A stretch of DNA of 64,000 nucleotides from Streptococcus ovis DSM 16829 (GTDB lineage: Bacteria > Bacillota > Bacilli > Lactobacillales > Streptococcaceae). The DNA lies in contig NZ_KB904574.1 in NCBI RefSeq assembly GCF_000380125.1, forward strand, positions 67,163 through 131,162, given 5' to 3'. Every line of letters starts with the position of its first letter. Position 1 is the stretch's first letter. The position numbers and the translations under genes are program-made. Below are positions 1-64,000 of the stretch, in pieces. The notes beneath the pieces were generated by a model. The model searched no databases and had not been told where the DNA came from. It saw only the letters and a program-made list of their open reading frames with translations.

Positions 1-2
1 AA

Positions 3-359
3 GGACTGGCTCGTCCTACCAATACCAGCTTCAAAGCTTCCTACATCAATGGAAAAACGGAAACTTTTGGTCAAGGCATGAGTCTAGCACAGGCTTTACA
101 AACACGAAAGGCAGCTGCTCAACCAGTTCGCAATCTGGGGGCTAACCTACCGTTTGGAAATGCTGCTACAAGTTCGTCCTCTAATTCGGCTGACTGGTCT
201 ATCGGAGATATTGCCAGTCATAAAAAATGGGGAGATGGGACTGTCCTAGAAGTATCTGGTAGCGGTCAGCAACAAGAATTAAAAATCAATTTCCCAGGAA
301 TTGGTCTCAAAAAAGTCTTGGCAGCCATTGCACCGATTACCAAGAAAGAAAACGAATAG
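3..359 (+). CDS. pcrA: PcrA/UvrD-type DNA helicase, C-terminal fragment
   Basis: The reading frame is open from the first bases of the window, so only about the last 118 residues of a 3'-5' superfamily 1 helicase are present. The visible part begins with [10 protein letters not shown], typical of the end of helicase domain 2B/2A in PcrA. A Ser/Asn-rich linker follows, then a Tudor-like C-terminal module ([16 protein letters not shown]...) that in PcrA contacts RNA polymerase. PcrA unwinds DNA in repair and removes RecA from DNA. A rho-independent terminator follows the stop codon directly. The internal Met at 78 is not a start, because the homologous sequence continues upstream of it. The motor domains lie outside the window and cannot be judged. 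Confidence 0.9.
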
Positions 360-365
360 TTATCT

Positions 366-393
366 GAAACCAAGTCCGACTTGGTTTCTTTTT
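366..393 (+). terminator. Intrinsic terminator of pcrA
   Basis: A perfect 10-bp inverted repeat (GAAACCAAGT / ACTTGGTTTC, 366-375 and 379-388) with a 3-nt loop is followed by a T-rich tract. It sits 6 bases after the pcrA stop. Confidence 0.85.
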
Positions 394-405
394 AGTACCA
401 AGGCT

Positions 406-416
406 TATGGTATAAT
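406..416 (+). promoter_or_regulatory. Extended -10 promoter of rexB-rexA
   Basis: TGGTATAAT (408-416) is an extended -10 element 40 bases before the rexB start. No good -35 hexamer is visible 17 bp upstream, where the pcrA terminator T-tract lies. Confidence 0.5.
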
Positions 417-456
417 AAGAGGAAAGAAATCTTATTTGAAACATCAGGGGAACTCC

Positions 457-3400
457 ATGAAATTACTCTACACTGATATCTCACAGGATATGACGCAAAT
501 TTTGACAAAAGAGGCAGAAAACTACGCTGCGAAAGGAAAGCGGGTCTTTTATATTGCGCCTAACTCACTTTCTTTTGAGAAAGAGCGGAAGGTCTTGGAA
601 TATCTCCCTCAACAAGCCTCTTTTCAGATAACAGTTACTCGTTTTGCTCAAATGGCGCGTTATTTTGTTTTAAATAGTGTGCAGGCTAAACAGGGCATTG
701 ACGATGTAGGGTTATCCATGGTCTTTTTCCGAGTTCTTTCTCAACTGGATGAATCAGACCTGAGAGTTTATGGTCGTTTGCGTAAAGATCCTGCCTTTAT
801 CCAGCAATTGGTGGATTTGTATAAGGAAGTAAAAACGGCAAATGTTTCCCTTTTTGACTTGCAACTGCTAGACGATGAAAAGGGCGATGATTTACTCAAA
901 ATCTTTTTAGCAGTATCCGACTTGCTTGACCAGCACCAAATGGAAAACGAGAGCAAGCTAACATTTTTTGCAGAGCAGGTGCAGAATGGTTCGTTGGACC
1001 TAGCATTGGACAATACGGTACTAGTGGTGGATGGATTCACCCGTTTTTCTGCTGAGGAGGAATACCTTATTCACCTTCTATCTGATAAGTGTCAGGAGAT
1101 TGTCATTGGGACTTACGCGAGTCAGAAAGCCTATCGTGCTATCTTTATTCAGGGAAATATCTATCAGGCATCTGTTGAATTTCTTCGTGGTCTGGCAACG
1201 ACTTATGCTGCCAAGCCGTTTTATATTGAAAGTAGTAATGAAAAAACATCTGATTTTTTCAAACTGACGACATTTTGGGAAGGACAGCATGATTTCAAAC
1301 CTTTAGATGGTAAATGGCAAGCGGAAAGTGCACACTCTATTCAAATTTGGCATCATGGTCAGCAGAAGGAAGAAATTGAGGATGTAGCCAAAAAAATTCG
1401 GCAACTCTTGGCTGATGGAGTACGCTACAAGGATATTCTCGTTCTCTTGGGAGATGTAGAAAGCTACAAATTGCAGGTTCAACAACTATTTGAAAAATTT
1501 GACATTCCCTATTACTTGGGGAAGGCGGAGTCCATGTCAGCCCATCCTCTGGTGCATTTTGTAGATTCTCTTGAGCGGATGAAGCGCTATAATTATCGGG
1601 CAGAGGATGTCCTAGATCTCCTCAAATCAGGCTTATATGGGACTTTTTCAGAAGAAGAAAGTGACCGTTTTGCCCATTATGTGACCTATGCAGATATCAA
1701 GGGGCGAAGTCGTTTTACCAAGGATTTTACGGTGGACAATGGGGGGAAATACGATTTAGAATACCTCAATCGTATCCGTCAAGATTTGGTAGGCCCCTTG
1801 AATCGTTTTTTACAAGCTAGGGCGCAGAAAGGGGAGAACTTACTAAGTAAATTCCAGGCCTTTTTGAGTGAGATACAACTTCCAGAAAATATGGAACGAC
1901 TAGCCGCTACAGGAACTGACCATGATGTTGACAAGGACGAGCAGGTTTGGAAGGTCTTTACTGATTTATTGGTACAAATGGCAACTATTTTCGGACAAGA
2001 CCAGCTAACAGTGGATGATTTCTTATCTCTTCTGCGGTCGGGAATGCTGGCGGCGGATTATCGGACGGTGCCAGCAACCGTGGATGTGGTGTCTGTGAAG
2101 TCTTATGATTTGGTGGAACCTCATAGTAAACCTTACGTTTTTGCCCTTGGGATGACGCGGTCGCATTTTCCAAAAATCGCGCAGAACAAGAGCCTTTTGA
2201 CGGACGAAGACCGCACATGGCTGAATGAGCAGACAGGTGATTTTTCAAATCTTGAAATTGTATCAGGAGAAAACATCAAGAAAAATCATTTTTCAGCCCT
2301 GTCTCTTCTCAATGCGGCGACGAAGCAGCTGACGTTGAGCTACCCCAGTCTTCTCAATGAAGCAGAAGATGAGCTATCCGTCTATCTGAAAGAATGGATT
2401 GAGCTAGGTGTGCCAGCAGAAAATCGTCATCGTCGCAAACTCGAAGCAGATGCAGACGGTATTGGCCACTATAAGGACCTTTTGTCAACGGTTTTGGCCC
2501 TTCAACAGGGAGAATTAGAACGAGAATTGACCAAGGAAGAACAAACTTTCTGGTCTGTTGCTGTTCGCTATTTACGCAAACGTCTGAAAGAGAATAAGGT
2601 GCTGATTCCTCAGGTAGTAGATGATGTTACGACGCAGAAAGTGTCAGACGAAGTCATGGCCATTCGTTTTCCAAAGGAAGAGCCAATTCGTCTATCAGCT
2701 TCTGGTCTTGCGACCTTCTATAACAATCAGTACCTTTATTTCCTACGGTATGTACTGGGGTTGAAGGAATTAGAAAGCATTCATCCAGATAGCCGTCATC
2801 ACGGAATGTATCTCCATCGGATTTTTGAAAAAACGATGAAGGAAGATAGTAGAGAGTTTGATGCTCGCCTAGAAGAGGCTATTCAAGAGACCAGTCAAGA
2901 AAGTCAATACAGTTTCCTGTATGGTCAAGATGAAGAAGGCCGTCTCTCACAAGCCATGCTAGATGATATTGCTCGTAGTACGGCGACTGTCTTGCGTCAA
3001 CATCAAGCCATTGAGATCGCTAGTCAGGAAGAACAGTTCAAATTGCGTTTGCAAAATGCGGTACAGATTGGCGGCATTATTGACCGTGTGGATCGTTTAA
3101 GTGATGGCAGTTTGGGTGTGGTTGATTACAAATCAGGTGCCAACCAATTTGACATTCAGAAATTCTATAATGGCCTAAATTCACAGCTAGTGACCTATTT
3201 GGAAGCCCTGCGTAGTCAGTATGGTGTCGGGGAGGAGCAGCTCTTTGGAGCTATGTATCTTCATATGCAAAATCCAACTGTGGACCTAAAACAGGCTAAA
3301 AGTTACGAGGACTTAGGTCAAAAAGCTAATAAGGAATTAGTCTACAAGGGTCTCTTTGCCGAAGCAGAAAAACCACTTCTGACTAAAGGGGCCTATCACT

Positions 3401-3699
3401 TACACAATGCCACCTATCAAACTGAGGAATTGACGACCTTACTGGATTACAATGCCCATCTCTATCTAACAGCGGCTGACAGGATTCGTAAAGGTGAATT
3501 CCTCATCAATCCTTATACAACAGATGGTAAGAGTGTCCAAGGAGAGCAATTGAAGAATATCACCCATTTTGAAGCAGACCGTCATATGAAACATGCCCGT
3601 AAACTATTGAAGTTACCTACTAAGAGCAAAAAGGAAGCTTTTTTAGCATTGATGCAGGAAGAAATAGCCAAAGAAGACAATCGAGGAGAAGAATTGTGA
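457..3699 (+). CDS. rexB: ATP-dependent exonuclease/helicase subunit RexB (AddB type)
   Basis: RexB is the non-motor subunit of the RexAB (AddAB-type) double-strand-break-processing nuclease, the Gram-positive counterpart of RecBCD. The protein is 1080 residues from ATG 457, the usual size for streptococcal RexB. A further in-frame Met at 301 would overlap the pcrA end and terminator, so 457 was chosen. The C-terminal nuclease core is visible as a GGIIDRVDR stretch followed by GVVDYKSG (about residues 870-895), matching the RecB-family D...DYK motif. No intact Walker A motif is evident, as expected for streptococcal RexB. Its stop overlaps the GTG start of rexA by 3 bases, indicating translational coupling. 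Confidence 0.93.
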
Positions 3700-6600
3700 A
3701 AACAAGACCATTTTTAACAAATGAAGAAATCGAGCGTCGGATTGCTGAGGAAGCTGCTTCAGATAAGGCGCAGAAGATGACGCCAGAACAATTAACAGCC
3801 ATTTACAGTAATGGAACAAATATTCTAGTTTCTGCCTCAGCTGGTTCAGGGAAAACCTTTGTCATGGTCGAACGGATTTTGGATATGATTTCCCGTGGTG
3901 TTGGAGTGGATCAACTCTTTATCTCCACCTTTACGGTCAAGGCGGCTGGTGAATTAAAAGAGCGTTTGGAAAAACGCTTGACCGTTCAGTTAGGCAAGGC
4001 CCAAACGGACGAGGAACGACAGCACTATGCCAGCCAAATCGCATCCCTATCAACGGCAGATATTGGGACCATGGATGCTTTCACACAGAAGCTGGTCAAT
4101 CAATATGGTTACCTGCTGGGTATTTCACCAATTTTTCGGATTATGACCGATGCTTCTGAGCAAGATATTTTGAAAAAATCCATTTATGCAGACCTGTTTG
4201 CTGACTATATGCAAGGGGAAAATAGACAGGCTTTTCAGCAGCTTGTCCGCAATTTTGCAGGAAATCGGAAAGATAGCACGGCCTTTCGCGAAGTAGTCTA
4301 CCAGATTTACAATTTTAGCCAATCCACAGCCGACCCTAAGGGCTGGTTGGAGAATGTCTTCCTTAAATCCTATCAGGCAAATCCTGAAGAACAAGCAGAA
4401 GATTTTTTGAGAAGCGTTCTAGCTGGTAAGGACTTATCAGACATCATCACAGAGGCCGAATCTTACTTCAAATCGCACTATGAAAGTGTCACACAGGAAT
4501 TTCAAAAGTCTTATAAATACCTATCAAATGTGTCGGCTTTGTTAGATGAACTAGCAGGCTTTAATGGGGCAATGGACTTAAATGCCTTACAGGCTTTCTG
4601 TGAGAAGATTGATGCTCTGACCAGCGGTCGTCAGTTAGTGATGGCGATTGGCTCTGCCAAGGATGAAAATCTCAAAAGCTTTGCGGCTGCTTATAATCGG
4701 GACAGACATCAGTATTTGGAACCTTTTAAACAATTAGCGCAGGCAATCTTTACCATTCAAGCATTAGCGCCTCATCAGGGGAATATCTTTCCCATGTTGA
4801 GCCTTTTACAGTCCTTTGTTCTAGATTTTTCAGACCGTTATTTGCAGGCCAAAATCCAAGAAAATGCCTTTGAATTTAACGATATTGCACATTTTGCTAT
4901 CCAAATTTTGGAGGAAAATCCAAGTGTAGCGCAAATCTTCAAGGACAAGTACCACGAAGTGATGGTGGATGAGTATCAGGATAATAACCATACGCAGGAA
5001 AGAATGCTGGAACTCCTAGCCAATGGCCATAATCGTTTCATGGTAGGAGATATCAAGCAGTCCATTTATCGTTTTCGTCAGGCTGATCCACAGATTTTCA
5101 ATAGTAAATTTAAGCTCTACCAAGAACAGCCTGAGGCTGGGAAATTGATTCTTCTCAAGGAAAATTTCCGTAGCCAGTCCGAGGTGTTAGACAGTACCAA
5201 TGGTGTCTTTCGTCACTTGATGGATGAGGGAGTAGGAGATATTCTGTACGACAACACACATCTTTTGGTGGCAGGTAGTCCAGCGCAAAAAGAGGCCTAT
5301 CCTCATCGTCAAACAGAAGTCCTCATCTACAATACAGAGGAGACTGAGCCTCTCGAAGAAGAGGAAGAATCCAACCTTAGTCAAGGAGAAATTGACCTAG
5401 TGGCTAAGGAAATCATCCGCCTGCATCAGGAAGAAGAGGTACCTTTTTCAGACATCACCCTTCTGGTTTCTTCCCGTACACGAAATGAACCTCTGATCAA
5501 AACCTTTGAAAGTTATGGTATCCCTGTCGTGTCAGACGGAGGCGAGAAGAATTACCTTAAATCGCTGGAAGTGATGATTATGCTAGACACTCTCCACGTT
5601 ATTGACAATCCGCTCAACGATTATGCTCTAGTTGCTCTTTTGCGTTCGTCTATGTTCCATTTCAATGAAGATGAATTGGCACGCTTGGCTGTTCAAGTAG
5701 ACAAGGGAGAACTGTATGAGAAGGTTTTACTGGCAAGACAAGGACAGGGAAATCATCCAGAGCTACTAGACAAAGAGTTGTTAGAGAAAGTTCAGCTTTT
5801 TCTTGCAACCTTGGCAGAATGGCGGAGCTATTCGAAAAAGCATAGTCTGTATGATTTGATTTGGAAGATTTACCATGACCGCTTTTATTATGACTATGTA
5901 GGTGCCTTGCCAAATGCGGAACGCCGTCAGGCCAACCTCTACGCACTTGCATTGCGGGCAAACCAGTTTGAAAAGACTGGATTTAAGGGGCTTTCTCGCT
6001 TTATCGGCATGATTGATAAGGTCTTAGAAAGCGACAATGACCTGATGGAAGTGGAAGTGGCGGCTCCTAAGAATGCGGTCAGCCTCATGACCATTCACCA
6101 TTCCAAAGGTCTAGAATTTCCTTATGTCTTTATCTTGAACATAGACAAGCGATTCAGTATGAAGGATTCGCATTCGTCGCTGATTCTCAGTCGGGAAAAT
6201 GGTGCAGGTATCAAATATGTGGCAGATATGAAACAGCAAGTGGACACAGACCTGCCTCACCTCAATGTTGCCATCGAAACCTTACCTTATCAGCTAAACC
6301 GACGGGAGTTGAATCTTGCCACCTTGTCTGAGCAAATGCGTCTCCTCTATGTCGCCATGACACGGGCAGAGAAGAAACTCTATTTGGTCGGCAAAGGTCG
6401 CAAGGATAAATTAGTTGAAAAATTTGATGGGACGAGCGACAATGGTTTTTTGCCTGCTAACTTAAGAGAAAATCTCATGACTTTCCAAGATTGGCTTCTA
6501 GCGATTGAGGCAGCCTTTCCAAGTCAGGAACTGGCTTACACCGTCCGCTTTGTAGAAAAAGAAGAAACTGTACTTGGAGAATTGACGCATCTAGAAAGCC

Positions 6601-7346
6601 CGATTCAGGCGGATAATCTAGTAGATAATCGGCAATCAGAGGCCATTCAACGAGCTCTGACCGTCCTTGAAAGTGTGGAGAAACTCAATCAAGAGTACCA
6701 AGTTGCCATTCACCTACCAACTGTCCGTACTCCAAGCCAGATTAAGGCCTTCTACGAACCTGTTATGGAGAGCGAAGGGGTAGACATTATGGATACAGGC
6801 GTTCGGACGGAAAGGGAATTACCACATTTTCGTTTACCAGAATTTGGTCAAACAATACAGGCGACAGGAGCAGCGGTAGGATCTGCTACGCATGAACTCA
6901 TGCAACGCCTGCATTTGTCAGAAGTTGTCAGTCAGGCAGACCTCCAGCAAGCATTAGATGGGGTTCAGGCACCGGAACAGGTTAAAAAACAGATTCAGTT
7001 AGAAAAGATTGAAACCTTTTTCCAAACAGAGTTAGGCCAGTTAATCTTATCTAATCTGGATAAACTCTATCGAGAAGCTCCTTTTGCCATGCTAGAAGAA
7101 GATGCAGATAGTCAAGAACAGTATGTTATTCGTGGGATTATTGATGGCTACTTGCTCTTTGATGATCGAATTGTCCTCTTTGATTATAAGACAGACCGCT
7201 ATACCCATCCTGCGGATATTGGCAGACGATACCAAGTGCAAATGGAACTCTATGCTAAAGCACTACGCCAATCCTATCATATTCAGCAAGTAGATAAATA
7301 TCTAGTCCTCCTTGGTGGTGAGAAGATTGATCTAGTGAAACTTTGA
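3696..7346 (+). CDS. rexA: ATP-dependent helicase/nuclease subunit RexA (AddA type)
   Basis: RexA is the helicase-nuclease subunit that partners RexB in recombinational repair of double-strand breaks. It has 1216 residues starting at GTG 3696, which overlaps the rexB stop and has a GGAGAAG ribosome site. UvrD-type motifs are clear: Walker [10 protein letters not shown] at residues 46-54, motif II VDEYQD (about 425), motif [14 protein letters not shown] and motif [14 protein letters not shown]-terminal RecB-type nuclease domain shows GIIDGYL...FDYKTDR near residues 1145-1170. The gene pair ends at a strong bidirectional terminator. Confidence 0.95.
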
Positions 7347-7451
7347 TAGACTCCAGAAATGATTCTGATATTGCAAATGCTCTAGAACAATAAGCCGTTG
7401 CTGTAAGAATGTCTTGTCATCATGTGGTCTGCTGAGTTCGATTAAACGAAA

Positions 7452-7507
7452 AACGAACAAGTTTGGTTTTCTGTTGTTACACTGAACCAAATTTGTTCGT
7501 TTTTTTA
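7452..7507. terminator. Bidirectional terminator between rexA and the VTT-family gene
   Basis: A 17-bp inverted repeat (7452-7468 with 7485-7501, one G-U pair) is followed by seven Ts on the plus strand. On the minus strand the matching T-rich run follows the other side. It separates two convergent genes. Confidence 0.9.
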
Positions 7508-7514
7508 TAAATAA

Positions 7515-8111
7515 TTATTTGTTAAACAGATGCTGTAAAAGCTGTGAGCCATAGATCCAGAAGTAGCTATAAGCAATAATCGAAAGTGGTTTGCAGAGTA
7601 AGATAATGGTCATGAACTTCTTGTAACTCATACTAGTCAATCCCGTAATCATGACCAGCACATCTGCAGGTGATATAGGAGACAACATACAAAGAATAAA
7701 GAAAATCTCATAGCTTTTTTTATCGTCAATCTTGCTTTCATATTTGTAAAATGTTTCTTCCTTCATGAAGAGCAGACAAAACTTTTTACCAAAGGTACGT
7801 GACAACCAGAAGAGGATAACGCTCCCTATAATAATGCCAACATAGTTCACTAGAAATCCCCACATAGGTCCAAATACCAAGAACCCCACAACAGTTGTGA
7901 CTCCTCCAGGGATGATAGGGAAAACAACTTGGATAATCTGAATGGCAATATAGGTTAAACTGCCATAATGCCCTTGTTGCTCAAGAAATTCCTTCAGAAC
8001 ATTTTGGTCGTTCAGAATGCCGATTTTGTAGAGCCAAATGAGAATAAAGAAAGTGGCTATAATGACGAGGACACTCAATACTTGAATTGTTTTTTGCCAG
8101 AATTTATACAT
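7515..8111 (-). CDS. VTT-domain (TVP38/DedA-like) membrane protein
   Basis: A 198-residue integral membrane protein with an N-terminal transmembrane helix (about 9-29) and a VTT/SNARE-associated core. The core includes the PIIPGGVTTVVGFLVFGP segment around residues 68-86 and a second helical hairpin ending in a LSPISPADVL motif. TVP38/TMEM64-type proteins are lipid-scramblase-like or transporter-like membrane proteins; the exact substrate here is unknown. It is monocistronic and convergent with rexA. The VTT family call is firm, the function is not. Confidence 0.8.
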   Translation of the reverse strand: MYKFWQKTIQVLSVLVIIATFFILIWLYKIGILNDQNVLKEFLEQQGHYGSLTYIAIQIIQVVFPIIPGGVTTVVGFLVFGPMWGFLVNYVGIIIGSVILFWLSRTFGKKFCLLFMKEETFYKYESKIDDKKSYEIFFILCMLSPISPADVLVMITGLTSMSYKKFMTIILLCKPLSIIAYSYFWIYGSQLLQHLFNK

Positions 8112-8172
8112 ACTATTATTTTACCATACATTTTCTAGTTTTTAGTTTTCTAACCAGATATAAAAAATATCT

Positions 8173-8201
8173 TTGCCTTTTACATTAAAATCTGATACAA
8201 T
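8173..8201 (+). promoter_or_regulatory. Promoter of tmRNA
   Basis: TTGCCT (8173-8178), a 17-bp spacer and TACAAT (8196-8201) with an upstream TG form a strong promoter about 20 bases before the mature tmRNA 5' end. TTTACA/TATAAT hexamers (8179 and 8201) overlap it with a 16-bp spacer. Confidence 0.7.
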
Positions 8202-8220
8202 ATAATTTGTAGCGCAATTA

Positions 8221-8567
8221 GGGGTCGTTACGGATTCGACAGGCATTATGAGGCTTGTTCTGCAACCCGATTGGCGGCGTAACCGCTCAGTTTAAATATA
8301 ACTGCAAAAAATACAAATTCTTACGCATTAGCAGCCTAAACACCTGCCTGCGTGACCAGTCGCAGATTGCTTGCGTTTGTTGATTGGTCTTAAAATAGCA
8401 AGCTACGTTGATTTATTGCCTAGCTAAGTCAAAAGAGATTCATGGGCTCGCTGACTGAAGAGTTGAGTTATGTCTCGTCAGTTCAGCTAAATCAAATGCA
8501 TAACCTATGGTTGTAGACGAATGAGTTGGCAGGTGTTTGGACGTGGGTTCGACTCCCACCGGCTCCA
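8221..8567 (+). ncRNA. ssrA: tmRNA (transfer-messenger RNA)
   Basis: The molecule begins GGGGTCGTTACGG and ends in a tRNA-Ala-like TΨC arm (GGGTTCGACTCCC) followed by GGCTCCA, so the CCA end is encoded. The resume codon GCA at 8304 starts the tag reading frame, which encodes AKNTNSYALAA and stops with TAA at 8337-8339. This is a typical streptococcal degradation tag. tmRNA rescues stalled ribosomes together with SmpB. The 347-nt length fits the family. It is followed after 12 bases by tRNA-Ser. Confidence 0.97.
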
Positions 8568-8579
8568 TATTTTGATGAA

Positions 8580-8667
8580 GGAAGATTACTCAAGAGGCTT
8601 AAGAGGCCGTGTTGGAAACGCGGTAGGCGTGTAACAGCGTGCGTGGGTTCGAATCCCATGTCTTCCG
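8580..8667 (+). tRNA. tRNA-Ser(GGA)
   Basis: An 88-nt cloverleaf with acceptor stem GGAAGAT / GTCTTCC (one G-U pair), anticodon loop TTGGAAA giving anticodon GGA, a long class II variable arm and a TΨC loop (GGTTCGAATCC). The anticodon reads UCC and UCU. CCA is not encoded. It is probably co-transcribed with tmRNA. Confidence 0.95.
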
Positions 8668-8675
8668 TTTGGTGG

Positions 8676-8704
8676 AAAAGCATTGGAAACAGTGCTTTTT
8701 TTCT
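8676..8704 (+). terminator. Terminator after tmRNA/tRNA-Ser
   Basis: AAAAGCATTG / CAGTGCTTTT stem with a short loop is followed by a T-rich run. Confidence 0.8.
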
Positions 8705-8712
8705 TTTATATA

Positions 8713-8745
8713 CAAGATAGACTAGGGCGAACCCTAGTCGTCTTG
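8713..8745. repeat. Inverted repeat near the end of the ABC transporter operon
   Basis: CAAGATAGACTAGGG (8713-8727) pairs with CCCTAGTCGTCTTG (8732-8745) around a 4-nt loop. It lies 10 bp past the permease stop on the minus strand and could end that operon, but no clear U-tract follows on that strand. Confidence 0.55.
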
Positions 8746-8755
8746 TCTTTATAAA

Positions 8756-9538
8756 TTATTGTAAGTTCAATTTCTTTGTCATGATGTAATGTGTTCCAAA
8801 GTAGAAGATTGGAATCAAGATGAGATGCAATCCCATTGTGAATGGGAATGGATTATAAGAACTGTAAGCATCTAGCATGACAGGTGTAATGGAGAAGAGA
8901 GAAATTGTTTCAAATACGCCGATTGCAAAGTTAATCCCAATGTAGAAGACAACAGCCATGAGAACACGATGGTCTTTGAATAATTGGCCTAATGAAATAG
9001 CTAAATACATTAGGAAGATTCCTGAGATACTGCTGATAAGTGAGCTTAGGAAGAACTGGAGTAGGTAGCTAAAGTCAGCCGATTCAATGACGGTGTGCAG
9101 TTCTTTCATGGCTTCTGCTAGTACGTATGAAGGAATACCTAATCCAGCAATGATGAAGCCGGCAAGGAGGACCATTAGGCCAGAGAATGTGTACCAGATA
9201 AGAGCAGCAACAAATTTACTCAAGATAATTTGATGGCTCGTAACTGGAAGTGTCATGGTCAAGTAACCTTGACGGCTATATATGTTCATGTAGAAACGAC
9301 GAACAACCACTAGGAAGGTTGAAATCATCAAACCAGCAATCACAAGTGCAAAAGCAAAGAGGACAATCCCAAAGAGCCAGCCTTCTGCTTCGGATAATTC
9401 AGGAGTGGATTCTTGGCGAGCGACTAAAGAGCGAATCCAAATACCAATCACGACTGATAGCAGAGTGACGATTGCGTATAAACTAAGGTACCATTTTCCG
9501 AGAGATTTAAACTCGTATTTTAATAATTTTCCAAACAT
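8756..9538 (-). CDS. ABC-2 type transporter permease
   Basis: A 260-residue membrane protein with about six predicted transmembrane helices. It begins MFGKLLKYEFKSLGKWY, typical of ABC-2 permeases paired with an ATPase of the YtrB type. The start is placed at 9538 because AAAGGAGAT lies just upstream of it; the Met 15 bases further up would fall inside that ribosome site. It follows the ATPase gene by 17 bases on the same strand and the GntR regulator heads the operon. Such modules often respond to cell-envelope-active compounds; the substrate here is unknown. Confidence 0.8.
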   Translation of the reverse strand: MFGKLLKYEFKSLGKWYLSLYAIVTLLSVVIGIWIRSLVARQESTPELSEAEGWLFGIVLFAFALVIAGLMISTFLVVVRRFYMNIYSRQGYLTMTLPVTSHQIILSKFVAALIWYTFSGLMVLLAGFIIAGLGIPSYVLAEAMKELHTVIESADFSYLLQFFLSSLISSISGIFLMYLAISLGQLFKDHRVLMAVVFYIGINFAIGVFETISLFSITPVMLDAYSSYNPFPFTMGLHLILIPIFYFGTHYIMTKKLNLQ

Positions 9539-9555
9539 AATATCTCCTTTCACAC

Positions 9556-10263
9556 TTAGGCTCTAAAATCACGACGGAACAATTCGTCAATGGACTCTCC
9601 GCTTTCAATCCGTAAGTCATCAACATTTCCATGACGAACAACGCTGCCTCGTTGCAGGAAGATGACTTCGTCTAATACTTGTTCGATATCTGATATTAAG
9701 TGAGTAGAGATAATGACTGAAGCAGTAGGCGAGTAGTTGTTAATGATTGTTTTTAAGATATAGTCGCGCGCAGCAGGGTCAACTCCACCGATTGGTTCAT
9801 CTAAAACATAGAGTTGCGCTTGGCGACTCATCACAAGGATGAGTTGTACTTTTTCCTTATTTCCTTTTGACAGATGTTTCATACGACTGCTGACATCAAT
9901 ATTCAAATCTTGGAGAAGGTGAAGAGCGCGTGCTTCATCAAAGTCCGCATAGAAGTCTTTGAAAAAGGCAAGGGCATCTGTAATCTTCATGTTTTCATCA
10001 AGGTAGGTTGTGTCTGGTAAGTAAGAAACAATCTGCTTGGTTTCAGGTGAAGGAGTATGACCGTTGATCAGAATTTGACCGTATTCTGGTTGAAGAAGAC
10101 CATTCAACAGCTTGATAAAGGTTGTTTTACCAGAGCCGTTAGGACCTAAGAGTCCAATGATTTTACCAGCACCTAATTTGAGGTTGATATTGTTCAAAGC
10201 AACGAGGCCACCGTAAGATTTTGATACTTGTTGGAATTCGACAAGATTCAATTGATTTTCCAT
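9556..10263 (-). CDS. ABC transporter ATP-binding protein
   Basis: A 235-residue ATPase with Walker A GPNGSGKTT (about residues 39-47), a signature region LSKGNKEKVQL, Walker B YVLDEPIGGVDP and an H-loop STH. The unusual signature LSKGN (instead of LSGGQ) is common in YtrB-like ATPases. It is translated 1 base after the stop of the GntR gene, with the ribosome site GGGAGAA lying inside that gene's last codons. It powers the ABC-2 permease encoded next. Confidence 0.88.
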   Translation of the reverse strand: MENQLNLVEFQQVSKSYGGLVALNNINLKLGAGKIIGLLGPNGSGKTTFIKLLNGLLQPEYGQILINGHTPSPETKQIVSYLPDTTYLDENMKITDALAFFKDFYADFDEARALHLLQDLNIDVSSRMKHLSKGNKEKVQLILVMSRQAQLYVLDEPIGGVDPAARDYILKTIINNYSPTASVIISTHLISDIEQVLDEVIFLQRGSVVRHGNVDDLRIESGESIDELFRRDFRA

Positions 10264-10264
10264 A

Positions 10265-10630
10265 TTATTCTCCCTTCATGAACTGTTCCAATTGTTGGAT
10301 CAGCTCTTCTTTTTCAAAGCCTAAATTGAGCATATTGGTTACAAAATTTTCCAGCTCTTGTTGTGCCAATTCAATACGTGTTTTAGCGATGAGCTCAATA
10401 TTGTCGGTCACGAAACGTCCTGTTGTTCGGACTGAGTAGACAAATCCTTCCGTTTCAAGATCCGAGAGCGCGCGCTGGACGGTATTTGGATTGACACCTG
10501 ACGTTTCTGCTAGGTCACGTACCGTTGGTAATTTATCACCAGATTGTAATTGCTTCGTTACAATTTGGAGTTTGATGATATTACTAATCTGCGTATAAAT
10601 GGGGATTTTATTATCAAATTTCCAAGCCAT
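10265..10630 (-). CDS. GntR-family (YtrA type) transcriptional regulator
   Basis: A 121-residue protein with an N-terminal winged helix (about 8-75, including TVRDLAETSGVNPNTVQRAL) and only a short helical C-terminal tail of about 45 residues. This is the architecture of YtrA-type GntR regulators, which repress their own ABC transporter operon. It heads the three-gene minus-strand operon. A palindromic operator candidate lies at 10706-10723 in its upstream region. Confidence 0.88.
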   Translation of the reverse strand: MAWKFDNKIPIYTQISNIIKLQIVTKQLQSGDKLPTVRDLAETSGVNPNTVQRALSDLETEGFVYSVRTTGRFVTDNIELIAKTRIELAQQELENFVTNMLNLGFEKEELIQQLEQFMKGE

Positions 10631-10705
10631 ATGACTAATCCTTTCTAATTTCCTTTTATTGAAGAAAAAGGGAAATTCAAATGATGAGATACTATTTGTA
10701 TCTTT

Positions 10706-10723
10706 GTACTATATATATAATAC
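10706..10723. promoter_or_regulatory. Palindromic operator candidate for the GntR regulator
   Basis: GTACTATATATATAATAC is an 18-bp palindrome with one mismatched symmetric pair. It lies 75-93 bp upstream of the GntR start in the 272-bp divergent region between this operon and dnaE. YtrA-type repressors bind such AT-rich dyads. The rest of this intergenic region is AT-rich without other clear structure. Confidence 0.5.
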
Positions 10724-10902
10724 ATCAATGAAAATGAATTTGCAAGTACTTTTTATGTTTTTTTAAAATTTTTTGAGATAGGTAGCTCATTTGGTGTTTA
10801 TGAGACAAGGAGTGATTGCTGCAAAATAAGCTTATAACCAGTCAATGTAGAGCTTTTCATATTTTTTTTGTATAATAGAATAAAAGACAAAGGAGAATAC
10901 TG

Positions 10903-13900
10903 ATGCTGGCTCAAATCGATACGAAAACGGTCTATACTTTTATGGATAGTACGATTACCATTGATAAATACGTTGCGCGTGCTAAAGATTTGGGCTATAC
11001 CCATTTAGGAATAATGGATCGTAACAATCTGTATGCTGCTTATTCCTTTATGGAAGCTTGCTACCGTAATGGAATTCAGCCAGTAATCGGGTGTGAATTC
11101 GAACTTGAATTTGAGGGACAACCGTTCATACTACACTGTTTAGCCTTAAATAGTAAAGGCTACCAGCAACTTTTAAAGCTATCAACTGCTCGTATGATGG
11201 GACAAAAAGATGTGACGAACCTCCAGCAATATTTTTCAGATGTAGCCTTGATTCTTCCGTTTAGTGAGGATATGCCTTCATTTCGTTGGCATCAAAAGAT
11301 GTATATTGGGGTCAGACCAGATACGCCTAAGCAAGATTTTATCTATCCGACTTTGCCTTTTCATACAGTTCGTTATTTTGAACCCTCTGAACTGGAAACT
11401 CTCCAAGTTTTACATGCTATTCGAGACAATGTGAGTTTAAGTCAAGTGGGAGATGTAGCTGGCCATCAATACCTCTATGGCCCCGAACAATTAAAAGGAT
11501 TATTTTCTGAGCGATTTCCAGAAGCAGTTCAAAATTTGGAAAATCTGCTAGTGGATGTCCACTATGAATTGGATAAGGAATTAAAACTTCCTCGTTTTAA
11601 TCGGGAACGTCCTGCGGTCGACGAATTACGTGAAAAAGCAGAAACAGGCTTGCGTGCTAAGGGCTTGACAAGCACAGCATACACTCAGCGTTTGCAACAA
11701 GAACTGAGGACTATCCACCAGATGGGTTTTGATGATTATTTTCTCATTGTCTGGGATTTACTTCGATTTGGTCGCAGTCAAGGATACTATATGGGAATGG
11801 GACGTGGCTCAGCAGTTGGTAGCTTGGTTGCCTATGCTTTAAATATTACAGGGATAGATCCAGTTCGCCATCAGTTGCTCTTTGAACGCTTTCTAAATGT
11901 TGAGCGTTTCAGTATGCCAGATATTGACATTGACATTCCAGACATTTATCGGGGTGAGTTTATTCGCTATGTCCGTGAGCGATACGGCAGTATGCATACT
12001 GCTCAAATTGTGACTTATTCGACCTTTGGTGCTAGACAGGCTATACGGGATGTCTTTAAGCGTTTCGGTACACCTGAATATGAATTGAGCAACTTAACAA
12101 AGAAAATTTCCTTCCGCGATACCTTGCAATCTGCCTATGAGCGTAATGCCTCTTTTCGCCAGCTGATTAATAGCAAGCCTGAGTATCAGAAGGCTTTTGG
12201 ACTGGCAAGACAGATTGAAGGGCAACCAAGACAGACTTCTATTCACGCAGCAGGTGTTGTCATGAGTGACAACGACTTAACCGATGTCATTCCGCTCAAG
12301 CAGGGTGAGGATATGCTGATTACCCAGTATGATGCCCACGCCGTTGAAGCGAATGGTCTCTTGAAAATGGATTTTCTTGGTCTGCGTAATCTGACTTTTG
12401 TTCAAAAAATGAAAGAGGCTGTGGAAGAGAAATATGGGACCAGTATCATCATTGAAGAGATTGACTTGGAAGATGAAGCAACTTTAGGTCTATTCGCATC
12501 GGGCCAAACGAAAGGGATTTTCCAATTTGAGCAACCCGGTGCCATCAATCTGTTGAAACGGGTGCGGCCAAGTCGATTTGAAGACATTGTGGCTACAACC
12601 AGTCTAAATCGTCCCGGAGCAAGTGATTATTCCGACAATTTTGTGAAACGCAAGCATGGACAGGAGAGAATTGATTTACTAGATGATTCGATTGCTGATA
12701 TTTTACAGCCAACATATGGCATTATGCTGTATCAGGAGCAGGTCATGCAGATTGCGCAACGCTATGCTGGCTTCACACTAGGAAAAGCCGACTTGCTTCG
12801 TCGAGCGATGTCCAAGAAAGATGCTACTGAAATGCAGAAGATGGAAGCAGAATTTCTAACAGGTGCCCAGCGATTAGGCCATGAGGAACAAAAAGCAAAA
12901 GATATTTTTGTGATGATGGCCAAGTTTGCGGGTTATGGATTTAACCGAAGCCATGCCTATGCCTATTCGGCCCTTGCTTTTCAGTTAGCCTATTTCAAAA
13001 CGCATTATCCTGATATTTTCTTTGATATCATGCTGAACTATTCTAGTAGTGACTACATCACAGATGCTCTTCAATTTGATTTCAAGATTGCTCCTCTTTC
13101 CATTAATACCATTCCTTATCATGACAAGTTTGATCAAAAAAATATCTTTATGGGCTTGAAAAATATCAAGGGAATCCCTAAAGATTTTCTCTTTTGGATT
13201 GTTGAAAATCGTCCATTTAAAAGTGTAGAGGATTTTATTCTACAAGTACCGAATCACTATAAAAAAGAGGAAATGTTAAGGCCGCTTATTCAGCTTGGCT
13301 TATTTGATATTTTTGATAAGAACCGTCAAAAAATCATCAGCAATCTTGAAAATCTCTTTGTTTTCTCAGAAGCATTTGGGAGTTTTTTTGCTGAAGCAGA
13401 ATATAGTTGGGTGGATGCAGAAGATTATACGGATAGTGAGAAATATGAACTAGAGCAGGGCATTATTGGAGTTGGCATCAGCCCTCATCCTTTAATCAAA
13501 ATAGGTCAAAGTGCCCAGCGTTCCTTTACGCCTTTATCTGATCTCGTACAGGGTGAAAGGGTAACTATTCTAGTGCAAATTCAGCAAATTCGAATCATCC
13601 GTACAAAAAAAACAGGCGAGCAGATGGCCTTTGTGCAGGTGACAGATACCAAACAAAAACTAGATGTTACGCTTTTTCCAGATGTTTATCGTCGGTACAT
13701 GTCTGATTTGACAGAAGGGGCTATTTTCTACATGATGGGTCGTGTGCAGGAAAGAGATCATCACTTGCAGCTAATTCTCGAAAGTTTAGAACACATCACC
13801 AATGAGAAATTCTGGGTATTAGTAGAAGATCATCAGCATGATATGGATATTGCCCATATCTTAGAAAACTATCCAGGAACAGTTCCAGTGATTTTGCACT

Positions 13901-14007
13901 ATAAAACGGAAAATAAAACGGTGCAACTAGAAGGGTTTCATGTTCAAAAATCACCAGAATTGCAAGAAAAGTTACAAGGGATTTCATTGAAAACGGTTTT
14001 TCGATAA
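10903..14007 (+). CDS. dnaE: DNA polymerase III subunit alpha (DnaE)
   Basis: A 1034-residue DnaE-type replicative polymerase. In Firmicutes DnaE extends RNA primers on the lagging strand before handing over to PolC. The N-terminal PHP domain starts at residue 1 (MLAQIDTKTVYTFMDS). The catalytic motif MPDIDIDIPD is at residues 338-347. A helix-hairpin-helix tail and an OB-fold (about 880-960) follow. The length matches streptococcal DnaE. The start has an AAAGGAG site, and a TATAAT lies at 10871-10876. It precedes pfkA, the usual streptococcal arrangement. Confidence 0.95.
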   Translation: MLAQIDTKTVYTFMDSTITIDKYVARAKDLGYTHLGIMDRNNLYAAYSFMEACYRNGIQPVIGCEFELEFEGQPFILHCLALNSKGYQQLLKLSTARMMGQKDVTNLQQYFSDVALILPFSEDMPSFRWHQKMYIGVRPDTPKQDFIYPTLPFHTVRYFEPSELETLQVLHAIRDNVSLSQVGDVAGHQYLYGPEQLKGLFSERFPEAVQNLENLLVDVHYELDKELKLPRFNRERPAVDELREKAETGLRAKGLTSTAYTQRLQQELRTIHQMGFDDYFLIVWDLLRFGRSQGYYMGMGRGSAVGSLVAYALNITGIDPVRHQLLFERFLNVERFSMPDIDIDIPDIYRGEFIRYVRERYGSMHTAQIVTYSTFGARQAIRDVFKRFGTPEYELSNLTKKISFRDTLQSAYERNASFRQLINSKPEYQKAFGLARQIEGQPRQTSIHAAGVVMSDNDLTDVIPLKQGEDMLITQYDAHAVEANGLLKMDFLGLRNLTFVQKMKEAVEEKYGTSIIIEEIDLEDEATLGLFASGQTKGIFQFEQPGAINLLKRVRPSRFEDIVATTSLNRPGASDYSDNFVKRKHGQERIDLLDDSIADILQPTYGIMLYQEQVMQIAQRYAGFTLGKADLLRRAMSKKDATEMQKMEAEFLTGAQRLGHEEQKAKDIFVMMAKFAGYGFNRSHAYAYSALAFQLAYFKTHYPDIFFDIMLNYSSSDYITDALQFDFKIAPLSINTIPYHDKFDQKNIFMGLKNIKGIPKDFLFWIVENRPFKSVEDFILQVPNHYKKEEMLRPLIQLGLFDIFDKNRQKIISNLENLFVFSEAFGSFFAEAEYSWVDAEDYTDSEKYELEQGIIGVGISPHPLIKIGQSAQRSFTPLSDLVQGERVTILVQIQQIRIIRTKKTGEQMAFVQVTDTKQKLDVTLFPDVYRRYMSDLTEGAIFYMMGRVQERDHHLQLILESLEHITNEKFWVLVEDHQHDMDIAHILENYPGTVPVILHYKTENKTVQLEGFHVQKSPELQEKLQGISLKTVFR

Positions 14008-14043
14008 AAACTATGAAAAAGTCAAGCATAATGCGGTTTATTG

Positions 14044-14052
14044 TGATATAAT
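14044..14052 (+). promoter_or_regulatory. Extended -10 promoter of pfkA-pyk
   Basis: TGATATAAT (14044-14052) is an extended -10 element 38 bases before the pfkA start. The -35 region is poor. Confidence 0.6.
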
Positions 14053-14087
14053 AATACAGTTAAAATGAAAATTTAAAGGAGCATTAA

Positions 14088-15104
<1,017 letters not shown>

Positions 15105-15154
15105 TGGTATATAATCTTTAAAAGATAAAAGAATAATTAGGAGAATCTAAAACA

Positions 15155-16660
15155 ATGAACAAACGTGTCAAAATCGTTGCAACACTTGGTCCAGCCGTTG
15201 AAACGCGCGGTGGTAAAAAATTCGGTGACGATGGTTACTGGGGTGAGCCACTTGATGTAGAAACATCAGCAAAAACTATTGCTTCTTTGATTGAAGCTGG
15301 TGCCAATGTTTTCCGTTTCAACTTCTCACATGGTGACCATGAAGAACAAGGTGCTCGTATGGCAACTGTTCGTCGTGCAGAAGAGATTGCAGGTCAAAAA
15401 GTTGGTTTCCTTTTGGATACAAAAGGTCCTGAAATTCGTACAGAATTGTTTGAAGGTGATGCAAAAGAATTTTCATACAAAACTGGTGAAGTGATTCGTG
15501 TTGCAACAAAACAAGGTATCAAATCAACTCGTGACGTGATTGCTTTGAACGTTGCAGGTGCTCTTGATGTTTTTGACGATGTTGAAGTTGGGAAACAAGT
15601 CCTTGTTGATGATGGTAAACTTGGTTTGAAAGTCATTGATAAAGATGCTGAAAAACGTGAATTTATCGTTGAAGTTGAAAACGATGGCGTGATTGCGAAA
15701 CAAAAAGGTGTAAACATTCCTTACACTAAAATTCCTTTCCCATCATTGGCAGAACGTGATGATGCTGATATCCGCTTTGGTCTTGAAAATGGCTTGAACT
15801 ATATTGCAATTTCATTTGTTCGTTCAGCAAAAGACGTTGAAGCAGTTCGTGCAATTTGTAAAGAAACAGGTAACGACCATGTTCGTCTTTATGCAAAAAT
15901 CGAAAACCAACAAGGTATCGATAACTTGGATGAAATCATCGAAGCTGCTGATGGTATCATGATTGCGCGTGGTGATATGGGGATTGAAGTACCATTTGAA
16001 ATGGTTCCAGTTTACCAAAAACAAATCATTACAAAAGTGAATGCTGCTGGTAAATCAGTTATCACTGCAACAAACATGCTTGAAACAATGACTGAAAAAC
16101 CTCGTGCAACTCGTTCTGAAGTTTCTGACGTCTTCAATGCTGTTATTGATGGTACAGATGCAACAATGCTTTCAGGTGAATCTGCAAATGGTAAATACCC
16201 ATTGCAATCTGTGCAAGCCATGGCAACTATTGTGAAAAATGCTCAAACACTTTTAGAAGAGTATGGTCGTTTGTCATCAGATAAATTTGATCGTAAATCT
16301 AAAACAGAAGTTATCGCATCAGCAGTTAAAGATGCTTGTCACTCAATGAATATCAAATTGGTTGTTACTGTAACTGAAACAGGTTATTCAGCACGTGCTA
16401 TTTCTAAATATCGTCCTGACGCAGACATTTTGGCTGTTACATTTACTGAAAAAGTTCAAAAATCAATGATGCTCAACTGGGGTGTTATTCCAGTTGTAAC
16501 AGAAAAACCAAAATCAACTGATGATATGTTTGAATTGGCGGAACGTGAAGCACTTAAAGCTGGTTTGGTTGAACCAGGAGATAACATCGTTATCGTCGCA
16601 GGTGTGCCTGTCGGTGTATCAGGTTCTACTAACACAATGCGTGTTCGTACAGTATTGTAA
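15155..16660 (+). CDS. pyk: Pyruvate kinase
   Basis: A 501-residue pyruvate kinase converting phosphoenolpyruvate and ADP to pyruvate and ATP. It shows the TLGPA start, the RFNFSHG motif (about 55), DTKGPEIRT (about 88) and the active-site segment IMIARGDMGIEVP (about 265). It lies downstream of pfkA and ends at a strong terminator. Codon bias is high. Confidence 0.97.
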   Translation: MNKRVKIVATLGPAVETRGGKKFGDDGYWGEPLDVETSAKTIASLIEAGANVFRFNFSHGDHEEQGARMATVRRAEEIAGQKVGFLLDTKGPEIRTELFEGDAKEFSYKTGEVIRVATKQGIKSTRDVIALNVAGALDVFDDVEVGKQVLVDDGKLGLKVIDKDAEKREFIVEVENDGVIAKQKGVNIPYTKIPFPSLAERDDADIRFGLENGLNYIAISFVRSAKDVEAVRAICKETGNDHVRLYAKIENQQGIDNLDEIIEAADGIMIARGDMGIEVPFEMVPVYQKQIITKVNAAGKSVITATNMLETMTEKPRATRSEVSDVFNAVIDGTDATMLSGESANGKYPLQSVQAMATIVKNAQTLLEEYGRLSSDKFDRKSKTEVIASAVKDACHSMNIKLVVTVTETGYSARAISKYRPDADILAVTFTEKVQKSMMLNWGVIPVVTEKPKSTDDMFELAEREALKAGLVEPGDNIVIVAGVPVGVSGSTNTMRVRTVL

Positions 16661-16668
16661 TCAAATGA

Positions 16669-16697
16669 AAAAGCCTATCTTTTGATAGGTTTTTTTA
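16669..16697 (+). terminator. Terminator of pfkA-pyk
   Basis: AAAAAGCCTATC / GATAGGTTTTTTT stem with a TTTT loop and a T-tract, 10 bases after the pyk stop. Confidence 0.9.
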
Positions 16698-16725
16698 GTG
16701 TTGAAATATCCACTGTTTTCGTGGA

Positions 16726-17835
16726 TTATTTTTTAATGATATAGGAATTTGGGCTATATGGTCTGCGGTTAAATCCTGTTGATTTTCCTTGCAATTCCTG
16801 TGCAATTTGCCAACCAATGAAAGGACCTGAAGTCAGACCTGATGATCCAAGACCACTAGCTACCCAGATGGAAGATTTATCCGCCAATGGTCCATAAAAG
16901 GGCAGGTAATCAGAAGTATAGGCCCTTGTACCAACACGGATTGCAGAAATAGGGTATTGAGCAATTCTTGGTAGCATTTTTTCAGCAGTGGTTTTCATAT
17001 GCTGGATGTGTTTTGTATCGATTTCTAAATCAAAGCCCATTTTATCTTCGTGTGTTGCCCCAATCACTAATCTTCCCTGTTCAAATGGTAATATGTCTAT
17101 TTCTCCTTGAAGCATACAACCCGGCCAATGATTGGTATTATCATCTGTTTTTACTTCTAGTAATTGTCCTTTTTGCGGGCGGATATCGACTTGATAAGAG
17201 AGAGGGGCTAGTAATTCTGGCAACCAAGCCCCGCCAGTTAGTAGGACGTGATCATATGTCAGTGATTCTGGTCCCACTGCAACAATATTGTTGGGGAGTA
17301 GGTGTGCCTCACCTTTGATCATTCGACCACCATTTTGGACGAATAGTTCTTGAAGAATATCTAGGAGAGCTCCACCATCAACACGGCCCCCACCACTTGT
17401 CAAGACTGCCCCGTCGGTTCCCTGCCAATCACTGATATGCGAGCGAATGCCTTTTGCATCAAGAATGGAAAGTTCACCTAACATTGGTGCTTCGGTTCTT
17501 CGTTGAACGGCAAGCCGATACAATTTCTCCAATAGTTCAGGTTTTTGCTTAAATACGAGTGTACCTGTTTGTTTATAGGGAAGTTGCTTCACGCCAGCCT
17601 CAGTTAAGTCTTCCATTAATTGTTGATAAAAAGCTGCTCCCTGTGCCGTTAATTGATACCAATTTTGATTGCGACGTTGAGAGAGCCAGGGACTGATAAT
17701 ACCGGCTGCAGCACGTGTTGCAGTTCCAATCCCCTTATCAATTAAGGTAACACTGGTATCTTTAGATGTTGACAAGTAGTAGGCAGCTGTGGAACCAACA
17801 ATCCCTCCACCTATTATAATGATTTGTTTCTTCAT
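16726..17835 (-). CDS. FAD-dependent amino-acid-oxidase-like oxidoreductase (DAO family)
   Basis: A 369-residue flavoprotein with an N-terminal dinucleotide-binding motif IIIIGGGIVGSTAAYYL (about residues 4-20). The DAO-family C-terminal motif RVGTRAYTSDYLPFYGP and the terminal GLGSSGLTSGP segment follow. The family oxidises amino or imino acids such as glycine, sarcosine or D-amino acids; the substrate cannot be told. The start is ATG 17835. A TATACT hexamer ends 6 bases upstream and no ribosome site is visible, so the mRNA may be leaderless. It is transcribed opposite to its neighbours. Confidence 0.8.
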   Translation of the reverse strand: MKKQIIIIGGGIVGSTAAYYLSTSKDTSVTLIDKGIGTATRAAAGIISPWLSQRRNQNWYQLTAQGAAFYQQLMEDLTEAGVKQLPYKQTGTLVFKQKPELLEKLYRLAVQRRTEAPMLGELSILDAKGIRSHISDWQGTDGAVLTSGGGRVDGGALLDILQELFVQNGGRMIKGEAHLLPNNIVAVGPESLTYDHVLLTGGAWLPELLAPLSYQVDIRPQKGQLLEVKTDDNTNHWPGCMLQGEIDILPFEQGRLVIGATHEDKMGFDLEIDTKHIQHMKTTAEKMLPRIAQYPISAIRVGTRAYTSDYLPFYGPLADKSSIWVASGLGSSGLTSGPFIGWQIAQELQGKSTGFNRRPYSPNSYIIKK

Positions 17836-17841
17836 ATGTCT

Positions 17842-17850
17842 AGTATAACA
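17842..17850 (-). promoter_or_regulatory. Extended -10 promoter almost touching the oxidoreductase start
   Basis: On the minus strand TGTTATACT (17850-17842) forms an extended -10 element. Transcription starting 7 bases downstream would begin at the A of the ATG at 17835. Confidence 0.5.
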
Positions 17851-17923
17851 CAAAACAGGACAGTTTCTTTATTTGTCTAAACATGATAGAATGGAAATAT
17901 TAGAAAAGAAGTCAGGAAATAGA

Positions 17924-18541
17924 ATGGAAGATGTGATGAATCCTAGCGTTTTAGAGTTAGGAACTGGAGCGATTAAGGTTGCGGCTGTTGGTGATAGCTT
18001 GACATATGGATATGGTTTAGAAAATAGGGTACAAGACGCTTATCCGTCTATTTTGTTAGAAAAATTAGGATCGCATTATCGAGTATCCAATTTTGGATTG
18101 AGTGGTCGCTCTCTCCTTTCTACGACTGAATATCCGTATTTAGAGGAAAAAAATGCTAAGCTTTCTTTGGAGAGTGAGGCAGATATTGTGATTATTATGA
18201 TTGGTAGCAATGATAGTCGCCCAACTTTTTGGAATCGTAGTCAATTTGTGAAAGAGTACCGAGAGTTAGTGGACTTATATGTGTCCATGACTAGTCAACC
18301 AGATGTTCTTCTGGTCGTTCCGCCTTATATCCCAACTAGTCGCTTTGGTCTAAATAATGATGTGGTGCGAGATGACTTGCAAGAAATCATTCCACAAATT
18401 GCCACTGAATATCATCTGCCATTTGTGAATCTCTATCCAGTGACAGAAGGTCATTTGGAATATTACAGCGACGGTTTGCATTTGACTCCTTTGGGAAATC
18501 GAGTCATTGCTGAAGCAATTTATTCTGCCTTGATGCAATAA
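17924..18541 (+). CDS. GDSL-family SGNH hydrolase (lipase/esterase)
   Basis: A 205-residue SGNH hydrolase with all catalytic blocks: block I GDSLTYG holding the nucleophile Ser (about residue 25), block II Gly in NFGLSGRS, block III GSNDSR and block V DGLHLT with Asp and His. It lacks a signal peptide, so a cytoplasmic esterase or thioesterase role is likely. The start is uncertain: ATG 17924 has GTCAGGAAA upstream, ATG 17891 and TTG 17873 are in frame further up, and ATG 17936 is the next downstream. It is followed by the signal-peptidase-like gene. Confidence 0.8.
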   Translation: MEDVMNPSVLELGTGAIKVAAVGDSLTYGYGLENRVQDAYPSILLEKLGSHYRVSNFGLSGRSLLSTTEYPYLEEKNAKLSLESEADIVIIMIGSNDSRPTFWNRSQFVKEYRELVDLYVSMTSQPDVLLVVPPYIPTSRFGLNNDVVRDDLQEIIPQIATEYHLPFVNLYPVTEGHLEYYSDGLHLTPLGNRVIAEAIYSALMQ

Positions 18542-18602
18542 ATCTTTTAGACAATATTTGGTAAAGTATGCTATACTAATAACTGGAGAGATTGGAGAAT
18601 CG

Positions 18603-19145
18603 ATGGTAAAGAGAGATTTATTTCAGCATATAGCACTGATACTGGTTTTGATAATAGGCATACTCGCCCTACGAGTTTGGGTTTTTGAGCCTGTTCGGAT
18701 CAATGAACAAATGGCCAATCATTATCTAGCAAAAGAGGAAGTGATTCTTGCAAAAAGAAATTCAGAAATACAGTATGGCGATTTTGTTTTGTATACGGTA
18801 AAAAATAAGAAATATGTTGGACGTGTCATTGCCATGGCAGGAGATAGTGTGACCTATATGGATGATGTACTGTATCGCAATCAAGAAATTGTGCATGAAG
18901 CCTATCTAACTCGTGAAGGGATGGGGGAATACTATACACAGGACATGACAATTGCTAGTTTGACAGATGATGCCCATGTAGTAGTACCGAAGGGATCGTA
19001 TCTCATATTGAATGATAAGCGGACTGATACAAGAGATAGCCGTGAGTTTGGACTGATTGCAGATCAACAAATTGTTGGGCGGCTAACATTTAGAATTAGT
19101 CCTTTAGGAAAATTTGGCTTTATCGAAACTGGACTAGCTCAATAG
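18603..19145 (+). CDS. Signal peptidase I-like protein lacking the catalytic dyad
   Basis: A 180-residue S26-family protein with one N-terminal membrane anchor (about 9-28) and a normal family layout: box C-D-like GDFVLYTVKNKKYVGRVIAMAGDSV and box E-like LNDKRTDTRDSREFG. The catalytic Ser of the SM.P motif is replaced by Gln36 (before Met37). The catalytic Lys of the KRVI motif is Gly73. The protein should therefore not cleave signal peptides. Streptococcal pilus proteins of the SipA type are comparable inactive homologues needed for pilus assembly. ATG 18603 has a GGAGAA site. It lies between pyk and glmS. Confidence 0.85.
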   Translation: MVKRDLFQHIALILVLIIGILALRVWVFEPVRINEQMANHYLAKEEVILAKRNSEIQYGDFVLYTVKNKKYVGRVIAMAGDSVTYMDDVLYRNQEIVHEAYLTREGMGEYYTQDMTIASLTDDAHVVVPKGSYLILNDKRTDTRDSREFGLIADQQIVGRLTFRISPLGKFGFIETGLAQ

Positions 19146-19161
19146 AGTTAGTTTTTTTATA

Positions 19162-19179
19162 AATTAGACTATACCAATT
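19162..19179. promoter_or_regulatory. NagR-type operator 1 upstream of glmS
   Basis: AATTAGACTATACCAATT resembles the operator of NagR/YvoA GntR repressors, which control amino-sugar genes including glmS in streptococci. It lies just upstream of the -35 hexamer. An identical 18-bp copy occurs at 19241-19258. Confidence 0.7.
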
Positions 19180-19185
19180 TTTTTG

Positions 19186-19214
19186 TTGACAATCATAAAA
19201 TCTTGATATATACT
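19186..19214 (+). promoter_or_regulatory. Consensus promoter of glmS
   Basis: TTGACA (19186-19191), 17-bp spacer, TATACT (19209-19214). Confidence 0.8.
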
Positions 19215-19240
19215 GATTTTGTTAGTTTTTTTGACTTATA

Positions 19241-19258
19241 AATTAGACTATACCAATT
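19241..19258. promoter_or_regulatory. NagR-type operator 2 upstream of glmS
   Basis: Second identical copy of the 18-bp operator, 79 bp after the first and about 20 bp into the expected transcript. Operators flank the promoter on both sides, which suggests looping or road-block repression. Confidence 0.7.
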
Positions 19259-19274
19259 TTAAAATAAAAGGAGA

Positions 19275-19293
19275 GCTACTCTAATAGAGTAGC
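19275..19293 (+). other. Hairpin between two possible ribosome sites of glmS
   Basis: GCTACTCT / AGAGTAGC is a perfect 8-bp stem with a 3-nt loop. It lies between AAAGGAG (19267-19273) and the ATG at 19306. Folding would bring the strong AAGGAG closer to the start, or limit its use; the nearer GAGGAAA is weaker. Confidence 0.45.
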
Positions 19294-19305
19294 AGAGGAA
19301 AACTT

Positions 19306-21117
19306 ATGTGTGGAATCGTTGGTGTTGTAGGAAATAAGAATGCAACGGATATCCTGATGCAAGGATTGGAAAAGTTAGAATACCGTGGTTATGATTCAGC
19401 AGGTATCTATGTCTCAAATGGGGCTAATGATGGACGTCTCATCAAGTCAGTTGGTCGCATTGCTGATCTTCGCAGTAAACTTGGTATTGATGTGGCAGGG
19501 ACGACTGGGATTGGTCACACACGCTGGGCAACACATGGTCCAGCCTCAGAAGACAATGCCCACCCACATACATCAGAAACAGGACGTTTTGTCTTGGTTC
19601 ACAATGGTGTGATTGAAAACTACTTGCAAATCAAGGAAATGTTAGCAGGTCATACTTTCAAAGGTCAAACAGACACGGAAATTGCTGTTCATTTGATTGG
19701 TCAATTTGTAGAAGACGGTTTGTCAGTTCTTGAAGCTTTCAAAAAAGCCTTGAACATCATTGAAGGATCTTATGCTTTCGCTTTGGTTGATGCAGAAAAT
19801 CCTGATACTGTTTTGGTTGCTAAAAACAAATCACCGCTCTTGATTGGTCTTGGTGATGGCTACAACATGGTCTGCTCAGATGCGATGGCCATGATTCGCG
19901 AAACGAGCGAATTTATGGAAATCCATGATAAAGAATTGGTTGTTTTGACAAAAGATTCTGTCACAGTGACGGACTACGAAGGAAATGAAATCAAACGTGA
20001 TTCATACACTGCTGAATTAGACTTGTCTGATATCGGTAAAGGAACATATCCTTACTATATGTTGAAAGAAATCGATGAGCAACCGACTGTTATGCGGAAA
20101 TTGATTTCTACTTACGCAGATGCAAATGGTAAGATGACTGTTGATCCAGCGATTATCAAGTCAGTTCAGGAAGCAGACCGAATCTATATTCTTGCTGCAG
20201 GAACGTCTTATAATGCTGGCTTTGCGTCAAAAGCTATGCTTGAAAAACTGACAGATACACCGGTTGAACTGGGTGTGGCTTCCGAATGGGGCTACAATAT
20301 GCCACTTTTGAGCGAAAAACCAATGTTTATCCTTCTTAGTCAGTCTGGTGAAACAGCAGATAGCCGCCAAGTATTGGTAAAAGCAAACGCAGCAGGTATT
20401 CCAAGTTTGACAGTGACCAATGTACCAGGCTCAACCCTTTCACGTGAAGCAACATATACGATGTTACTTCATGCTGGTCCTGAAATTGCTGTCGCTTCTA
20501 CAAAAGCCTATACAGCGCAAGTAGCTGCCCTTGCTTTTCTTGCAAAAGCAGTTGGCGAAGCAAATGGCAAACAAGAAGCCTTTGATTTTGATTTGGTACA
20601 TGAGTTGTCTATCGTGGCACAATCTATTGAAGCTACTTTGTCAGAAAAAGATGAGATTGCAGAAAAAGTACAAAATCTTCTTAGCACAACTCGTAATGCG
20701 TTCTATATTGGTCGTGGAAATGACTACTACGTAGCTATGGAAGCATCATTGAAGTTGAAAGAAATTTCTTACATTCAATGTGAAGGATTTGCAGCTGGAG
20801 AATTAAAACATGGTACCATCTCTCTTATTGAAGATGGCACACCAGTTATTGGTTTGATTTCCTCAAGTGAAGTCGTCGCTGCCCATACACGTGGCAATAT
20901 CCAAGAAGTGGCAGCGCGTGGTGCCAATGTCTTAACAATCGTAGAAGAAGGATTGGACAAAGAAGGTGATGACATTATCGTCAACAAAGTACATCCATAC
21001 CTTGCACCGATTGCTATGGTTATCCCAACACAGTTGATAGCTTACTATGCTTCATTACAACGTGGTTTGGATGTAGATAAACCACGTAACCTTGCGAAAG
21101 CTGTTACAGTTGAATAG
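19306..21117 (+). CDS. glmS: Glutamine--fructose-6-phosphate aminotransferase (isomerising)
   Basis: GlmS, 603 residues, makes glucosamine 6-phosphate from fructose 6-phosphate and glutamine, the first step to cell-wall amino sugars. Cys2 right after the initiator Met is the glutaminase nucleophile (MCGIVG). RWATHGPAS and HNGVIENY follow in the glutaminase domain. Two SIS sugar-isomerase domains fill residues about 285-600, with SQSGETADS visible. No glmS ribozyme leader is present, consistent with control through the two NagR-type operators. It is monocistronic. Confidence 0.97.
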   Translation: MCGIVGVVGNKNATDILMQGLEKLEYRGYDSAGIYVSNGANDGRLIKSVGRIADLRSKLGIDVAGTTGIGHTRWATHGPASEDNAHPHTSETGRFVLVHNGVIENYLQIKEMLAGHTFKGQTDTEIAVHLIGQFVEDGLSVLEAFKKALNIIEGSYAFALVDAENPDTVLVAKNKSPLLIGLGDGYNMVCSDAMAMIRETSEFMEIHDKELVVLTKDSVTVTDYEGNEIKRDSYTAELDLSDIGKGTYPYYMLKEIDEQPTVMRKLISTYADANGKMTVDPAIIKSVQEADRIYILAAGTSYNAGFASKAMLEKLTDTPVELGVASEWGYNMPLLSEKPMFILLSQSGETADSRQVLVKANAAGIPSLTVTNVPGSTLSREATYTMLLHAGPEIAVASTKAYTAQVAALAFLAKAVGEANGKQEAFDFDLVHELSIVAQSIEATLSEKDEIAEKVQNLLSTTRNAFYIGRGNDYYVAMEASLKLKEISYIQCEGFAAGELKHGTISLIEDGTPVIGLISSSEVVAAHTRGNIQEVAARGANVLTIVEEGLDKEGDDIIVNKVHPYLAPIAMVIPTQLIAYYASLQRGLDVDKPRNLAKAVTVE

Positions 21118-21127
21118 AGAAATAATG

Positions 21128-21161
21128 AAAGTCTGAGGTTCTTATCTCAGGCTTTTTCTTT
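21128..21161 (+). terminator. Terminator of glmS
   Basis: AGTCTGAG / CTCAGGCT stem followed by TTTTTC, 12 bases after the stop. Confidence 0.85.
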
Positions 21162-21192
21162 AAAATAATGACAGGTGAAAAGTTTTTACATA

Positions 21193-21215
21193 TTTGTCAC
21201 AAAAATTGTGACAAA
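21193..21215. promoter_or_regulatory. Palindrome upstream of the mtl promoter, candidate MtlR operator
   Basis: TTTGTCAC and GTGACAAA are perfect inverted arms separated by 7 A/T bases. A -10 hexamer TATAAT is at 21246-21251 and its -35 region is poor, as in activator-dependent promoters. The palindrome position suits the PRD activator MtlR encoded in the operon. Confidence 0.55.
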
Positions 21216-21339
21216 ATTTGAGTTTTCTTGCCATAAAGGGCAATGTATAATAGACTTATCAAAAAATGAACAAAATCTTTTGAAAGTTGCATAGACCAAT
21301 TGATGAAGATTTTGCATCTTATTTATAGGAGGAGAAGAA

Positions 21340-23082
21340 ATGGATACACAATCTTCTTTGAAAGTTCGAGTTCAGAAACTCGGTACGTCTTTATCAAATA
21401 TGGTGATGCCTAATATTGGTGCCTTCATTGCATGGGGTGTTTTGACCTCGCTCTTTATTCCAACAGGATGGACGCCGAATGAACACCTTGGTGCTATGGT
21501 AGGCCCTGCTATCACATACTTATTGCCACTTTTGATTGGTTACACCGGAGGTCATATGGTTCACGGTCAACGTGGGGCAGTAGTAGGTGCTATTGCAACA
21601 TTTGGTGCTGTTGCCGGTGCTTCTGTACCAATGTTTATCGGTGCCATGATTATGGGTCCTCTCGGAGGGTGGTGCATTAAGAAATTTGATGAAGCTTTTC
21701 AGCATAAAATTCGTCCAGGTTTCGAAATGTTGGTCAACAACTTCTCAGCTGGTTTGATCGGCTTTGCTCTTGTCATCTTAGCTTACCTTGCAGTTGGTCC
21801 TGTTGTATCAACCTTGACAGATCTTCTTGGTACTGGTGTAGAAGCAATCGTGAATGCTAAACTCTTACCACTTGCCAATATCTTGGTTGAGCCTGCTAAA
21901 ATTCTTTTCTTGAATAACGCGATTAACCACGGTATCTTTACTCCACTTGGTACAGAACAAGTAGCTGCAACAGGTAAATCTATTCTTTACTTGATCGAAG
22001 CAAACCCTGGACCAGGTCTTGGTATCTTGTTAGCTTACGGTATTTTTGGTAAGGGGTCAGCTAAATCATCATCTTGGGGTGCAAGCATTATCCACTTCTT
22101 TGGTGGTATCCATGAAATCTACTTCCCATATGTCATGATGAAACCTCTTATGTTCCTTGCGGTTATTGCAGGTGGTGTATCTGGTACTTTTGTAAATCAA
22201 TTGCTCGGCGCAGGTCTTGCAAGTCCTGCCTCACCAGGTTCAATTATCGCGATTTTGTTGGCGACAGCAAAAGGTAGTCATGTGGCGGTTGTCGCTGGTA
22301 TATTTGTCGGTGCCTTGGTATCATTCTTGGTAGCGTCAGCAATTTTGAAAGCAGACAAATCTGAAGGCGATGATCTTGCTGAAGCGCAAGCAGCAACAAA
22401 AGCAGCAAAAGCACAGGCAAAAGGTCAAGCAGCCCCTGTTTCAGCAGAAATTTCAACAGACAATGTGAAACAAATTATCTTTGCTTGTGACGCGGGTATG
22501 GGTAGCTCAGCAATGGGTGCATCACTCTTGCGTGATAAAGTGAAAAAAGCTGGTTTGGATATTCCTGTAACCAACAAAGCTATTTCAAACTTGACAGATG
22601 AGCCAAACACTCTTATTGTGACTCAAGAAGAATTGGCAGCACGTGCAGCACAACGCACACCAAGCGCTGTTCATGTGGCAGTAGATAACTTCTTGACTTC
22701 ACCAAAATATGATGAAATTATTGCAAAATTGGCAGGTGATGCTTCCCCAAAGTTTGAAACAACTTCGGCAGAAGCAGTTGCTGAAGTTGACCTCAATCAG
22801 ATTGATGAAGTAGTCTTTGCTTACGGAAATGCACAAGGTTCTGCAACCATGGGCCAAGAGACCCTTCGTGCAATTTTCAAAAATAAAGGCATTCACATTC
22901 CAGTTGCAACAGTGCCTTACGCAACGCTCGGTGAGCACAATGCGAAAAATATTCTTGTCGTTACAACGATTGAACAACAGGCTGATGTGCAAGCAGCAGC
23001 TCCAAATGCTCAACTTTTAGTCGTAGACAGTGTGGTGACGACACCAGAATATGATAAAATTGTGGCAAGAATGCACAAATAA
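21340..23082 (+). CDS. mtlA: PTS mannitol transporter subunit IICB
   Basis: A 580-residue mannitol permease. The IIC membrane domain spans about residues 15-340 (MPNIGAFIAWGVLT, NNAINHGIFTPLG, GGIHEIYFPYVMMKP). An Ala/Lys-rich linker follows, then a IIB domain with phosphorylatable Cys383 in FACDAGMGSSAMG. A second IIB-like repeat follows with FAYGNAQGSATMG, in which Tyr495 replaces the Cys. It imports mannitol as mannitol 1-phosphate using phosphate from HPr via MtlF. First gene of mtlA-mtlR-mtlF-mtlD, with an AGGAGGAG ribosome site. Confidence 0.95.
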   Translation: MDTQSSLKVRVQKLGTSLSNMVMPNIGAFIAWGVLTSLFIPTGWTPNEHLGAMVGPAITYLLPLLIGYTGGHMVHGQRGAVVGAIATFGAVAGASVPMFIGAMIMGPLGGWCIKKFDEAFQHKIRPGFEMLVNNFSAGLIGFALVILAYLAVGPVVSTLTDLLGTGVEAIVNAKLLPLANILVEPAKILFLNNAINHGIFTPLGTEQVAATGKSILYLIEANPGPGLGILLAYGIFGKGSAKSSSWGASIIHFFGGIHEIYFPYVMMKPLMFLAVIAGGVSGTFVNQLLGAGLASPASPGSIIAILLATAKGSHVAVVAGIFVGALVSFLVASAILKADKSEGDDLAEAQAATKAAKAQAKGQAAPVSAEISTDNVKQIIFACDAGMGSSAMGASLLRDKVKKAGLDIPVTNKAISNLTDEPNTLIVTQEELAARAAQRTPSAVHVAVDNFLTSPKYDEIIAKLAGDASPKFETTSAEAVAEVDLNQIDEVVFAYGNAQGSATMGQETLRAIFKNKGIHIPVATVPYATLGEHNAKNILVVTTIEQQADVQAAAPNAQLLVVDSVVTTPEYDKIVARMHK

Positions 23083-23107
23083 ATTTAAAGTAGTATAATG
23101 TAACTAT

Positions 23108-25060
23108 ATGCTATTAACAAAACGTGAAGAACAACTAGTGAAAGCTTTCCTCCAAGTAGGGAAGCTTTCATTGAAAGAAATGGCAGACATTTTGCAGGTC
23201 TCTTCCCGCACAGTCTATCGAACCTTGTCAGATTTGACCATGACCTTAGCTGGACAGGATATACAAATCATCAAGGATGGGAAGAAGTATTATCTGGCAG
23301 GAGATGTTAGCCGTTTATCAGAAACTCAAGTGACAGCAGAACATTCTGCCAGCGAACGCTTGATACGAATCACTTATCACCTTTTAACCAGTCGGGAACC
23401 GGTCATCAATGAAGAACTTCAGGAGCTTTTCTGGGTATCTAATGTGACGGTAATTCAAGATATTTCGGAGATTGAAAAACGGCTACAGGAATTTGATTTA
23501 GAAATTCAAAGGAAGAGGGGCTATCAAATTCAAGGGTATTCGGCTCAAAAACGTCGTTTTTTAGCGATTCTACTCAGTAATGCTATTTCGATACAGGATT
23601 TCTGGCAAGACCAATATGAAGCATTTCCTGTCTTGAAAAAAGAGACCATTCAAATAGCTCGTTTGATTTTTGAAAACTATCAAACAGTTTTGGGAGAAGT
23701 CGATCCTAAATTGCGGGAATTCTTGGTTATTTTGCTGGGCTTAGCAGATAATCAAGAAGAGCTTGCTTCAGCAGTCAATGTGTCTAAGGAAGCATTGGAT
23801 TTTTCGCAAAAAGTGTTTGCAGATTTGGCCAAAGCAACGAAAAGATTTTATAATTTGCAAGAGATTATTTACTTTGCTAATATCTTAGACGAGGTCATTA
23901 TTAAGCGACAAGAGGTCCCTCTTTTTCGTGAGAAATTTGATAGTGAATTTTACTATGGAATTTCTCAACTAGTGGATGCCGTTTCGCGTTTTACAAAAAT
24001 TGATTTTTTTAAGGACAAACTCCTATTTCGATTGCTCTTTAACCATGTGCGGTTGAGTTTGGCGGTTCCTATTCTCTTTCCAGAGCGAGCAACCACAAAT
24101 GTAGCCTATCTGGCTGCCCAGCAGAATCAATTTTTGTATAGTATTGTCAGCTTGGTGATGCGGGATATTTTCCCGACCTTTATTCAAAACGAATTTGAGT
24201 ATGAGCTGGTGACCTTGCACTTTGCTTCTAGTCTGAGAAGAAGTCCAGATATCTACCCGATTCGTCTCCTGTTGGTCACAGACGAACGTCCGCTGACCAT
24301 CAGTGTGTTGATGTCAAAAATCAAGAATATTGCCCCCTTTGTCGAATGGATTGATATCAAGAGTACGACGGATTTACCTTATATTGACCTTAGTCAATAT
24401 GATTACTGGTTGAGTACGAAGCCGATTCCAGGACGTGATATCGAGTTGATTTCCACATTTCCAAATACACAGGAGATTCTGTCCTTGCAGGAAACCTTGC
24501 AGCGGATTCAGGAGCATCGAACTATTTCAGAGCGAAAAGAATTGGTACCGCAACAATCTTATGATTTGCAGAAGTATCTGGAAGCCTCTAGTCAACTTTT
24601 GCGGAACTTTACTCTTTTTACTCTAGAGAATCCTAGAGAGTTTGAGGAAAGTGTGACACAAATTGTGAGAAGGTTAGACTTTGTGACAGATGGAGATTAT
24701 CTGGCTCATAAACTTTTATCCCGTTTTGAATTAAGTCCTCTAGCCATTCCTAATACTAATTTAGCTTTGATTCACACCCAGTCCAGTACGGTGACAGAAA
24801 GTCATTTTCTAGTGGTCGAATTAACCCAATCTGTTTCTGCTGTTTCGATGAATCATCAGCATGAAGAGGTGCAGCGTGTCTTAGTGATGCTGACGAAGTT
24901 AGGTGAAAAAGAGGAAATCCGAGACCTGATGACAGCCATTAGCCAATCCATTATCGAAAATAATCTCTATACGGAAATTTACCGAACAGGTAACCAAGAG
25001 ATTATCTATCATCTACTCAATACCATATTTACCGAAAAAATTAAGAAATTGGAGAATTAA
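23108..25060 (+). CDS. mtlR: PRD-containing mannitol operon activator
   Basis: A 650-residue BglG/MtlR-type activator: N-terminal HTH (about 1-60, [20 protein letters not shown]), a second HTH (about 90-150), two PTS regulation domains (about 170-390), a IIB-like domain and a C-terminal IIA-like domain (about 500-645). Phosphorylation by PTS proteins sets its activity. The ATG follows mtlA by 26 bases without a clear ribosome site; a TATAAT at 23094-23099 lies 8 bases upstream, so an additional leaderless transcript is possible. Confidence 0.93.
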
Positions 25061-25061
25061 G

Positions 25062-25499
25062 ATGGAATTTCAAAAAGAACTAATCAAATTGAACCAGACC
25101 TTTGCGACAAAGGAAGAAGCAATTCGTTATTGTGGGCGTCAATTATTTGAAGCAGGTCATGTGAATGAAGCTTATATCGAAGCGATGATCCAACGTAATG
25201 AAGAATTATCTGTCTACATGGGCAACTTTATTGCCATTCCACACGGTACAGATGAGGCAAAGACAGAAGTGCTTTCATCAGGGATTACCATTGTCCAAGT
25301 GCCAGCTGGTGTGGATTTCGGAACAGAGGACAATCCAAAAGTGGCGACAGTGCTCTTTGGGATTGCAGGACTTGGTGATGAGCATTTGGAAATCATCCAA
25401 AAAATCTCTATCTTCTGTGCAGATGTAGATAATGTTGTGAAATTAGCAGATGCGCAATCTGTTGATGAAGTGGTGGCCTTGCTCAATAGTGTAGACTAA
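25062..25499 (+). CDS. mtlF: PTS mannitol transporter subunit IIA
   Basis: A 145-residue IIA protein of the mannitol/fructose family. The phosphorylated His lies in [12 protein letters not shown] (about residue 62). It passes phosphate from HPr to the IIB domain of MtlA. Its ATG is 1 base after the mtlR stop, with GGAGAATTAAG as ribosome site, indicating coupled translation. Confidence 0.96.
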
Positions 25500-25527
25500 T
25501 TTCGAGTGGAAAGGGAGAGAAAATCAG

Positions 25528-26673
25528 ATGAAAAAAGCAGTTCATTTTGGTGCTGGTAATATCGGACGTGGATTTATCGGTGAAATTTTATTTGAAAATG
25601 GTTTTGAGATTGCCTTTGTGGATGTCAATGAGAAAATTATTGATGCTTTAAACGAGCGTGGTTCATATGAAATTGAAATCGCAGAGGAAGGTCAACGCCA
25701 TATCGCTGTATCAGGTGTTCGCGGCATTAACAACGCCAAGAATCCCGATGATGTTGTTGCAGCGATTGCGGAAGCAGATATGGTGACGACAGCCATTGGA
25801 CCAACTATCTTGCCTTTTATCGCTAGTTTAGTAGCACAAGGGATTGAAGCTCGTCAGGCAGTAGGTAACACGACACCACTAGATGTCTTAGCCTGTGAAA
25901 ACATGATTGGCGGTTCAGAATTCCTCTATGAAGAAGTAAAAAAACACTTGTCAGAAGCTGGCTTGGCTTTTGCTGAAGAATATATTGGCTTCCCAAATGC
26001 AGCAGTAGACCGTATCGTGCCTGCTCAAAGTCATGAAGATCCACTCTTTGTAGTGGTTGAACCATTCAACGAGTGGGTGGTAGAAACCAGTCGTATGAAA
26101 AACTCTGCATTAAAATTGGACAAGGTACACTATGAAACAGACCTTGAGCCTTTCATCGAGCGGAAACTCTTTTCTGTTAACTCAGGACACGCGACATCAG
26201 CCTATACAGGTGCTTACTACGGAGCGAAGACTATCTTGGAAGCTTTGCAAAATGTTACTGTTAAAAATAACGTTGAAGCTGTTTTGGCTGAGATTCGTAG
26301 CCTCTTGATAGCTAAGTGGGGCTTTGACGAAGCGGCTTTGGTGGACTATCACAAGGTCATTATCAGCCGTTTTGAAAATCCATTTATCGTGGACGAAGTG
26401 ACACGTGTCGCTCGTACTCCAATCCGTAAATTAGGTTTTGATGAGCGTTTCATTCGTCCAATTCGTGAGTTGAAAGAACGTGGTTTATCTTACCAATACC
26501 TTCTTCAAACAGTAGCCTATGTCTTTGCCTATCAAGACGAAACTGATGAACAGTCAGTGCAACTCCAAGCCCTTCTAGCTGAAAAACCATTATCAGAGGT
26601 TGTCAAAGAAGTGACAGGTCTAACAGACCAAGAACTGATTGCTGAAATCGTGGATGCAGTGGAAGCGAATTAG
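25528..26673 (+). CDS. mtlD: Mannitol-1-phosphate 5-dehydrogenase
   Basis: A 381-residue long-chain polyol dehydrogenase that oxidises mannitol 1-phosphate to fructose 6-phosphate with NAD. N-terminal NAD motif [16 protein letters not shown] at residues 5-20; the active-site region [16 protein letters not shown] is near residue 212. It ends the mannitol operon before two tandem terminators. Confidence 0.96.
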
Positions 26674-26676
26674 AAT

Positions 26677-26710
26677 GAAAAACCAATGTCTGAAAGATGT
26701 TGGTTTTTTG
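26677..26710 (+). terminator. Terminator of the mtl operon
   Basis: AAAAACCAATGTC pairs with GATGTTGGTTTTT (two wobble pairs), followed by a T-tract. Confidence 0.85.
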
Positions 26711-26750
26711 CTTGCTGAAGACTTAGAAAAATACCCTAAATAGAACAGAG

Positions 26751-26786
26751 AAAAGCCGAGCACAAAGTCGGCTTTTTTGGTATAAT
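26751..26786 (+). terminator. Second terminator fused to the lepA -10 element
   Basis: AAAAGCCGA / TCGGCTTTT stem with a T-run (26751-26778), directly followed by TATAAT at 26781-26786, which probably serves lepA. Confidence 0.75.
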
Positions 26787-26823
26787 GAAGGGTAAGAAAA
26801 TTTGAATGTATAGGATTTCTGAA

Positions 26824-28656
26824 ATGAAGATTGAAGATTTGAAAAAACGCCAAGAGAAGATTCGGAACTTCTCTATTATTGCCCATATTGACCATGGGAA
26901 GTCGACCTTGGCTGACCGTATTTTGGAGCAGACAGAGACGGTATCGAGTCGTGAAATGCAGGCGCAGCTATTAGATAGCATGGATTTGGAGCGTGAGCGT
27001 GGGATTACGATTAAGCTCAATGCTGTGCAGTTGAATTACAAGGCTAAAGATGGAGAAACCTACATTTTCCACTTGATTGACACACCGGGACATGTGGACT
27101 TCACCTATGAAGTATCGCGTTCTTTGGCAGCCTGTGAGGGAGCTATCTTGGTTGTGGATGCTGCGCAGGGGATTGAAGCACAGACGCTAGCTAATGTTTA
27201 CCTAGCTTTGGATGCAGACCTTGAAATCCTGCCTGTCATCAACAAGATTGACCTTCCTGCTGCCGATCCAGAACGGGTTCGTCAGGAGATTGAGGATGTG
27301 ATTGGTCTAGATGCTTCAGAGGCTGTCTTGGCTTCTGCAAAAGCAGGTATTGGTATTGAAGACATTTTGGAGCAGATTGTGGAGTTAGTACCAGCTCCGA
27401 CTGGAGATGTAGAAGCGCCACTTCAAGCTCTTGTTTTTGACTCTGTTTACGATGCTTATCGTGGGGTTATCCTGCAGGTGCGAATTGTCAATGGAATGGT
27501 AAAGCCAGGCGATAAGATCCAGATGATGAGCAATGGCAAGACCTTTGATGTCACAGAAGTTGGGATTTTCACTCCAAAGGCAGTGGGGCGTGATGTGCTT
27601 GCGACCGGAGATGTTGGCTATATCGCGGCTTCCATCAAGACAGTTGCAGATACTCGTGTAGGGGATACCATTACATTAGCTGATAATCCTGCATCTGAGC
27701 CGCTATCAGGCTACAAGCAGATGAATCCGATGGTCTTTGCGGGTCTATATCCAATCGAGTCCAACAAATACAATGACCTTCGTGAAGCCTTGGAGAAATT
27801 GCAACTCAATGATGCCAGCTTGCAGTTTGAACCTGAAACGTCACAAGCTTTGGGCTTTGGTTTCCGTTGTGGTTTCTTAGGATTGCTCCACATGGATGTT
27901 ATCCAGGAGCGGTTGGAACGCGAGTTTAACATTGACCTCATCATGACGGCACCGTCCGTAGTCTACCATGTCCATACGACAGATGGGGAAATGCTGGAAG
28001 TGTCCAACCCATCAGAATTCCCAGATCCAACGCGCGTGGATACGATTGAAGAGCCGTATGTGAAGGCGCAAATCATTGTGCCACAAGATTACGTAGGTGC
28101 TGTGATGGAATTGTCCCAGCGCAAGCGGGGTGACTTTGTCACTATGGACTACATCGATGATAATCGGGTCAACGTCATCTACCAAATTCCACTAGCAGAG
28201 ATTGTCTTTGATTTCTTTGATAAGTTGAAATCTTCTACTCGTGGTTATGCCAGCTTTGACTATGAGATTTCAGAATACCGTAAGTCTAAACTGGTGAAAA
28301 TGGATATTCTCCTCAATGGAGATAAAGTGGATGCGCTCAGCTTTATTGTTCACAAAGACTTCGCCTACGAACGTGGAAAACTCATTGTTGAAAAATTAAA
28401 GAAAATCATCCCACGTCAGCAGTTTGAAGTGCCAATCCAAGCCGCTATCGGTCAGAAAATCGTGGCTCGTAGTGACATCAAGGCCCTTCGGAAGAATGTC
28501 CTTGCCAAATGTTATGGTGGTGACGTTTCTCGGAAGCGCAAGCTCCTTGAAAAACAAAAGGCTGGTAAGAAACGGATGAAAGCCATCGGTAGCGTAGAAG
28601 TGCCTCAAGAAGCCTTCTTGAGTGTCTTGTCCATGGATGAAGATGAGAAGAAATAA
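26824..28656 (+). CDS. lepA: Elongation factor 4 (LepA back-translocase)
   Basis: A 610-residue translational GTPase. G1 [10 protein letters not shown] (about 19-28), G2 ERGITIK, G3 DTPGHVDF, G4 NKID are all intact. The C-terminal LepA-specific domain ([18 protein letters not shown]) completes the family length. Start at ATG 26824 ([10 protein letters not shown]), matching other streptococcal LepA; an in-frame ATG 18 bases earlier lacks a good ribosome site. Confidence 0.95.
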
Positions 28657-28728
28657 GCTAGGTTATTCTAATGCTGGAGTAAAAATCCTAGTCTTATACC
28701 AAATCATTCGTAAAGAAATGAGAAAATA

Positions 28729-28962
28729 ATGTCAGTGAAGCCGAAAAAAATCAAAGAAATACGTCAGCAGGAAGAGCCGGCAAAAAAAGAAGATGAGAAA
28801 CCATTCCAATTATCAACGGCTATGGGAATTTTCTTTATCCTTCTCTATGCTTTTGGTATCTATACGAACCTAATGTCAGGCAATTATTTTATGGCAGTTG
28901 TCTGGACAGTCCTTGTTGGGGTTAATCTCTTTTTCATCATTCGTAATCGAAGGATGAAATGA
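28729..28962 (+). CDS. Small membrane protein, hypothetical
   Basis: A 77-residue protein with a Lys/Glu-rich N-terminal tail (residues 1-25) and two predicted transmembrane helices (about 28-46 and 51-70), ending in a basic RNRRMK tail. The ribosome site is weak. A strong terminator follows. I do not recognise a functional family. Confidence 0.65.
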   Translation: MSVKPKKIKEIRQQEEPAKKEDEKPFQLSTAMGIFFILLYAFGIYTNLMSGNYFMAVVWTVLVGVNLFFIIRNRRMK

Positions 28963-28967
28963 AAAGA

Positions 28968-28995
28968 CAAACTCGTGTAAAGCACGAGTTTTTTT
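28968..28995 (+). terminator. Terminator after the small membrane protein
   Basis: AAACTCGTG / CACGAGTTT with a TAAAG loop and seven Ts. Confidence 0.9.
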
Positions 28996-29094
28996 GCTGG
29001 AAAATAGAGTCGCTAAGATCTAGTTTGTTTTTGATTATCCATATAATCTGTGCTAGAATGAAAAAAGACAAAATGATAGTGAGATGGAATGTGT

Positions 29095-29580
29095 ATGGAC
29101 ATAGAACAATACCGCCAATTGGCTTTACAAAAGCAGAAGGAACATCGGATTTTCTTGGCGAGACTGAAAAAGAAAGCACCAAAAAATCTGGATAAGATCG
29201 TGCAGGAAATCCATACGGAGGTATTTAATGAAATTGATTGCTTAGAATGTGCCAATTGTTGCAAAACGTTGGGACCAGACTTTACCGAAGCAGATATTAC
29301 TCGGATTGCCAAGCATTTTCGAATGAAATTGCCTGCCTTTGAAGAAATGTATTTGCAGGTAGATGAAGATGGTGATAAGGTTTTCAAATCGATGCCTTGC
29401 CCTTTTTTAGGACCAGATAATCTTTGTGATATTTATGACGTTCGTCCAAAAGCTTGCGCAGCCTTTCCGCATACGGATCGGAAGAAAATCTATCAAATCA
29501 ATCACTTAACCATCAAAAACACCCTCTTTTGCCCAGCAGCCTATCTTTTTGTCGAAAAACTGAAAGAAAGAATAAAGTAA
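29095..29580 (+). CDS. YkgJ-family cysteine cluster protein
   Basis: A 161-residue protein with the YkgJ metal-binding pattern. The first Cys group is CLECANCC (about 47-54). A second group includes CPFLGPDNLCDIYDVRPKAC (about 101-120), and a late Cys occurs in LFCPAAYL. The family is thought to bind zinc or an iron-sulfur cluster; its role is unknown. ATG 29095 was preferred over ATG 29089 because of GAGATGGA spacing. It is followed 11 bases later by a tiny membrane protein gene. Confidence 0.78.
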   Translation: MDIEQYRQLALQKQKEHRIFLARLKKKAPKNLDKIVQEIHTEVFNEIDCLECANCCKTLGPDFTEADITRIAKHFRMKLPAFEEMYLQVDEDGDKVFKSMPCPFLGPDNLCDIYDVRPKACAAFPHTDRKKIYQINHLTIKNTLFCPAAYLFVEKLKERIK

Positions 29581-29591
29581 AAGGATATCTT

Positions 29592-29702
29592 ATGAAAAAA
29601 TTATTGATAGCCATTCTCTCTGTTGCAATTGTAATGCTGGCCATCTTTCATTTATTTCCTCAAGTGGAAGAGACCGTTCATCAATTGTTGGGATGGTACT
29701 AA
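29592..29702 (+). CDS. Small single-pass membrane protein (36 residues)
   Basis: ATG 29592 with an AAAGGA site 8 bases upstream opens a 36-codon frame: KK, a hydrophobic helix (about residues 4-22), then an acidic/amphipathic tail ending HQLLGWY. It follows the YkgJ gene by 11 bases and is followed by a terminator, so it is probably translated as part of that unit. Function unknown. Confidence 0.55.
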   Translation: MKKLLIAILSVAIVMLAIFHLFPQVEETVHQLLGWY

Positions 29703-29744
29703 CGAATGTCGAATAAAGACTGAGTATAAAACAGTCAAATTTTA

Positions 29745-29777
29745 CAAACCTCTGGATTTTACTATTCAGAGGTTTTT
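29745..29777 (+). terminator. Terminator after the 36-residue gene
   Basis: AAACCTCTG / CAGAGGTTTTT stem with a 12-nt loop. Confidence 0.8.
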
Positions 29778-29817
29778 GATTATGGTACTTCACTTTTTGT
29801 TTGAATCGGAGCTGGAT

Positions 29818-29846
29818 TTTACATTTTCGTCAAAAAGGTCTATAAT
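29818..29846 (+). promoter_or_regulatory. Promoter of the YeiH-family gene
   Basis: TTTACA (29818-29823), 17-bp spacer, TATAAT (29841-29846). Confidence 0.75.
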
Positions 29847-29870
29847 GGTCACTAGAAAAAGGAGGCATTT

Positions 29871-30896
29871 ATGTCGAACATACAAAGAAAAATTCCGGGA
29901 ATACTTGTTTGTTTATTGATAGCCCTGCCAGCATGGTTTTTAGGGCAATGGGTTCCGTTAATCGGTGCTCCGGTCTTTGCCATCTTCATTGGAATGTTGG
30001 CAGGACGATTTTATCAGAATGGTGAACAAACAAATGCAGGGATTGCCTTTACTTCTAAATACATTTTACAAGCTGCAGTTGTGTTGCTAGGATTTGGTTT
30101 AAATTTATCACAGGTTATGTCGGTAGGGATTCGTTCTCTCCCTATTATCATTAGTACAATTGCGACGTCCTTACTTGTGGCCTATGAATTGCAAAAGTGG
30201 CTAAAATTAGATGTGAATACCGCCACATTGGTAGGGGTTGGCTCCTCTATCTGTGGAGGCTCTGCTATTGCTGCAACAGCTCCTGTCATTGAAGCTAAAG
30301 ATGACGAAGTTGCTAAAGCCATCTCTGTTATTTTTCTGTTTAACATTTTGGCTGCACTCATTTTCCCAACCTTAGGCGATTTGATAGGCCTTTCTAATCA
30401 TGGTTTTGCCTTGTTCGCTGGAACAGCTGTTAATGACACATCATCAGTCACTGCAACAGCGACAGCCTGGGATGCAATTCACCACAGCAATACCCTTGAC
30501 GGAGCAACCATTGTCAAATTAACCCGAACGTTAGCAATCATTCCGATTACTTTAGGCCTGTCTCTGTATAGAAGTTACCATTCTTCTAAGCATGGTGGCA
30601 TTACCCAATCAACCTTTAGTTTAAAACGAGCTTTTCCAATGTTTTTGCTGTACTTTATGTTGGCCTCTGTTTTAACGACGGTAGCAAGTGCATTGCACGT
30701 AGATGTTGCGATTTTTAGTCAATTGAAGGTTCTCTCAAAATTCTTTATTGTGATGGCGATGGGAGCAATTGGTCTTAATACAGATATTGTCAAATTGGTC
30801 AAAACAGGTGGCCAAGCCATTGGCGTTGGAGCAGCATGCTGGATTGCCATTACCTGTGTCAGTCTTGCCATGCAAGCCTTGTTGGGCACTTGGTAA
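29871..30896 (+). CDS. YeiH/UPF0324-family putative sulfate exporter
   Basis: A 341-residue integral membrane protein with about 9-10 predicted helices. Family landmarks include the glycine-rich [25 protein letters not shown] (about residues 121-145) and [13 protein letters not shown] (about 183-195). UPF0324 members are annotated as putative sulfate exporters, but transport has rarely been shown. AAAAGGAGG ribosome site. Monocistronic from its own promoter. Confidence 0.85.
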
Positions 30897-31015
30897 GACA
30901 GCCAAATGAGCCATCAAGCATGACAATTAGTACATTTGTACATAGAATCAAGGATACAACAAGAGGTAGTGGATTAGAGGCAGTTAATTTTGAAACAACT
31001 ACTTGCTTGATATTA

Positions 31016-31024
31016 TGATATAAT
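31016..31024 (+). promoter_or_regulatory. Extended -10 promoter of the HAD phosphatase gene
   Basis: TGATATAAT, 56 bases before the ATG at 31080; weak -35. Confidence 0.5.
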
Positions 31025-31079
31025 GAGAGGGATTTAAAACTAGTTGTTAGCACCTAACTTCAGAAAGGAAAACCTCACA

Positions 31080-31772
31080 ATGTCCTACAAATTCCTACTA
31101 TTCGACCTTGACCACACGTTACTTGATTTTGCCTTGGCAGAAGATGTGGCTTTGGAACTGTTATTAAAAGAAGCTGGTGTGACAGCTATTCAAGCCTATA
31201 AAGATTACTATGTGCCGATGAATAAGGCCATGTGGGAGGATTTGACGGCTGGGAAAATCAGTAAACCAGAGCTCATTCGTACACGTTTTTCACGCTTATT
31301 TGCCCACTTCGACCAAGAGGTGGACGGAGCAGCTTTTGCGGAGCGTTACCAACATCATCTTAGTCAGCAGGGGCAGTTTTTTGATGGCGTTCCAAACTTT
31401 TTAGAAACTTTAACACAGAAGGGGTATCGTATTTTTGGAGCGACTAATGGAGTGACTTTTATCCAGAAGGGTCGTTTGGCGCAATCAGGGCTGTCTCCTT
31501 ACTTTGAGCAGGTCTTTATCTCAGACGAAGTCGGCCTCCACAAACCACAAAAGGAATTTTACGATTATATTGCGCGTGCAGTGGAGGGGTTTGACCATAG
31601 CAGAGCTCTTATGATTGGGGATAGTTTGACGGCTGATATTCAAGGTGGCATCAATGCGGGGATTGATACAGTGTGGTATAATCCCGCTGGTATAAAAAAT
31701 GGATCAGTCATTCAACCGACCTATACGATTATGGATTATAGTGGTTTTCTTAAGATACTTGAAAAATGCTAA
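31080..31772 (+). CDS. HAD-superfamily nucleotidase (YjjG type)
   Basis: A 230-residue HAD hydrolase. Motif [11 protein letters not shown] (residues about 7-16) carries the nucleophile Asp, motif II is GATNG, the Lys of motif III is in GLHKPQKEF and motif IV is [13 protein letters not shown]. Similar proteins (YjjG) dephosphorylate nucleotides, including non-canonical pyrimidine nucleotides. Start at ATG 31080 with AAAGGAAA. A hairpin terminator begins at its last codons and leads into uvrC. Confidence 0.85.
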
Positions 31773-31797
31773 AAGCAAGATTTTCTTGCTTTTTCTG
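31771..31797 (+). terminator. Terminator between the HAD gene and uvrC
   Basis: AAAAGCAAGA / TCTTGCTTTT stem with T-tract, overlapping the HAD stop codon. Confidence 0.8.
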
Positions 31798-31798
31798 T

Positions 31799-31804
31799 TA
31801 TAAT
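31799..31804 (+). promoter_or_regulatory. -10 element directly upstream of uvrC
   Basis: TATAAT ends 6 bases before the uvrC ATG, so transcription would start at or next to the start codon. Confidence 0.5.
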
Positions 31805-31810
31805 AAACCT

Positions 31811-33592
31811 ATGAATGACATCATCAAACACAAGTTAGAATTACTTCCAGATAGCCCAGGTTGCTATCTTCATAAGAATAAAGCTGGACAGATTATCTAC
31901 GTCGGTAAGGCGAAAAATCTGCGGAATCGGGTGCGGTCTTATTTCCGTGGAAGTCATGATACCAAGACGGAACTGTTAGTGTCTGAGATTGCTGATTTTG
32001 AGTTCATCGTGACGGAGTCCAATATTGAGGCTTTGCTTCTAGAGATTAATCTCATTCAGGAAAATAAGCCCAAGTTTAACATCATGCTCAAGGATGATAA
32101 GTCTTATCCTTTTATCAAGATTACCAATGAACGCCATCCTCGTCTCATCATTACCCGACAGGTCAGAAAGGATGGAGGACAGTATTTTGGTCCCTATCCT
32201 GACGTCAATGCGGCGAATCAGACCTTGAAACTCTTGGAGCGGCTCTATCCATTTCGTAAGTGCAAGTTGCCTGAAAATAAATTCTGCCTCTATTACCACT
32301 TGGGGCAATGTCTAGCACATGGCGACCATATGCCTAGTCGAGAAGACTACGCTCAGATGGCGACAGAGGTCAGCCACTTTTTGAATGGACAGGATGACAA
32401 GATTGTTCGTCAACTCAAGGAAAAAATGCAAATGGCAGCCAGTGCCATGGAATTTGAACGCGCTGCTGAGTACCGTGATTTATTACAGTCTATTTCTACT
32501 CTAAGAACCAAGCAACGTGTCATGGCACATGATTTGCAGAATCGAGATGTTTTTGGCTACTATGTAGATAAGGGCTGGATGTGTGTGCAGGTTTTTTTTG
32601 TCCGTCAGGGCAAGCTTATTGAGCGAAATGTCAATCTTTTCCCTTACTATAACGATGCGGATGAGGATTTTTTGACCTACATCGGGCAATTTTATCGAGA
32701 CCAGCAGCACTTAGTCCCAAATGAGATTTTTATCCCGCAGGATATTGATGAAGAAGCCGTTAAGGCGTTGGTGCCGACAAAGGTCGTCAAGCCACAACGT
32801 GGTGAGAAGAAGCAGTTGGTTAATCTCGCTACTAAAAATGCGCGAGTCAGTCTTGAGCAGAAATTTGATTTACTGGAAAAAGACCTCAAGAAAACGCATG
32901 GTGCTATGACAGACTTGGGGAAAGAATTGGGACTTGGGAAGCTTCGCCGGATTGAGGCTTTTGATAATTCCAATATCATGGGAACCAGTCCAGTTTCTGC
33001 CATGGTGGTCTTTGTCGACGGTCGTCCTAGCAAGAACAACTATCGCAAGTACAAGATTAAGACAGTTGATGGCCCAGATGACTATGCCAGTATGCGGGAG
33101 GTCATTTACCGCAGATACAGTCGAGTGAAGCGGGAGCATTTGCCTGAGCCTGATTTAATTATCATCGATGGTGGGCAGGGTCAGGTCAATGCTGCGCTGG
33201 ATAGCTTGAAACGCTTGGGGATGGACTATATTCCTATCGCTGGTTTGCAGAAAAATGACAAACACCAGACGCACGAATTACTCTTTGGCAATCCTTTAGA
33301 AGTGGTTGAACTGGAACGTAATTCACAGGAATTTTTCCTTCTACAACGCATCCAGGATGAAGTGCACCGCTTTGCGATTACCTTCCACCGACAAGTCCGT
33401 AGCAAGAATAGTTTTTCATCCAAGTTAGATGGTATCGAGGGGTTGGGGCCAAAACGGAAGCAGTTGCTTCTGAAACACTTCAATTCCGTCACAGCCATAC
33501 AGGAAGCGAGCGTGACAGAAATCGCTGAAGCTGGAGTCCCTTATCAAGTAGCAGAACGCGTGAAGGAAAAGTTGGAGGCAAGGATAGAATGA
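31811..33592 (+). CDS. uvrC: Excinuclease ABC subunit C
   Basis: A 593-residue UvrC, the dual-incision nuclease of nucleotide excision repair. The N-terminal GIY-YIG domain shows PGCYLH...[17 protein letters not shown] (about 13-46). The UVR motif lies near residue 205-240, the RNase H-like nuclease in the FDNSN...DDYASMRE region, and HhH motifs at the C-terminus ([14 protein letters not shown]). ATG 31811 has no Shine-Dalgarno sequence and TATAAT stands 6 bases upstream, suggesting a leaderless message. It is the last gene before the microcompartment island. Confidence 0.95.
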
Positions 33593-33656
33593 GGTTTCTG
33601 AAGTATTGATTTTTTTAGGAAAATTAACTGATTAGTTTCATTTTTATAAATATCTT

Positions 33657-33687
33657 AAAAAAGCTGGAAATGTTTCCAGTTTTTTTG
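33657..33687 (+). terminator. Terminator of uvrC
   Basis: GCTGGAAA / TTTCCAG stem flanked by A-run and seven Ts. Confidence 0.85.
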
Positions 33688-33715
33688 CATACAAATAGAA
33701 AATACCAATTCTTTT

Positions 33716-33744
33716 AAAACTTACCCCTTGGGGAAAAGTTTTTT
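33716..33744 (+). terminator. Second terminator-like hairpin before the BMC island
   Basis: AAAACTT and AAGTTTT flank a CCCC..GGGG core, followed by a T-run. It isolates the island from uvrC read-through. Confidence 0.6.
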
Positions 33745-33864
33745 GAAGCTAAAATAAGTTAATTGTTCAGAAAATTCAATCTATATTTTTTTCATTAGAA
33801 AAAAGGAACTCAAAATTCTTAAATTGTATAGAAAATCACAAGAAAAAAATTTTTCAAAAAAATG

Positions 33865-33895
33865 TTGACTTTATCGTAATGGAAGGGTTTACAAT
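33865..33895 (+). promoter_or_regulatory. MerR-type promoter of the choline BMC operon
   Basis: TTGACT (33865-33870) and TACAAT (33890-33895) are separated by 19 bp, the over-long spacer typical of MerR-activated promoters. The spacer and -10 closely match the promoter in front of the merR gene at 53913-53943. The 106-base leader that follows contains an inverted repeat AATAAC/GTTATT at 33902-33917 and CACTTGT/ACAAGTG arms (33907-33938). Confidence 0.8.
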
Positions 33896-34007
33896 TTAAA
33901 TAATAACACTTGTTATTTATAGTAAACTTACACAAGTGAAAGAGGATTTATTAGAAAATCTCTAATTTTATTTTTTGAAAAAAATTTTTAAAAAGGAGGA
34001 TTGTATC

Positions 34008-34286
34008 ATGAGTTCTGAAGCATTAGGAATGATTGAAACAAAAGGTTTGATCGGCTCAATTGAGGCAGCCGATGCGATGGTCAAGGCGGCAAATGTGACC
34101 TTGGTCGGTAAGGAGTTCGTCGGAGGCGGATTGGTGACGGTTTTGGTCCGTGGAGATGTAGGTGCGGTGAAAGCGTCAACGGATGCTGGAGCAGCAGCAG
34201 CGCAACGAGTTGGTGAGTTGGTATCTGTTCATGTGATTCCACGTCCACACTCAGAAGTGGAAAGCATTTTACCAGCAAAAAAATAA
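34008..34286 (+). CDS. BMC-H shell protein (PduA/EutM type), first copy
   Basis: A 92-residue hexamer-forming shell protein. The BMC fold starts [27 protein letters not shown] and ends [15 protein letters not shown]. Residue 37, which flanks the hexamer pore in PduA, is Phe, and the pore motif is GGG (39-41) rather than the common GSG. AAAAGGAGG ribosome site; an in-frame ATG at 33975 upstream has no homology support. First gene of the island, almost identical to the three tandem copies 15 kb downstream. Confidence 0.95.
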
Positions 34287-34312
34287 ATCAATGAAGAAGG
34301 AGTAGTTTTTCC

Positions 34313-35320
34313 ATGGGACAAAATATGAATAGTGGAAATCACGGGACAGCAGATCAACAAATGGCAGCATTGACCAAGAAATTCCAGTCGATTGGGATTC
34401 GAAGTGGGATTATTTCAGGCTTGTTTTATGGCCTGTATTCCTTCGTAGTCATGATTATCAGTGGGTTTGACCCCATTAAGTCAGCCGTAGGGATTTTTGC
34501 AGCCCCCTTTGTGATGGGAGGACTCAATGACTTTCTTGGTGGATGCGTCTTGCTAGCAAATGTTATCCGTACAGGCAAGTTTAAAGAACTAGGTAGAAGC
34601 TTAGCGACCAAACCAGGGAAGATTATGTTATTTGGATTTATCTTGGGTGGTCCAATCGCGAACGGTGCCTACCTTGTAGGTTTATCACTTGCAGGTGCGT
34701 TTGCCATTCCAGTGTCTGCAACAACGGCAGCTTTCGGTGCTTTGTTTGCAGCTATCTTCTTGAAACAAAAAATCACTCCTCGTGTTGGAGCAGGGATGCT
34801 CCTTTGTGTAGCAGGTGCGGTTATCCTGAACTTGGTAAAACCAGAAGGTGCAACAAACTTTACATTAGGAATTATCCTAGCAGTTTTTGCGGCTATTTGT
34901 TGGGGACTTGAGGGAACGATTTCAAGCTTTGGTGGTGCTATGTTGGATTCAGAAGTGGCTGTTACGCTTCGTCAAATCGTATCTGGCTTGATTCAAATGG
35001 TCATCATTGTACCAATGATTGGTGCAACTGGTTTGTTTACTCAATTGATTACAGCTCCTCTTCCAATGGTTCTCTTATTAGTATCAGGAACTCTGGTCGG
35101 AATCTCTTACACAACTTGGTATCAGTCAAATGCCATGGTTGGTACAGCAATTGGTATGTCATTGAACATTACCTATGCTTTCTGGGGAGTATTCTTCAGT
35201 ATCCTCTTCTTGGGACAAGCATTGACACCAACTATTGCAATTGGTTCGATCATTGTTATCCTAGGAGCAATCATTGTGACAACAAATCCATTGGATTTAT
35301 TTAGAAAGAGTGAGGTGTAA
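34313..35320 (+). CDS. DMT-superfamily (EamA) transporter of the choline island
   Basis: A 335-residue membrane protein with about ten predicted helices in two EamA repeats (about 40-175 and 190-325). The N-terminal 30 residues are hydrophilic. DMT proteins move small metabolites or cations. Inside a choline-degrading operon the plausible cargo is choline import or trimethylamine export, but the sequence alone does not decide. It lies between the first shell gene and a small unknown gene, within the operon. Confidence 0.8.
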   Translation: MGQNMNSGNHGTADQQMAALTKKFQSIGIRSGIISGLFYGLYSFVVMIISGFDPIKSAVGIFAAPFVMGGLNDFLGGCVLLANVIRTGKFKELGRSLATKPGKIMLFGFILGGPIANGAYLVGLSLAGAFAIPVSATTAAFGALFAAIFLKQKITPRVGAGMLLCVAGAVILNLVKPEGATNFTLGIILAVFAAICWGLEGTISSFGGAMLDSEVAVTLRQIVSGLIQMVIIVPMIGATGLFTQLITAPLPMVLLLVSGTLVGISYTTWYQSNAMVGTAIGMSLNITYAFWGVFFSILFLGQALTPTIAIGSIIVILGAIIVTTNPLDLFRKSEV

Positions 35321-35323
35321 GAA

Positions 35324-35608
35324 ATGGGTCTATTACCAGCAAGAACAGCTGTTTTGAATTACATGAGTACAGTAGAAGAGGCGGATGTTCATCAAGTGAT
35401 GGATGCCTTGAAATCACAGTATGGCAGTGAAAAACAATTTACAGTTCCACTGTTCATTGAGCACCTCATGTCCTTAGAGTGCAATGGATATGTGGAGCAA
35501 GTAGGCTATGATTTGGATGAAAGCCAACAATTAAGAGTATTGTACAAAATTAACGCTGACGGCTTAGATGCCGTGAAGAAATACATTTCAGCAGAACATA
35601 AAAGATAA
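35324..35608 (+). CDS. Small winged-helix-like protein of unknown function
   Basis: A 94-residue soluble protein starting 3 bases after the DMT transporter stop. The predicted pattern is helix-helix-helix followed by a GYVEQVGYDLDESQQLRVLYKI strand pair, which resembles a winged helix with its wing. I do not recognise a named family. It is nested between transporter and shell genes, so it should be co-expressed with the BMC; a regulatory or assembly role is only a guess. Confidence 0.65.
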   Translation: MGLLPARTAVLNYMSTVEEADVHQVMDALKSQYGSEKQFTVPLFIEHLMSLECNGYVEQVGYDLDESQQLRVLYKINADGLDAVKKYISAEHKR

Positions 35609-35623
35609 TTGGAGGAATGTTCA

Positions 35624-35920
35624 ATGAGATATTATGGTGGACAAGCCTTGGGCTTAGTCGAAACTGTAGGACTAGTACCTGCGATGGAAGCATGTGACAA
35701 GATGCTGAAAGCCAGCGATGTCAAACTAGTATCCTATGAAAATGTCGGCTCAACTCTCGTAACCGTCATGGTTGTCGGCGACGTAGCTGCTGTTCGTGCT
35801 TCTGTTGAAGCCGGGGCAGCTGCCGCTGCAGCGATTGGTAAATTGACTGCGCATAATGTGATGCCAAGACCAATCCCAAGCGTCGGAGATATTGTGTCAG
35901 TACACGATATTGACAACTAG
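35624..35920 (+). CDS. BMC-H shell protein, second type
   Basis: A 98-residue BMC-H protein: ALGLVETVGLVPAMEACDKMLKASDV, then VRASVEAGAAAAAAIGKL and a C-terminal tail VGDIVSVHDIDN. The pore-loop motif is GST in place of GSG. ATG 35624 was chosen for its GGAGG site; an in-frame ATG at 35609 is less well placed. It differs clearly from the PduA-like copies and should form a distinct hexamer in the shell. Confidence 0.93.
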   Translation: MRYYGGQALGLVETVGLVPAMEACDKMLKASDVKLVSYENVGSTLVTVMVVGDVAAVRASVEAGAAAAAAIGKLTAHNVMPRPIPSVGDIVSVHDIDN

Positions 35921-35937
35921 ATATAAAGGAGAATACC

Positions 35938-36261
35938 GTGAAAAGATATCAAGCAATTGGGGCGATTGAAACATTTGGTTTAGTCTTTGCTTTGGAAGCA
36001 GCAGATGCCATGGTAAAAGCCTCTGAAGTAGAAGTTGTTGGTTATGAAAACGTTGCTTCTGGTTATATCTCTGTCATTGTTCAGGGTGAAACAGAAGCCT
36101 GCAAAACAGCCGTAGACGCTGGTGTGAAAGCTGTGGAAACAATGGGCGCTGAAGTATACAGCCATGTTGTTATTCCAGGGCCACACGAAGATCTTAGCAA
36201 AATTATTGATCGTTACTCATTGTCCGTTCTATTACCAGAAAGTCCAGAAGCCGAAGCATAA
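35938..36261 (+). CDS. BMC-H shell protein, third type, with C-terminal extension
   Basis: A 107-residue BMC-H protein with a GTG start and AAAGGAG site. The BMC fold runs to VVIPGPHEDLSKII, then a 20-residue tail RYSLSVLLPESPEAEA extends it. The pore loop reads ASG. It follows the second shell gene by 17 bases and precedes the inactive aldehyde dehydrogenase paralogue. Confidence 0.92.
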   Translation: MKRYQAIGAIETFGLVFALEAADAMVKASEVEVVGYENVASGYISVIVQGETEACKTAVDAGVKAVETMGAEVYSHVVIPGPHEDLSKIIDRYSLSVLLPESPEAEA

Positions 36262-36276
36262 GAAAGTGTGTAGAGT

Positions 36277-37623
36277 ATGTTGTATATTGACAAAGATTTA
36301 GCATCTATCCAAGAAATCCGAAACTTACTCTTGAATGCTCAAACTGCTTTTGCTCAATTACAAAAATTAACTCAGGCTGACTTGGATCAGTATAGCGCCA
36401 CTTTGATACAGCGTGTTAAAAGAGATGGGCCGGCAGCCATCAAGGAATTCGTTGCCAAAAATCAGTTTGGTAATGAAGAGGATGAATGGTTCCTGTGCCA
36501 AGAATTTCTAAAACGCTTTGATGAAACCATACAAAAGGAAGTGTTTACTGGAATTATTGCAGGTAGTAGCGAGGAAAAAGTGATTGAAATCGGGGTTCCT
36601 TTAGGTGTGGTAGGTGTTTTGTTACCTGCCTATCCAACCTATACCCTGCTGGTCAATTTGTTATTACTGGCTATCAAATCTGGTAATGCGATGGTACTCG
36701 TTGCCAATCAATCCACTAAACAATCAACGATTGATGCGATTGGAAAATTGCTAGAGATGTTAGATGACATGGGATATCCCGAAGGTAGTCTTTCACTGGC
36801 TGAGACAGCAAATGACGCTGGTGTTTCAGAGTTATTACTAAGCGATAAATTATCACTGCTCATCAATATCGGCTGTCCAGAATACATTAACAATGACTTC
36901 CGGACGAATACCCCTCTAATTTATGGAGGAGAATCTTCGGGGCCAGTATTTATTGAACGAACAGCAGATTTGGAAAAGGCCGTCAAAGATGTCCTTCACT
37001 CTAGAAGTTTTGACAATGGAATCCTGCCAGGATCTGAGCAATTTCTCGTGACAGAGTATATCATCTCTGACCGTATCAAACAGATTATGGAAGCCAACGG
37101 AGGTTATATTTTAACTGAAGAAGATACCGCAAAATTAATTGCATTTCTAAAGGCTTCTGAAAAAAATATAATCAATAGTTATCATGGAAAATCAGCTATT
37201 TGGCTAGCAAAAATGGCTGGTATTGCTGTTCCAGAAGATACGCAAGTTCTCGTTTCAGTACAAGAATATATGAACGATGAAGACTTTTTCAATAAAAAGT
37301 TACTTTGTCCGATTATCGTTTTGTATCGTGAGCCTGATTGGACTTTGGCTTGCGTCAAATGTATGAGCATTTTATCAGAGTTACGGATGGGACATACCTT
37401 GACGATTCACTCAGCAGACTGGAAAGTCATCAAAGAGTTTGCAATGGTCAAAGCTGTTGGACGAATTGTTGTCAATGCACCGACAGCTTGTACTGCGACG
37501 GGTGTCAAATCGAGTTTTGCACCGTCATTGATATTGGGCGGTATTACCACAGGACGTGGGAACCGTTCAGAAAATATTACTCCAAGACACCTGACTTATA
37601 CTCGTCAAGTAGGTTTTGAGTAA
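36277..37623 (+). CDS. Aldehyde dehydrogenase paralogue lacking the catalytic Cys
   Basis: A 448-residue protein aligned over most of its length with the EutE/PduP-type enzyme at 46467. It shares the DLxSIQEIRNLL start, the FIERTADLEKAV segment and FDNG.. SEQ around the active site. Where the active enzyme has TICASEQ, this one has ILPGSEQ, so Pro251 stands at the catalytic Cys position. The cofactor-loop segment ATGGPGM is also lost (NIGCPEY). It lacks the C-terminal encapsulation peptide. It is probably a structural or regulatory pseudoenzyme. The ribosome site is weak. Confidence 0.88.
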   Translation: MLYIDKDLASIQEIRNLLLNAQTAFAQLQKLTQADLDQYSATLIQRVKRDGPAAIKEFVAKNQFGNEEDEWFLCQEFLKRFDETIQKEVFTGIIAGSSEEKVIEIGVPLGVVGVLLPAYPTYTLLVNLLLLAIKSGNAMVLVANQSTKQSTIDAIGKLLEMLDDMGYPEGSLSLAETANDAGVSELLLSDKLSLLINIGCPEYINNDFRTNTPLIYGGESSGPVFIERTADLEKAVKDVLHSRSFDNGILPGSEQFLVTEYIISDRIKQIMEANGGYILTEEDTAKLIAFLKASEKNIINSYHGKSAIWLAKMAGIAVPEDTQVLVSVQEYMNDEDFFNKKLLCPIIVLYREPDWTLACVKCMSILSELRMGHTLTIHSADWKVIKEFAMVKAVGRIVVNAPTACTATGVKSSFAPSLILGGITTGRGNRSENITPRHLTYTRQVGFE

Positions 37624-37630
37624 GGGGACA

Positions 37631-37684
37631 AGACATAAAATGTATAGTCCGAGCAGATGGGAGTTCATTCCACATAAAATGTCT
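37631..37684 (+). other. Stem-loop with two 11-bp palindromes before cutC
   Basis: ACATAAAATGT occurs at 37633-37643 and 37672-37682. The outer arms AGACAT and ATGTCT pair, followed by an AAA/AAA internal loop and ATGT/ACAT. This is the longest intercistronic gap (96 bases) in the first half of the operon and may stabilise or process the cutC message. Confidence 0.45.
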
Positions 37685-37719
37685 GCAGTTCTATATAACA
37701 AAGAGAGGAAAGAATACCT

Positions 37720-40260
37720 ATGGATATGAATGAATTTACAGCCAAATTGGAAGCGGCTACAAAACAGCTTAGCGAAGCAGAACGTGCGTCGCTCGTAAAA
37801 ATTTTCCAAAGTGTTTCAGAAGATATTAAAAAACCAGAAGTAAAATCAGCACCAGTATTGGTCAGCGAAGGAACAGAAGTGCCTGATGGCATCACACCTC
37901 GTTTGCAAGCTTTGAAAAACCAATACCTCCATGCACGTCCAACAATTTCTTTGCTTCGTGCCATTAACTTGACACGTGTGTCAAAAGAAAATGAAGGAAT
38001 GCCAAAAGCTGTTCTTCGTGGTACAGCCTTTAAAGAATTTTGTAAAATTGCACCACTGGTTATCCAAGATCACGAACTCTTGGTTGGTGCACCAAATGGT
38101 GGTCCACGTTGGGGTGCCTTCTCACCAGATATTTCATGGCGTTGGTTGCGTGATGAATTAGACACAGTATCTACTCGTCCACAAGACCCATATGATTTGT
38201 CAGAAGAAGACAAGAAAATCTTAGTAGAAGAAATCTTCCCATATTGGACAGGTAAATCTGTTGATGAAGCGTGTGAATCTCAATACCGTGAAGCAGGTGC
38301 TTGGGAATTGTCTGGTGAATCTTTTGTATCAGACTGTTCTTACCACGCACAATCTGGTGGTGGTGACTCCAACCCAGGTTACGACGTTGTTGGTATGAAG
38401 AAAGGGATGCTCGATATCAAGGCAGAAGCTGAGGCTCACTTGGCAGAATTGGATTATGCAAATCCAGATGACCTTGAAAAGATTTACTTTTATAAAGGAC
38501 AAATCTTGACAGCAGAAGGTGTCATGATTTACGCACAGCGTATGTCTGATTATGCAGCTCAATTGGCAAGCAAGGAAACAGATCCAAAACGCAAAGCAGA
38601 ATTGGAAATGATTTCTCGTGTCAATGCGAATGTACCAGCTCATAAACCAGAAACTTTCTGGGAAGCAATGCAATATTTGGTAACCATCCAACACTTGCTT
38701 CTTTGTGAAGAAAACCAAACAGGTTTGTCTATCGGTCGTGTGGACCAATACATGTATCCATTCTACAAGAAAGATATCGAAGAAGGCCGTATGACAGATT
38801 TCCAAGCATTTGAAATTGCTGGTTCTATGTTCATTAAGATGTCAGAAATGATGTGGTTGACATCAGAAGGTTCTTCTAAGTTCTTCGCAGGTTACCAACC
38901 ATTCGTAAACATGTGTGTGGGTGGTGTAACACGTGAAGGTCGTGATGCGACAAATGACTTGACTTACCTCTTGATGGATGCTATTCGTCACGTGAAAGTA
39001 TACCAACCAACCCTTGCAACACGTATCAATAACAAATCTCCTCGTAAATACTTGAAGAAAATTGTAGATGTTGTTCGTGCGGGTGTCGGATTCCCTGCTT
39101 GCCACTTCGATGATAGCCATATCAAGATGATGCTGGCAAAAGGTGTATCCATGGAAGATGCGCGTGACTACTGTTTGATGGGATGTGTTGAACCACAAAA
39201 ATCAGGCCGTCTCTACCAATGGACATCTACTTCATATACACAATGGCCAATCTTGATTGAAACAACTCTTAACCGTGGTGTACCACTCTGGTATGGTAAA
39301 CCTGTAACACCAGACATGGGACCACTTGATCAATACAAGACCTTTGAAGAATTTGAAGCAGCAGTTAAAGAAACTATCAAGTATGTAACAAAATGGACTT
39401 CTGTGATGACTGTCATTTCACAACGTGTGCAACGCGAATTGGCACCGGTTCCATTGATGTCTATGATGTACGAAGGTACGATGGAAAATGGTCGTGGTGT
39501 GAAATCTGGTGGTGCGATGTATAACTTCGGTCCAGGTGTTGTTTGGTCAGGTTTGGCAAACTACGCAGACTCAATGGCTGCTATCAAGAAATTAGTCTTT
39601 GAAGATAAGAAATATACTCTTGAAGAATTGAACAAAGCATTGGTAGCTGATTTTGAAGGCTATGAACAAATCAGAGCAGACTGCTTGGCAGCACCAAAAT
39701 ATGGTAATGACGATGACTATGTAGATTACTTTGCATCTGATATCATCGAATTTACAGAAGAAGAACACCGTAAATACAAGACATTGTACTCTATCTTGAG
39801 TCACGGTACTTTGTCTATTTCAAACAATACACCACTTGGTCAAATTACAGGGGCATCTGCTTCAGGTCGCCGTGCTTGGGCACCATTGTCAGATGGTATC
39901 TCTCCAGACCATGGTATGGATACAAAAGGCCCAACAGCGATTATCAAGTCTGTATCTAAGATGGCCAATGAAAATATGAACATTGGTATGGTACATAACT
40001 TCAAGATTATGGCTGGTTTGCTCGATACACCACAAGGGGAAGAAAGTTTGATTACTCTCTTGAGAACAGCAAGTATTCTCGGAAATGGTGAAATGCAATT
40101 CAACTACTTAGACAACTCAATTTTGATTGATGCACAAAAACATCCAGAAAATTATCGTGATTTGATTGTACGTGTAGCTGGATACAGTGCCTTCTTCGTT
40201 GAATTGTGTAAAGATGTACAGGATGAAATTATTTCACGTACTGTATTGACAAAATTTTAG
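37720..40260 (+). CDS. cutC: Choline trimethylamine-lyase, glycyl radical enzyme
   Basis: CutC cleaves choline to trimethylamine and acetaldehyde inside the microcompartment. The 846-residue protein carries the residues known for choline lyase at the same numbers as in the characterised Desulfovibrio enzyme: Tyr208, Asp216, Phe395, Cys489 and Glu491 in GCVEP, Thr502, Tyr506, and the radical Gly821 in RVAGYSAFF. This pattern separates it from glycerol/diol dehydratases and pyruvate formate-lyase. The first 35 residues, including [12 protein letters not shown], look like an amphipathic N-terminal encapsulation segment. Codon use is biased, suggesting high expression. Confidence 0.97.
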
Positions 40261-40314
40261 TGAATAAGAAGTCGTTGCTGGAAAAGTGACGAGAATGATG
40301 GTTAGGAAGTAGTG

Positions 40315-41304
40315 ATGGGAATGCAGAAGAAGAAACATGAGACACGAATTAATGTATTCAATGTCCAAAAATACAATCTTTATGACGGCCCTGGGATTAG
40401 AACCATTGTGTTTTTCAAAGGCTGTCCGATGCGTTGCAAGTGGTGTGCCAATCCAGAAGGGCTTGAGTTTGGTTCCAATGTCATGTACAAAGAAACCTTA
40501 TGCAAGCCGTATAACTCGTGTGCGGCAACTTGTCCACTTGGTCAAATCTGTTTTTCCTATAGAAATCAAGAAAACCCTATTCCTTTTGACTACGCTGACA
40601 AGGAGCATCCAATTGATATCCGCAAGTACAAAAAACGCCTTCCTACAAAGGAAGATATCAAGGGTTGTCCTGAGGGTGCTCTGACTGTCGCGGGTGAATC
40701 CAAAACGATTTCTGAACTCATGTCCATCATTCACGAAGACGATGCTTTTTATGACATGTCAGGCGGAGGAGTGACCTTGTCAGGTGGTGAGTGTCTGGCT
40801 CAGCCAGAAGGCGCTATCGCTTTATTACGGGCTTGCAAAGAAGACGGGCTTAACACGGCTGTGGAAACGGCTGGTCATGTACCAAACAAAGTATTCCAAG
40901 CAGTCGCACCGTATGTAGACCTCTTCCTCTTTGACATGAAGCATATGGATTCGAAGAAGCACAATGAATGGACAGGGGTTGGAAATGAACGCATTCTGAC
41001 CAATCTCAAATACGTCATTGAATCAGGTTATAATATTAAAATTCGCATGCCAATGCTGAAGGGAATCAATGATAGCCAAGAAGAAATCCAAGCGATTATT
41101 GAATTTCTCCTTCCTTACAAGGATTATAGTAATTTCCAAGGAATTGACCTATTACCATATCATAAATTAGGGGTTAATAAATACCATCAGCTAGGATTGG
41201 AATACCAAATCGAAGGGGATCCATCACTTAGCCAATATGATTTGGACCGAATTGAATCCTATATTTTAGCCTATGATTTTCCAGTAACAGTTGTCAAACA
41301 CTAA
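40315..41304 (+). CDS. cutD: Choline TMA-lyase activating enzyme (radical SAM)
   Basis: A 329-residue glycyl-radical activase that uses S-adenosylmethionine and an electron to place the radical on Gly821 of CutC. The radical-SAM cluster motif is C37PMRC41KWC44. A ferredoxin-like insert follows with Cys in ETLCKPYNSCAATCP and KGCPEGAL. GGGVTLSGGE (about 145) is the typical activase SAM-binding segment. ATG 40315 has an AGGAAG site; GTG 40312 and ATG 40321 are alternatives. It follows cutC, as in all cut clusters. Confidence 0.96.
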   Translation: MGMQKKKHETRINVFNVQKYNLYDGPGIRTIVFFKGCPMRCKWCANPEGLEFGSNVMYKETLCKPYNSCAATCPLGQICFSYRNQENPIPFDYADKEHPIDIRKYKKRLPTKEDIKGCPEGALTVAGESKTISELMSIIHEDDAFYDMSGGGVTLSGGECLAQPEGAIALLRACKEDGLNTAVETAGHVPNKVFQAVAPYVDLFLFDMKHMDSKKHNEWTGVGNERILTNLKYVIESGYNIKIRMPMLKGINDSQEEIQAIIEFLLPYKDYSNFQGIDLLPYHKLGVNKYHQLGLEYQIEGDPSLSQYDLDRIESYILAYDFPVTVVKH

Positions 41305-41328
41305 TACGGAACAAAAGGAGGTGCAGTC

Positions 41329-41679
41329 TTGATAGAGGGAATTGGAAAGATTGAGCGGATTATTCAAGAATCCGTTCCAGGAAAGCAGATTACCTTAGCG
41401 CATCTGATTGCTGCGCCCATCCAGGCTGTTTACCAAAGTTTAGGAGTTGAAGAGTTAGGGGCGATTGGAATTCTTGCCTTAACCCCCTATGAAACGGCCA
41501 TCATTGCAGCAGACATTGCAGGAAAAGCAGCAGATGTGGATATTTGCTTTGTCGATCGATTTACCGGTTCGGTGATGTTTAGTGGAGATGTGCAGAGTGT
41601 TAAAACAGCTTTGCAATCGATTCTAGATTATTTCAAAGAGCAACTGGAGTTTTCAGTTGTGAATGTGACGCAATCATGA
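41329..41679 (+). CDS. EutS/PduU-like permuted BMC-H shell protein
   Basis: A 116-residue shell protein of the circularly permuted BMC-H class: IGKIERIIQESVPGKQITLAHLIAAP is the EutS/PduU-type N-terminal region that forms a small beta barrel over the pore. GAIGILALTPYETAIIAADIAGKAADV is the BMC core. It uses a TTG start with a strong AAAAGGAGG site. Its end overlaps the next gene by 4 bases (ATGA). Confidence 0.9.
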   Translation: MIEGIGKIERIIQESVPGKQITLAHLIAAPIQAVYQSLGVEELGAIGILALTPYETAIIAADIAGKAADVDICFVDRFTGSVMFSGDVQSVKTALQSILDYFKEQLEFSVVNVTQS

Positions 41680-42125
41680 AGAAGCGCATGATGTTGATTG
41701 GTCCGAATGACCAAGATAAAAAAAAACTTGTCGCATTACTAGAGGAAGGCAAACAGATTCCTCCTGTGCAGTCGATGGTTTACCTTGATAAGACCATTCA
41801 AGTACCGAGTTCCTATCTAAGAGGCTCGGGGATGCTGAAGCATATTATTGCTACACAACAAAATGCAAGCGCTATCTTAATGTTGTTGTCGCCCGAACAA
41901 TCCTTTCGAATTTACTCTCCTAATTTTGCAAAAGTGTTTCGCATACCGATTGTTGGGATTATATTGACAAAGCAAGGGTGCCACACTTTTGAGGACATTA
42001 AACGCTGTCGGAGTGAATTAGAAGAAGCAAAGATTGAACGCATCCAAGTGCTAGATTTAGAAAATGATGCGCACTGTCAACAACTCTTACACACTATAAG
42101 TCTTATTGAAGAAGGAATGATATGA
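41676..42125 (+). CDS. EutP/PduV-like protein with degenerate GTPase motifs
   Basis: A 149-residue protein that follows EutP/PduV in its middle part (QSMVYLDKTIQVPSSYL, AILMLLSPEQSFRIYSPNFAKVFRIPIVGIILTK). The N-terminal P-loop reads G9PNDQDKKK, so the invariant Gly before Lys15 is Asp14 and the following Ser/Thr is Lys. The TKxD guanine motif reads TKQG. GTP binding is therefore doubtful. It overlaps both neighbours by 4 bases, showing tight translational coupling with the EutS-like and alcohol dehydrogenase genes. Confidence 0.85.
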   Translation: MKKRMMLIGPNDQDKKKLVALLEEGKQIPPVQSMVYLDKTIQVPSSYLRGSGMLKHIIATQQNASAILMLLSPEQSFRIYSPNFAKVFRIPIVGIILTKQGCHTFEDIKRCRSELEEAKIERIQVLDLENDAHCQQLLHTISLIEEGMI

Positions 42126-43252
42126 AAACACAAGAATTTAGCGTAGGACCTAAATTTATCATGGGACATCATTCCACAGAAGAGCTTTCGAAATTAACTG
42201 TCAAAAAAGCCTATATCATCTGTGATCCCTTTATGGCACAAAGTCGCATGGTAGAGGCGGTTTTGAAAGAACTAATGAAAGCAGGCGCGGAGACAAAAGT
42301 CTTTTCCAAGGTTGTCCCAAATCCTACCATTGAAGTGATTGCTGAAAGTGTTTCAGAAATCAAAGAATTTAAACCAGATATTGTCGTTGCTTTAGGTGGC
42401 GGGTCAGCCCTTGATTCAACTAAGGCAGTTCTGAAAGTTTACACTGAATCTGAAAAAGTGGCTAAGCCAAAAATGATTGCCATTCCAACAACAAGTGGTA
42501 GTGGTAGCGAGATTACAGCTTTTGCCGTTATTTCAGATCCATTAAAAAATGAAAAATTTGTCATTATTGATGACTCCATGGTCCCAGATATGGCGATTTT
42601 GGATACTTACTTCACTATGAGTGTTCCACCAGCTGTCACCGCGGATGCTGGAATGGATGTCCTAACCCATGGTTTAGAAGCTATTGTGGCAAATGGAGCG
42701 ACTGATTTTTCAGATGCTTGTGCCGAAAAAGCCATTACCTTGAGTTATAAATATCTTTTTGAAACCTATCAAAATGGTCAAAATCAATTTGCTCGAGAAA
42801 AAATGCATAATGCATCAGCGATTGCAGGTATTGCCTTTAATAACGCTGGCTTGGGAATCTGTCACAGTCTTTCGCATGCAATAGGAGCTTTCTTCCATGC
42901 ACCACATGGCCGTATCAATACCATGCTCCTTCCACATGTGATTGCCTTCAACGCCTCTTTAAAAGAGAAGGAAGAAACAGCTGTTACAAGACGATATGCA
43001 CAAGTAGCCAATCTACTGGGACTCTACGGACCAACGCCAACACATGGCGTTCGGGCATTGAACTATGCCATCACTAGTTTGGCGAAGAAAATGAGGATGC
43101 CAATGACGATTGAAGGGTTAGGAATTGATCGTCATGAATTTGAGAAAATGATTCCTGAAATGGCAAAACGTGCCCTTGCTGACGCTTGTACACCAGGGAA
43201 CCCACGTTCTGTCACAATCGAGGACCTTGAGGCGATTTATCGCGCCTTGTAA
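42122..43252 (+). CDS. cutO: Iron-containing alcohol dehydrogenase of the choline BMC
   Basis: A 376-residue group III alcohol dehydrogenase (EutG/CutO-like) that reduces acetaldehyde to ethanol and recycles NAD inside the shell. It shows GGGSALDSTK (about 95-104), TTSGSGSEIT (about 123), and metal-binding residues in DAGMDVLTHGLEA and the late HSLSHAIGAFFHAPHG region with three His. Standard family length. No obvious extra targeting peptide is seen. It starts within an ATGA overlap of the EutP-like gene. Confidence 0.92.
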   Translation: MKTQEFSVGPKFIMGHHSTEELSKLTVKKAYIICDPFMAQSRMVEAVLKELMKAGAETKVFSKVVPNPTIEVIAESVSEIKEFKPDIVVALGGGSALDSTKAVLKVYTESEKVAKPKMIAIPTTSGSGSEITAFAVISDPLKNEKFVIIDDSMVPDMAILDTYFTMSVPPAVTADAGMDVLTHGLEAIVANGATDFSDACAEKAITLSYKYLFETYQNGQNQFAREKMHNASAIAGIAFNNAGLGICHSLSHAIGAFFHAPHGRINTMLLPHVIAFNASLKEKEETAVTRRYAQVANLLGLYGPTPTHGVRALNYAITSLAKKMRMPMTIEGLGIDRHEFEKMIPEMAKRALADACTPGNPRSVTIEDLEAIYRAL

Positions 43253-43305
43253 TCAATGGAAAACTTGAGAGGAATCATCAACTATCGGTAAAAGGAAGTA
43301 GTAAG

Positions 43306-43956
43306 ATGAAATTTTTAACCGAAGATGATTTACGAGTCGAGTATCGTCAAGTTCCATTTGACACTTTTACCATCAAAAAAGCACAACGGTTGACGCCTGG
43401 AGCACGAACGTTTCTAGCAGACCGTAAAGTGAAGGTCATTGATGAAAATGATGTGACACCACCAAGCAAGCCAAGAAACAGTTCTCAGCTAGTTGCAAAA
43501 CAAGAGGGGATTCAACAAGAAACGCTGATTTTTCAAACTGATTCAGATTGGTTGGATCTCCGTTGTGAATTCTTGCAGACGGCAGTAGACTTGGCGTCGA
43601 TTGAGTTGGCTTTGGCACAGGAATTACATGCATTAGAGCGTTTTTTGGCAACGGCTCTGTCAAATGGCGAATGTATCTTGCCACCGATTTCTACAGGACA
43701 ATTAGCTGAAGAAATGGTAGACAAAGCATTTGTCCATGGCAATCTTTCCAATGTTGGAATGTTTTTGCAAACAAATAATGGTCGCATCTTGACCAAACTC
43801 TATCCGCTTTATTTTCACTTAGAGAGAAGGATGGAAGGAAGTCAATGGCAAGAAGAGACGAATTTAAGTGAGTTACTGAATCGTCTTGGGCAACTTATTG
43901 CCCACTACTTAAAAACAAGAGAGGAAGTGAACAATGATGTCACAACAGTTACCTAA
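43306..43956 (+). CDS. EutT-like (cobalamin adenosyltransferase-like) protein
   Basis: A 216-residue protein whose N-terminal segment (KFLTEDDLR...RLTPGARTFLADRKVKVID) resembles EutT. The C-terminal helical region (LAQELHALERFLATAL...AHYLKTREE) fits the adenosyltransferase helical bundle. The Cys-rich metal site of EutT is absent: only two isolated Cys are seen. The pathway here uses a glycyl radical, not B12, so a classic adenosyltransferase role would be redundant. Similar genes are found in other cut clusters; their function is unclear. It overlaps eutJ by 23 bases. Confidence 0.7.
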   Translation: MKFLTEDDLRVEYRQVPFDTFTIKKAQRLTPGARTFLADRKVKVIDENDVTPPSKPRNSSQLVAKQEGIQQETLIFQTDSDWLDLRCEFLQTAVDLASIELALAQELHALERFLATALSNGECILPPISTGQLAEEMVDKAFVHGNLSNVGMFLQTNNGRILTKLYPLYFHLERRMEGSQWQEETNLSELLNRLGQLIAHYLKTREEVNNDVTTVT

Positions 43957-44776
43957 AACCTGTGATCAATACGTTGAAGAATTTGAACGTGCTGAAAAAA
44001 ATCCAATCAAGGGTACCGGTCCGGTGTATTTGACAGGAGTGGATTTAGGAACTGCCTATATTGTTTTGGTAGTCTTGGATGAGAACAAGCAGATTGTTGC
44101 GGGAGCTCACAGACCTGCTTCAGTTATTCGAGATGGGATGGTTGTAGACTACATCGGAGCTATTCGGATTGTCCGTGAGTTAAAAGAATCCCTAGAAGAA
44201 CAACTAGGAGAAGAGTTACTGTATGCAGCAGCCGCGATTCCGCCGGGAACAGATTTGTTGGATGGTGGAGCAATTAAAAATGTTGTGCAAGGAGCTGGAT
44301 TTGAATTAACAGCTTTGTTAGATGAGCCAACAGCTGCCAATACTATTGTGGGACTACAAAACGGTGCTATCGTAGATATCGGTGGAGGAACGACTGGTAT
44401 TTCTATCTTAAAAGATGGAAAAGTCATTAAATGTGTGGATGAAGCAACTGGTGGAACCCATTTTACCTTAGTCGTAGCAGGCGCTTATCAAATGAGTTTT
44501 GAAGAAGCTGATGCCTACAAACGTGATCCGAAACACCACAAAGAACTGCTTAGCGTCTTAAAACCAGTCATCGAAAAAGTTGCTTCCATCATTAAACGAA
44601 GCATCGAGGGAATGGATGTGGATGTGATTTACTTGGTCGGCGGGACAAGTTGTTTAGCTGGTATCGAGGAAATTATCGAGAAAGAAACCCACATCAAAAC
44701 CATCAAACCAATTAACCCAATGTTTGTGACTCCAATCGGCATTGCAATGAATTGCAGTCAAGACATTCTCTATTAG
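43934..44776 (+). CDS. eutJ: EutJ-family chaperone-like ATPase
   Basis: A 280-residue actin/Hsp70-fold protein of the EutJ family. Phosphate 1 motif GVDLGTAYIVLVVLD (about 35-49), phosphate 2 VDIGGGTTGISIL (about 144-156), adenosine motif LVGGTSCLAGIEE (about 235-247). EutJ proteins are thought to assist cargo folding or shell assembly; no substrate-binding domain of DnaK type is present. Two adjacent ATG codons (43934, 43937) follow AGAGGAAG. It overlaps the EutT-like gene. Confidence 0.92.
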   Translation: MMSQQLPKTCDQYVEEFERAEKNPIKGTGPVYLTGVDLGTAYIVLVVLDENKQIVAGAHRPASVIRDGMVVDYIGAIRIVRELKESLEEQLGEELLYAAAAIPPGTDLLDGGAIKNVVQGAGFELTALLDEPTAANTIVGLQNGAIVDIGGGTTGISILKDGKVIKCVDEATGGTHFTLVVAGAYQMSFEEADAYKRDPKHHKELLSVLKPVIEKVASIIKRSIEGMDVDVIYLVGGTSCLAGIEEIIEKETHIKTIKPINPMFVTPIGIAMNCSQDILY

Positions 44777-44789
44777 AAAAGAGGCAGAT

Positions 44790-45086
44790 ATGCTTGTTGC
44801 AGAATTAGTTGATACAATTTGGGCAACTAGAAAGTCCGAAGCATTAAACGGTGTCAAGTTCCTATTGGCAGAAGTCAAGGGAGGAAGCCGAGCGGGTGAA
44901 CTTCTTGTTGTTGTAGATATGATTGGTGCAGGCATTGGCGACCGGGTCATCATTGCGACTGGATCTGCAGCTCGACGAATGATGGGGGATGACCAAATGC
45001 CAGTTGATGCAGCAGTCATCGGGATTATCGATGAAAATTATGATGAAGTTAAAAAACAAAATGGAAAAATAGAACGATTCTCATAA
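44790..45086 (+). CDS. eutN: EutN/CcmL-type BMC vertex protein
   Basis: A 98-residue BMC-P protein forming the pentamers that cap shell vertices. It starts MLVAELVDTIWATRKSEAL, has the family VVVDMIGAGIGDRVIIATGSAAR segment (about 40-62) and ends with VIGIID. It is the only vertex protein gene in the island and therefore should be essential for closing the shell. Confidence 0.93.
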   Translation: MLVAELVDTIWATRKSEALNGVKFLLAEVKGGSRAGELLVVVDMIGAGIGDRVIIATGSAARRMMGDDQMPVDAAVIGIIDENYDEVKKQNGKIERFS

Positions 45087-45094
45087 CTGAACTC

Positions 45095-45134
45095 GGGTGT
45101 TCGCACATGATATCACCGTTCATGTCCCACACCC
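45095..45134 (+). repeat. Intercistronic stem-loop before eutQ
   Basis: Outer arms GGGTGT (45095-45100) / ACACCC (45129-45134) and inner arms ACATGA (45105-45110) / TCATGT (45120-45125) form a two-part hairpin between the vertex gene and eutQ. The left flank GAACTCGGGTGTTC resembles GAACTCGGATGTTC at 56891-56904, so this may be a member of a dispersed genomic repeat. Confidence 0.55.
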
Positions 45135-45158
45135 TCGTATCTAAAAGAAGGAGAAGAT

Positions 45159-45797
45159 ATGGCAAAATTAATTACAGCAAAAGATGTTTTGCAATGCCAC
45201 GAAGCTGGTCAAACAGTTTGTTACCTTGAACCAGGAACAATCGTCACACCAGCGGCTCGTGATGAAGCAAAAAAACATGGAATTTGCTTTGAAGATGGTA
45301 AAGAAGTATGCTTATCAAAAGGGTCTTCAGAAAAAGGACTGGATGGGATTACTTCTGATGAATTATTGTGCCTATTGAAAAAATTATTAGTAGCAGACGA
45401 CGCAACGCCTGCCAAAGAAATTCCACCTTATCGTTGTGTATCTCATGCAAATGGGTTGAAAGTCGTAAAAGGTGGAACCGTTCGGATGGATGATTTTGAC
45501 ACCGGTACACCAGGTGCTAAAGTTGGTTTCCAAGAATTAGTCAGCAAAGACGAATCCAAAATGAGTGCAGGTTTCCTAACTATTGATCACTCAAAATTTG
45601 CTTGGAAACTCCCATACGAAGAGATTGACTACGTCATTTCAGGAACCGTTTCGGTTGAAATTGATGGGCAAACTTATGTTGGCCGTGCAGGAGATGTACT
45701 CTTTGTACCAGCTGGCTCAGATGTTATCTGGGGTTCACCAGACAATGCCAAAATTTTCTATACTACGTACCCTTCAAACTGGTCTGATTTGATGTAA
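45159..45797 (+). CDS. eutQ: EutQ-like cupin protein
   Basis: A 212-residue EutQ-family protein. N-terminal region MAKLITAKDVLQ... with VTPAARDEAKKHGI (about 29-42); C-terminal cupin barrel from about residue 95, with DYVISGTVSVEIDGQTYVGRAGDVLFVPAGSDVIWG as the core motif. EutQ has been reported to have acetate kinase activity in ethanolamine use, which would turn PduL-made acetyl phosphate into acetate and ATP; here that is inference. AGAAGGAG ribosome site. Confidence 0.9.
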   Translation: MAKLITAKDVLQCHEAGQTVCYLEPGTIVTPAARDEAKKHGICFEDGKEVCLSKGSSEKGLDGITSDELLCLLKKLLVADDATPAKEIPPYRCVSHANGLKVVKGGTVRMDDFDTGTPGAKVGFQELVSKDESKMSAGFLTIDHSKFAWKLPYEEIDYVISGTVSVEIDGQTYVGRAGDVLFVPAGSDVIWGSPDNAKIFYTTYPSNWSDLM

Positions 45798-45812
45798 TGA
45801 GAGGACTCCACT

Positions 45813-46445
45813 ATGAAGGCATTAGGAATGATTGAAACCTACGGTTTTATCGGTTCCGTAGAAGCAGCTGATGTGATGCTAAAATGTGCAGATGTTTCTC
45901 TTTTAGGAACCGAAAAAGTTAGCGATGGCTTATACTACATCAGTATTACTGGTGATGTTGGAGCCGTTAAAACAGCTGTCGATGCGGGTGCTGAAGCCGT
46001 TCGACGCCTTGGAGCAAATTGTTTACAAGGTGCCCACGTTATTCCACGCCCAGACGACCAATTAGCGGATCTCCATCATCCAATCACTGTGTCAAAAGAA
46101 ATCACTCAAGAAGAGCAGGTTGTGCAAAAAGAACCGATTGTACAAGCAGAAGTACCTGTTCCAGTAGAGCCTGTTGAAAGCGAAGAAGATATAGAACAAT
46201 TAGAACCTGTATCTGAACCAGATACTATAGTTGCTGATTCTTCGGTAGAAACGACCGCAAACAACTTGACCTTTAAAGAGTACAAGAGAAAAGTTGATCG
46301 GGCGCGTGCGGCAGAACTAAGAGAAATGGTAGCACAGAATCCTCGTATTGAGATTGGAGAAGAAGCCTTGAAGAACTTAGTCCGACGCGAAATGATAGCA
46401 CTTCTTTTGGAAGATTTCAAGGAACAAGATAAAGAAAACAAGTAA
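45813..46445 (+). CDS. BMC-H shell protein with long C-terminal extension (EutK/PduK-like)
   Basis: A 210-residue protein. Residues 1-90 are a BMC-H domain (ALGMIETYGFIGSVEAADVML ... HVIPRPDDQLADL) with pore loop SDG. Residues 91-150 form an acidic Pro/Glu/Val linker. Residues 150-210 form a charged helical domain (LTFKEYKRKVDRARAAELREMV ... RREMIALLLEDF). EutK and PduK also carry C-terminal domains, some nucleic-acid-binding. Whether this tail binds cargo, nucleic acid or another shell face is unknown. Confidence 0.88.
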   Translation: MKALGMIETYGFIGSVEAADVMLKCADVSLLGTEKVSDGLYYISITGDVGAVKTAVDAGAEAVRRLGANCLQGAHVIPRPDDQLADLHHPITVSKEITQEEQVVQKEPIVQAEVPVPVEPVESEEDIEQLEPVSEPDTIVADSSVETTANNLTFKEYKRKVDRARAAELREMVAQNPRIEIGEEALKNLVRREMIALLLEDFKEQDKENK

Positions 46446-46466
46446 AAGAAAATTTTTGGGGGTCGG

Positions 46467-48110
46467 ATGATGAAAACATTAGACGTTGATCTCTGTTCAA
46501 TCCAAGAAGCACGAGATCTTGTAAGGAATGGGAAACAAGCTGCCAATATAATAGCGACTTTCTCAGATGAACAAATTGATGCCATACTAAAAAATATTGT
46601 CAAGGCAGTTGGGGCAAATGCCTACTACCTAGCAGATATGGCAGTGGAAGAAACAGGCTTTGGGAAAATTACAGATAAAGCCTACAAAAATTATGCAGCA
46701 GCGCATTTACTTTACGATGAAATCAAAGACATGCAAACATCAGGTGTTCTTGACTTTGATGAAGCGAAAAAAGTATTTACTGTAGCAGAACCAATGGGAC
46801 TTTTGCTAGGAATTACACCTTCAACAAATCCAACATCGACGGTGATTTTCAAGAGTATGATTGCCATCAAGTCACGCAATGCAATCGTGTTTGCGCCACA
46901 TCCATCAGCTAAACGGTGTAGCAATGCAGCGGTTGATATTGTGAGAAAAGCAGCGGTGGAAGCTGGCGCACCAGAACATATTGTCGGTGCAGTTTCTAAC
47001 CCATCACTTGCAGCAACCAATGAATTGATGAACGCGAAAGATGTTTCCATGATTATCGCAACGGGCGGTCCTGGCATGGTCAAGGCAGCCTACAGTTGTG
47101 GGAAGCCAGCTATCGGTGTAGGAGCGGGAAATTCTCCAGCTTATATCGAACGCACTGCAAATGTGGAAAAAGCCATTCGCTCAATTGTAGCTTCCAAAAC
47201 CTTTGACAATGGTACAATTTGTGCATCTGAGCAATCCATTATCTGTGAAGAAGTCAACAAAGATGAAGTGATTCGTGAATTGACGAAGCAAGGTTGTTAC
47301 ATGATGACCAAGGAAGAAACAGACAAGGTCTGTGAGTTACTGTTCCGTGGCAATTCACATGGTTGCAATCCAGCTATGAATCCAAAATTTGTTGGTCGTC
47401 CTGCAGTTGAAATTGCAGAAGCAGCTGGTATCAACGTACCAAAAGATACCAAGATTTTGGTTGGTCCACAAGCCGGTGTTGGTCAAGGAAATCCTTTATC
47501 ATTTGAAAAATTAACAACAGTACTTGGTTTCTATGTTGTGAAAAATTGGGAAGAGGCTTGTGCACTCAGTATTCGCCTTCTCCAAAACGGAATTGGCCAT
47601 ACCATGAGTATGCACACAGAGGATCCAGATATGATTCTGCGCTTCTCTTCTAAACCAGCTTCTCGTATTTTGATCAATACAGGTGGTAGCCAAGGAGGAA
47701 CCGGTATTTCAACTGGTTTACCAGTTTCCTTCACACTTGGATGTGGAACAAGCGGTGGTAGTTCTGTTTCAGATAACCTTTCACCAAAACATTTGGTCAA
47801 TATCAAGACAGTTGCTTATGGCGTCAAAGATGTCACAACCTTAATTGACGACCCTGTTTTCCAATCATTGCCAAAATTAGCAATGCCTGCTGAAGCACAA
47901 CCAGATGCTATTGCATCCGCTAGTTTACATACAGGACGAAGAGGTCCAGTTTATCAAACAAATGATTTTTTGAAACAGACACCACAGTCTATTCAAGAAA
48001 AGTATGAACAAGGAACGACTTCTCAGGCGGTACCTGCTGCAACAACTGCTACGGGTGTTGACAATGAGGCTATTGTTCGTGAAATCTTATCTGCACTTCG
48101 ACAACAATAA
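46467..48110 (+). CDS. cutF: CoA-acylating acetaldehyde dehydrogenase (EutE/PduP type) with C-terminal encapsulation peptide
   Basis: A 547-residue enzyme converting acetaldehyde, CoA and NAD to acetyl-CoA and NADH. Catalytic Cys252 lies in FDNGTICASEQ; GITPSTNPT (about 115) and ATGGPGMVKAAY (about 199) form the cofactor site. After the catalytic core (to about residue 470) a flexible Ala/Thr-rich linker leads to DNEAIVREILSALRQQ (532-547), an amphipathic helix typical of encapsulation peptides. That peptide recurs at the end of the 64-residue protein encoded next. Two adjacent ATG codons (46467, 46470) are possible starts. Confidence 0.94.
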   Translation: MMKTLDVDLCSIQEARDLVRNGKQAANIIATFSDEQIDAILKNIVKAVGANAYYLADMAVEETGFGKITDKAYKNYAAAHLLYDEIKDMQTSGVLDFDEAKKVFTVAEPMGLLLGITPSTNPTSTVIFKSMIAIKSRNAIVFAPHPSAKRCSNAAVDIVRKAAVEAGAPEHIVGAVSNPSLAATNELMNAKDVSMIIATGGPGMVKAAYSCGKPAIGVGAGNSPAYIERTANVEKAIRSIVASKTFDNGTICASEQSIICEEVNKDEVIRELTKQGCYMMTKEETDKVCELLFRGNSHGCNPAMNPKFVGRPAVEIAEAAGINVPKDTKILVGPQAGVGQGNPLSFEKLTTVLGFYVVKNWEEACALSIRLLQNGIGHTMSMHTEDPDMILRFSSKPASRILINTGGSQGGTGISTGLPVSFTLGCGTSGGSSVSDNLSPKHLVNIKTVAYGVKDVTTLIDDPVFQSLPKLAMPAEAQPDAIASASLHTGRRGPVYQTNDFLKQTPQSIQEKYEQGTTSQAVPAATTATGVDNEAIVREILSALRQQ

Positions 48111-48374
48111 GGAGGCGATTCGATGGAAGAATTAGAAGAACTATTTTATCAGGCGATTGATCAATTAAGTGGTCAATCTCTTGAGGAAAATAAGGAAGTA
48201 CAGCTAGATGCCGTTGGATCTGCTAGCGTGCATGTAGGCCAACCATCAGCAAGTGAAGCCGACATTGATAACGAAGCGGTTGTTCGTGAAATTTTATCTG
48301 CACTTCGACAGCAATAAGGAGGGGATTCGATGGAAGAATTAGAAGAATTATTTTATCGAGTGATTGATCAACTT
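48060..48374 (+). repeat. 207-bp tandem duplication across the aldehyde dehydrogenase/pduL junction
   Basis: Positions 48060-48167 and 48267-48374 are 108-bp direct repeats, identical at about 94 positions by hand alignment. The period of 207 bp is a multiple of three. Each copy contains an encapsulation peptide coding end, a TAAGGAGG ribosome site and a peptide coding start, so duplication created a complete small gene between the two old ones. Confidence 0.9.
48123..48317 (+). CDS. 64-residue protein with two encapsulation peptides
   Basis: The N-terminus MEELEELFYQAIDQL matches the first 15 residues of the following PduL (13 of 15). The last 16 residues DNEAVVREILSALRQQ match the C-terminal peptide of the preceding aldehyde dehydrogenase (15 of 16). 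The middle 33 residues are a polar linker rich in Ser, Glu, Ala and Val with no domain. Ribosome site AAGGAGG, 12 bases after the dehydrogenase stop and 12 bases before pduL. Both ends are amphipathic helices. It lacks any catalytic module and may be a linker between the two enzymes and the shell. I know no described family for it. Confidence 0.85.
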   Translation: MEELEELFYQAIDQLSGQSLEENKEVQLDAVGSASVHVGQPSASEADIDNEAVVREILSALRQQ

Positions 48375-49043
48375 GGTAGTGAGTCAACTCAACCTCCAGT
48401 TGTTGTCCCTCACACAGCAAGTAACCAACCAGCAGTAGCATCCATCACCTCGCAAAAGAAACTGGATGTAGACGGTTTTGCAATCCCACTTGGAGTGTCC
48501 AATCGCCACATTCATTTGTCTCAAGCGGATGCTGATGTATTGTTTGGACCTGGTTATGAATTTCAAAAGTTAAAAGATTTGTCTCAAATCGGTCAATTTG
48601 CGATGCGGGAATGTCTCTTTGTAGCAGGACCAAAAGGTGTCATAGAAAAAGTTCGTATTTTAGGACCTGTACGCAGTCAAACTCAAGTTGAAATATTAGC
48701 ATCTGATTGTTTCAAATTAGGAATAGACGCTCCACTTCGTCTATCAGGAGATCTTGCAGGTTCACCTGGTTGTACCTTGATAGGACCAAAAGGTTCTGTA
48801 CAATTGACGAAGGGATGCATCGTTGCGAAACGCCATATCCATATGTCACCAGTTGATGCACAAGAATTTGGCGTTGTAGACAATCAGGTTGTTTCGTTGG
48901 AATGTCCAGGAGAACGCGGAGGAATTCTGAATAATGTAACGATACGCGTTCATGAGACATTTACGTTAGAGTGTCATTTAGATACAGAAGAAGCCAATGC
49001 CTTAGGTATATCGGCCAAAAACAAATTAAAACTAATAAAATAA
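48330..49043 (+). CDS. pduL: Phosphate propanoyl/acetyltransferase PduL with N-terminal encapsulation peptide
   Basis: A 237-residue PduL that converts acetyl-CoA and phosphate to acetyl phosphate and recycles CoA inside the shell. Residues 1-15 (MEELEELFYRVIDQL) are an amphipathic encapsulation helix, followed by a 30-residue linker. The two PduL beta-barrel repeats carry zinc ligands His60 and His62 (VSNRHIHLS), His169 and His171 (AKRHIHMSP) and His216. Spacing agrees with known PduL structures. AAGGAGG ribosome site identical in context to that of the 64-residue gene. Confidence 0.94.
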   Translation: MEELEELFYRVIDQLGSESTQPPVVVPHTASNQPAVASITSQKKLDVDGFAIPLGVSNRHIHLSQADADVLFGPGYEFQKLKDLSQIGQFAMRECLFVAGPKGVIEKVRILGPVRSQTQVEILASDCFKLGIDAPLRLSGDLAGSPGCTLIGPKGSVQLTKGCIVAKRHIHMSPVDAQEFGVVDNQVVSLECPGERGGILNNVTIRVHETFTLECHLDTEEANALGISAKNKLKLIK

Positions 49044-49059
49044 AAGGTAGGTAATACAT

Positions 49060-49332
49060 ATGTCATCAGAAGCATTAGGAATGATTGAAACAAAAGGTTT
49101 GATTGGCTCTATTGAAGCAGCCGATGCCATGGTCAAAGCAGCCAATGTAACTCTCATTGGCAAAGAACGCGTTGGTGGCGGATTGGTGACTGTTATGGTA
49201 CGCGGTGATGTCGGTGCTGTGAAAGCAGCGACAGATGCTGGAGCAGCCGCAGCACAACGTGTTGGTGAATTGGTATCTGTCCATGTGATTCCACGTCCAC
49301 ACACAGAAGTTGAAACAATCTTAGCAAAATAA
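49060..49332 (+). CDS. BMC-H shell protein (PduA type), tandem copy 1
   Basis: A 90-residue hexameric shell protein, nearly identical to the copies at 49353 and 49649. Residue 37 beside the pore is Arg in this copy; the pore motif is GGG (39-41). The C-terminus is TILAK. It follows pduL by 16 bases. Multiple gene copies near the operon end should raise the supply of the bulk shell tile. Confidence 0.95.
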
Positions 49333-49352
49333 AGCAAAGGAAGGTAACGAAC

Positions 49353-49628
49353 ATGCATTCAGAAGCATTAGGAATGATTGAAACAAAAGGTTTGATTGGC
49401 TCTATCGAAGCAGCCGATGCGATGGTTAAAGCAGCCAATGTAACCTTGATTGGTAAAGAACATGTTGGTGGCGGCTTGGTCACTGTCATGGTACGCGGTG
49501 ATGTAGGCGCTGTGAAAGCAGCAACAGATGCTGGAGCAGCAGCGGCACAACGTGTTGGTGAATTGGTATCTGTACACGTGATTCCACGCCCACATACAGA
49601 AGTCGAAACAATTTTGGCGCATAAATAA
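49353..49628 (+). CDS. BMC-H shell protein (PduA type), tandem copy 2
   Basis: A 91-residue shell tile differing from copy 1 at residue 2 (His), residue 37 (His) and the C-terminus (LAHK). The rest of the BMC fold is identical. AAAGGAAGG ribosome site, 20-base spacing from copy 1. Confidence 0.95.
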
Positions 49629-49648
49629 CATAAAGGTAGGTAATACAT

Positions 49649-49927
49649 ATGTCATCAGAAGCATTAGGAATGATTGAAACAAAAGGTTTGATTGGCTCTA
49701 TTGAGGCAGCCGATGCGATGGTTAAAGCAGCCAATGTTGTGTTAGTTGGCAAAGAGCATGTTGGTGGCGGATTAGTCACTGTCATGGTACGCGGTGATGT
49801 CGGTGCTGTGAAGGCAGCGACAGATGCTGGAGCAGCCGCAGCCCAACGTGTTGGTGAATTGGTATCTGTACACGTGATTCCACGTCCACATACAGAAGTC
49901 GAAACAATTTTACCAAAACACAACTAA
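49649..49927 (+). CDS. BMC-H shell protein (PduA type), tandem copy 3
   Basis: A 92-residue shell tile with Val31/Val33 replacing Thr/Ile of the other tandem copies, His37 at the pore flank and C-terminus LPKHN. It is the last BMC gene before the operon terminator. Confidence 0.95.
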
Positions 49928-49950
49928 AACAATCGTAGTAAAGATACGCA

Positions 49951-49988
49951 AGAAACGCCCATCCTAATCAAGAGGGTGGGCGTTTTTA
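49951..49988 (+). terminator. Terminator after the BMC shell genes
   Basis: AAACGCCCATCCT / AGGGTGGGCGTTT stem with a T-run. Only 40 bases separate it from the PFOR start, so read-through is needed to express PFOR unless a promoter lies within the shell genes. Confidence 0.9.
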
Positions 49989-50028
49989 GCCAATAGAGAA
50001 GCAGTCACAAAAAGGAGGTGAGAGTACG

Positions 50029-53000
50029 ATGGCACATCAAGAGATAATGGATGGCAATACAGCAGCAGCGCATATAGCCTATGCTTTTAGCGAAGTTGCA
50101 GGTGTTTACCCTATTACGCCGAGCTCTACCATAGGAGAAAGAGTAGATATTTGGCAAACAGAAGGCCGAAAAAATCTCTTTGGTCACCCCTTACAAATTG
50201 TTGAAATGCAGTCAGAAGCAGGTGTAGCTGGCTTTGTCCACGGCTCTCTAAAAACAGGAGCTTTGACGACGACATTTACATCTTCACAAGGCTTGCTACT
50301 GATGCTTCCAAATATGTATAAGATTGCAGGAGAGCTGCTACCGACAGTTTTTCATGTAGCAGCACGCTCCGTCTCTACCAATGCCTTGAGTATTTATGGC
50401 GACCACAGTGATGTGATGGCTGTACGTCAATCTGGGTTTGTGATGATGGCTGAAAGTTCTGTGCAAGAAGTGATGGATTTATCAGCTGTCGCTCATCTCG
50501 CTAGTTTAGAGACTAGTTTACCATTTCTCAGTTTTTTTGACGGATTTCGGACTAGTCATGAACTGCAAAAAATCAAAGTTCTAGACTATGAAGAACTCGA
50601 AGGACTCATTCACCAAGAAGCATTGGAAACCTTCCGCTTGCGGGCAATGAACCCGAACCATCCTTCTGTTTCAGGAACGAACCAAGGTCCAGACATCTTT
50701 TTCCAACAACGGGAAACCGTTAATCGAAACTACCAAGTGACGCCTTATGTTGTGAAAAAATACATGGATCAGATTAATCAGATTCAAGGAACGGATTATG
50801 ATTTGGTCAACTATTATGGTCATCCAGAAGCGACAGAACTCATCGTTGCAATGGGCTCTGTTGCTCAAACAATCGAACAGACCGTGGACTATCTTAATCA
50901 ATTGGGACGGAAAGTTGGTTTCTTGCACATTCATCTCTATCGCCCATTTCCGGTAGAGTCCTTCTTGGAAAAAGTACCTCAGACCATCACTTCCATAGCG
51001 GTCTTAGACCGTACAAAAGAACCAGGTTCCATTGGTGAACCACTCTTGTTGGATGTGCAGGCTGCCTTTTACGAAAGTCAGCTTCGTCCTCGGATTATCG
51101 GGGGACGCTACGGTATCGGTTCCAAAGATACAACGCCAGAGCAAATTGTAGCGATTTATGATGAGTTGCTGACTGCTAGTCCTAAAAGACAATTTACAGT
51201 TGGGATTGACGATGATGTAACCAATTTATCTCTTACCACAGGACCAAGTCTTGACCTAACACCATACGGTACATTTCAAGCTAAGTTCTGGGGAGTAGGA
51301 GGAGATGGAACTGTCAGCACCAGCAAATCCCTTCTTAAGCTTATCGGACGGCAAACGGACGAAGAAATACAAGGTTATTTTTATTACGATTCTCGTAAAC
51401 AACGCGGGTTGACTATCTCTCAGCTTCGTTTTGGAGAGGAAGCGATTCGCTCAACCTATTCAATTCAAGAAATGGATTTTGTAGCGGTATCAACACCAGC
51501 TTACTTAGCCAAATATGATGTGACAAAAGGCTTGAAACCTGGTGGAGTTTTCCTACTCAATACACCTGATAGCGTAGAGGGAGCTGCTCGCAAATTACCG
51601 AAGAAACTCAAAAAATATTTTGCAGAACATCAGATTCGGTTCTATATCATTGATGCCTTTCAAATTGCTCAAGACACAGATATTTTTCCAAGGACAAGTA
51701 TCTGTTCAGAAGCAGCCTTTTTGGAAATTGTCAACCTGTTTCCTAAGAATACGATTCAGCATGTATTAGAAGAAGAAATCGAAAAAATCTATGGTCATGC
51801 ATCAAACGATAAATTCGCTAAGTATTTAGTGGCGATTCGTCGTTCAATAGGAGCAGTTCAACAAGTACCTGTTCCTGCCGACTGGAAGGATTTAACAGTC
51901 AATGAGCAGTTATTTGACAAAGACTTAACCCGTTTTTCTTGCCAGATTCAATTGCCGATGAATCACTTAGAAGGAGAAACGATTTCTGTTGGAACCTTGA
52001 TAAATAATGGAATGACAGCAGGTGATATTCCGCTAGGTCTAGCGCCACAAGAAAAACGAAATATTACATGGGAAGTTCCAGAGTGGGATAATAACCACTG
52101 CGTTCAATGTAATCTATGTTCCTTTGTGTGTCCGCATGCAGCCATTCGTCCGTTCTTAGCAGAAGAAGACGAACTGCAAGTAGCACCAGAAGGCTATCGT
52201 GTCATGGATTTCAAAGGAAAAGATGGTCTATTCTACCGTATTCAAGTTTCTGTAGAGAATTGTACAGGGTGTGGCTTATGTGTCAATGCCTGTCCAAAAT
52301 CAGGAAAAGCGCTGAAAATGCGTCCTGTACATCAACGAACAGAAGAAGAGGTGAGTCAAGAAGTTGTCAATTGGGCTTTTGCACAAACGCTACGTGCTAA
52401 AGAAAATCCTGCTAAGTCTGGAACGGTTGCTTGTACCCAGTTTGAACAGCCACTCTTAGAATTTTCAGGAGCCTGTGCGGGATGTGGCGAGACACCATAT
52501 GTGAAACTCCTAACTCAGTTATTTGGGGATCGTATGCTAATCGCCAATGCGACAGGTTGCTCCTCTATTTGGGGAGGAATGGCTCCAACGAGTCCTTACA
52601 GTAAAAACTGTCACGGTCAAGGTCCAGCGTGGAGTAATTCGCTCCTAGAAGACTCTGCTGAGTTTGGCTATGGTATGGTCATTGCTAACGAAGCTAGACG
52701 AAAAGCTCTCATCCCGATGATGCAAGAAGCGATGGCGGTGGCGGATACAGATCTACGCTCATTGTTGCAAGATTGGATAGATCATATGGATGAAGGTCAA
52801 GGCTCTCGTGCTCGTTCGACCAAACTAACAAGTCTCTTGCAAGAAGTCAAGGGTTCTTATCCGATTCTCCAACAGCTCTATGACAAACGTGATTTGTTTG
52901 TGAAACCTTGCCAGTGGATTATTGGTGGAGACGGTTGGGCTTATGATATCGGATATGGTGGCTTAGATCATGTCCTCGCAAGTGGTGCAGATGTTAATAT

Positions 53001-53664
53001 TCTTGTTTTGGATAATGAAGTCTATTCAAATACAGGCGGTCACCTCTCCAAAGGAACCCCTACCTCAGCTATTGCAAAATTTTCTGCGGCTGGAAATCGC
53101 AGTGCGAAAAAAGATTTGGGCATGATGGCGATGACATATGGAAACGTCTATGTTGCTCAAGTAGCGAGCGGTGCCAATCCTGTACAAGTGATAAAAGCTT
53201 TTGAAGAAGCTGAACGTTATCCAGGACCATCTATTGTCATTGCCTATGTTCCATGTATCAGTCATGGTTTACAAGGCGGATTGAGAGAGTCATTAACCGA
53301 AGCTAAAGAAGCAGTGGACTCAGGCTACTGGTCTCTCTACCGTTACAATCCTCTTTTAGCAGAGCAAGGAAAAAAACCAATGATATTGGACTTTAAGCGT
53401 CCTGACTTCAATCAGATGATTGATTTTATGTTGAAACAAGAACGTTTCTCAGCTCTTTATCAGGTGCAGCCAGATGAGGCAAATCGTCTATTTGAACAAA
53501 CTGTCGCTCAAGCAAAACGCCGGTTTACACAATATGCGACCCTATCTGGAGATTCTGAGCGAATTACGAAAAGCTTAGAAAAGAAACGTGTAAAAGAAAG
53601 TAAAAAGGTAATTGAAATCAGTGAAGATTCTCTTCAAGACATCTTGAAGAACCTTGAGTTTTAA
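50029..53664 (+). CDS. nifJ: Pyruvate:ferredoxin (flavodoxin) oxidoreductase
   Basis: A 1211-residue single-chain PFOR that oxidises pyruvate to acetyl-CoA and CO2 while reducing ferredoxin or flavodoxin. Domain I begins with GVYPITPSSTIGE (about 23-35). Two 4Fe-4S motifs follow: CVQCNLCSFVCP (about 690) and CTGCGLCVNACP (about 744). CAGCGETP near 815 and late Cys bind the third cluster. GDGWAYDIGYGG and NEVYSNTGG (about 967-1005) bind thiamine pyrophosphate. PFOR is uncommon in streptococci, which mostly use PFL and PDH. AAAAAGGAGG ribosome site. Confidence 0.95.
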   Translation: MAHQEIMDGNTAAAHIAYAFSEVAGVYPITPSSTIGERVDIWQTEGRKNLFGHPLQIVEMQSEAGVAGFVHGSLKTGALTTTFTSSQGLLLMLPNMYKIAGELLPTVFHVAARSVSTNALSIYGDHSDVMAVRQSGFVMMAESSVQEVMDLSAVAHLASLETSLPFLSFFDGFRTSHELQKIKVLDYEELEGLIHQEALETFRLRAMNPNHPSVSGTNQGPDIFFQQRETVNRNYQVTPYVVKKYMDQINQIQGTDYDLVNYYGHPEATELIVAMGSVAQTIEQTVDYLNQLGRKVGFLHIHLYRPFPVESFLEKVPQTITSIAVLDRTKEPGSIGEPLLLDVQAAFYESQLRPRIIGGRYGIGSKDTTPEQIVAIYDELLTASPKRQFTVGIDDDVTNLSLTTGPSLDLTPYGTFQAKFWGVGGDGTVSTSKSLLKLIGRQTDEEIQGYFYYDSRKQRGLTISQLRFGEEAIRSTYSIQEMDFVAVSTPAYLAKYDVTKGLKPGGVFLLNTPDSVEGAARKLPKKLKKYFAEHQIRFYIIDAFQIAQDTDIFPRTSICSEAAFLEIVNLFPKNTIQHVLEEEIEKIYGHASNDKFAKYLVAIRRSIGAVQQVPVPADWKDLTVNEQLFDKDLTRFSCQIQLPMNHLEGETISVGTLINNGMTAGDIPLGLAPQEKRNITWEVPEWDNNHCVQCNLCSFVCPHAAIRPFLAEEDELQVAPEGYRVMDFKGKDGLFYRIQVSVENCTGCGLCVNACPKSGKALKMRPVHQRTEEEVSQEVVNWAFAQTLRAKENPAKSGTVACTQFEQPLLEFSGACAGCGETPYVKLLTQLFGDRMLIANATGCSSIWGGMAPTSPYSKNCHGQGPAWSNSLLEDSAEFGYGMVIANEARRKALIPMMQEAMAVADTDLRSLLQDWIDHMDEGQGSRARSTKLTSLLQEVKGSYPILQQLYDKRDLFVKPCQWIIGGDGWAYDIGYGGLDHVLASGADVNILVLDNEVYSNTGGHLSKGTPTSAIAKFSAAGNRSAKKDLGMMAMTYGNVYVAQVASGANPVQVIKAFEEAERYPGPSIVIAYVPCISHGLQGGLRESLTEAKEAVDSGYWSLYRYNPLLAEQGKKPMILDFKRPDFNQMIDFMLKQERFSALYQVQPDEANRLFEQTVAQAKRRFTQYATLSGDSERITKSLEKKRVKESKKVIEISEDSLQDILKNLEF

Positions 53665-53912
53665 ATGGTCAACAATTAAAGAAAAAGATTCCATCTCTGT
53701 TGTGGATGGTTATCCTTTTGCTATTTATGCAAAACCAACAATAAAAAACGTTCCACTAAGGGTAAAGTTTACGTGTTGTTTTTCACTATAAAAATAATAA
53801 AATATAAATTTGATATGTTTTTTACATCAAAATCGACTATAAAAATGAGATAACTTTCCTAAAAGTCGAACAGATATGATCAATTGCCATGCTTTATTCG
53901 CTTGAAAATCTC
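53665..53912 (+). other. AT-rich intergenic region between PFOR and the merR promoter
   Basis: No gene is seen. CCATC...GATGG (53690-53709) and an ACGT-centred imperfect hairpin ending GTTGTTTTT (53743-53783) could terminate PFOR transcription, but both are weak. Confidence 0.4.
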
Positions 53913-53943
53913 TTGACTTTACTACTATGGAATGGTTTACAAT
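53913..53943 (+). promoter_or_regulatory. MerR-type promoter of the merR gene
   Basis: TTGACT (53913-53918), a 19-bp spacer and TACAAT (53938-53943). The spacer ends ATGGAA.GGTT as in the BMC operon promoter, pointing to autoregulation by the same protein. Confidence 0.8.
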
Positions 53944-53999
53944 TTTATTATATAATAAATAATCTAAGATTAAAAATATAGATAGAAAAGAGGAGAGGA

Positions 54000-54869
54000 A
54001 TGACAGAAGAAGGTTTGTTTCCTATTGGTAAAGCAGCAAGTATGAGTGGAGTGTCTGCCAAGACACTACGATACTATGAGAGTCTTGGTCTAATCCTCCC
54101 CAAGTATATTGCCGAGGATACCAATTATCGTTATTATGATAAGGCAACATTGCTTTTGATACCTATGATTAAATACTATCAGCAAATCGGACTTAGTCTC
54201 AAACGTATCAAAGACTTAATATCGTTTAATGGCTGTTCAAATCATTACAAGTATCTACGGCAGAGGAGAGATGAGTTAGAGGCGGAGCACAAACAATTAT
54301 TAGTTTCAATGACTTCAATTGATGACTGGTTACAACTTATTATTGAAGGCGAGATTTGTTTACAAAATAACCTTACTAATAAATATGGACCAAATATTAG
54401 TCTTAAATATTATCAAGAAGAGTCTTCTTATTACTGTGTAGAGCAATCTTATCATTATTCTCATAAGGAATCCATTGTTAACCTTGAATGGACAAAATTC
54501 TTGGAAGAAAACAAGATGAAAGTATCAGGTCCGGTTATTTTGAAATATGATTCTTATGAGAAAAAAATGGCGGGAAATATCCAATCATCGACCATCCTAC
54601 AACATGTCTTTCCAGAGTCAAAAGGGTTTGATAGATTTGGTGGTTTTATGGCGTTGAGTTGTTACCATATCGGTTCTTTAGATGATATTAAGGAGACTTA
54701 TCAAAGCATGATTGCATTTTCAGAAGAAAATGAGTATGAACTTAAAGAAGAATGCTATGAACGTCATGTTATTGATTATTGGGTGACACAAAATGAAGAG
54801 GAATTTGTAACAGAAATCATCATTCCTCTGCGACACAAGAGAGAACTTAAAGTCGGGTGTCCGAAGTAA
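54000..54869 (+). CDS. MerR-family regulator of the choline BMC island
   Basis: A 289-residue MerR protein. The N-terminal winged HTH (IGKAASMSGVSAKTLRYYESLGLI, about 8-31) is followed by the wing (YRYYDKATL) and a dimerisation coiled coil (about 80-115). The C-terminal 160 residues resemble a GyrI-like ligand-binding module seen in BmrR-type MerR proteins, suggesting a small-molecule inducer such as choline or a product. No Cys pattern of metal sensors is seen. It is encoded next to the island, and matching 19-bp-spacer promoters occur before it and before the operon. Confidence 0.9.
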   Translation: MTEEGLFPIGKAASMSGVSAKTLRYYESLGLILPKYIAEDTNYRYYDKATLLLIPMIKYYQQIGLSLKRIKDLISFNGCSNHYKYLRQRRDELEAEHKQLLVSMTSIDDWLQLIIEGEICLQNNLTNKYGPNISLKYYQEESSYYCVEQSYHYSHKESIVNLEWTKFLEENKMKVSGPVILKYDSYEKKMAGNIQSSTILQHVFPESKGFDRFGGFMALSCYHIGSLDDIKETYQSMIAFSEENEYELKEECYERHVIDYWVTQNEEEFVTEIIIPLRHKRELKVGCPK

Positions 54870-54887
54870 AGTATAATTTATGAATAT

Positions 54888-54941
54888 AATACACTTGAAG
54901 ATTGCTAAGTACAGTGTGCCAATCTTTGAGTGTATTTTTAA
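54888..54941 (+). terminator. Terminator of merR
   Basis: A 17-bp stem (54888-54904 with 54920-54936, wobble pairs allowed) followed by a T-rich run. Confidence 0.85.
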
Positions 54942-54943
54942 GT

Positions 54944-55003
54944 GGCTCTTTGTCAACTGTAGTGGGTGACTTATAGCTAAACACGAGAGGAGACAAAATT
55001 TTT
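54944..55003. mobile_element. Possible end fragment of an ISL3-family (IS1167-like) element
   Basis: GGCTCTTTGTCAACTGTAGT and the following 40 bases resemble, from memory, the terminal region of streptococcal ISL3-type insertion sequences. No transposase coding sequence and no second end are visible, so this would be a scar. Confidence 0.4.
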
Positions 55004-55023
55004 AAGTTAGCCTGTATTAGCAA

Positions 55024-55042
55024 AGTCTAGACCGTCTAGACT
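55024..55042. repeat. 19-bp palindrome AGTCTAGAC-C-GTCTAGACT
   Basis: Perfect 9-bp arms around one base, in the 260-bp region between merR and the DUF4044 gene. As RNA it would give a 7-bp stem with a 5-nt loop. Role unknown. Confidence 0.5.
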
Positions 55043-55129
55043 GTTTCTTTCGAATAAAAAGGAACATAATTGAATTTTTCCTTCTTTCATGCTAAAATAA
55101 GTAGAATATGACTTGTTAAAGGAGATACC

Positions 55130-55255
55130 ATGGCATTTGGTGAAGAAAAACATAAAAAAAGCACTTTTGAAAAAATTACGATGGTTGTGATTGTTTTAAT
55201 GGTGTTGGCAACAATTGCAGGACTTGTATTCCCAGCGATTAGTGCTATTTTGTAA
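55130..55255 (+). CDS. DUF4044 small membrane protein
   Basis: A 41-residue protein: Lys-rich amphiphilic N-terminus (MAFGEEKHKKSTFEKI) and one transmembrane helix (about 17-38) ending in FPAISAIL. It fits the DUF4044 family found next to obg in streptococci. ATG 55130 has an AAAGGAG site. Function unknown. It is followed at once by a terminator. Confidence 0.8.
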   Translation: MAFGEEKHKKSTFEKITMVVIVLMVLATIAGLVFPAISAIL

Positions 55256-55279
55256 GAAACGCTGATAAGCGTTTTTTTC
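55256..55279 (+). terminator. Terminator after the DUF4044 gene
   Basis: AAACGCT / AGCGTTT stem with a GATA loop and T-run. Confidence 0.8.
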
Positions 55280-55344
55280 TAGGAAAGAATTAGAATCAGA
55301 AAGGGAGAGCAGAGTCAGTGTGGCCTTGCTTTCATATAGAAAAA

Positions 55345-56661
55345 ATGAGTATGTTTTTAGATACAGCCAAGATTTCAGTTAAGGCTGGTAAGGGTGGCGA
55401 TGGTATGGTGGCCTTTCGCCGTGAAAAATACGTTCCCAATGGCGGACCATGGGGCGGTGATGGCGGAAAAGGTGGCTCTGTTATCTTTCGTGTAGATGAA
55501 GGGTTGCGTACCCTCATGGACTTCCGCTACAATCGTAAATTTAGAGCCAAAGATGGCGAAAAAGGGATGACCAAGGGCATGCACGGCCGTGGAGCGGAAG
55601 ACTTGGTTGTCCGCGTACCTCAGGGGACGACAGTCCGTGATGCGGAGACAGGTAAAGTTCTTACAGACCTCGTAGAGCATGATCAGGAATTTATCATTGC
55701 GCGTGGTGGTCGTGGTGGCCGTGGCAATATTCGATTTGCAACGCCAAAGAATCCAGCTCCTGAAATTTCAGAAAATGGTGAACCAGGTGAAGAGCGTCAG
55801 CTCGAATTAGAATTAAAGGTTCTTGCGGATGTCGGTTTGGTTGGATTTCCATCTGTTGGGAAATCAACTCTTCTCAGTGTTATTACAGCTGCCAAGCCAA
55901 AAATCGGTGCCTACCATTTTACAACCATCGTGCCAAATCTTGGAATGGTTCGTACCAAATCAGGGGAATCCTTTGCCGTGGCAGACCTACCTGGATTGAT
56001 TGAAGGCGCTAGTCAGGGGATTGGTTTGGGAACACAATTCCTTCGCCACATCGAGCGGACACGTGTTATCCTTCATGTGATTGATATGTCAGCTAGCGAA
56101 GGACGAGACCCTTACGAAGATTATGTAGCGATTAACAATGAGCTAGAAACCTATAATCTTCGTCTGATGGAGCGTCCACAGATTATTGTTGCCAATAAGA
56201 TGGATATGCCAGAGTCAGAAGACAATTTGAAAGAATTCAAGGAAAAATTGGCTGCTAACTACGATGAGTTTGATGAAATGCCGATGATTTTCCCAATTTC
56301 TAGCCTAGCGCATCAAGGGTTAGAAAATCTTTTGGAAGCAACTGCAGAACTTCTTGATAAGACAGATGAGTTCTTATTATATGATGAATCAGATTATCTA
56401 GAGGAAGAAGAAGTTTACTATGGCTTTAACGAAGACGAGCCTGCCTTTGATATCTCTCGCGATGACGATGCAAGCTGGATCCTCTCAGGTGAGAAATTGG
56501 AAAAACTCTTCATTATGACCAATATGGACCGAGACGAATCTATCATGAAATTTGCTCGGCAATTACGTGGGATGGGGGTTGACGAAGCTCTTCGTGCACG
56601 CGGCGCCAAAGACGGTGATATTGTCCGCATCGGAAACTTTGAGTTTGAATTTGTTGACTGA
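55345..56661 (+). CDS. obg: Obg-family GTPase CgtA
   Basis: A 438-residue Obg GTPase involved in 50S ribosome maturation and stress control. The glycine-rich Obg fold is at the start ([21 protein letters not shown]...). The G domain has G1 GFPSVGKST (about 165-173), G3 DLPGLIEGA and G4 NKMDMPE. The C-terminal OCT domain ends in GNFEFEFVD. The family start MSMFLDTAK is at ATG 55345, but that codon has no good ribosome site; GTG 55318 has AGGGAG 10 bases upstream and would add nine residues. Confidence 0.95.
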
Positions 56662-56694
56662 TTAGTTGACAGCTAGAGACCTGCGAGGTGTGTT

Positions 56695-56859
56695 ATGGGA
56701 GATAAACCAATATCCTTCAAAGATAAAAATGGTAATTTTGTATCTGCTGCTGATGTCTGGAACGCAGAGAAATTGGAAGAGCTCTTTAACAGGCTTAACC
56801 CTAATCGCAAATTTCGTCTGGAACGAGAGAGATTAGCAAAAGAAAAAGATGAAAAATGA
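56695..56859 (+). CDS. Small conserved protein downstream of obg
   Basis: A 54-residue, charged, soluble protein starting MGDKPISFKDKNGNFVSAADVWN and ending in a Lys/Glu/Arg-rich helix. ATG 56695 has GAGGTG upstream. It lies 33 bases after obg and its stop overlaps a terminator hairpin, so it probably belongs to the obg transcript. Function unknown. Confidence 0.7.
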   Translation: MGDKPISFKDKNGNFVSAADVWNAEKLEELFNRLNPNRKFRLERERLAKEKDEK

Positions 56860-56887
56860 GAGTTGGACGAAAATCCAGCTCTTTTTA
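56859..56887 (+). terminator. Terminator after obg and the small protein
   Basis: GAGTTGGA / TCCAGCTC stem and T-run. Confidence 0.8.
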
Positions 56888-56944
56888 TTTGAACTCGGAT
56901 GTTCATAAAGTGAGGACAAAGCATGTATATGATTGTGAAATTCC

Positions 56945-57000
56945 TTAAGATTTAATAGTTTTATTAAGATAATATAAAGAATCTAAAGGTTACATTAAGT
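56945..57000. promoter_or_regulatory. TTAAG direct repeats upstream of the two-component operon
   Basis: TTAAGA occurs at 56945-56950 and 56964-56969 and TTAAGT at 56995-57000, in a 214-bp AT-rich region that starts with a GAACTCGGATGTTC element at 56891. OmpR-type regulators bind such direct repeats; the response regulator encoded downstream is a candidate. Confidence 0.35.
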
Positions 57001-57101
57001 TCAGAAAAGCTTTTACTTAAACTTTCGAAATCCTATTGTATTTGAAAAAAGAGATTGTAAAATAGAAGAAAGGGAAATAAAAGAAAGAGTGGAGGTAAAA
57101 T

Positions 57102-57542
57102 GTGCAAATGCAACGACATATAACATTCGAAGAAGAACAAATCTTTCAAAAAAGCATAGCGAAACTTGTAGCTGTCGCCAGCGTATCGTTCATCTGCATA
57201 TGCACCGTATTCTCTCCCTTACTGGCACGTGCTCATACAGAAAATGCGATGGTGGTGAATCAGTTTCACCAACTTTCGATAAAAGATGAAGATATAAATG
57301 ATACGATTCATGTAGAAGTCGTTGAATACCAGCCAGCAGGAATTAACCAAATCAAGATAGCAGATAGTCGTCAAGAAAACCTGGTACCAATTCGAGACAA
57401 AACAGTTTGTTATCGACAGAATGCGACCTATTCACAAGAAAAAATAATGTTGACACTCTATTCAATGTTAATTGCGGCGATTGGCGTATTGGGATTGATT
57501 TCGATTTTGGCATATTGGTGGAAAAAAGACAACGAAAAATAG
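57102..57542 (+). CDS. Secreted/membrane-anchored hypothetical protein
   Basis: About 146 residues. A signal-peptide-like segment (about 22-44) ends SPLLARAHTENA with a plausible ARA cleavage site. An extracellular region of about 70 residues with one Cys follows, then a C-terminal transmembrane helix (about 115-137) and the basic tail WWKKDNEK. There is no LPXTG motif. The start is GTG 57102 (6 bases after GGAGG) or ATG 57108. A 7-codon frame, MCKCNDI, opens at ATG 57100 in another frame and could affect translation. It heads the operon that includes the two-component system. Confidence 0.6.
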   Translation: MQMQRHITFEEEQIFQKSIAKLVAVASVSFICICTVFSPLLARAHTENAMVVNQFHQLSIKDEDINDTIHVEVVEYQPAGINQIKIADSRQENLVPIRDKTVCYRQNATYSQEKIMLTLYSMLIAAIGVLGLISILAYWWKKDNEK

Positions 57543-57600
57543 ATGTCATAACAGAATGGATCATCTATTTTTGGTAAGAAGGTAAGGAAATGAAAGTGAG

Positions 57601-58128
57601 ATGAAGATGATTTTAGTGATTGTGGGTGTGATATTTATCATTCGACTAGTATTTTTAAAAGTTTCTAAACAAAATGAAGCACGCATCTTAGCAGAAGGCG
57701 GTACAGAGTACGGGAAGGAAAATACAAAACGGTTAACGATGTTGCATATTCTATTTTATTTAGCTTCTTGTATAGAAGCTGTGCTTGGTCATGTTAGACT
57801 AGACATTATTGGTATGGTAGGAGTGGCTTTACTAGTTTTTGCATTAGTGATGCTCTATACAGTGGTACATTTATTAAAAGGAATTTGGACAGTCAAATTG
57901 ATGATTGCTAAAAAGCATCAGTTTAACAATCATTGGCTCTTTCGGACTATTAAACACCCAAACTATTTCTTGAATATCTTCCCTGAATTACTTGGACTTG
58001 CCTTATTATGTCATGCATGGTGGACACTAGTATTTGTTGGCCCCTTGTATGCCTATACATTATTTATTCGTATTCAAGAAGAAAATGAGTTGATTCAAAC
58101 ACTAATTTTACCAAATGGCATCAAATAA
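57601..58128 (+). CDS. Isoprenylcysteine carboxyl methyltransferase-family membrane protein
   Basis: A 175-residue protein with four to five predicted helices and the ICMT/PEMT-type C-terminal pattern: HWLFRTIKHPNYFLNIFPELLG (about 117-138) and RIQEENELIQ (about 159-168), which bind S-adenosylmethionine in the family. Bacterial members methylate diverse lipid or small-molecule acceptors; the substrate is unknown. It lies between the secreted protein and the response regulator genes. Confidence 0.75.
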   Translation: MKMILVIVGVIFIIRLVFLKVSKQNEARILAEGGTEYGKENTKRLTMLHILFYLASCIEAVLGHVRLDIIGMVGVALLVFALVMLYTVVHLLKGIWTVKLMIAKKHQFNNHWLFRTIKHPNYFLNIFPELLGLALLCHAWWTLVFVGPLYAYTLFIRIQEENELIQTLILPNGIK

Positions 58129-58267
58129 TAATAGAATTGGTAGTGATATAAAGGCAATGGTAAGCATGTGATAAAGGCTGCTGATAGCTATTTTCTAAAC
58201 AGATAGAAAATGTTAGAATAAGAGATATGAGAGTAAATAACTAGCAAGATTAGAAAGAAGGAATGAT

Positions 58268-58963
58268 ATGTATAGGATTTTAGTTGCTGAGGATGATCAT
58301 GACATTGTTGATTTACTGAAATTGTATCTCGAAACCTCTTCTTATGAAGTTTTGGTTGCAAATGATGGCGAAGAAGCTTATGATCTTTTCAAAAGTTATA
58401 AAATTGATTTAGCCATTCTGGATATCATGATGCCGAAATTAGATGGATATGGCTTGACAAAATTAATCCGTCAAGAAAGTGCTATCCCAATTCTAATTCT
58501 TTCTGCTAAGACTGATGATATGGATAAGATTTTGGGATTAAAAATCGGAGCAGATGACTACATTACAAAACCGTTTAATCCGCTTGAAGTTGTAGCACGT
58601 GTTCAATCTAATTTGCGTCGATTTTATGATTTAAATAAGAGTGCTAAAAAAACGGTTCCAGTACTATCATTAGGAGAACTCATCTTGAATGTTGATGAAG
58701 CAACCCTGTTGAAAAATGGGATGTTTATTCAATTAACTGCAACAGAATTTAAAATTCTTCAAGTGTTCATGAGTTCACCCGGGCAAATCTTTACCAAATT
58801 GCAATTATATGAACATATCAATGGCGGTTATGTTGAAGGTGATGATAACTCTATTGTGGTGCACGTATCGAATTTACGGGATAAAATTGAGAAAGACCCT
58901 AAAAATCCGCGGTACATTAAAACCTTAAGAGGAATAGGATATAAATTTGAAAAGCAAGACTAA
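58268..58963 (+). CDS. OmpR/PhoB-family response regulator
   Basis: A 231-residue regulator. Receiver domain residues 1-115 with phospho-acceptor Asp52 (LAILDIMMP), acidic pair Asp9-Asp10 and the Lys in TKPF (about 101). C-terminal winged helix (about 130-230) ends with NPRYIKTLRGIGYKFEK. The ribosome site is AGAAGGAA. It overlaps the sensor kinase gene by 17 bases. The regulated targets may include its own operon. Confidence 0.93.
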   Translation: MYRILVAEDDHDIVDLLKLYLETSSYEVLVANDGEEAYDLFKSYKIDLAILDIMMPKLDGYGLTKLIRQESAIPILILSAKTDDMDKILGLKIGADDYITKPFNPLEVVARVQSNLRRFYDLNKSAKKTVPVLSLGELILNVDEATLLKNGMFIQLTATEFKILQVFMSSPGQIFTKLQLYEHINGGYVEGDDNSIVVHVSNLRDKIEKDPKNPRYIKTLRGIGYKFEKQD

Positions 58964-60584
58964 GAAGCGTTGGAGTCTCATTCATCTCCTCCTCAGCCAA
59001 TTCATCCTTTATCTCATCGTCGTACTTGTTGGGGTTGTCATTTGGGTTTTGATATCTTTTAAGATACTAGATGATATTAGTAGTTTGATACAACCCAGTG
59101 AGATGATACGGTTGGAGAAGCCACTGAAAGCAGGAAAATACAAGTCGATTGATTTTCGACCTTACAACATTTATGGAACAACGTATGAGATTGTGTCATA
59201 TGAGCGAGGACTTGTATATGCTAGTAATCCAGCTACAGCCCAAAAATTTACTTCAGATGAGTTAGACTTAATTTTGCCCTATAATGCAAACTATTATTAT
59301 ACAAGTATGAAGTATACTTCTCCAGAAAGTGGGAAACATCGCTATTTGATTCAAAAAAATACGAACAAGGGAGATCGCTATTTAGTAGGGGTACTGCCAG
59401 TTGAATCAGAGGAATTTGCTTACTTGCTGGATGAAAAGATGAATATCATTTCACAAAATCTCTCAAGTGGAAGAAGTCGATTTTCAAAAAGAGATATTCA
59501 GATTTTAACCCAGTCATTGCAAGATAAATACCACCTATATAAGTATGACTTTGTAGATAACAAAGGCGAGAAGATGGCATTTGTCATTATGAAGACTTAC
59601 AATCTGGATTTGGAAGATAAGGCTATTAATGATCATATTTTGATTACAGTTGTCATATTATTGGTAACAGTAATCCTGTTTATGATTTTGTTCATATGGA
59701 GATTACACAGAAAAATTTCAAAACCATTAACAGTTCTGAATGAGGCGATTACAAAATTAGTCAATCGTGATGAGGTTGTCGTGTATGAGGATAGTGGTGC
59801 ACCTCAAGAATTTGCGACGATTTTTAATACATTTAACGAAGTATCCGCTGAATTGTATGAAAGTCAACGTCAAAGACATGAGATTGAAGAGAGTAAAAAG
59901 AAGATGCTAGCCAACATCTCACACGATTTACGAACACCTATTACCGTTATTCAAGGCTATTCAAAAGCTCTCTCAGATCAAATGATTGAAGAAGACACAC
60001 GGGATCGGTATATGCAGATTATCTACCAAAAATCTGTTGTACTGAATGAATTAATTGAATCACTCTATGAGTTTAGTCAGATTCAACATCCAGAATTTAC
60101 TCTCCAAACAGAGAGACTTGATTTCTGTGAGTATCTACGTCATTACTGGGCACAGCACTATGATGAGTTCATTCTTCAAGAATACGAATTAGACATTGAC
60201 ATCCCTGAAGAACGGTACATGATTGATTTGGATATCGTTAAATTTACGCGTGTATTGGACAATCTATTGAATAATTTTATGCGATACAATCCGCCACATA
60301 CAACCTTAGCATTCCATTTACAATGTGAGAAACAGTTTGTTAAATTAGAAATAGCAGATGATGGTGTGGAAATCCGTGAAGAAATTGCCGCGACTCTTTT
60401 CCAACCATTTGTAACAGGAGTAGAAGCAAGAACTGCTGGAAAGGGAGGCACTGGTTTAGGTCTAGCAATCGTTCAGCAATTTGTTGAAATGCACGGTGGA
60501 ACAATTACATTGGAAACTAAGAATATTGCCCCTTATACAAAAGCGTTCGTCATTCGGCTTCCTCTGTCATTGTCAGGGATATAA
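58947..60584 (+). CDS. Sensor histidine kinase
   Basis: A 545-residue kinase starting at TTG 58947 with AGGAT upstream. TM1 (about 13-37), an extracellular sensor of about 190 residues, TM2 (about 230-254), a HAMP-like linker, then the H-box ANISHDLRTP with phospho-His326. The ATPase domain has the N-box LDNLLNNFMRYN and G-box GKGGTGLGLAIV. The extracellular region has no Cys and no family I recognise. The pair with the upstream regulator resembles VanRS-like envelope-sensing systems. Confidence 0.92.
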   Translation: MKSKTKKRWSLIHLLLSQFILYLIVVLVGVVIWVLISFKILDDISSLIQPSEMIRLEKPLKAGKYKSIDFRPYNIYGTTYEIVSYERGLVYASNPATAQKFTSDELDLILPYNANYYYTSMKYTSPESGKHRYLIQKNTNKGDRYLVGVLPVESEEFAYLLDEKMNIISQNLSSGRSRFSKRDIQILTQSLQDKYHLYKYDFVDNKGEKMAFVIMKTYNLDLEDKAINDHILITVVILLVTVILFMILFIWRLHRKISKPLTVLNEAITKLVNRDEVVVYEDSGAPQEFATIFNTFNEVSAELYESQRQRHEIEESKKKMLANISHDLRTPITVIQGYSKALSDQMIEEDTRDRYMQIIYQKSVVLNELIESLYEFSQIQHPEFTLQTERLDFCEYLRHYWAQHYDEFILQEYELDIDIPEERYMIDLDIVKFTRVLDNLLNNFMRYNPPHTTLAFHLQCEKQFVKLEIADDGVEIREEIAATLFQPFVTGVEARTAGKGGTGLGLAIVQQFVEMHGGTITLETKNIAPYTKAFVIRLPLSLSGI

Positions 60585-60654
60585 CGATTGGCGATGCCCA
60601 TTTTCTAGATTCAGTTCAGTCCGAATCCTTTCCTACTGATTTTTAACAGATAAG

Positions 60655-60687
60655 AAAATAAGGCCAGTCATGACCTTATTTTTTATT
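60655..60687. terminator. Bidirectional terminator between kinase and ABC-F genes
   Basis: AATAAGGCCA / TGACCTTATT stem with T-runs on both strands, separating convergent genes. Confidence 0.8.
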
Positions 60688-62188
60688 CCGCTAAATGTAA
60701 ATGATTGACAGTTAATACATAACGTTTGTGAGCGACTTCTTCGATGAAGAGCTGATCGTGAGAAACGCTGATGATGCAACCGGGATAGTCTTGAAAGAGT
60801 TGCCGAACTAGTGGCTGACTGGTTGGGGAGAAATGTCGTGTTGGTTCATCAAGGAGTAAAACATTGTTTCCACTGACGACCATCTTAGCCAAGAAAAGCT
60901 TTGCCTTTTGACCACCGGATAAATCGCTCAATGCATGAGTCATTTCGTCTCTGGTGAAGCGAAGACTAGCCAGAAAGGTCCGAGCAGTTTGCTCATTGGT
61001 ATGCTCTGCTACGAAATCCAGAGCAGAAGGATATCCAATCAGTAATTCCTCATAATGCTGGGGCATGTAGCCAATCGATAAGCCTAGTGATTGTGATAAT
61101 GCCGCGTTGATGTCTTTGAGCAGACGAGTTTTACCAATACCGTTTCGACCTGTAATGACGATTTTATCTTGTCCACGGATGTCTAAATCAATTTTTTGGC
61201 CCGTGGGTAATTCTTTCTTCTCCCATGTTAACACTCTTTTCTGTGGTGGAAGGGGCTCAATTTGGTTGAAAAAGAGATGAATAGCATCCATGTCCTGTGG
61301 AATTTCTGTGAAATGTTCTGCTTCCTTGCCATAGCGACGCTCTTGTGACTGAAGGGCACGCATTTTTTTAGCTAGTAGTCGGCCGATGACATCATTTTTA
61401 GTAGTTCTTAGTGCATGTTGTACTCGCTGCTGAATCCGCTGATTTTCTTGAACTTTCTTCCCATGTTCTTCCCTTTCTTTTTTGGCGACTTGTAGTTGTC
61501 TTTCAAATTGCTCTCGACGTTCGACTTTATAGTTTTCATAGTTCCCGTGGAAATAGCTGGCGCGTGGTTCCTTGCGTTTCTTGAGCAATTCCAAGTGTAA
61601 AATAGCAGTAGCTGCGTGAGTCAGCAAAGCTTCATCATGGGAGATGAAGAGGACTGTTTTCTCTGTTTGACGAATGAATTGCTCCAACCATTTGACGGTT
61701 TCTAAATCGAGGTCACTAGATGGCTCGTCAAGGAGAATGAGGTCTGGATCTTCTGCCAGAATGTTTAGGAGTTGAATTTTGAGTCGTTCTCCGCCTGATA
61801 GACTGGCCAAAGTTTGCTTTCTTTCTTGAAACCCATCAACATCTAGTTGAAACTGCTCTGCCATTTTATAAAAAAGATTGAAGTCAAAAAGGGTGTAATC
61901 AATGTCGGAGTAGAGGAAGTCTTGGACAGTTTGGGCGAGTTGTGCCGCAGTCAATCTCTGTGGTAAATAAGCTGTCTGGTGGAACTGATTGATGATCTGC
62001 CCTTCGATACTTACATATTGAGCTATTTCTTCAGGTAATACGATGCTTTTGAGAAGTGTAGATTTTCCAGTACCTTCTTCACCGATAATGGCTACCTTAT
62101 CACCAGGATTAATGACAAGGTTCAGGTCGTGGATGAGTTCCTGTAAATCTTTTTGGTGTGTTATCGTTAGGTGTTCGAATTTTAGCAT
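60683..62188 (-). CDS. ABC-F family ATPase (ribosome-protection type)
   Basis: A 501-residue protein with two ABC domains and no membrane segments. First Walker A GEEGTGKST (about 36-44), signature LSGGERLKI and Walker B LILLDEPSSDLD. Linker helices (about 215-285) are rich in Arg, Glu and Gln. Second Walker A GRNGIGKTR, signature LSGGQKAKL and LLLDEPTRH. ABC-F proteins act on the ribosome, and those of this length include antibiotic-resistance types; the drug range here cannot be told. AAAGGAGG ribosome site. Its long leader looks like an attenuator. Confidence 0.88.
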   Translation of the reverse strand: MLKFEHLTITHQKDLQELIHDLNLVINPGDKVAIIGEEGTGKSTLLKSIVLPEEIAQYVSIEGQIINQFHQTAYLPQRLTAAQLAQTVQDFLYSDIDYTLFDFNLFYKMAEQFQLDVDGFQERKQTLASLSGGERLKIQLLNILAEDPDLILLDEPSSDLDLETVKWLEQFIRQTEKTVLFISHDEALLTHAATAILHLELLKKRKEPRASYFHGNYENYKVERREQFERQLQVAKKEREEHGKKVQENQRIQQRVQHALRTTKNDVIGRLLAKKMRALQSQERRYGKEAEHFTEIPQDMDAIHLFFNQIEPLPPQKRVLTWEKKELPTGQKIDLDIRGQDKIVITGRNGIGKTRLLKDINAALSQSLGLSIGYMPQHYEELLIGYPSALDFVAEHTNEQTARTFLASLRFTRDEMTHALSDLSGGQKAKLFLAKMVVSGNNVLLLDEPTRHFSPTSQPLVRQLFQDYPGCIISVSHDQLFIEEVAHKRYVLTVNHLHLAE

Positions 62189-62214
62189 AGAACCTCCTTT
62201 GATTAATAATGGCG

Positions 62215-62355
62215 TTAACGATTCCCGCGATTATGGTTAGGGATCACTTTTATGTGCTGTCTGGTAGGGTTAGAGCAGGTTATTTTACTGAAAATCTGCG
62301 TTTGTTGTATGCTATGCGGTTTGATTTTTACTTTAAAGCTTACCAATTTTGTCAT
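62215..62355 (-). CDS. 46-residue ORF in the ABC-F leader
   Basis: ATG at 62355-62353 has AAAGGA 7-12 bases upstream and opens a 46-codon frame ending 26 bases before the ABC-F start. The product is basic with no recognised family. It lies between the leader terminator and the ABC-F gene, so it could be a second leader peptide or simply chance. Confidence 0.35.
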   Translation of the reverse strand: MTKLVSFKVKIKPHSIQQTQIFSKITCSNPTRQHIKVIPNHNRGNR

Positions 62356-62377
62356 CTTCTTTTCCTTTCTTGCCCAT

Positions 62378-62412
62378 ATAAAAAATCCCCTACTTTACCA
62401 AGCAGGGAATTT
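62378..62412 (-). terminator. Terminator hairpin inside the ABC-F leader
   Basis: On the minus strand AAATTCCCTGCTT pairs with AAAGTAGGGGATTT, followed by a T-run, about 190 bases before the ABC-F start. Upstream TCCTACTT could alternatively pair with AAGTAGG of its right arm, as in an attenuator. Confidence 0.7.
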
Positions 62413-62510
62413 GTTTGCTACTTCAAAAAGACCGCACCATAGAGGGGCAAGTAGGAGATGAGCGCACACTAAAAAACCACAACTTGATAAAGTATCAACG
62501 TTTTTGTTTT

Positions 62511-62522
62511 TTAGTTGATCAT
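62511..62522 (-). CDS. Three-codon upstream ORF (Met-Ile-Asn) in the ABC-F leader
   Basis: ATG-ATC-AAC-TAA at 62522-62511 follows CGGAGGTAAAGGAGCC. It starts about 27 bases after the expected transcription start and lies just before a TTGATA/TATCAA hairpin. Short translated leaders of this kind control ribosome-protection ABC-F genes by attenuation. Confidence 0.55.
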   Translation of the reverse strand: MIN

Positions 62523-62555
62523 GGCTCCTTTACCTCCGAATGTATTTCTGAAATT

Positions 62556-62584
62556 ATTGTAGCATGTTTTGAAAACGATGTCAA
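62556..62584 (-). promoter_or_regulatory. Consensus promoter of the ABC-F leader
   Basis: Minus strand TTGACA (62584-62579), 17-bp spacer, TACAAT (62561-62556). Confidence 0.8.
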
Positions 62585-62631
62585 AAATGGAGGGGTGAGT
62601 GAGGAGGAATATTCTTTATCATATGGAGTCA

Positions 62632-62667
62632 ATAAAATAGAGTTCTGATTGCAGAACTCTATTTTAT
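62632..62667 (-). terminator. Terminator of the amino-acid ABC transporter operon
   Basis: AAAATAGAGTTCTG / CAGAACTCTATTTT, a perfect 14-bp stem, directly after the ATPase stop on the minus strand. Confidence 0.85.
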
Positions 62668-62668
62668 G

Positions 62669-63409
62669 TTATACATTCAAGACTTTATCCAAGAACTCAA
62701 TTAAACGTGGATGTTTTGGATGGTCAAAGATTTCTTCAGGTGTGCCGTCTTCAAGGAATTCGCCGCCATCGGTAAAGATGACACGGTTGGCAACCTTGCG
62801 AGCAAAGCCCATCTCGTGTGTAACAATGAGCATGGTCATACCTTGCTCAGCCAAGTCTTTCATAACGTTCAATACATCACCGACCATTTCAGGGTCAAGG
62901 GCGGAAGTTGGCTCATCAAAGAGCATAATATCCGGGTTCATTGCAAGGGAGCGTGCAATGGCAACCCGTTGTTTTTGTCCACCAGAGAGGCTATTTGGCA
63001 TAGCATCTGCTTTATCGGACAACCCCACCTTTTCAAGAAGTTCGCGGGCGTGTTTTTCAGCAGATTCCTTGCTTTCCTTACCCAGTTCGACAGGGGCGAA
63101 AGTGATATTATCTAAAACGGTCATATGAGGAAAGAGGTTGAAATGCTGAAAGACCATTCCGATGTTTTCGCGTGCCTTGTCCACATTGGTATTTTTATCA
63201 GATAGTTCAAAGCCATCTACGACGACCTTGCCACTGGTAATGGTTTCTAAGAGGTTAAGTGTACGTAGGAAGGTGGATTTGCCAGAGCCAGAAGGACCAA
63301 TGATACAAACAACATCGCCTTCATAGAATTTGGCATCAATCCCTTTCAAGACCTTGTTTTCTCCATAAGCCTTGTGTAAATCTTGTACGTCAATTTTTAA
63401 TTCAGCCAT
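62669..63409 (-). CDS. glnQ: Amino-acid ABC transporter ATP-binding protein (GlnQ type)
   Basis: A 246-residue ATPase of the polar amino-acid transporter family. Walker [10 protein letters not shown] (about 35-43), signature LSGGQKQRV (about 143), Walker [15 protein letters not shown] and H-loop VTHEMGF. It powers uptake of glutamine or a related polar amino acid with the permease encoded just upstream. Its ATG overlaps the permease stop by one base (TAATG). Confidence 0.93.
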
Positions 63410-64000
63410 TAGTTATGCCTCTTTTCTAGTCGTTTTGCCAAACGGGTCAATAGTGTAATCATGACAAGATAGATCACTGCCAGAATAGCATACATACGGA
63501 AAGATTGGTAGTTACGGGCAATAATAATTTTCCCTGTTTGGAAGAGTTCAACCAAACCGATTGCAGAAACGATAGTCGTATCTTTCAATGAAATAACAAA
63601 TTGGTTGATGAAGTTTGGAAGCATGAGCTTGATGGCTTGTGGTAGAATGACCTTTTGCATGGTCTTACCATAAGGCAAACCTAGACTACGGCTAGCTTCC
63701 ATTTGCCCAACTGGGACAGCCTCAATTCCTCCTCGGACAATTTCGGCAATATAAGCGCCACCGTTGAGGGAAAGGGCAATCGTAGCAGCTACAAAGTCAT
63801 TAATCGGACTTTGGTTTCCAGTCATGGATTCAATCAAGTTTGGAATTCCCCAGAAGATAAAGGCTGCTACAATCATGAGCGGGATACCTCTCACAACGTC
63901 CACAAAGATGGAAGCGATAGTGCGCAAGACGCCACTTGGTGATACACTCATCATCCCAAAGATGACTCCGATTACCATCGCAATGGCAAAGGAAATTAAA
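63409..64000 (-). CDS. Amino-acid ABC transporter permease, C-terminal part
   Basis: The frame is open to the window edge; the Met at 63978 is preceded in frame by LISFAIA, so this is the last ~196 residues of a longer protein. It has the binding-protein-dependent permease loop [22 protein letters not shown] (EAA motif) and four to five helices, including [14 protein letters not shown]. Pairs with the GlnQ-type ATPase. A substrate-binding domain could be fused at the missing N-terminus, as in some streptococcal GlnP proteins. Confidence 0.9.

Follow-up and report, generated by a model that had tools for sequence, protein, structure and literature searches.

A putative enzyme-free adaptor carrying two encapsulation peptides in the choline microcompartment operon of Streptococcus ovis

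Between the genes for an acetylating acetaldehyde dehydrogenase (AldDH) and the phosphotransacylase PduL, the choline-utilisation microcompartment operon of Streptococcus ovis DSM 16829 holds a reading frame of 64 codons whose two ends are copies of the encapsulation peptides (EPs) of these neighbouring enzymes. Its product may be a lineage-specific, enzyme-free, bivalent EP adaptor that cross-links the cargo core, ties the core to the shell, or does both. From the sequence and from analogy with studied EPs, this reading is given a probability of about 0.45. The stretch of DNA analysed, hereafter the window, comprises 64,000 nucleotides of contig NZ_KB904574.1; an earlier note, made from its letters, had proposed the frame as a two-peptide gene.

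The host operon

The operon occupies about 33975-49927 of the window. The earlier note's assignment to a choline bacterial microcompartment (BMC) locus is borne out by CutC and CutD, both of which lie above their NCBIfam equivalog cut-offs (Table 1), and genes of BMC-H, EutN, EutP and EutQ type accompany the cut genes. According to the available excerpts, GRM1 loci combine a CutC whose N-terminal extension is short with a second AldDH copy, and GRM2 loci have a CutC extended by about 350 residues (PMC6325248, PMC8217296). Here a CutC of 846 residues with a short extension is found together with CutD, shell genes and a weak second AldDH copy, as in GRM1 choline compartments; because of this length and short extension, the label GRM2, with its long form of CutC, was dropped for the locus. 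The second AldDH-like gene (36277-37623) has a weak Aldedh match (E 7e-7), in keeping with the report of a second, putatively inactive copy in loci of types GRM1A and GRM1B (excerpt of PMC8217296).

Several other features of the operon deserve mention in their own right. The three BMC-H copies 3' of PduL share about 90% DNA identity (0.895-0.91) and differ by 2-5 amino acids, and the corresponding stretches of relatives carry one to three copies at this place, one copy being cut near a contig end (L131). Another BMC-H protein (45813-46445) has its BMC domain at residues 3-80 and a tail of about 130 residues whose end looks EP-like by eye (EEALKNLVRREMIALLLEDFKEQ), with a similar end in two relatives (L132, L133). 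A 216-residue operon protein (43306-43956) has no Pfam match and evolves fast, at 35-62% identity across 12 operons. Between 47800 and 49100, promoter-like matches number 4 against 3.0 expected by chance, one of them on the plus strand, inside PduL, and the two terminator-like sites are both on the minus strand.

Table 1. Positions in the window of the operon genes and duplicated segments discussed in the text
Feature	Position	Strand	Evidence or remark
CutC choline trimethylamine-lyase	37720..40260	+	TIGR04394 1528.9 bits, cut-off 1050, match from residue 58
CutD activating enzyme	40312..41304	+	TIGR04395 432.1 bits, cut-off 360
AldDH (acetylating acetaldehyde dehydrogenase)	46467..48110	+	TIGR02518 E 1.6e-207; PF00171; tail compared with 12 relatives
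AldDH tail segment EAQPDAIASASLHTGR, source of part of the linker	47892..47939	+	0/2000 shuffles reach score; offset 303
Upstream repeat copy (AldDH end, spacer, small-ORF start)	48058..48164	+	88.8% identity at lag 207
64-residue two-EP ORF	48123..48317	+	N-terminal EP residues 1-19, linker 20-47, C-terminal EP 48-64
Linker segment EVQLDAVGSASVHVGQ, of AldDH origin	48195..48242	+	shuffle test, offset to AldDH tail
Downstream repeat copy (small-ORF end, spacer, PduL start)	48265..48371	+	88.8% identity at lag 207
PduL phosphotransacylase, N-terminal EP	48330..49043	+	PF06130 E 4.5e-75; aligned with 12 relatives
Three tandem BMC-H shell genes, just 3' of PduL	49060..49927	+	PF00936 E 3.8e-30 (first gene)

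A reading frame with an encapsulation peptide at each end

The 64 codons of the small open reading frame (ORF) run without interruption, 12 bp from the end of AldDH and 12 bp from the start of PduL. The Shine-Dalgarno-like motif AAGGAGG stands 5' of its start and likewise before the start of PduL. The last 17 codons of AldDH and the N-terminal end of PduL we take to be EPs on the basis of descriptions of these two enzymes. As the earlier note had recognised, the frame starts like PduL (it begins MEELEELFYQAIDQLSGQS, and PduL begins MEELEELFYRVIDQLGSES) and finishes like AldDH (it ends IDNEAVVREILSALRQQ, and AldDH ends VDNEAIVREILSALRQQ). EP-bearing BMC cargo is characterised by a terminal amphipathic helix, some 15-20 residues long, with homology to a known EP; both ends of the small ORF are homologous to EPs of the same operon, and the location inside a BMC operon, between AldDH and PduL, is one where EP-bearing cargo is expected. 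A folded cargo or enzyme domain was not found in the 64 residues, for which a Pfam search up to E = 1 gave no family and an NCBIfam search only matches with E values of 0.013 and 0.043, far below the cut-offs.

The hydrophobic moment of the N-terminal EP is high (P 0.003 against shuffles); that of the C-terminal EP is not unusual (P 0.14), and its parent in AldDH is alike in this respect (0.13). All parental charges are kept in the C-terminal EP, and in the N-terminal EP Arg10 has been lost, a place held by Gln in 3 of 12 relatives (G075, G086, G221). As a control for chance resemblance, 7624 ORFs of 30-200 amino acids from 93 loci were each given a score against the EPs of the locus in which they lie. 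The small ORF was the sole high scorer on either EP, at 73 and 76, with runners-up at 37 and 33. These loci comprise 13 operons and the best 80 of at least 581 named-record loci; one locus is counted twice (L013 and L046), and two others (L048 and L112) belong to the same species.

Origin across the gene junction

The earlier note had described a 207-bp direct repeat over the gene junction. A direct repeat does exist there, but it is 107 bp long and 88.8% identical, and 207 bp is its period; the 207-bp length was accordingly rejected. Nor is the linker between the two peptides merely polar, as had been stated, for residues 25-40 align with the AldDH tail with a score that none of 2000 shuffles reaches. 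Scores of 48, 49, 49 and 45 were obtained against the tails of the genome's own AldDH and those of the relatives G052, G043 and G015, with 0/2000 shuffles in each case; across 13 AldDH tails, p was at most 0.001 in ten, 0.015 in one, and 0.14 and 0.59 in the other two. The PduL linker was rejected as the source of the segment, its score of 16 being equalled by 67% of shuffles.

The offset to the parent sequence is 303 for the linker segment and 207 for the C-terminal EP, a difference of 96 bp (32 codons), from which we infer an in-frame deletion of that length inside the copy. A second conserved stretch of the AldDH tail, L-x-QTPQ-x-IQ (47967-47996), lies between the catalytic domain and the EP. 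It is present in all 13 tails, from this genome and 12 relatives, and falls in the part that is missing from the small ORF. As the simplest history we infer that the duplication first spanned more than 207 bp and that an internal in-frame deletion followed. The origin by tandem duplication over the AldDH-PduL junction, which the earlier note had proposed, is thereby supported by repeat and linker, the duplicated unit having been longer and having lost an internal part afterwards.

Placement of the copy on this lineage

A codon-model tree that included three relatives places the small copy on the branch of its own genome, 12.2 lnL units ahead of the next place; it attaches about 56% of the branch length back from the tip. 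When the segments were placed singly on a fixed backbone, the own branch was best by 6.8 (C-terminal EP), 5.6 (linker) and 1.2 (N-terminal EP) lnL units, with join depths, as fractions from the tip, of 0.0, 0.57 and 0.79, respectively. These placements support a duplication on this genome's own lineage, clearly for the C-terminal EP and the linker segment and weakly for the N-terminal EP alone. The C-terminal EP and the linker are by dS nearest to the genome's own AldDH. For the N-terminal EP, 34 of 42 DNA positions match in the genome's own PduL, in G052 and in G015, and 35 in G075; its dS is 0.38 (G015), 0.54 (G052) and 0.58 (G043) to relatives against 0.78 to its own PduL. Over 18 codons this nearness may be noise, yet it is compatible with a mosaic origin.

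Distribution in relatives

PduL matches occur in 47 of 284 genomes of the genus, in sets holding one genome per species. Those of this genome and 12 others exceed 300 bits, with matches that begin at the N-terminal EP; the remaining 34 score below 200 bits and match from about residue 39. Absence was counted over the 12 relatives above 300 bits, with the 34 lower-scoring genomes set aside. AldDH and PduL are direct neighbours in all 12, and the small ORF is absent from every one of them within the 16-19.8 kb surrounding each PduL. This comparison scanned 2041 ORFs in 13 operons, those of the relatives being the same operon with a few genes lacking or truncated. To the earlier note, absence from all related genomes would have marked the frame as a neutral by-product, and it is absent from 12 of 12; the nearest genome in the genus set is 81% identical at obg, so that this absence tells little about recent history.

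Searched with the small ORF, 10 of the 284 genomes give a match, and the short frame occurs only in S. ovis, the other matches being AldDH or PduL ends. Among 395 genomes of the order, five show any match and the whole copy is again found in this genome only. A plasmid search for further copies gave no match, and of 28 stretches fitting the pattern in viral contigs none was confirmed. One candidate (G441; 22% identity, E 0.004) was rejected as probably due to chance: its frame is on the minus strand without EP-like ends, and its neighbours resemble, by eye, trp and cysteine-synthase genes rather than a BMC operon. The small ORF is thus known from one genome.

Divergence and selection

According to the earlier note, both peptides had been kept while their DNA diverged, mostly at third positions. 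This describes the C-terminal EP well, since 6 of the 8 nucleotide differences in its 17 codons are synonymous, but not the N-terminal EP, where 5 synonymous and 6 non-synonymous differences are mixed. Between the ORF and the enzyme copies, dS is close to 0.78 (0.784 for the C-terminal EP, 0.777 for the N-terminal EP and 0.784 for the linker segment), and dN is 0.054, 0.152 and 0.267 in the same order, or 0.15 overall. The ratio dN/dS between the repeat copies, a check that the note had suggested, is 0.07, 0.20 and 0.34, respectively, and 0.19 in all. It is based on 51 codons, the linker segment having been picked because it is alignable, and 13 of the 64 residues, namely the start Met and 12 that have no clear counterpart, are omitted from these tests.

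Selection on the protein, which the earlier note had suggested, finds support if the copies aged equally but not without that assumption. When branch lengths were left free, the test did not reject omega = 1 for the small branch (p = 0.22). In a second test the times of the small and enzyme branches were fixed as equal, because both copies are equally old since their common ancestor. Under equal times the small branch has an omega of 0.10, against a background of 0.07 for the same enzyme segments, and omega = 1 is rejected with p = 9e-7 (2dlnL 24.1) overall, with p = 3e-4 (13.0) for the EPs only, and with p of 0.02 (C-terminal EP), 0.003 (N-terminal EP) and 8e-4 (linker) for single segments. 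If the small branch is set at a half, a quarter or a tenth of the enzyme branch, p becomes 1e-4, 0.016 and 0.71. In a simplified form of the test, with the other parameters fixed, 0 of 120 null simulations reached the observed statistic of 24.7.

In the core of the EPs, 27 of 28 positions hold a residue that also occurs among the 12 relatives, against a mean of 22.5 under neutrality (P 0.00045). Neutral drift was simulated from the present ORF in 1500 runs per setting. Under substitutions alone the frame stayed open in 2.7% of runs at 0.325 substitutions per site and in 0.7% at 0.6; with an assumed 0.04 indels per substitution these values fall to 0.07% and 0%. Given equal ageing, the small ORF looks preserved by selection. 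The tests show constraint from the time when the copies separated, not from the time when the ORF came into being, and if its origin was recombinational the constraint could predate the ORF and belong to the enzymes.

Such an origin is the strongest competitor to the adaptor reading, albeit an unlikely one, with odds of about one in four that the placement of single segments left unchanged. An unequal crossing with the homologous operon of an unsampled sister lineage would have joined the PduL start of one lineage to the AldDH tail of the other, the copies having already diverged under constraint in the enzymes, and would have left a recent, functionless ORF as its scar. The near-equal dS of the three segments is what a single between-lineage divergence would give, the N-terminal EP is as near to the PduL of several relatives as to its own, the segments join the own branch at unlike depths, and with the nearest genome at 81% an unseen sister is possible. 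However, this history requires an unsampled donor and, in addition, both a joint and a separate 96-bp deletion that are each in frame, whereas duplication in situ does without a donor. Moreover, apart from this genome's own, no PduL in the 284 genomes exceeds 82% protein identity.

Proposed function

For the adaptor, the following sequence of events is envisaged. Tandem duplication over the AldDH-PduL junction would have placed a duplicated PduL start ahead of a duplicated AldDH tail and in frame with it, and the 96-bp in-frame deletion would then have shortened the duplicated copy. The product would consist of two helices joined by a flexible linker, the first amphipathic and of PduL type, the second of AldDH type, both being predicted from the parent peptides. 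It would probably be translated along with the rest of the operon, starting from a ribosome site of its own. By analogy with published EPs, each helix may bind the partners of its parent, such as EP bundles or the groove between shell hexamers. With two different EPs on one chain, the peptide could connect regions of the core rich in AldDH with others rich in PduL, or the core with the shell, and such bridging might tune condensation, cargo ratio or packing.

Published observations make such steps conceivable. Metabolosome EPs form trimeric bundles and condense, and two or three serial EPs on a monomer lead to liquid foci in E. coli, more strongly with more copies (PMC12339742, excerpt). PduL binds only tessellating PduA, the proposed site of its EP is the groove between hexamers, and one EP of the PduL dimer is interpreted as being free for other partners (PMC11157265, excerpt). 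A bolder version, that a new gene was born by fusing docking peptides, was kept by selection and represents the first natural glue with intrinsic EP valency, free of enzyme, for AldDH and PduL clusters and the shell, is more tentative than the adaptor reading itself.

A peptide with these ends could also be made and act as a decoy, competing for EP-binding sites on shell or core and so limiting how much AldDH and PduL is loaded. Both parental EPs are present on it and cargo is not, and EP binding is reported to alter shell assembly, giving sheets rather than nanotubes (excerpt of PMC11157265). A decoy is nevertheless improbable, as one EP would suffice for a competitor and, with times set equal, an omega of 0.05 suggests constraint on the AldDH-derived linker segment as well. 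Ranking just behind it, and improbable too, is the idea that the amino acids are irrelevant and that the frame is kept open for the passage of ribosomes from AldDH to PduL. AldDH stands next to PduL in 80 of the 93 loci, 13 having no close AldDH, and in 79 of these 80 pairs the gap is -11 to 43 bp, which suggests coupling; in the window it is 219 bp, within which the ORF leaves 12-bp gaps on both sides and has Shine-Dalgarno sites. Yet a mere translation spacer explains neither the low dN in the EPs nor why residues stay within their natural range. Finally, a wrong merging of two strains or reads is very improbable even for a feature seen in a single draft genome of 24 contigs, given completeness of 100, contamination of 0.34, copies that differ by 11% over the 107-bp repeat, and a novel joint and a deletion that are both in frame.

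Comparison with known systems

The putative adaptor resembles EP-tagged BMC cargo enzymes in that its EPs are homologous copies from the same operon, and differs from them in lacking an enzyme or known domain and in carrying two different EPs on one short chain. In published work, as far as the excerpt of PMC12339742 extends, EP multivalency comes from oligomeric enzymes or from design. The engineered EP2 and EP3 versions of mNeonGreen described there are alike in having more than one EP per chain, an intrinsic valency predicted to network EP-bearing cargo; they are synthetic repeats of one EP, that of PduP, at one end of a reporter, whereas in the small ORF two different EPs flank a linker and the arrangement is natural. 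The same excerpt regards the EP-Crimson design, with one EP per tetramer subunit, as more reflective of all characterised EP-fused enzymes. The PduL dimer of the Pdu compartment similarly presents two EPs, of which one is interpreted as shell-bound and the other as free (PMC11157265, excerpt), but these are identical and are brought together by dimerisation of an enzyme, in contrast to two different EPs on a single chain.

Tying of the core to the shell by short peptides has also been proposed for CcmN, PduM and residues 1-37 of PduB (excerpts of PMC9132943 and PMC12339742). The PduB segment belongs to a shell protein (PMC12339742, excerpt), unlike the small ORF. Homology to a known core-to-shell linker family of the CcmN or PduM type was not found in the small ORF, which lacks a Pfam family (E = 1) or NCBIfam cut-off match and whose two ends are both copies of cargo EPs. 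It would work, if at all, like an EP linker, outside the CcmN and PduM families by these sequence tests. Among the titles and abstract openings retrieved from the open-access PMC literature, no natural enzyme-free two-EP protein is named.

Implications

The small ORF would allow the binding of each EP to be tested apart from enzyme oligomerisation. If the adaptor reading is true, evolution has produced a stand-alone condensation linker, and with it a ready 64-residue tool for tuning the packing of compartments. It would also be a clear case of the birth of a gene from linear motifs.
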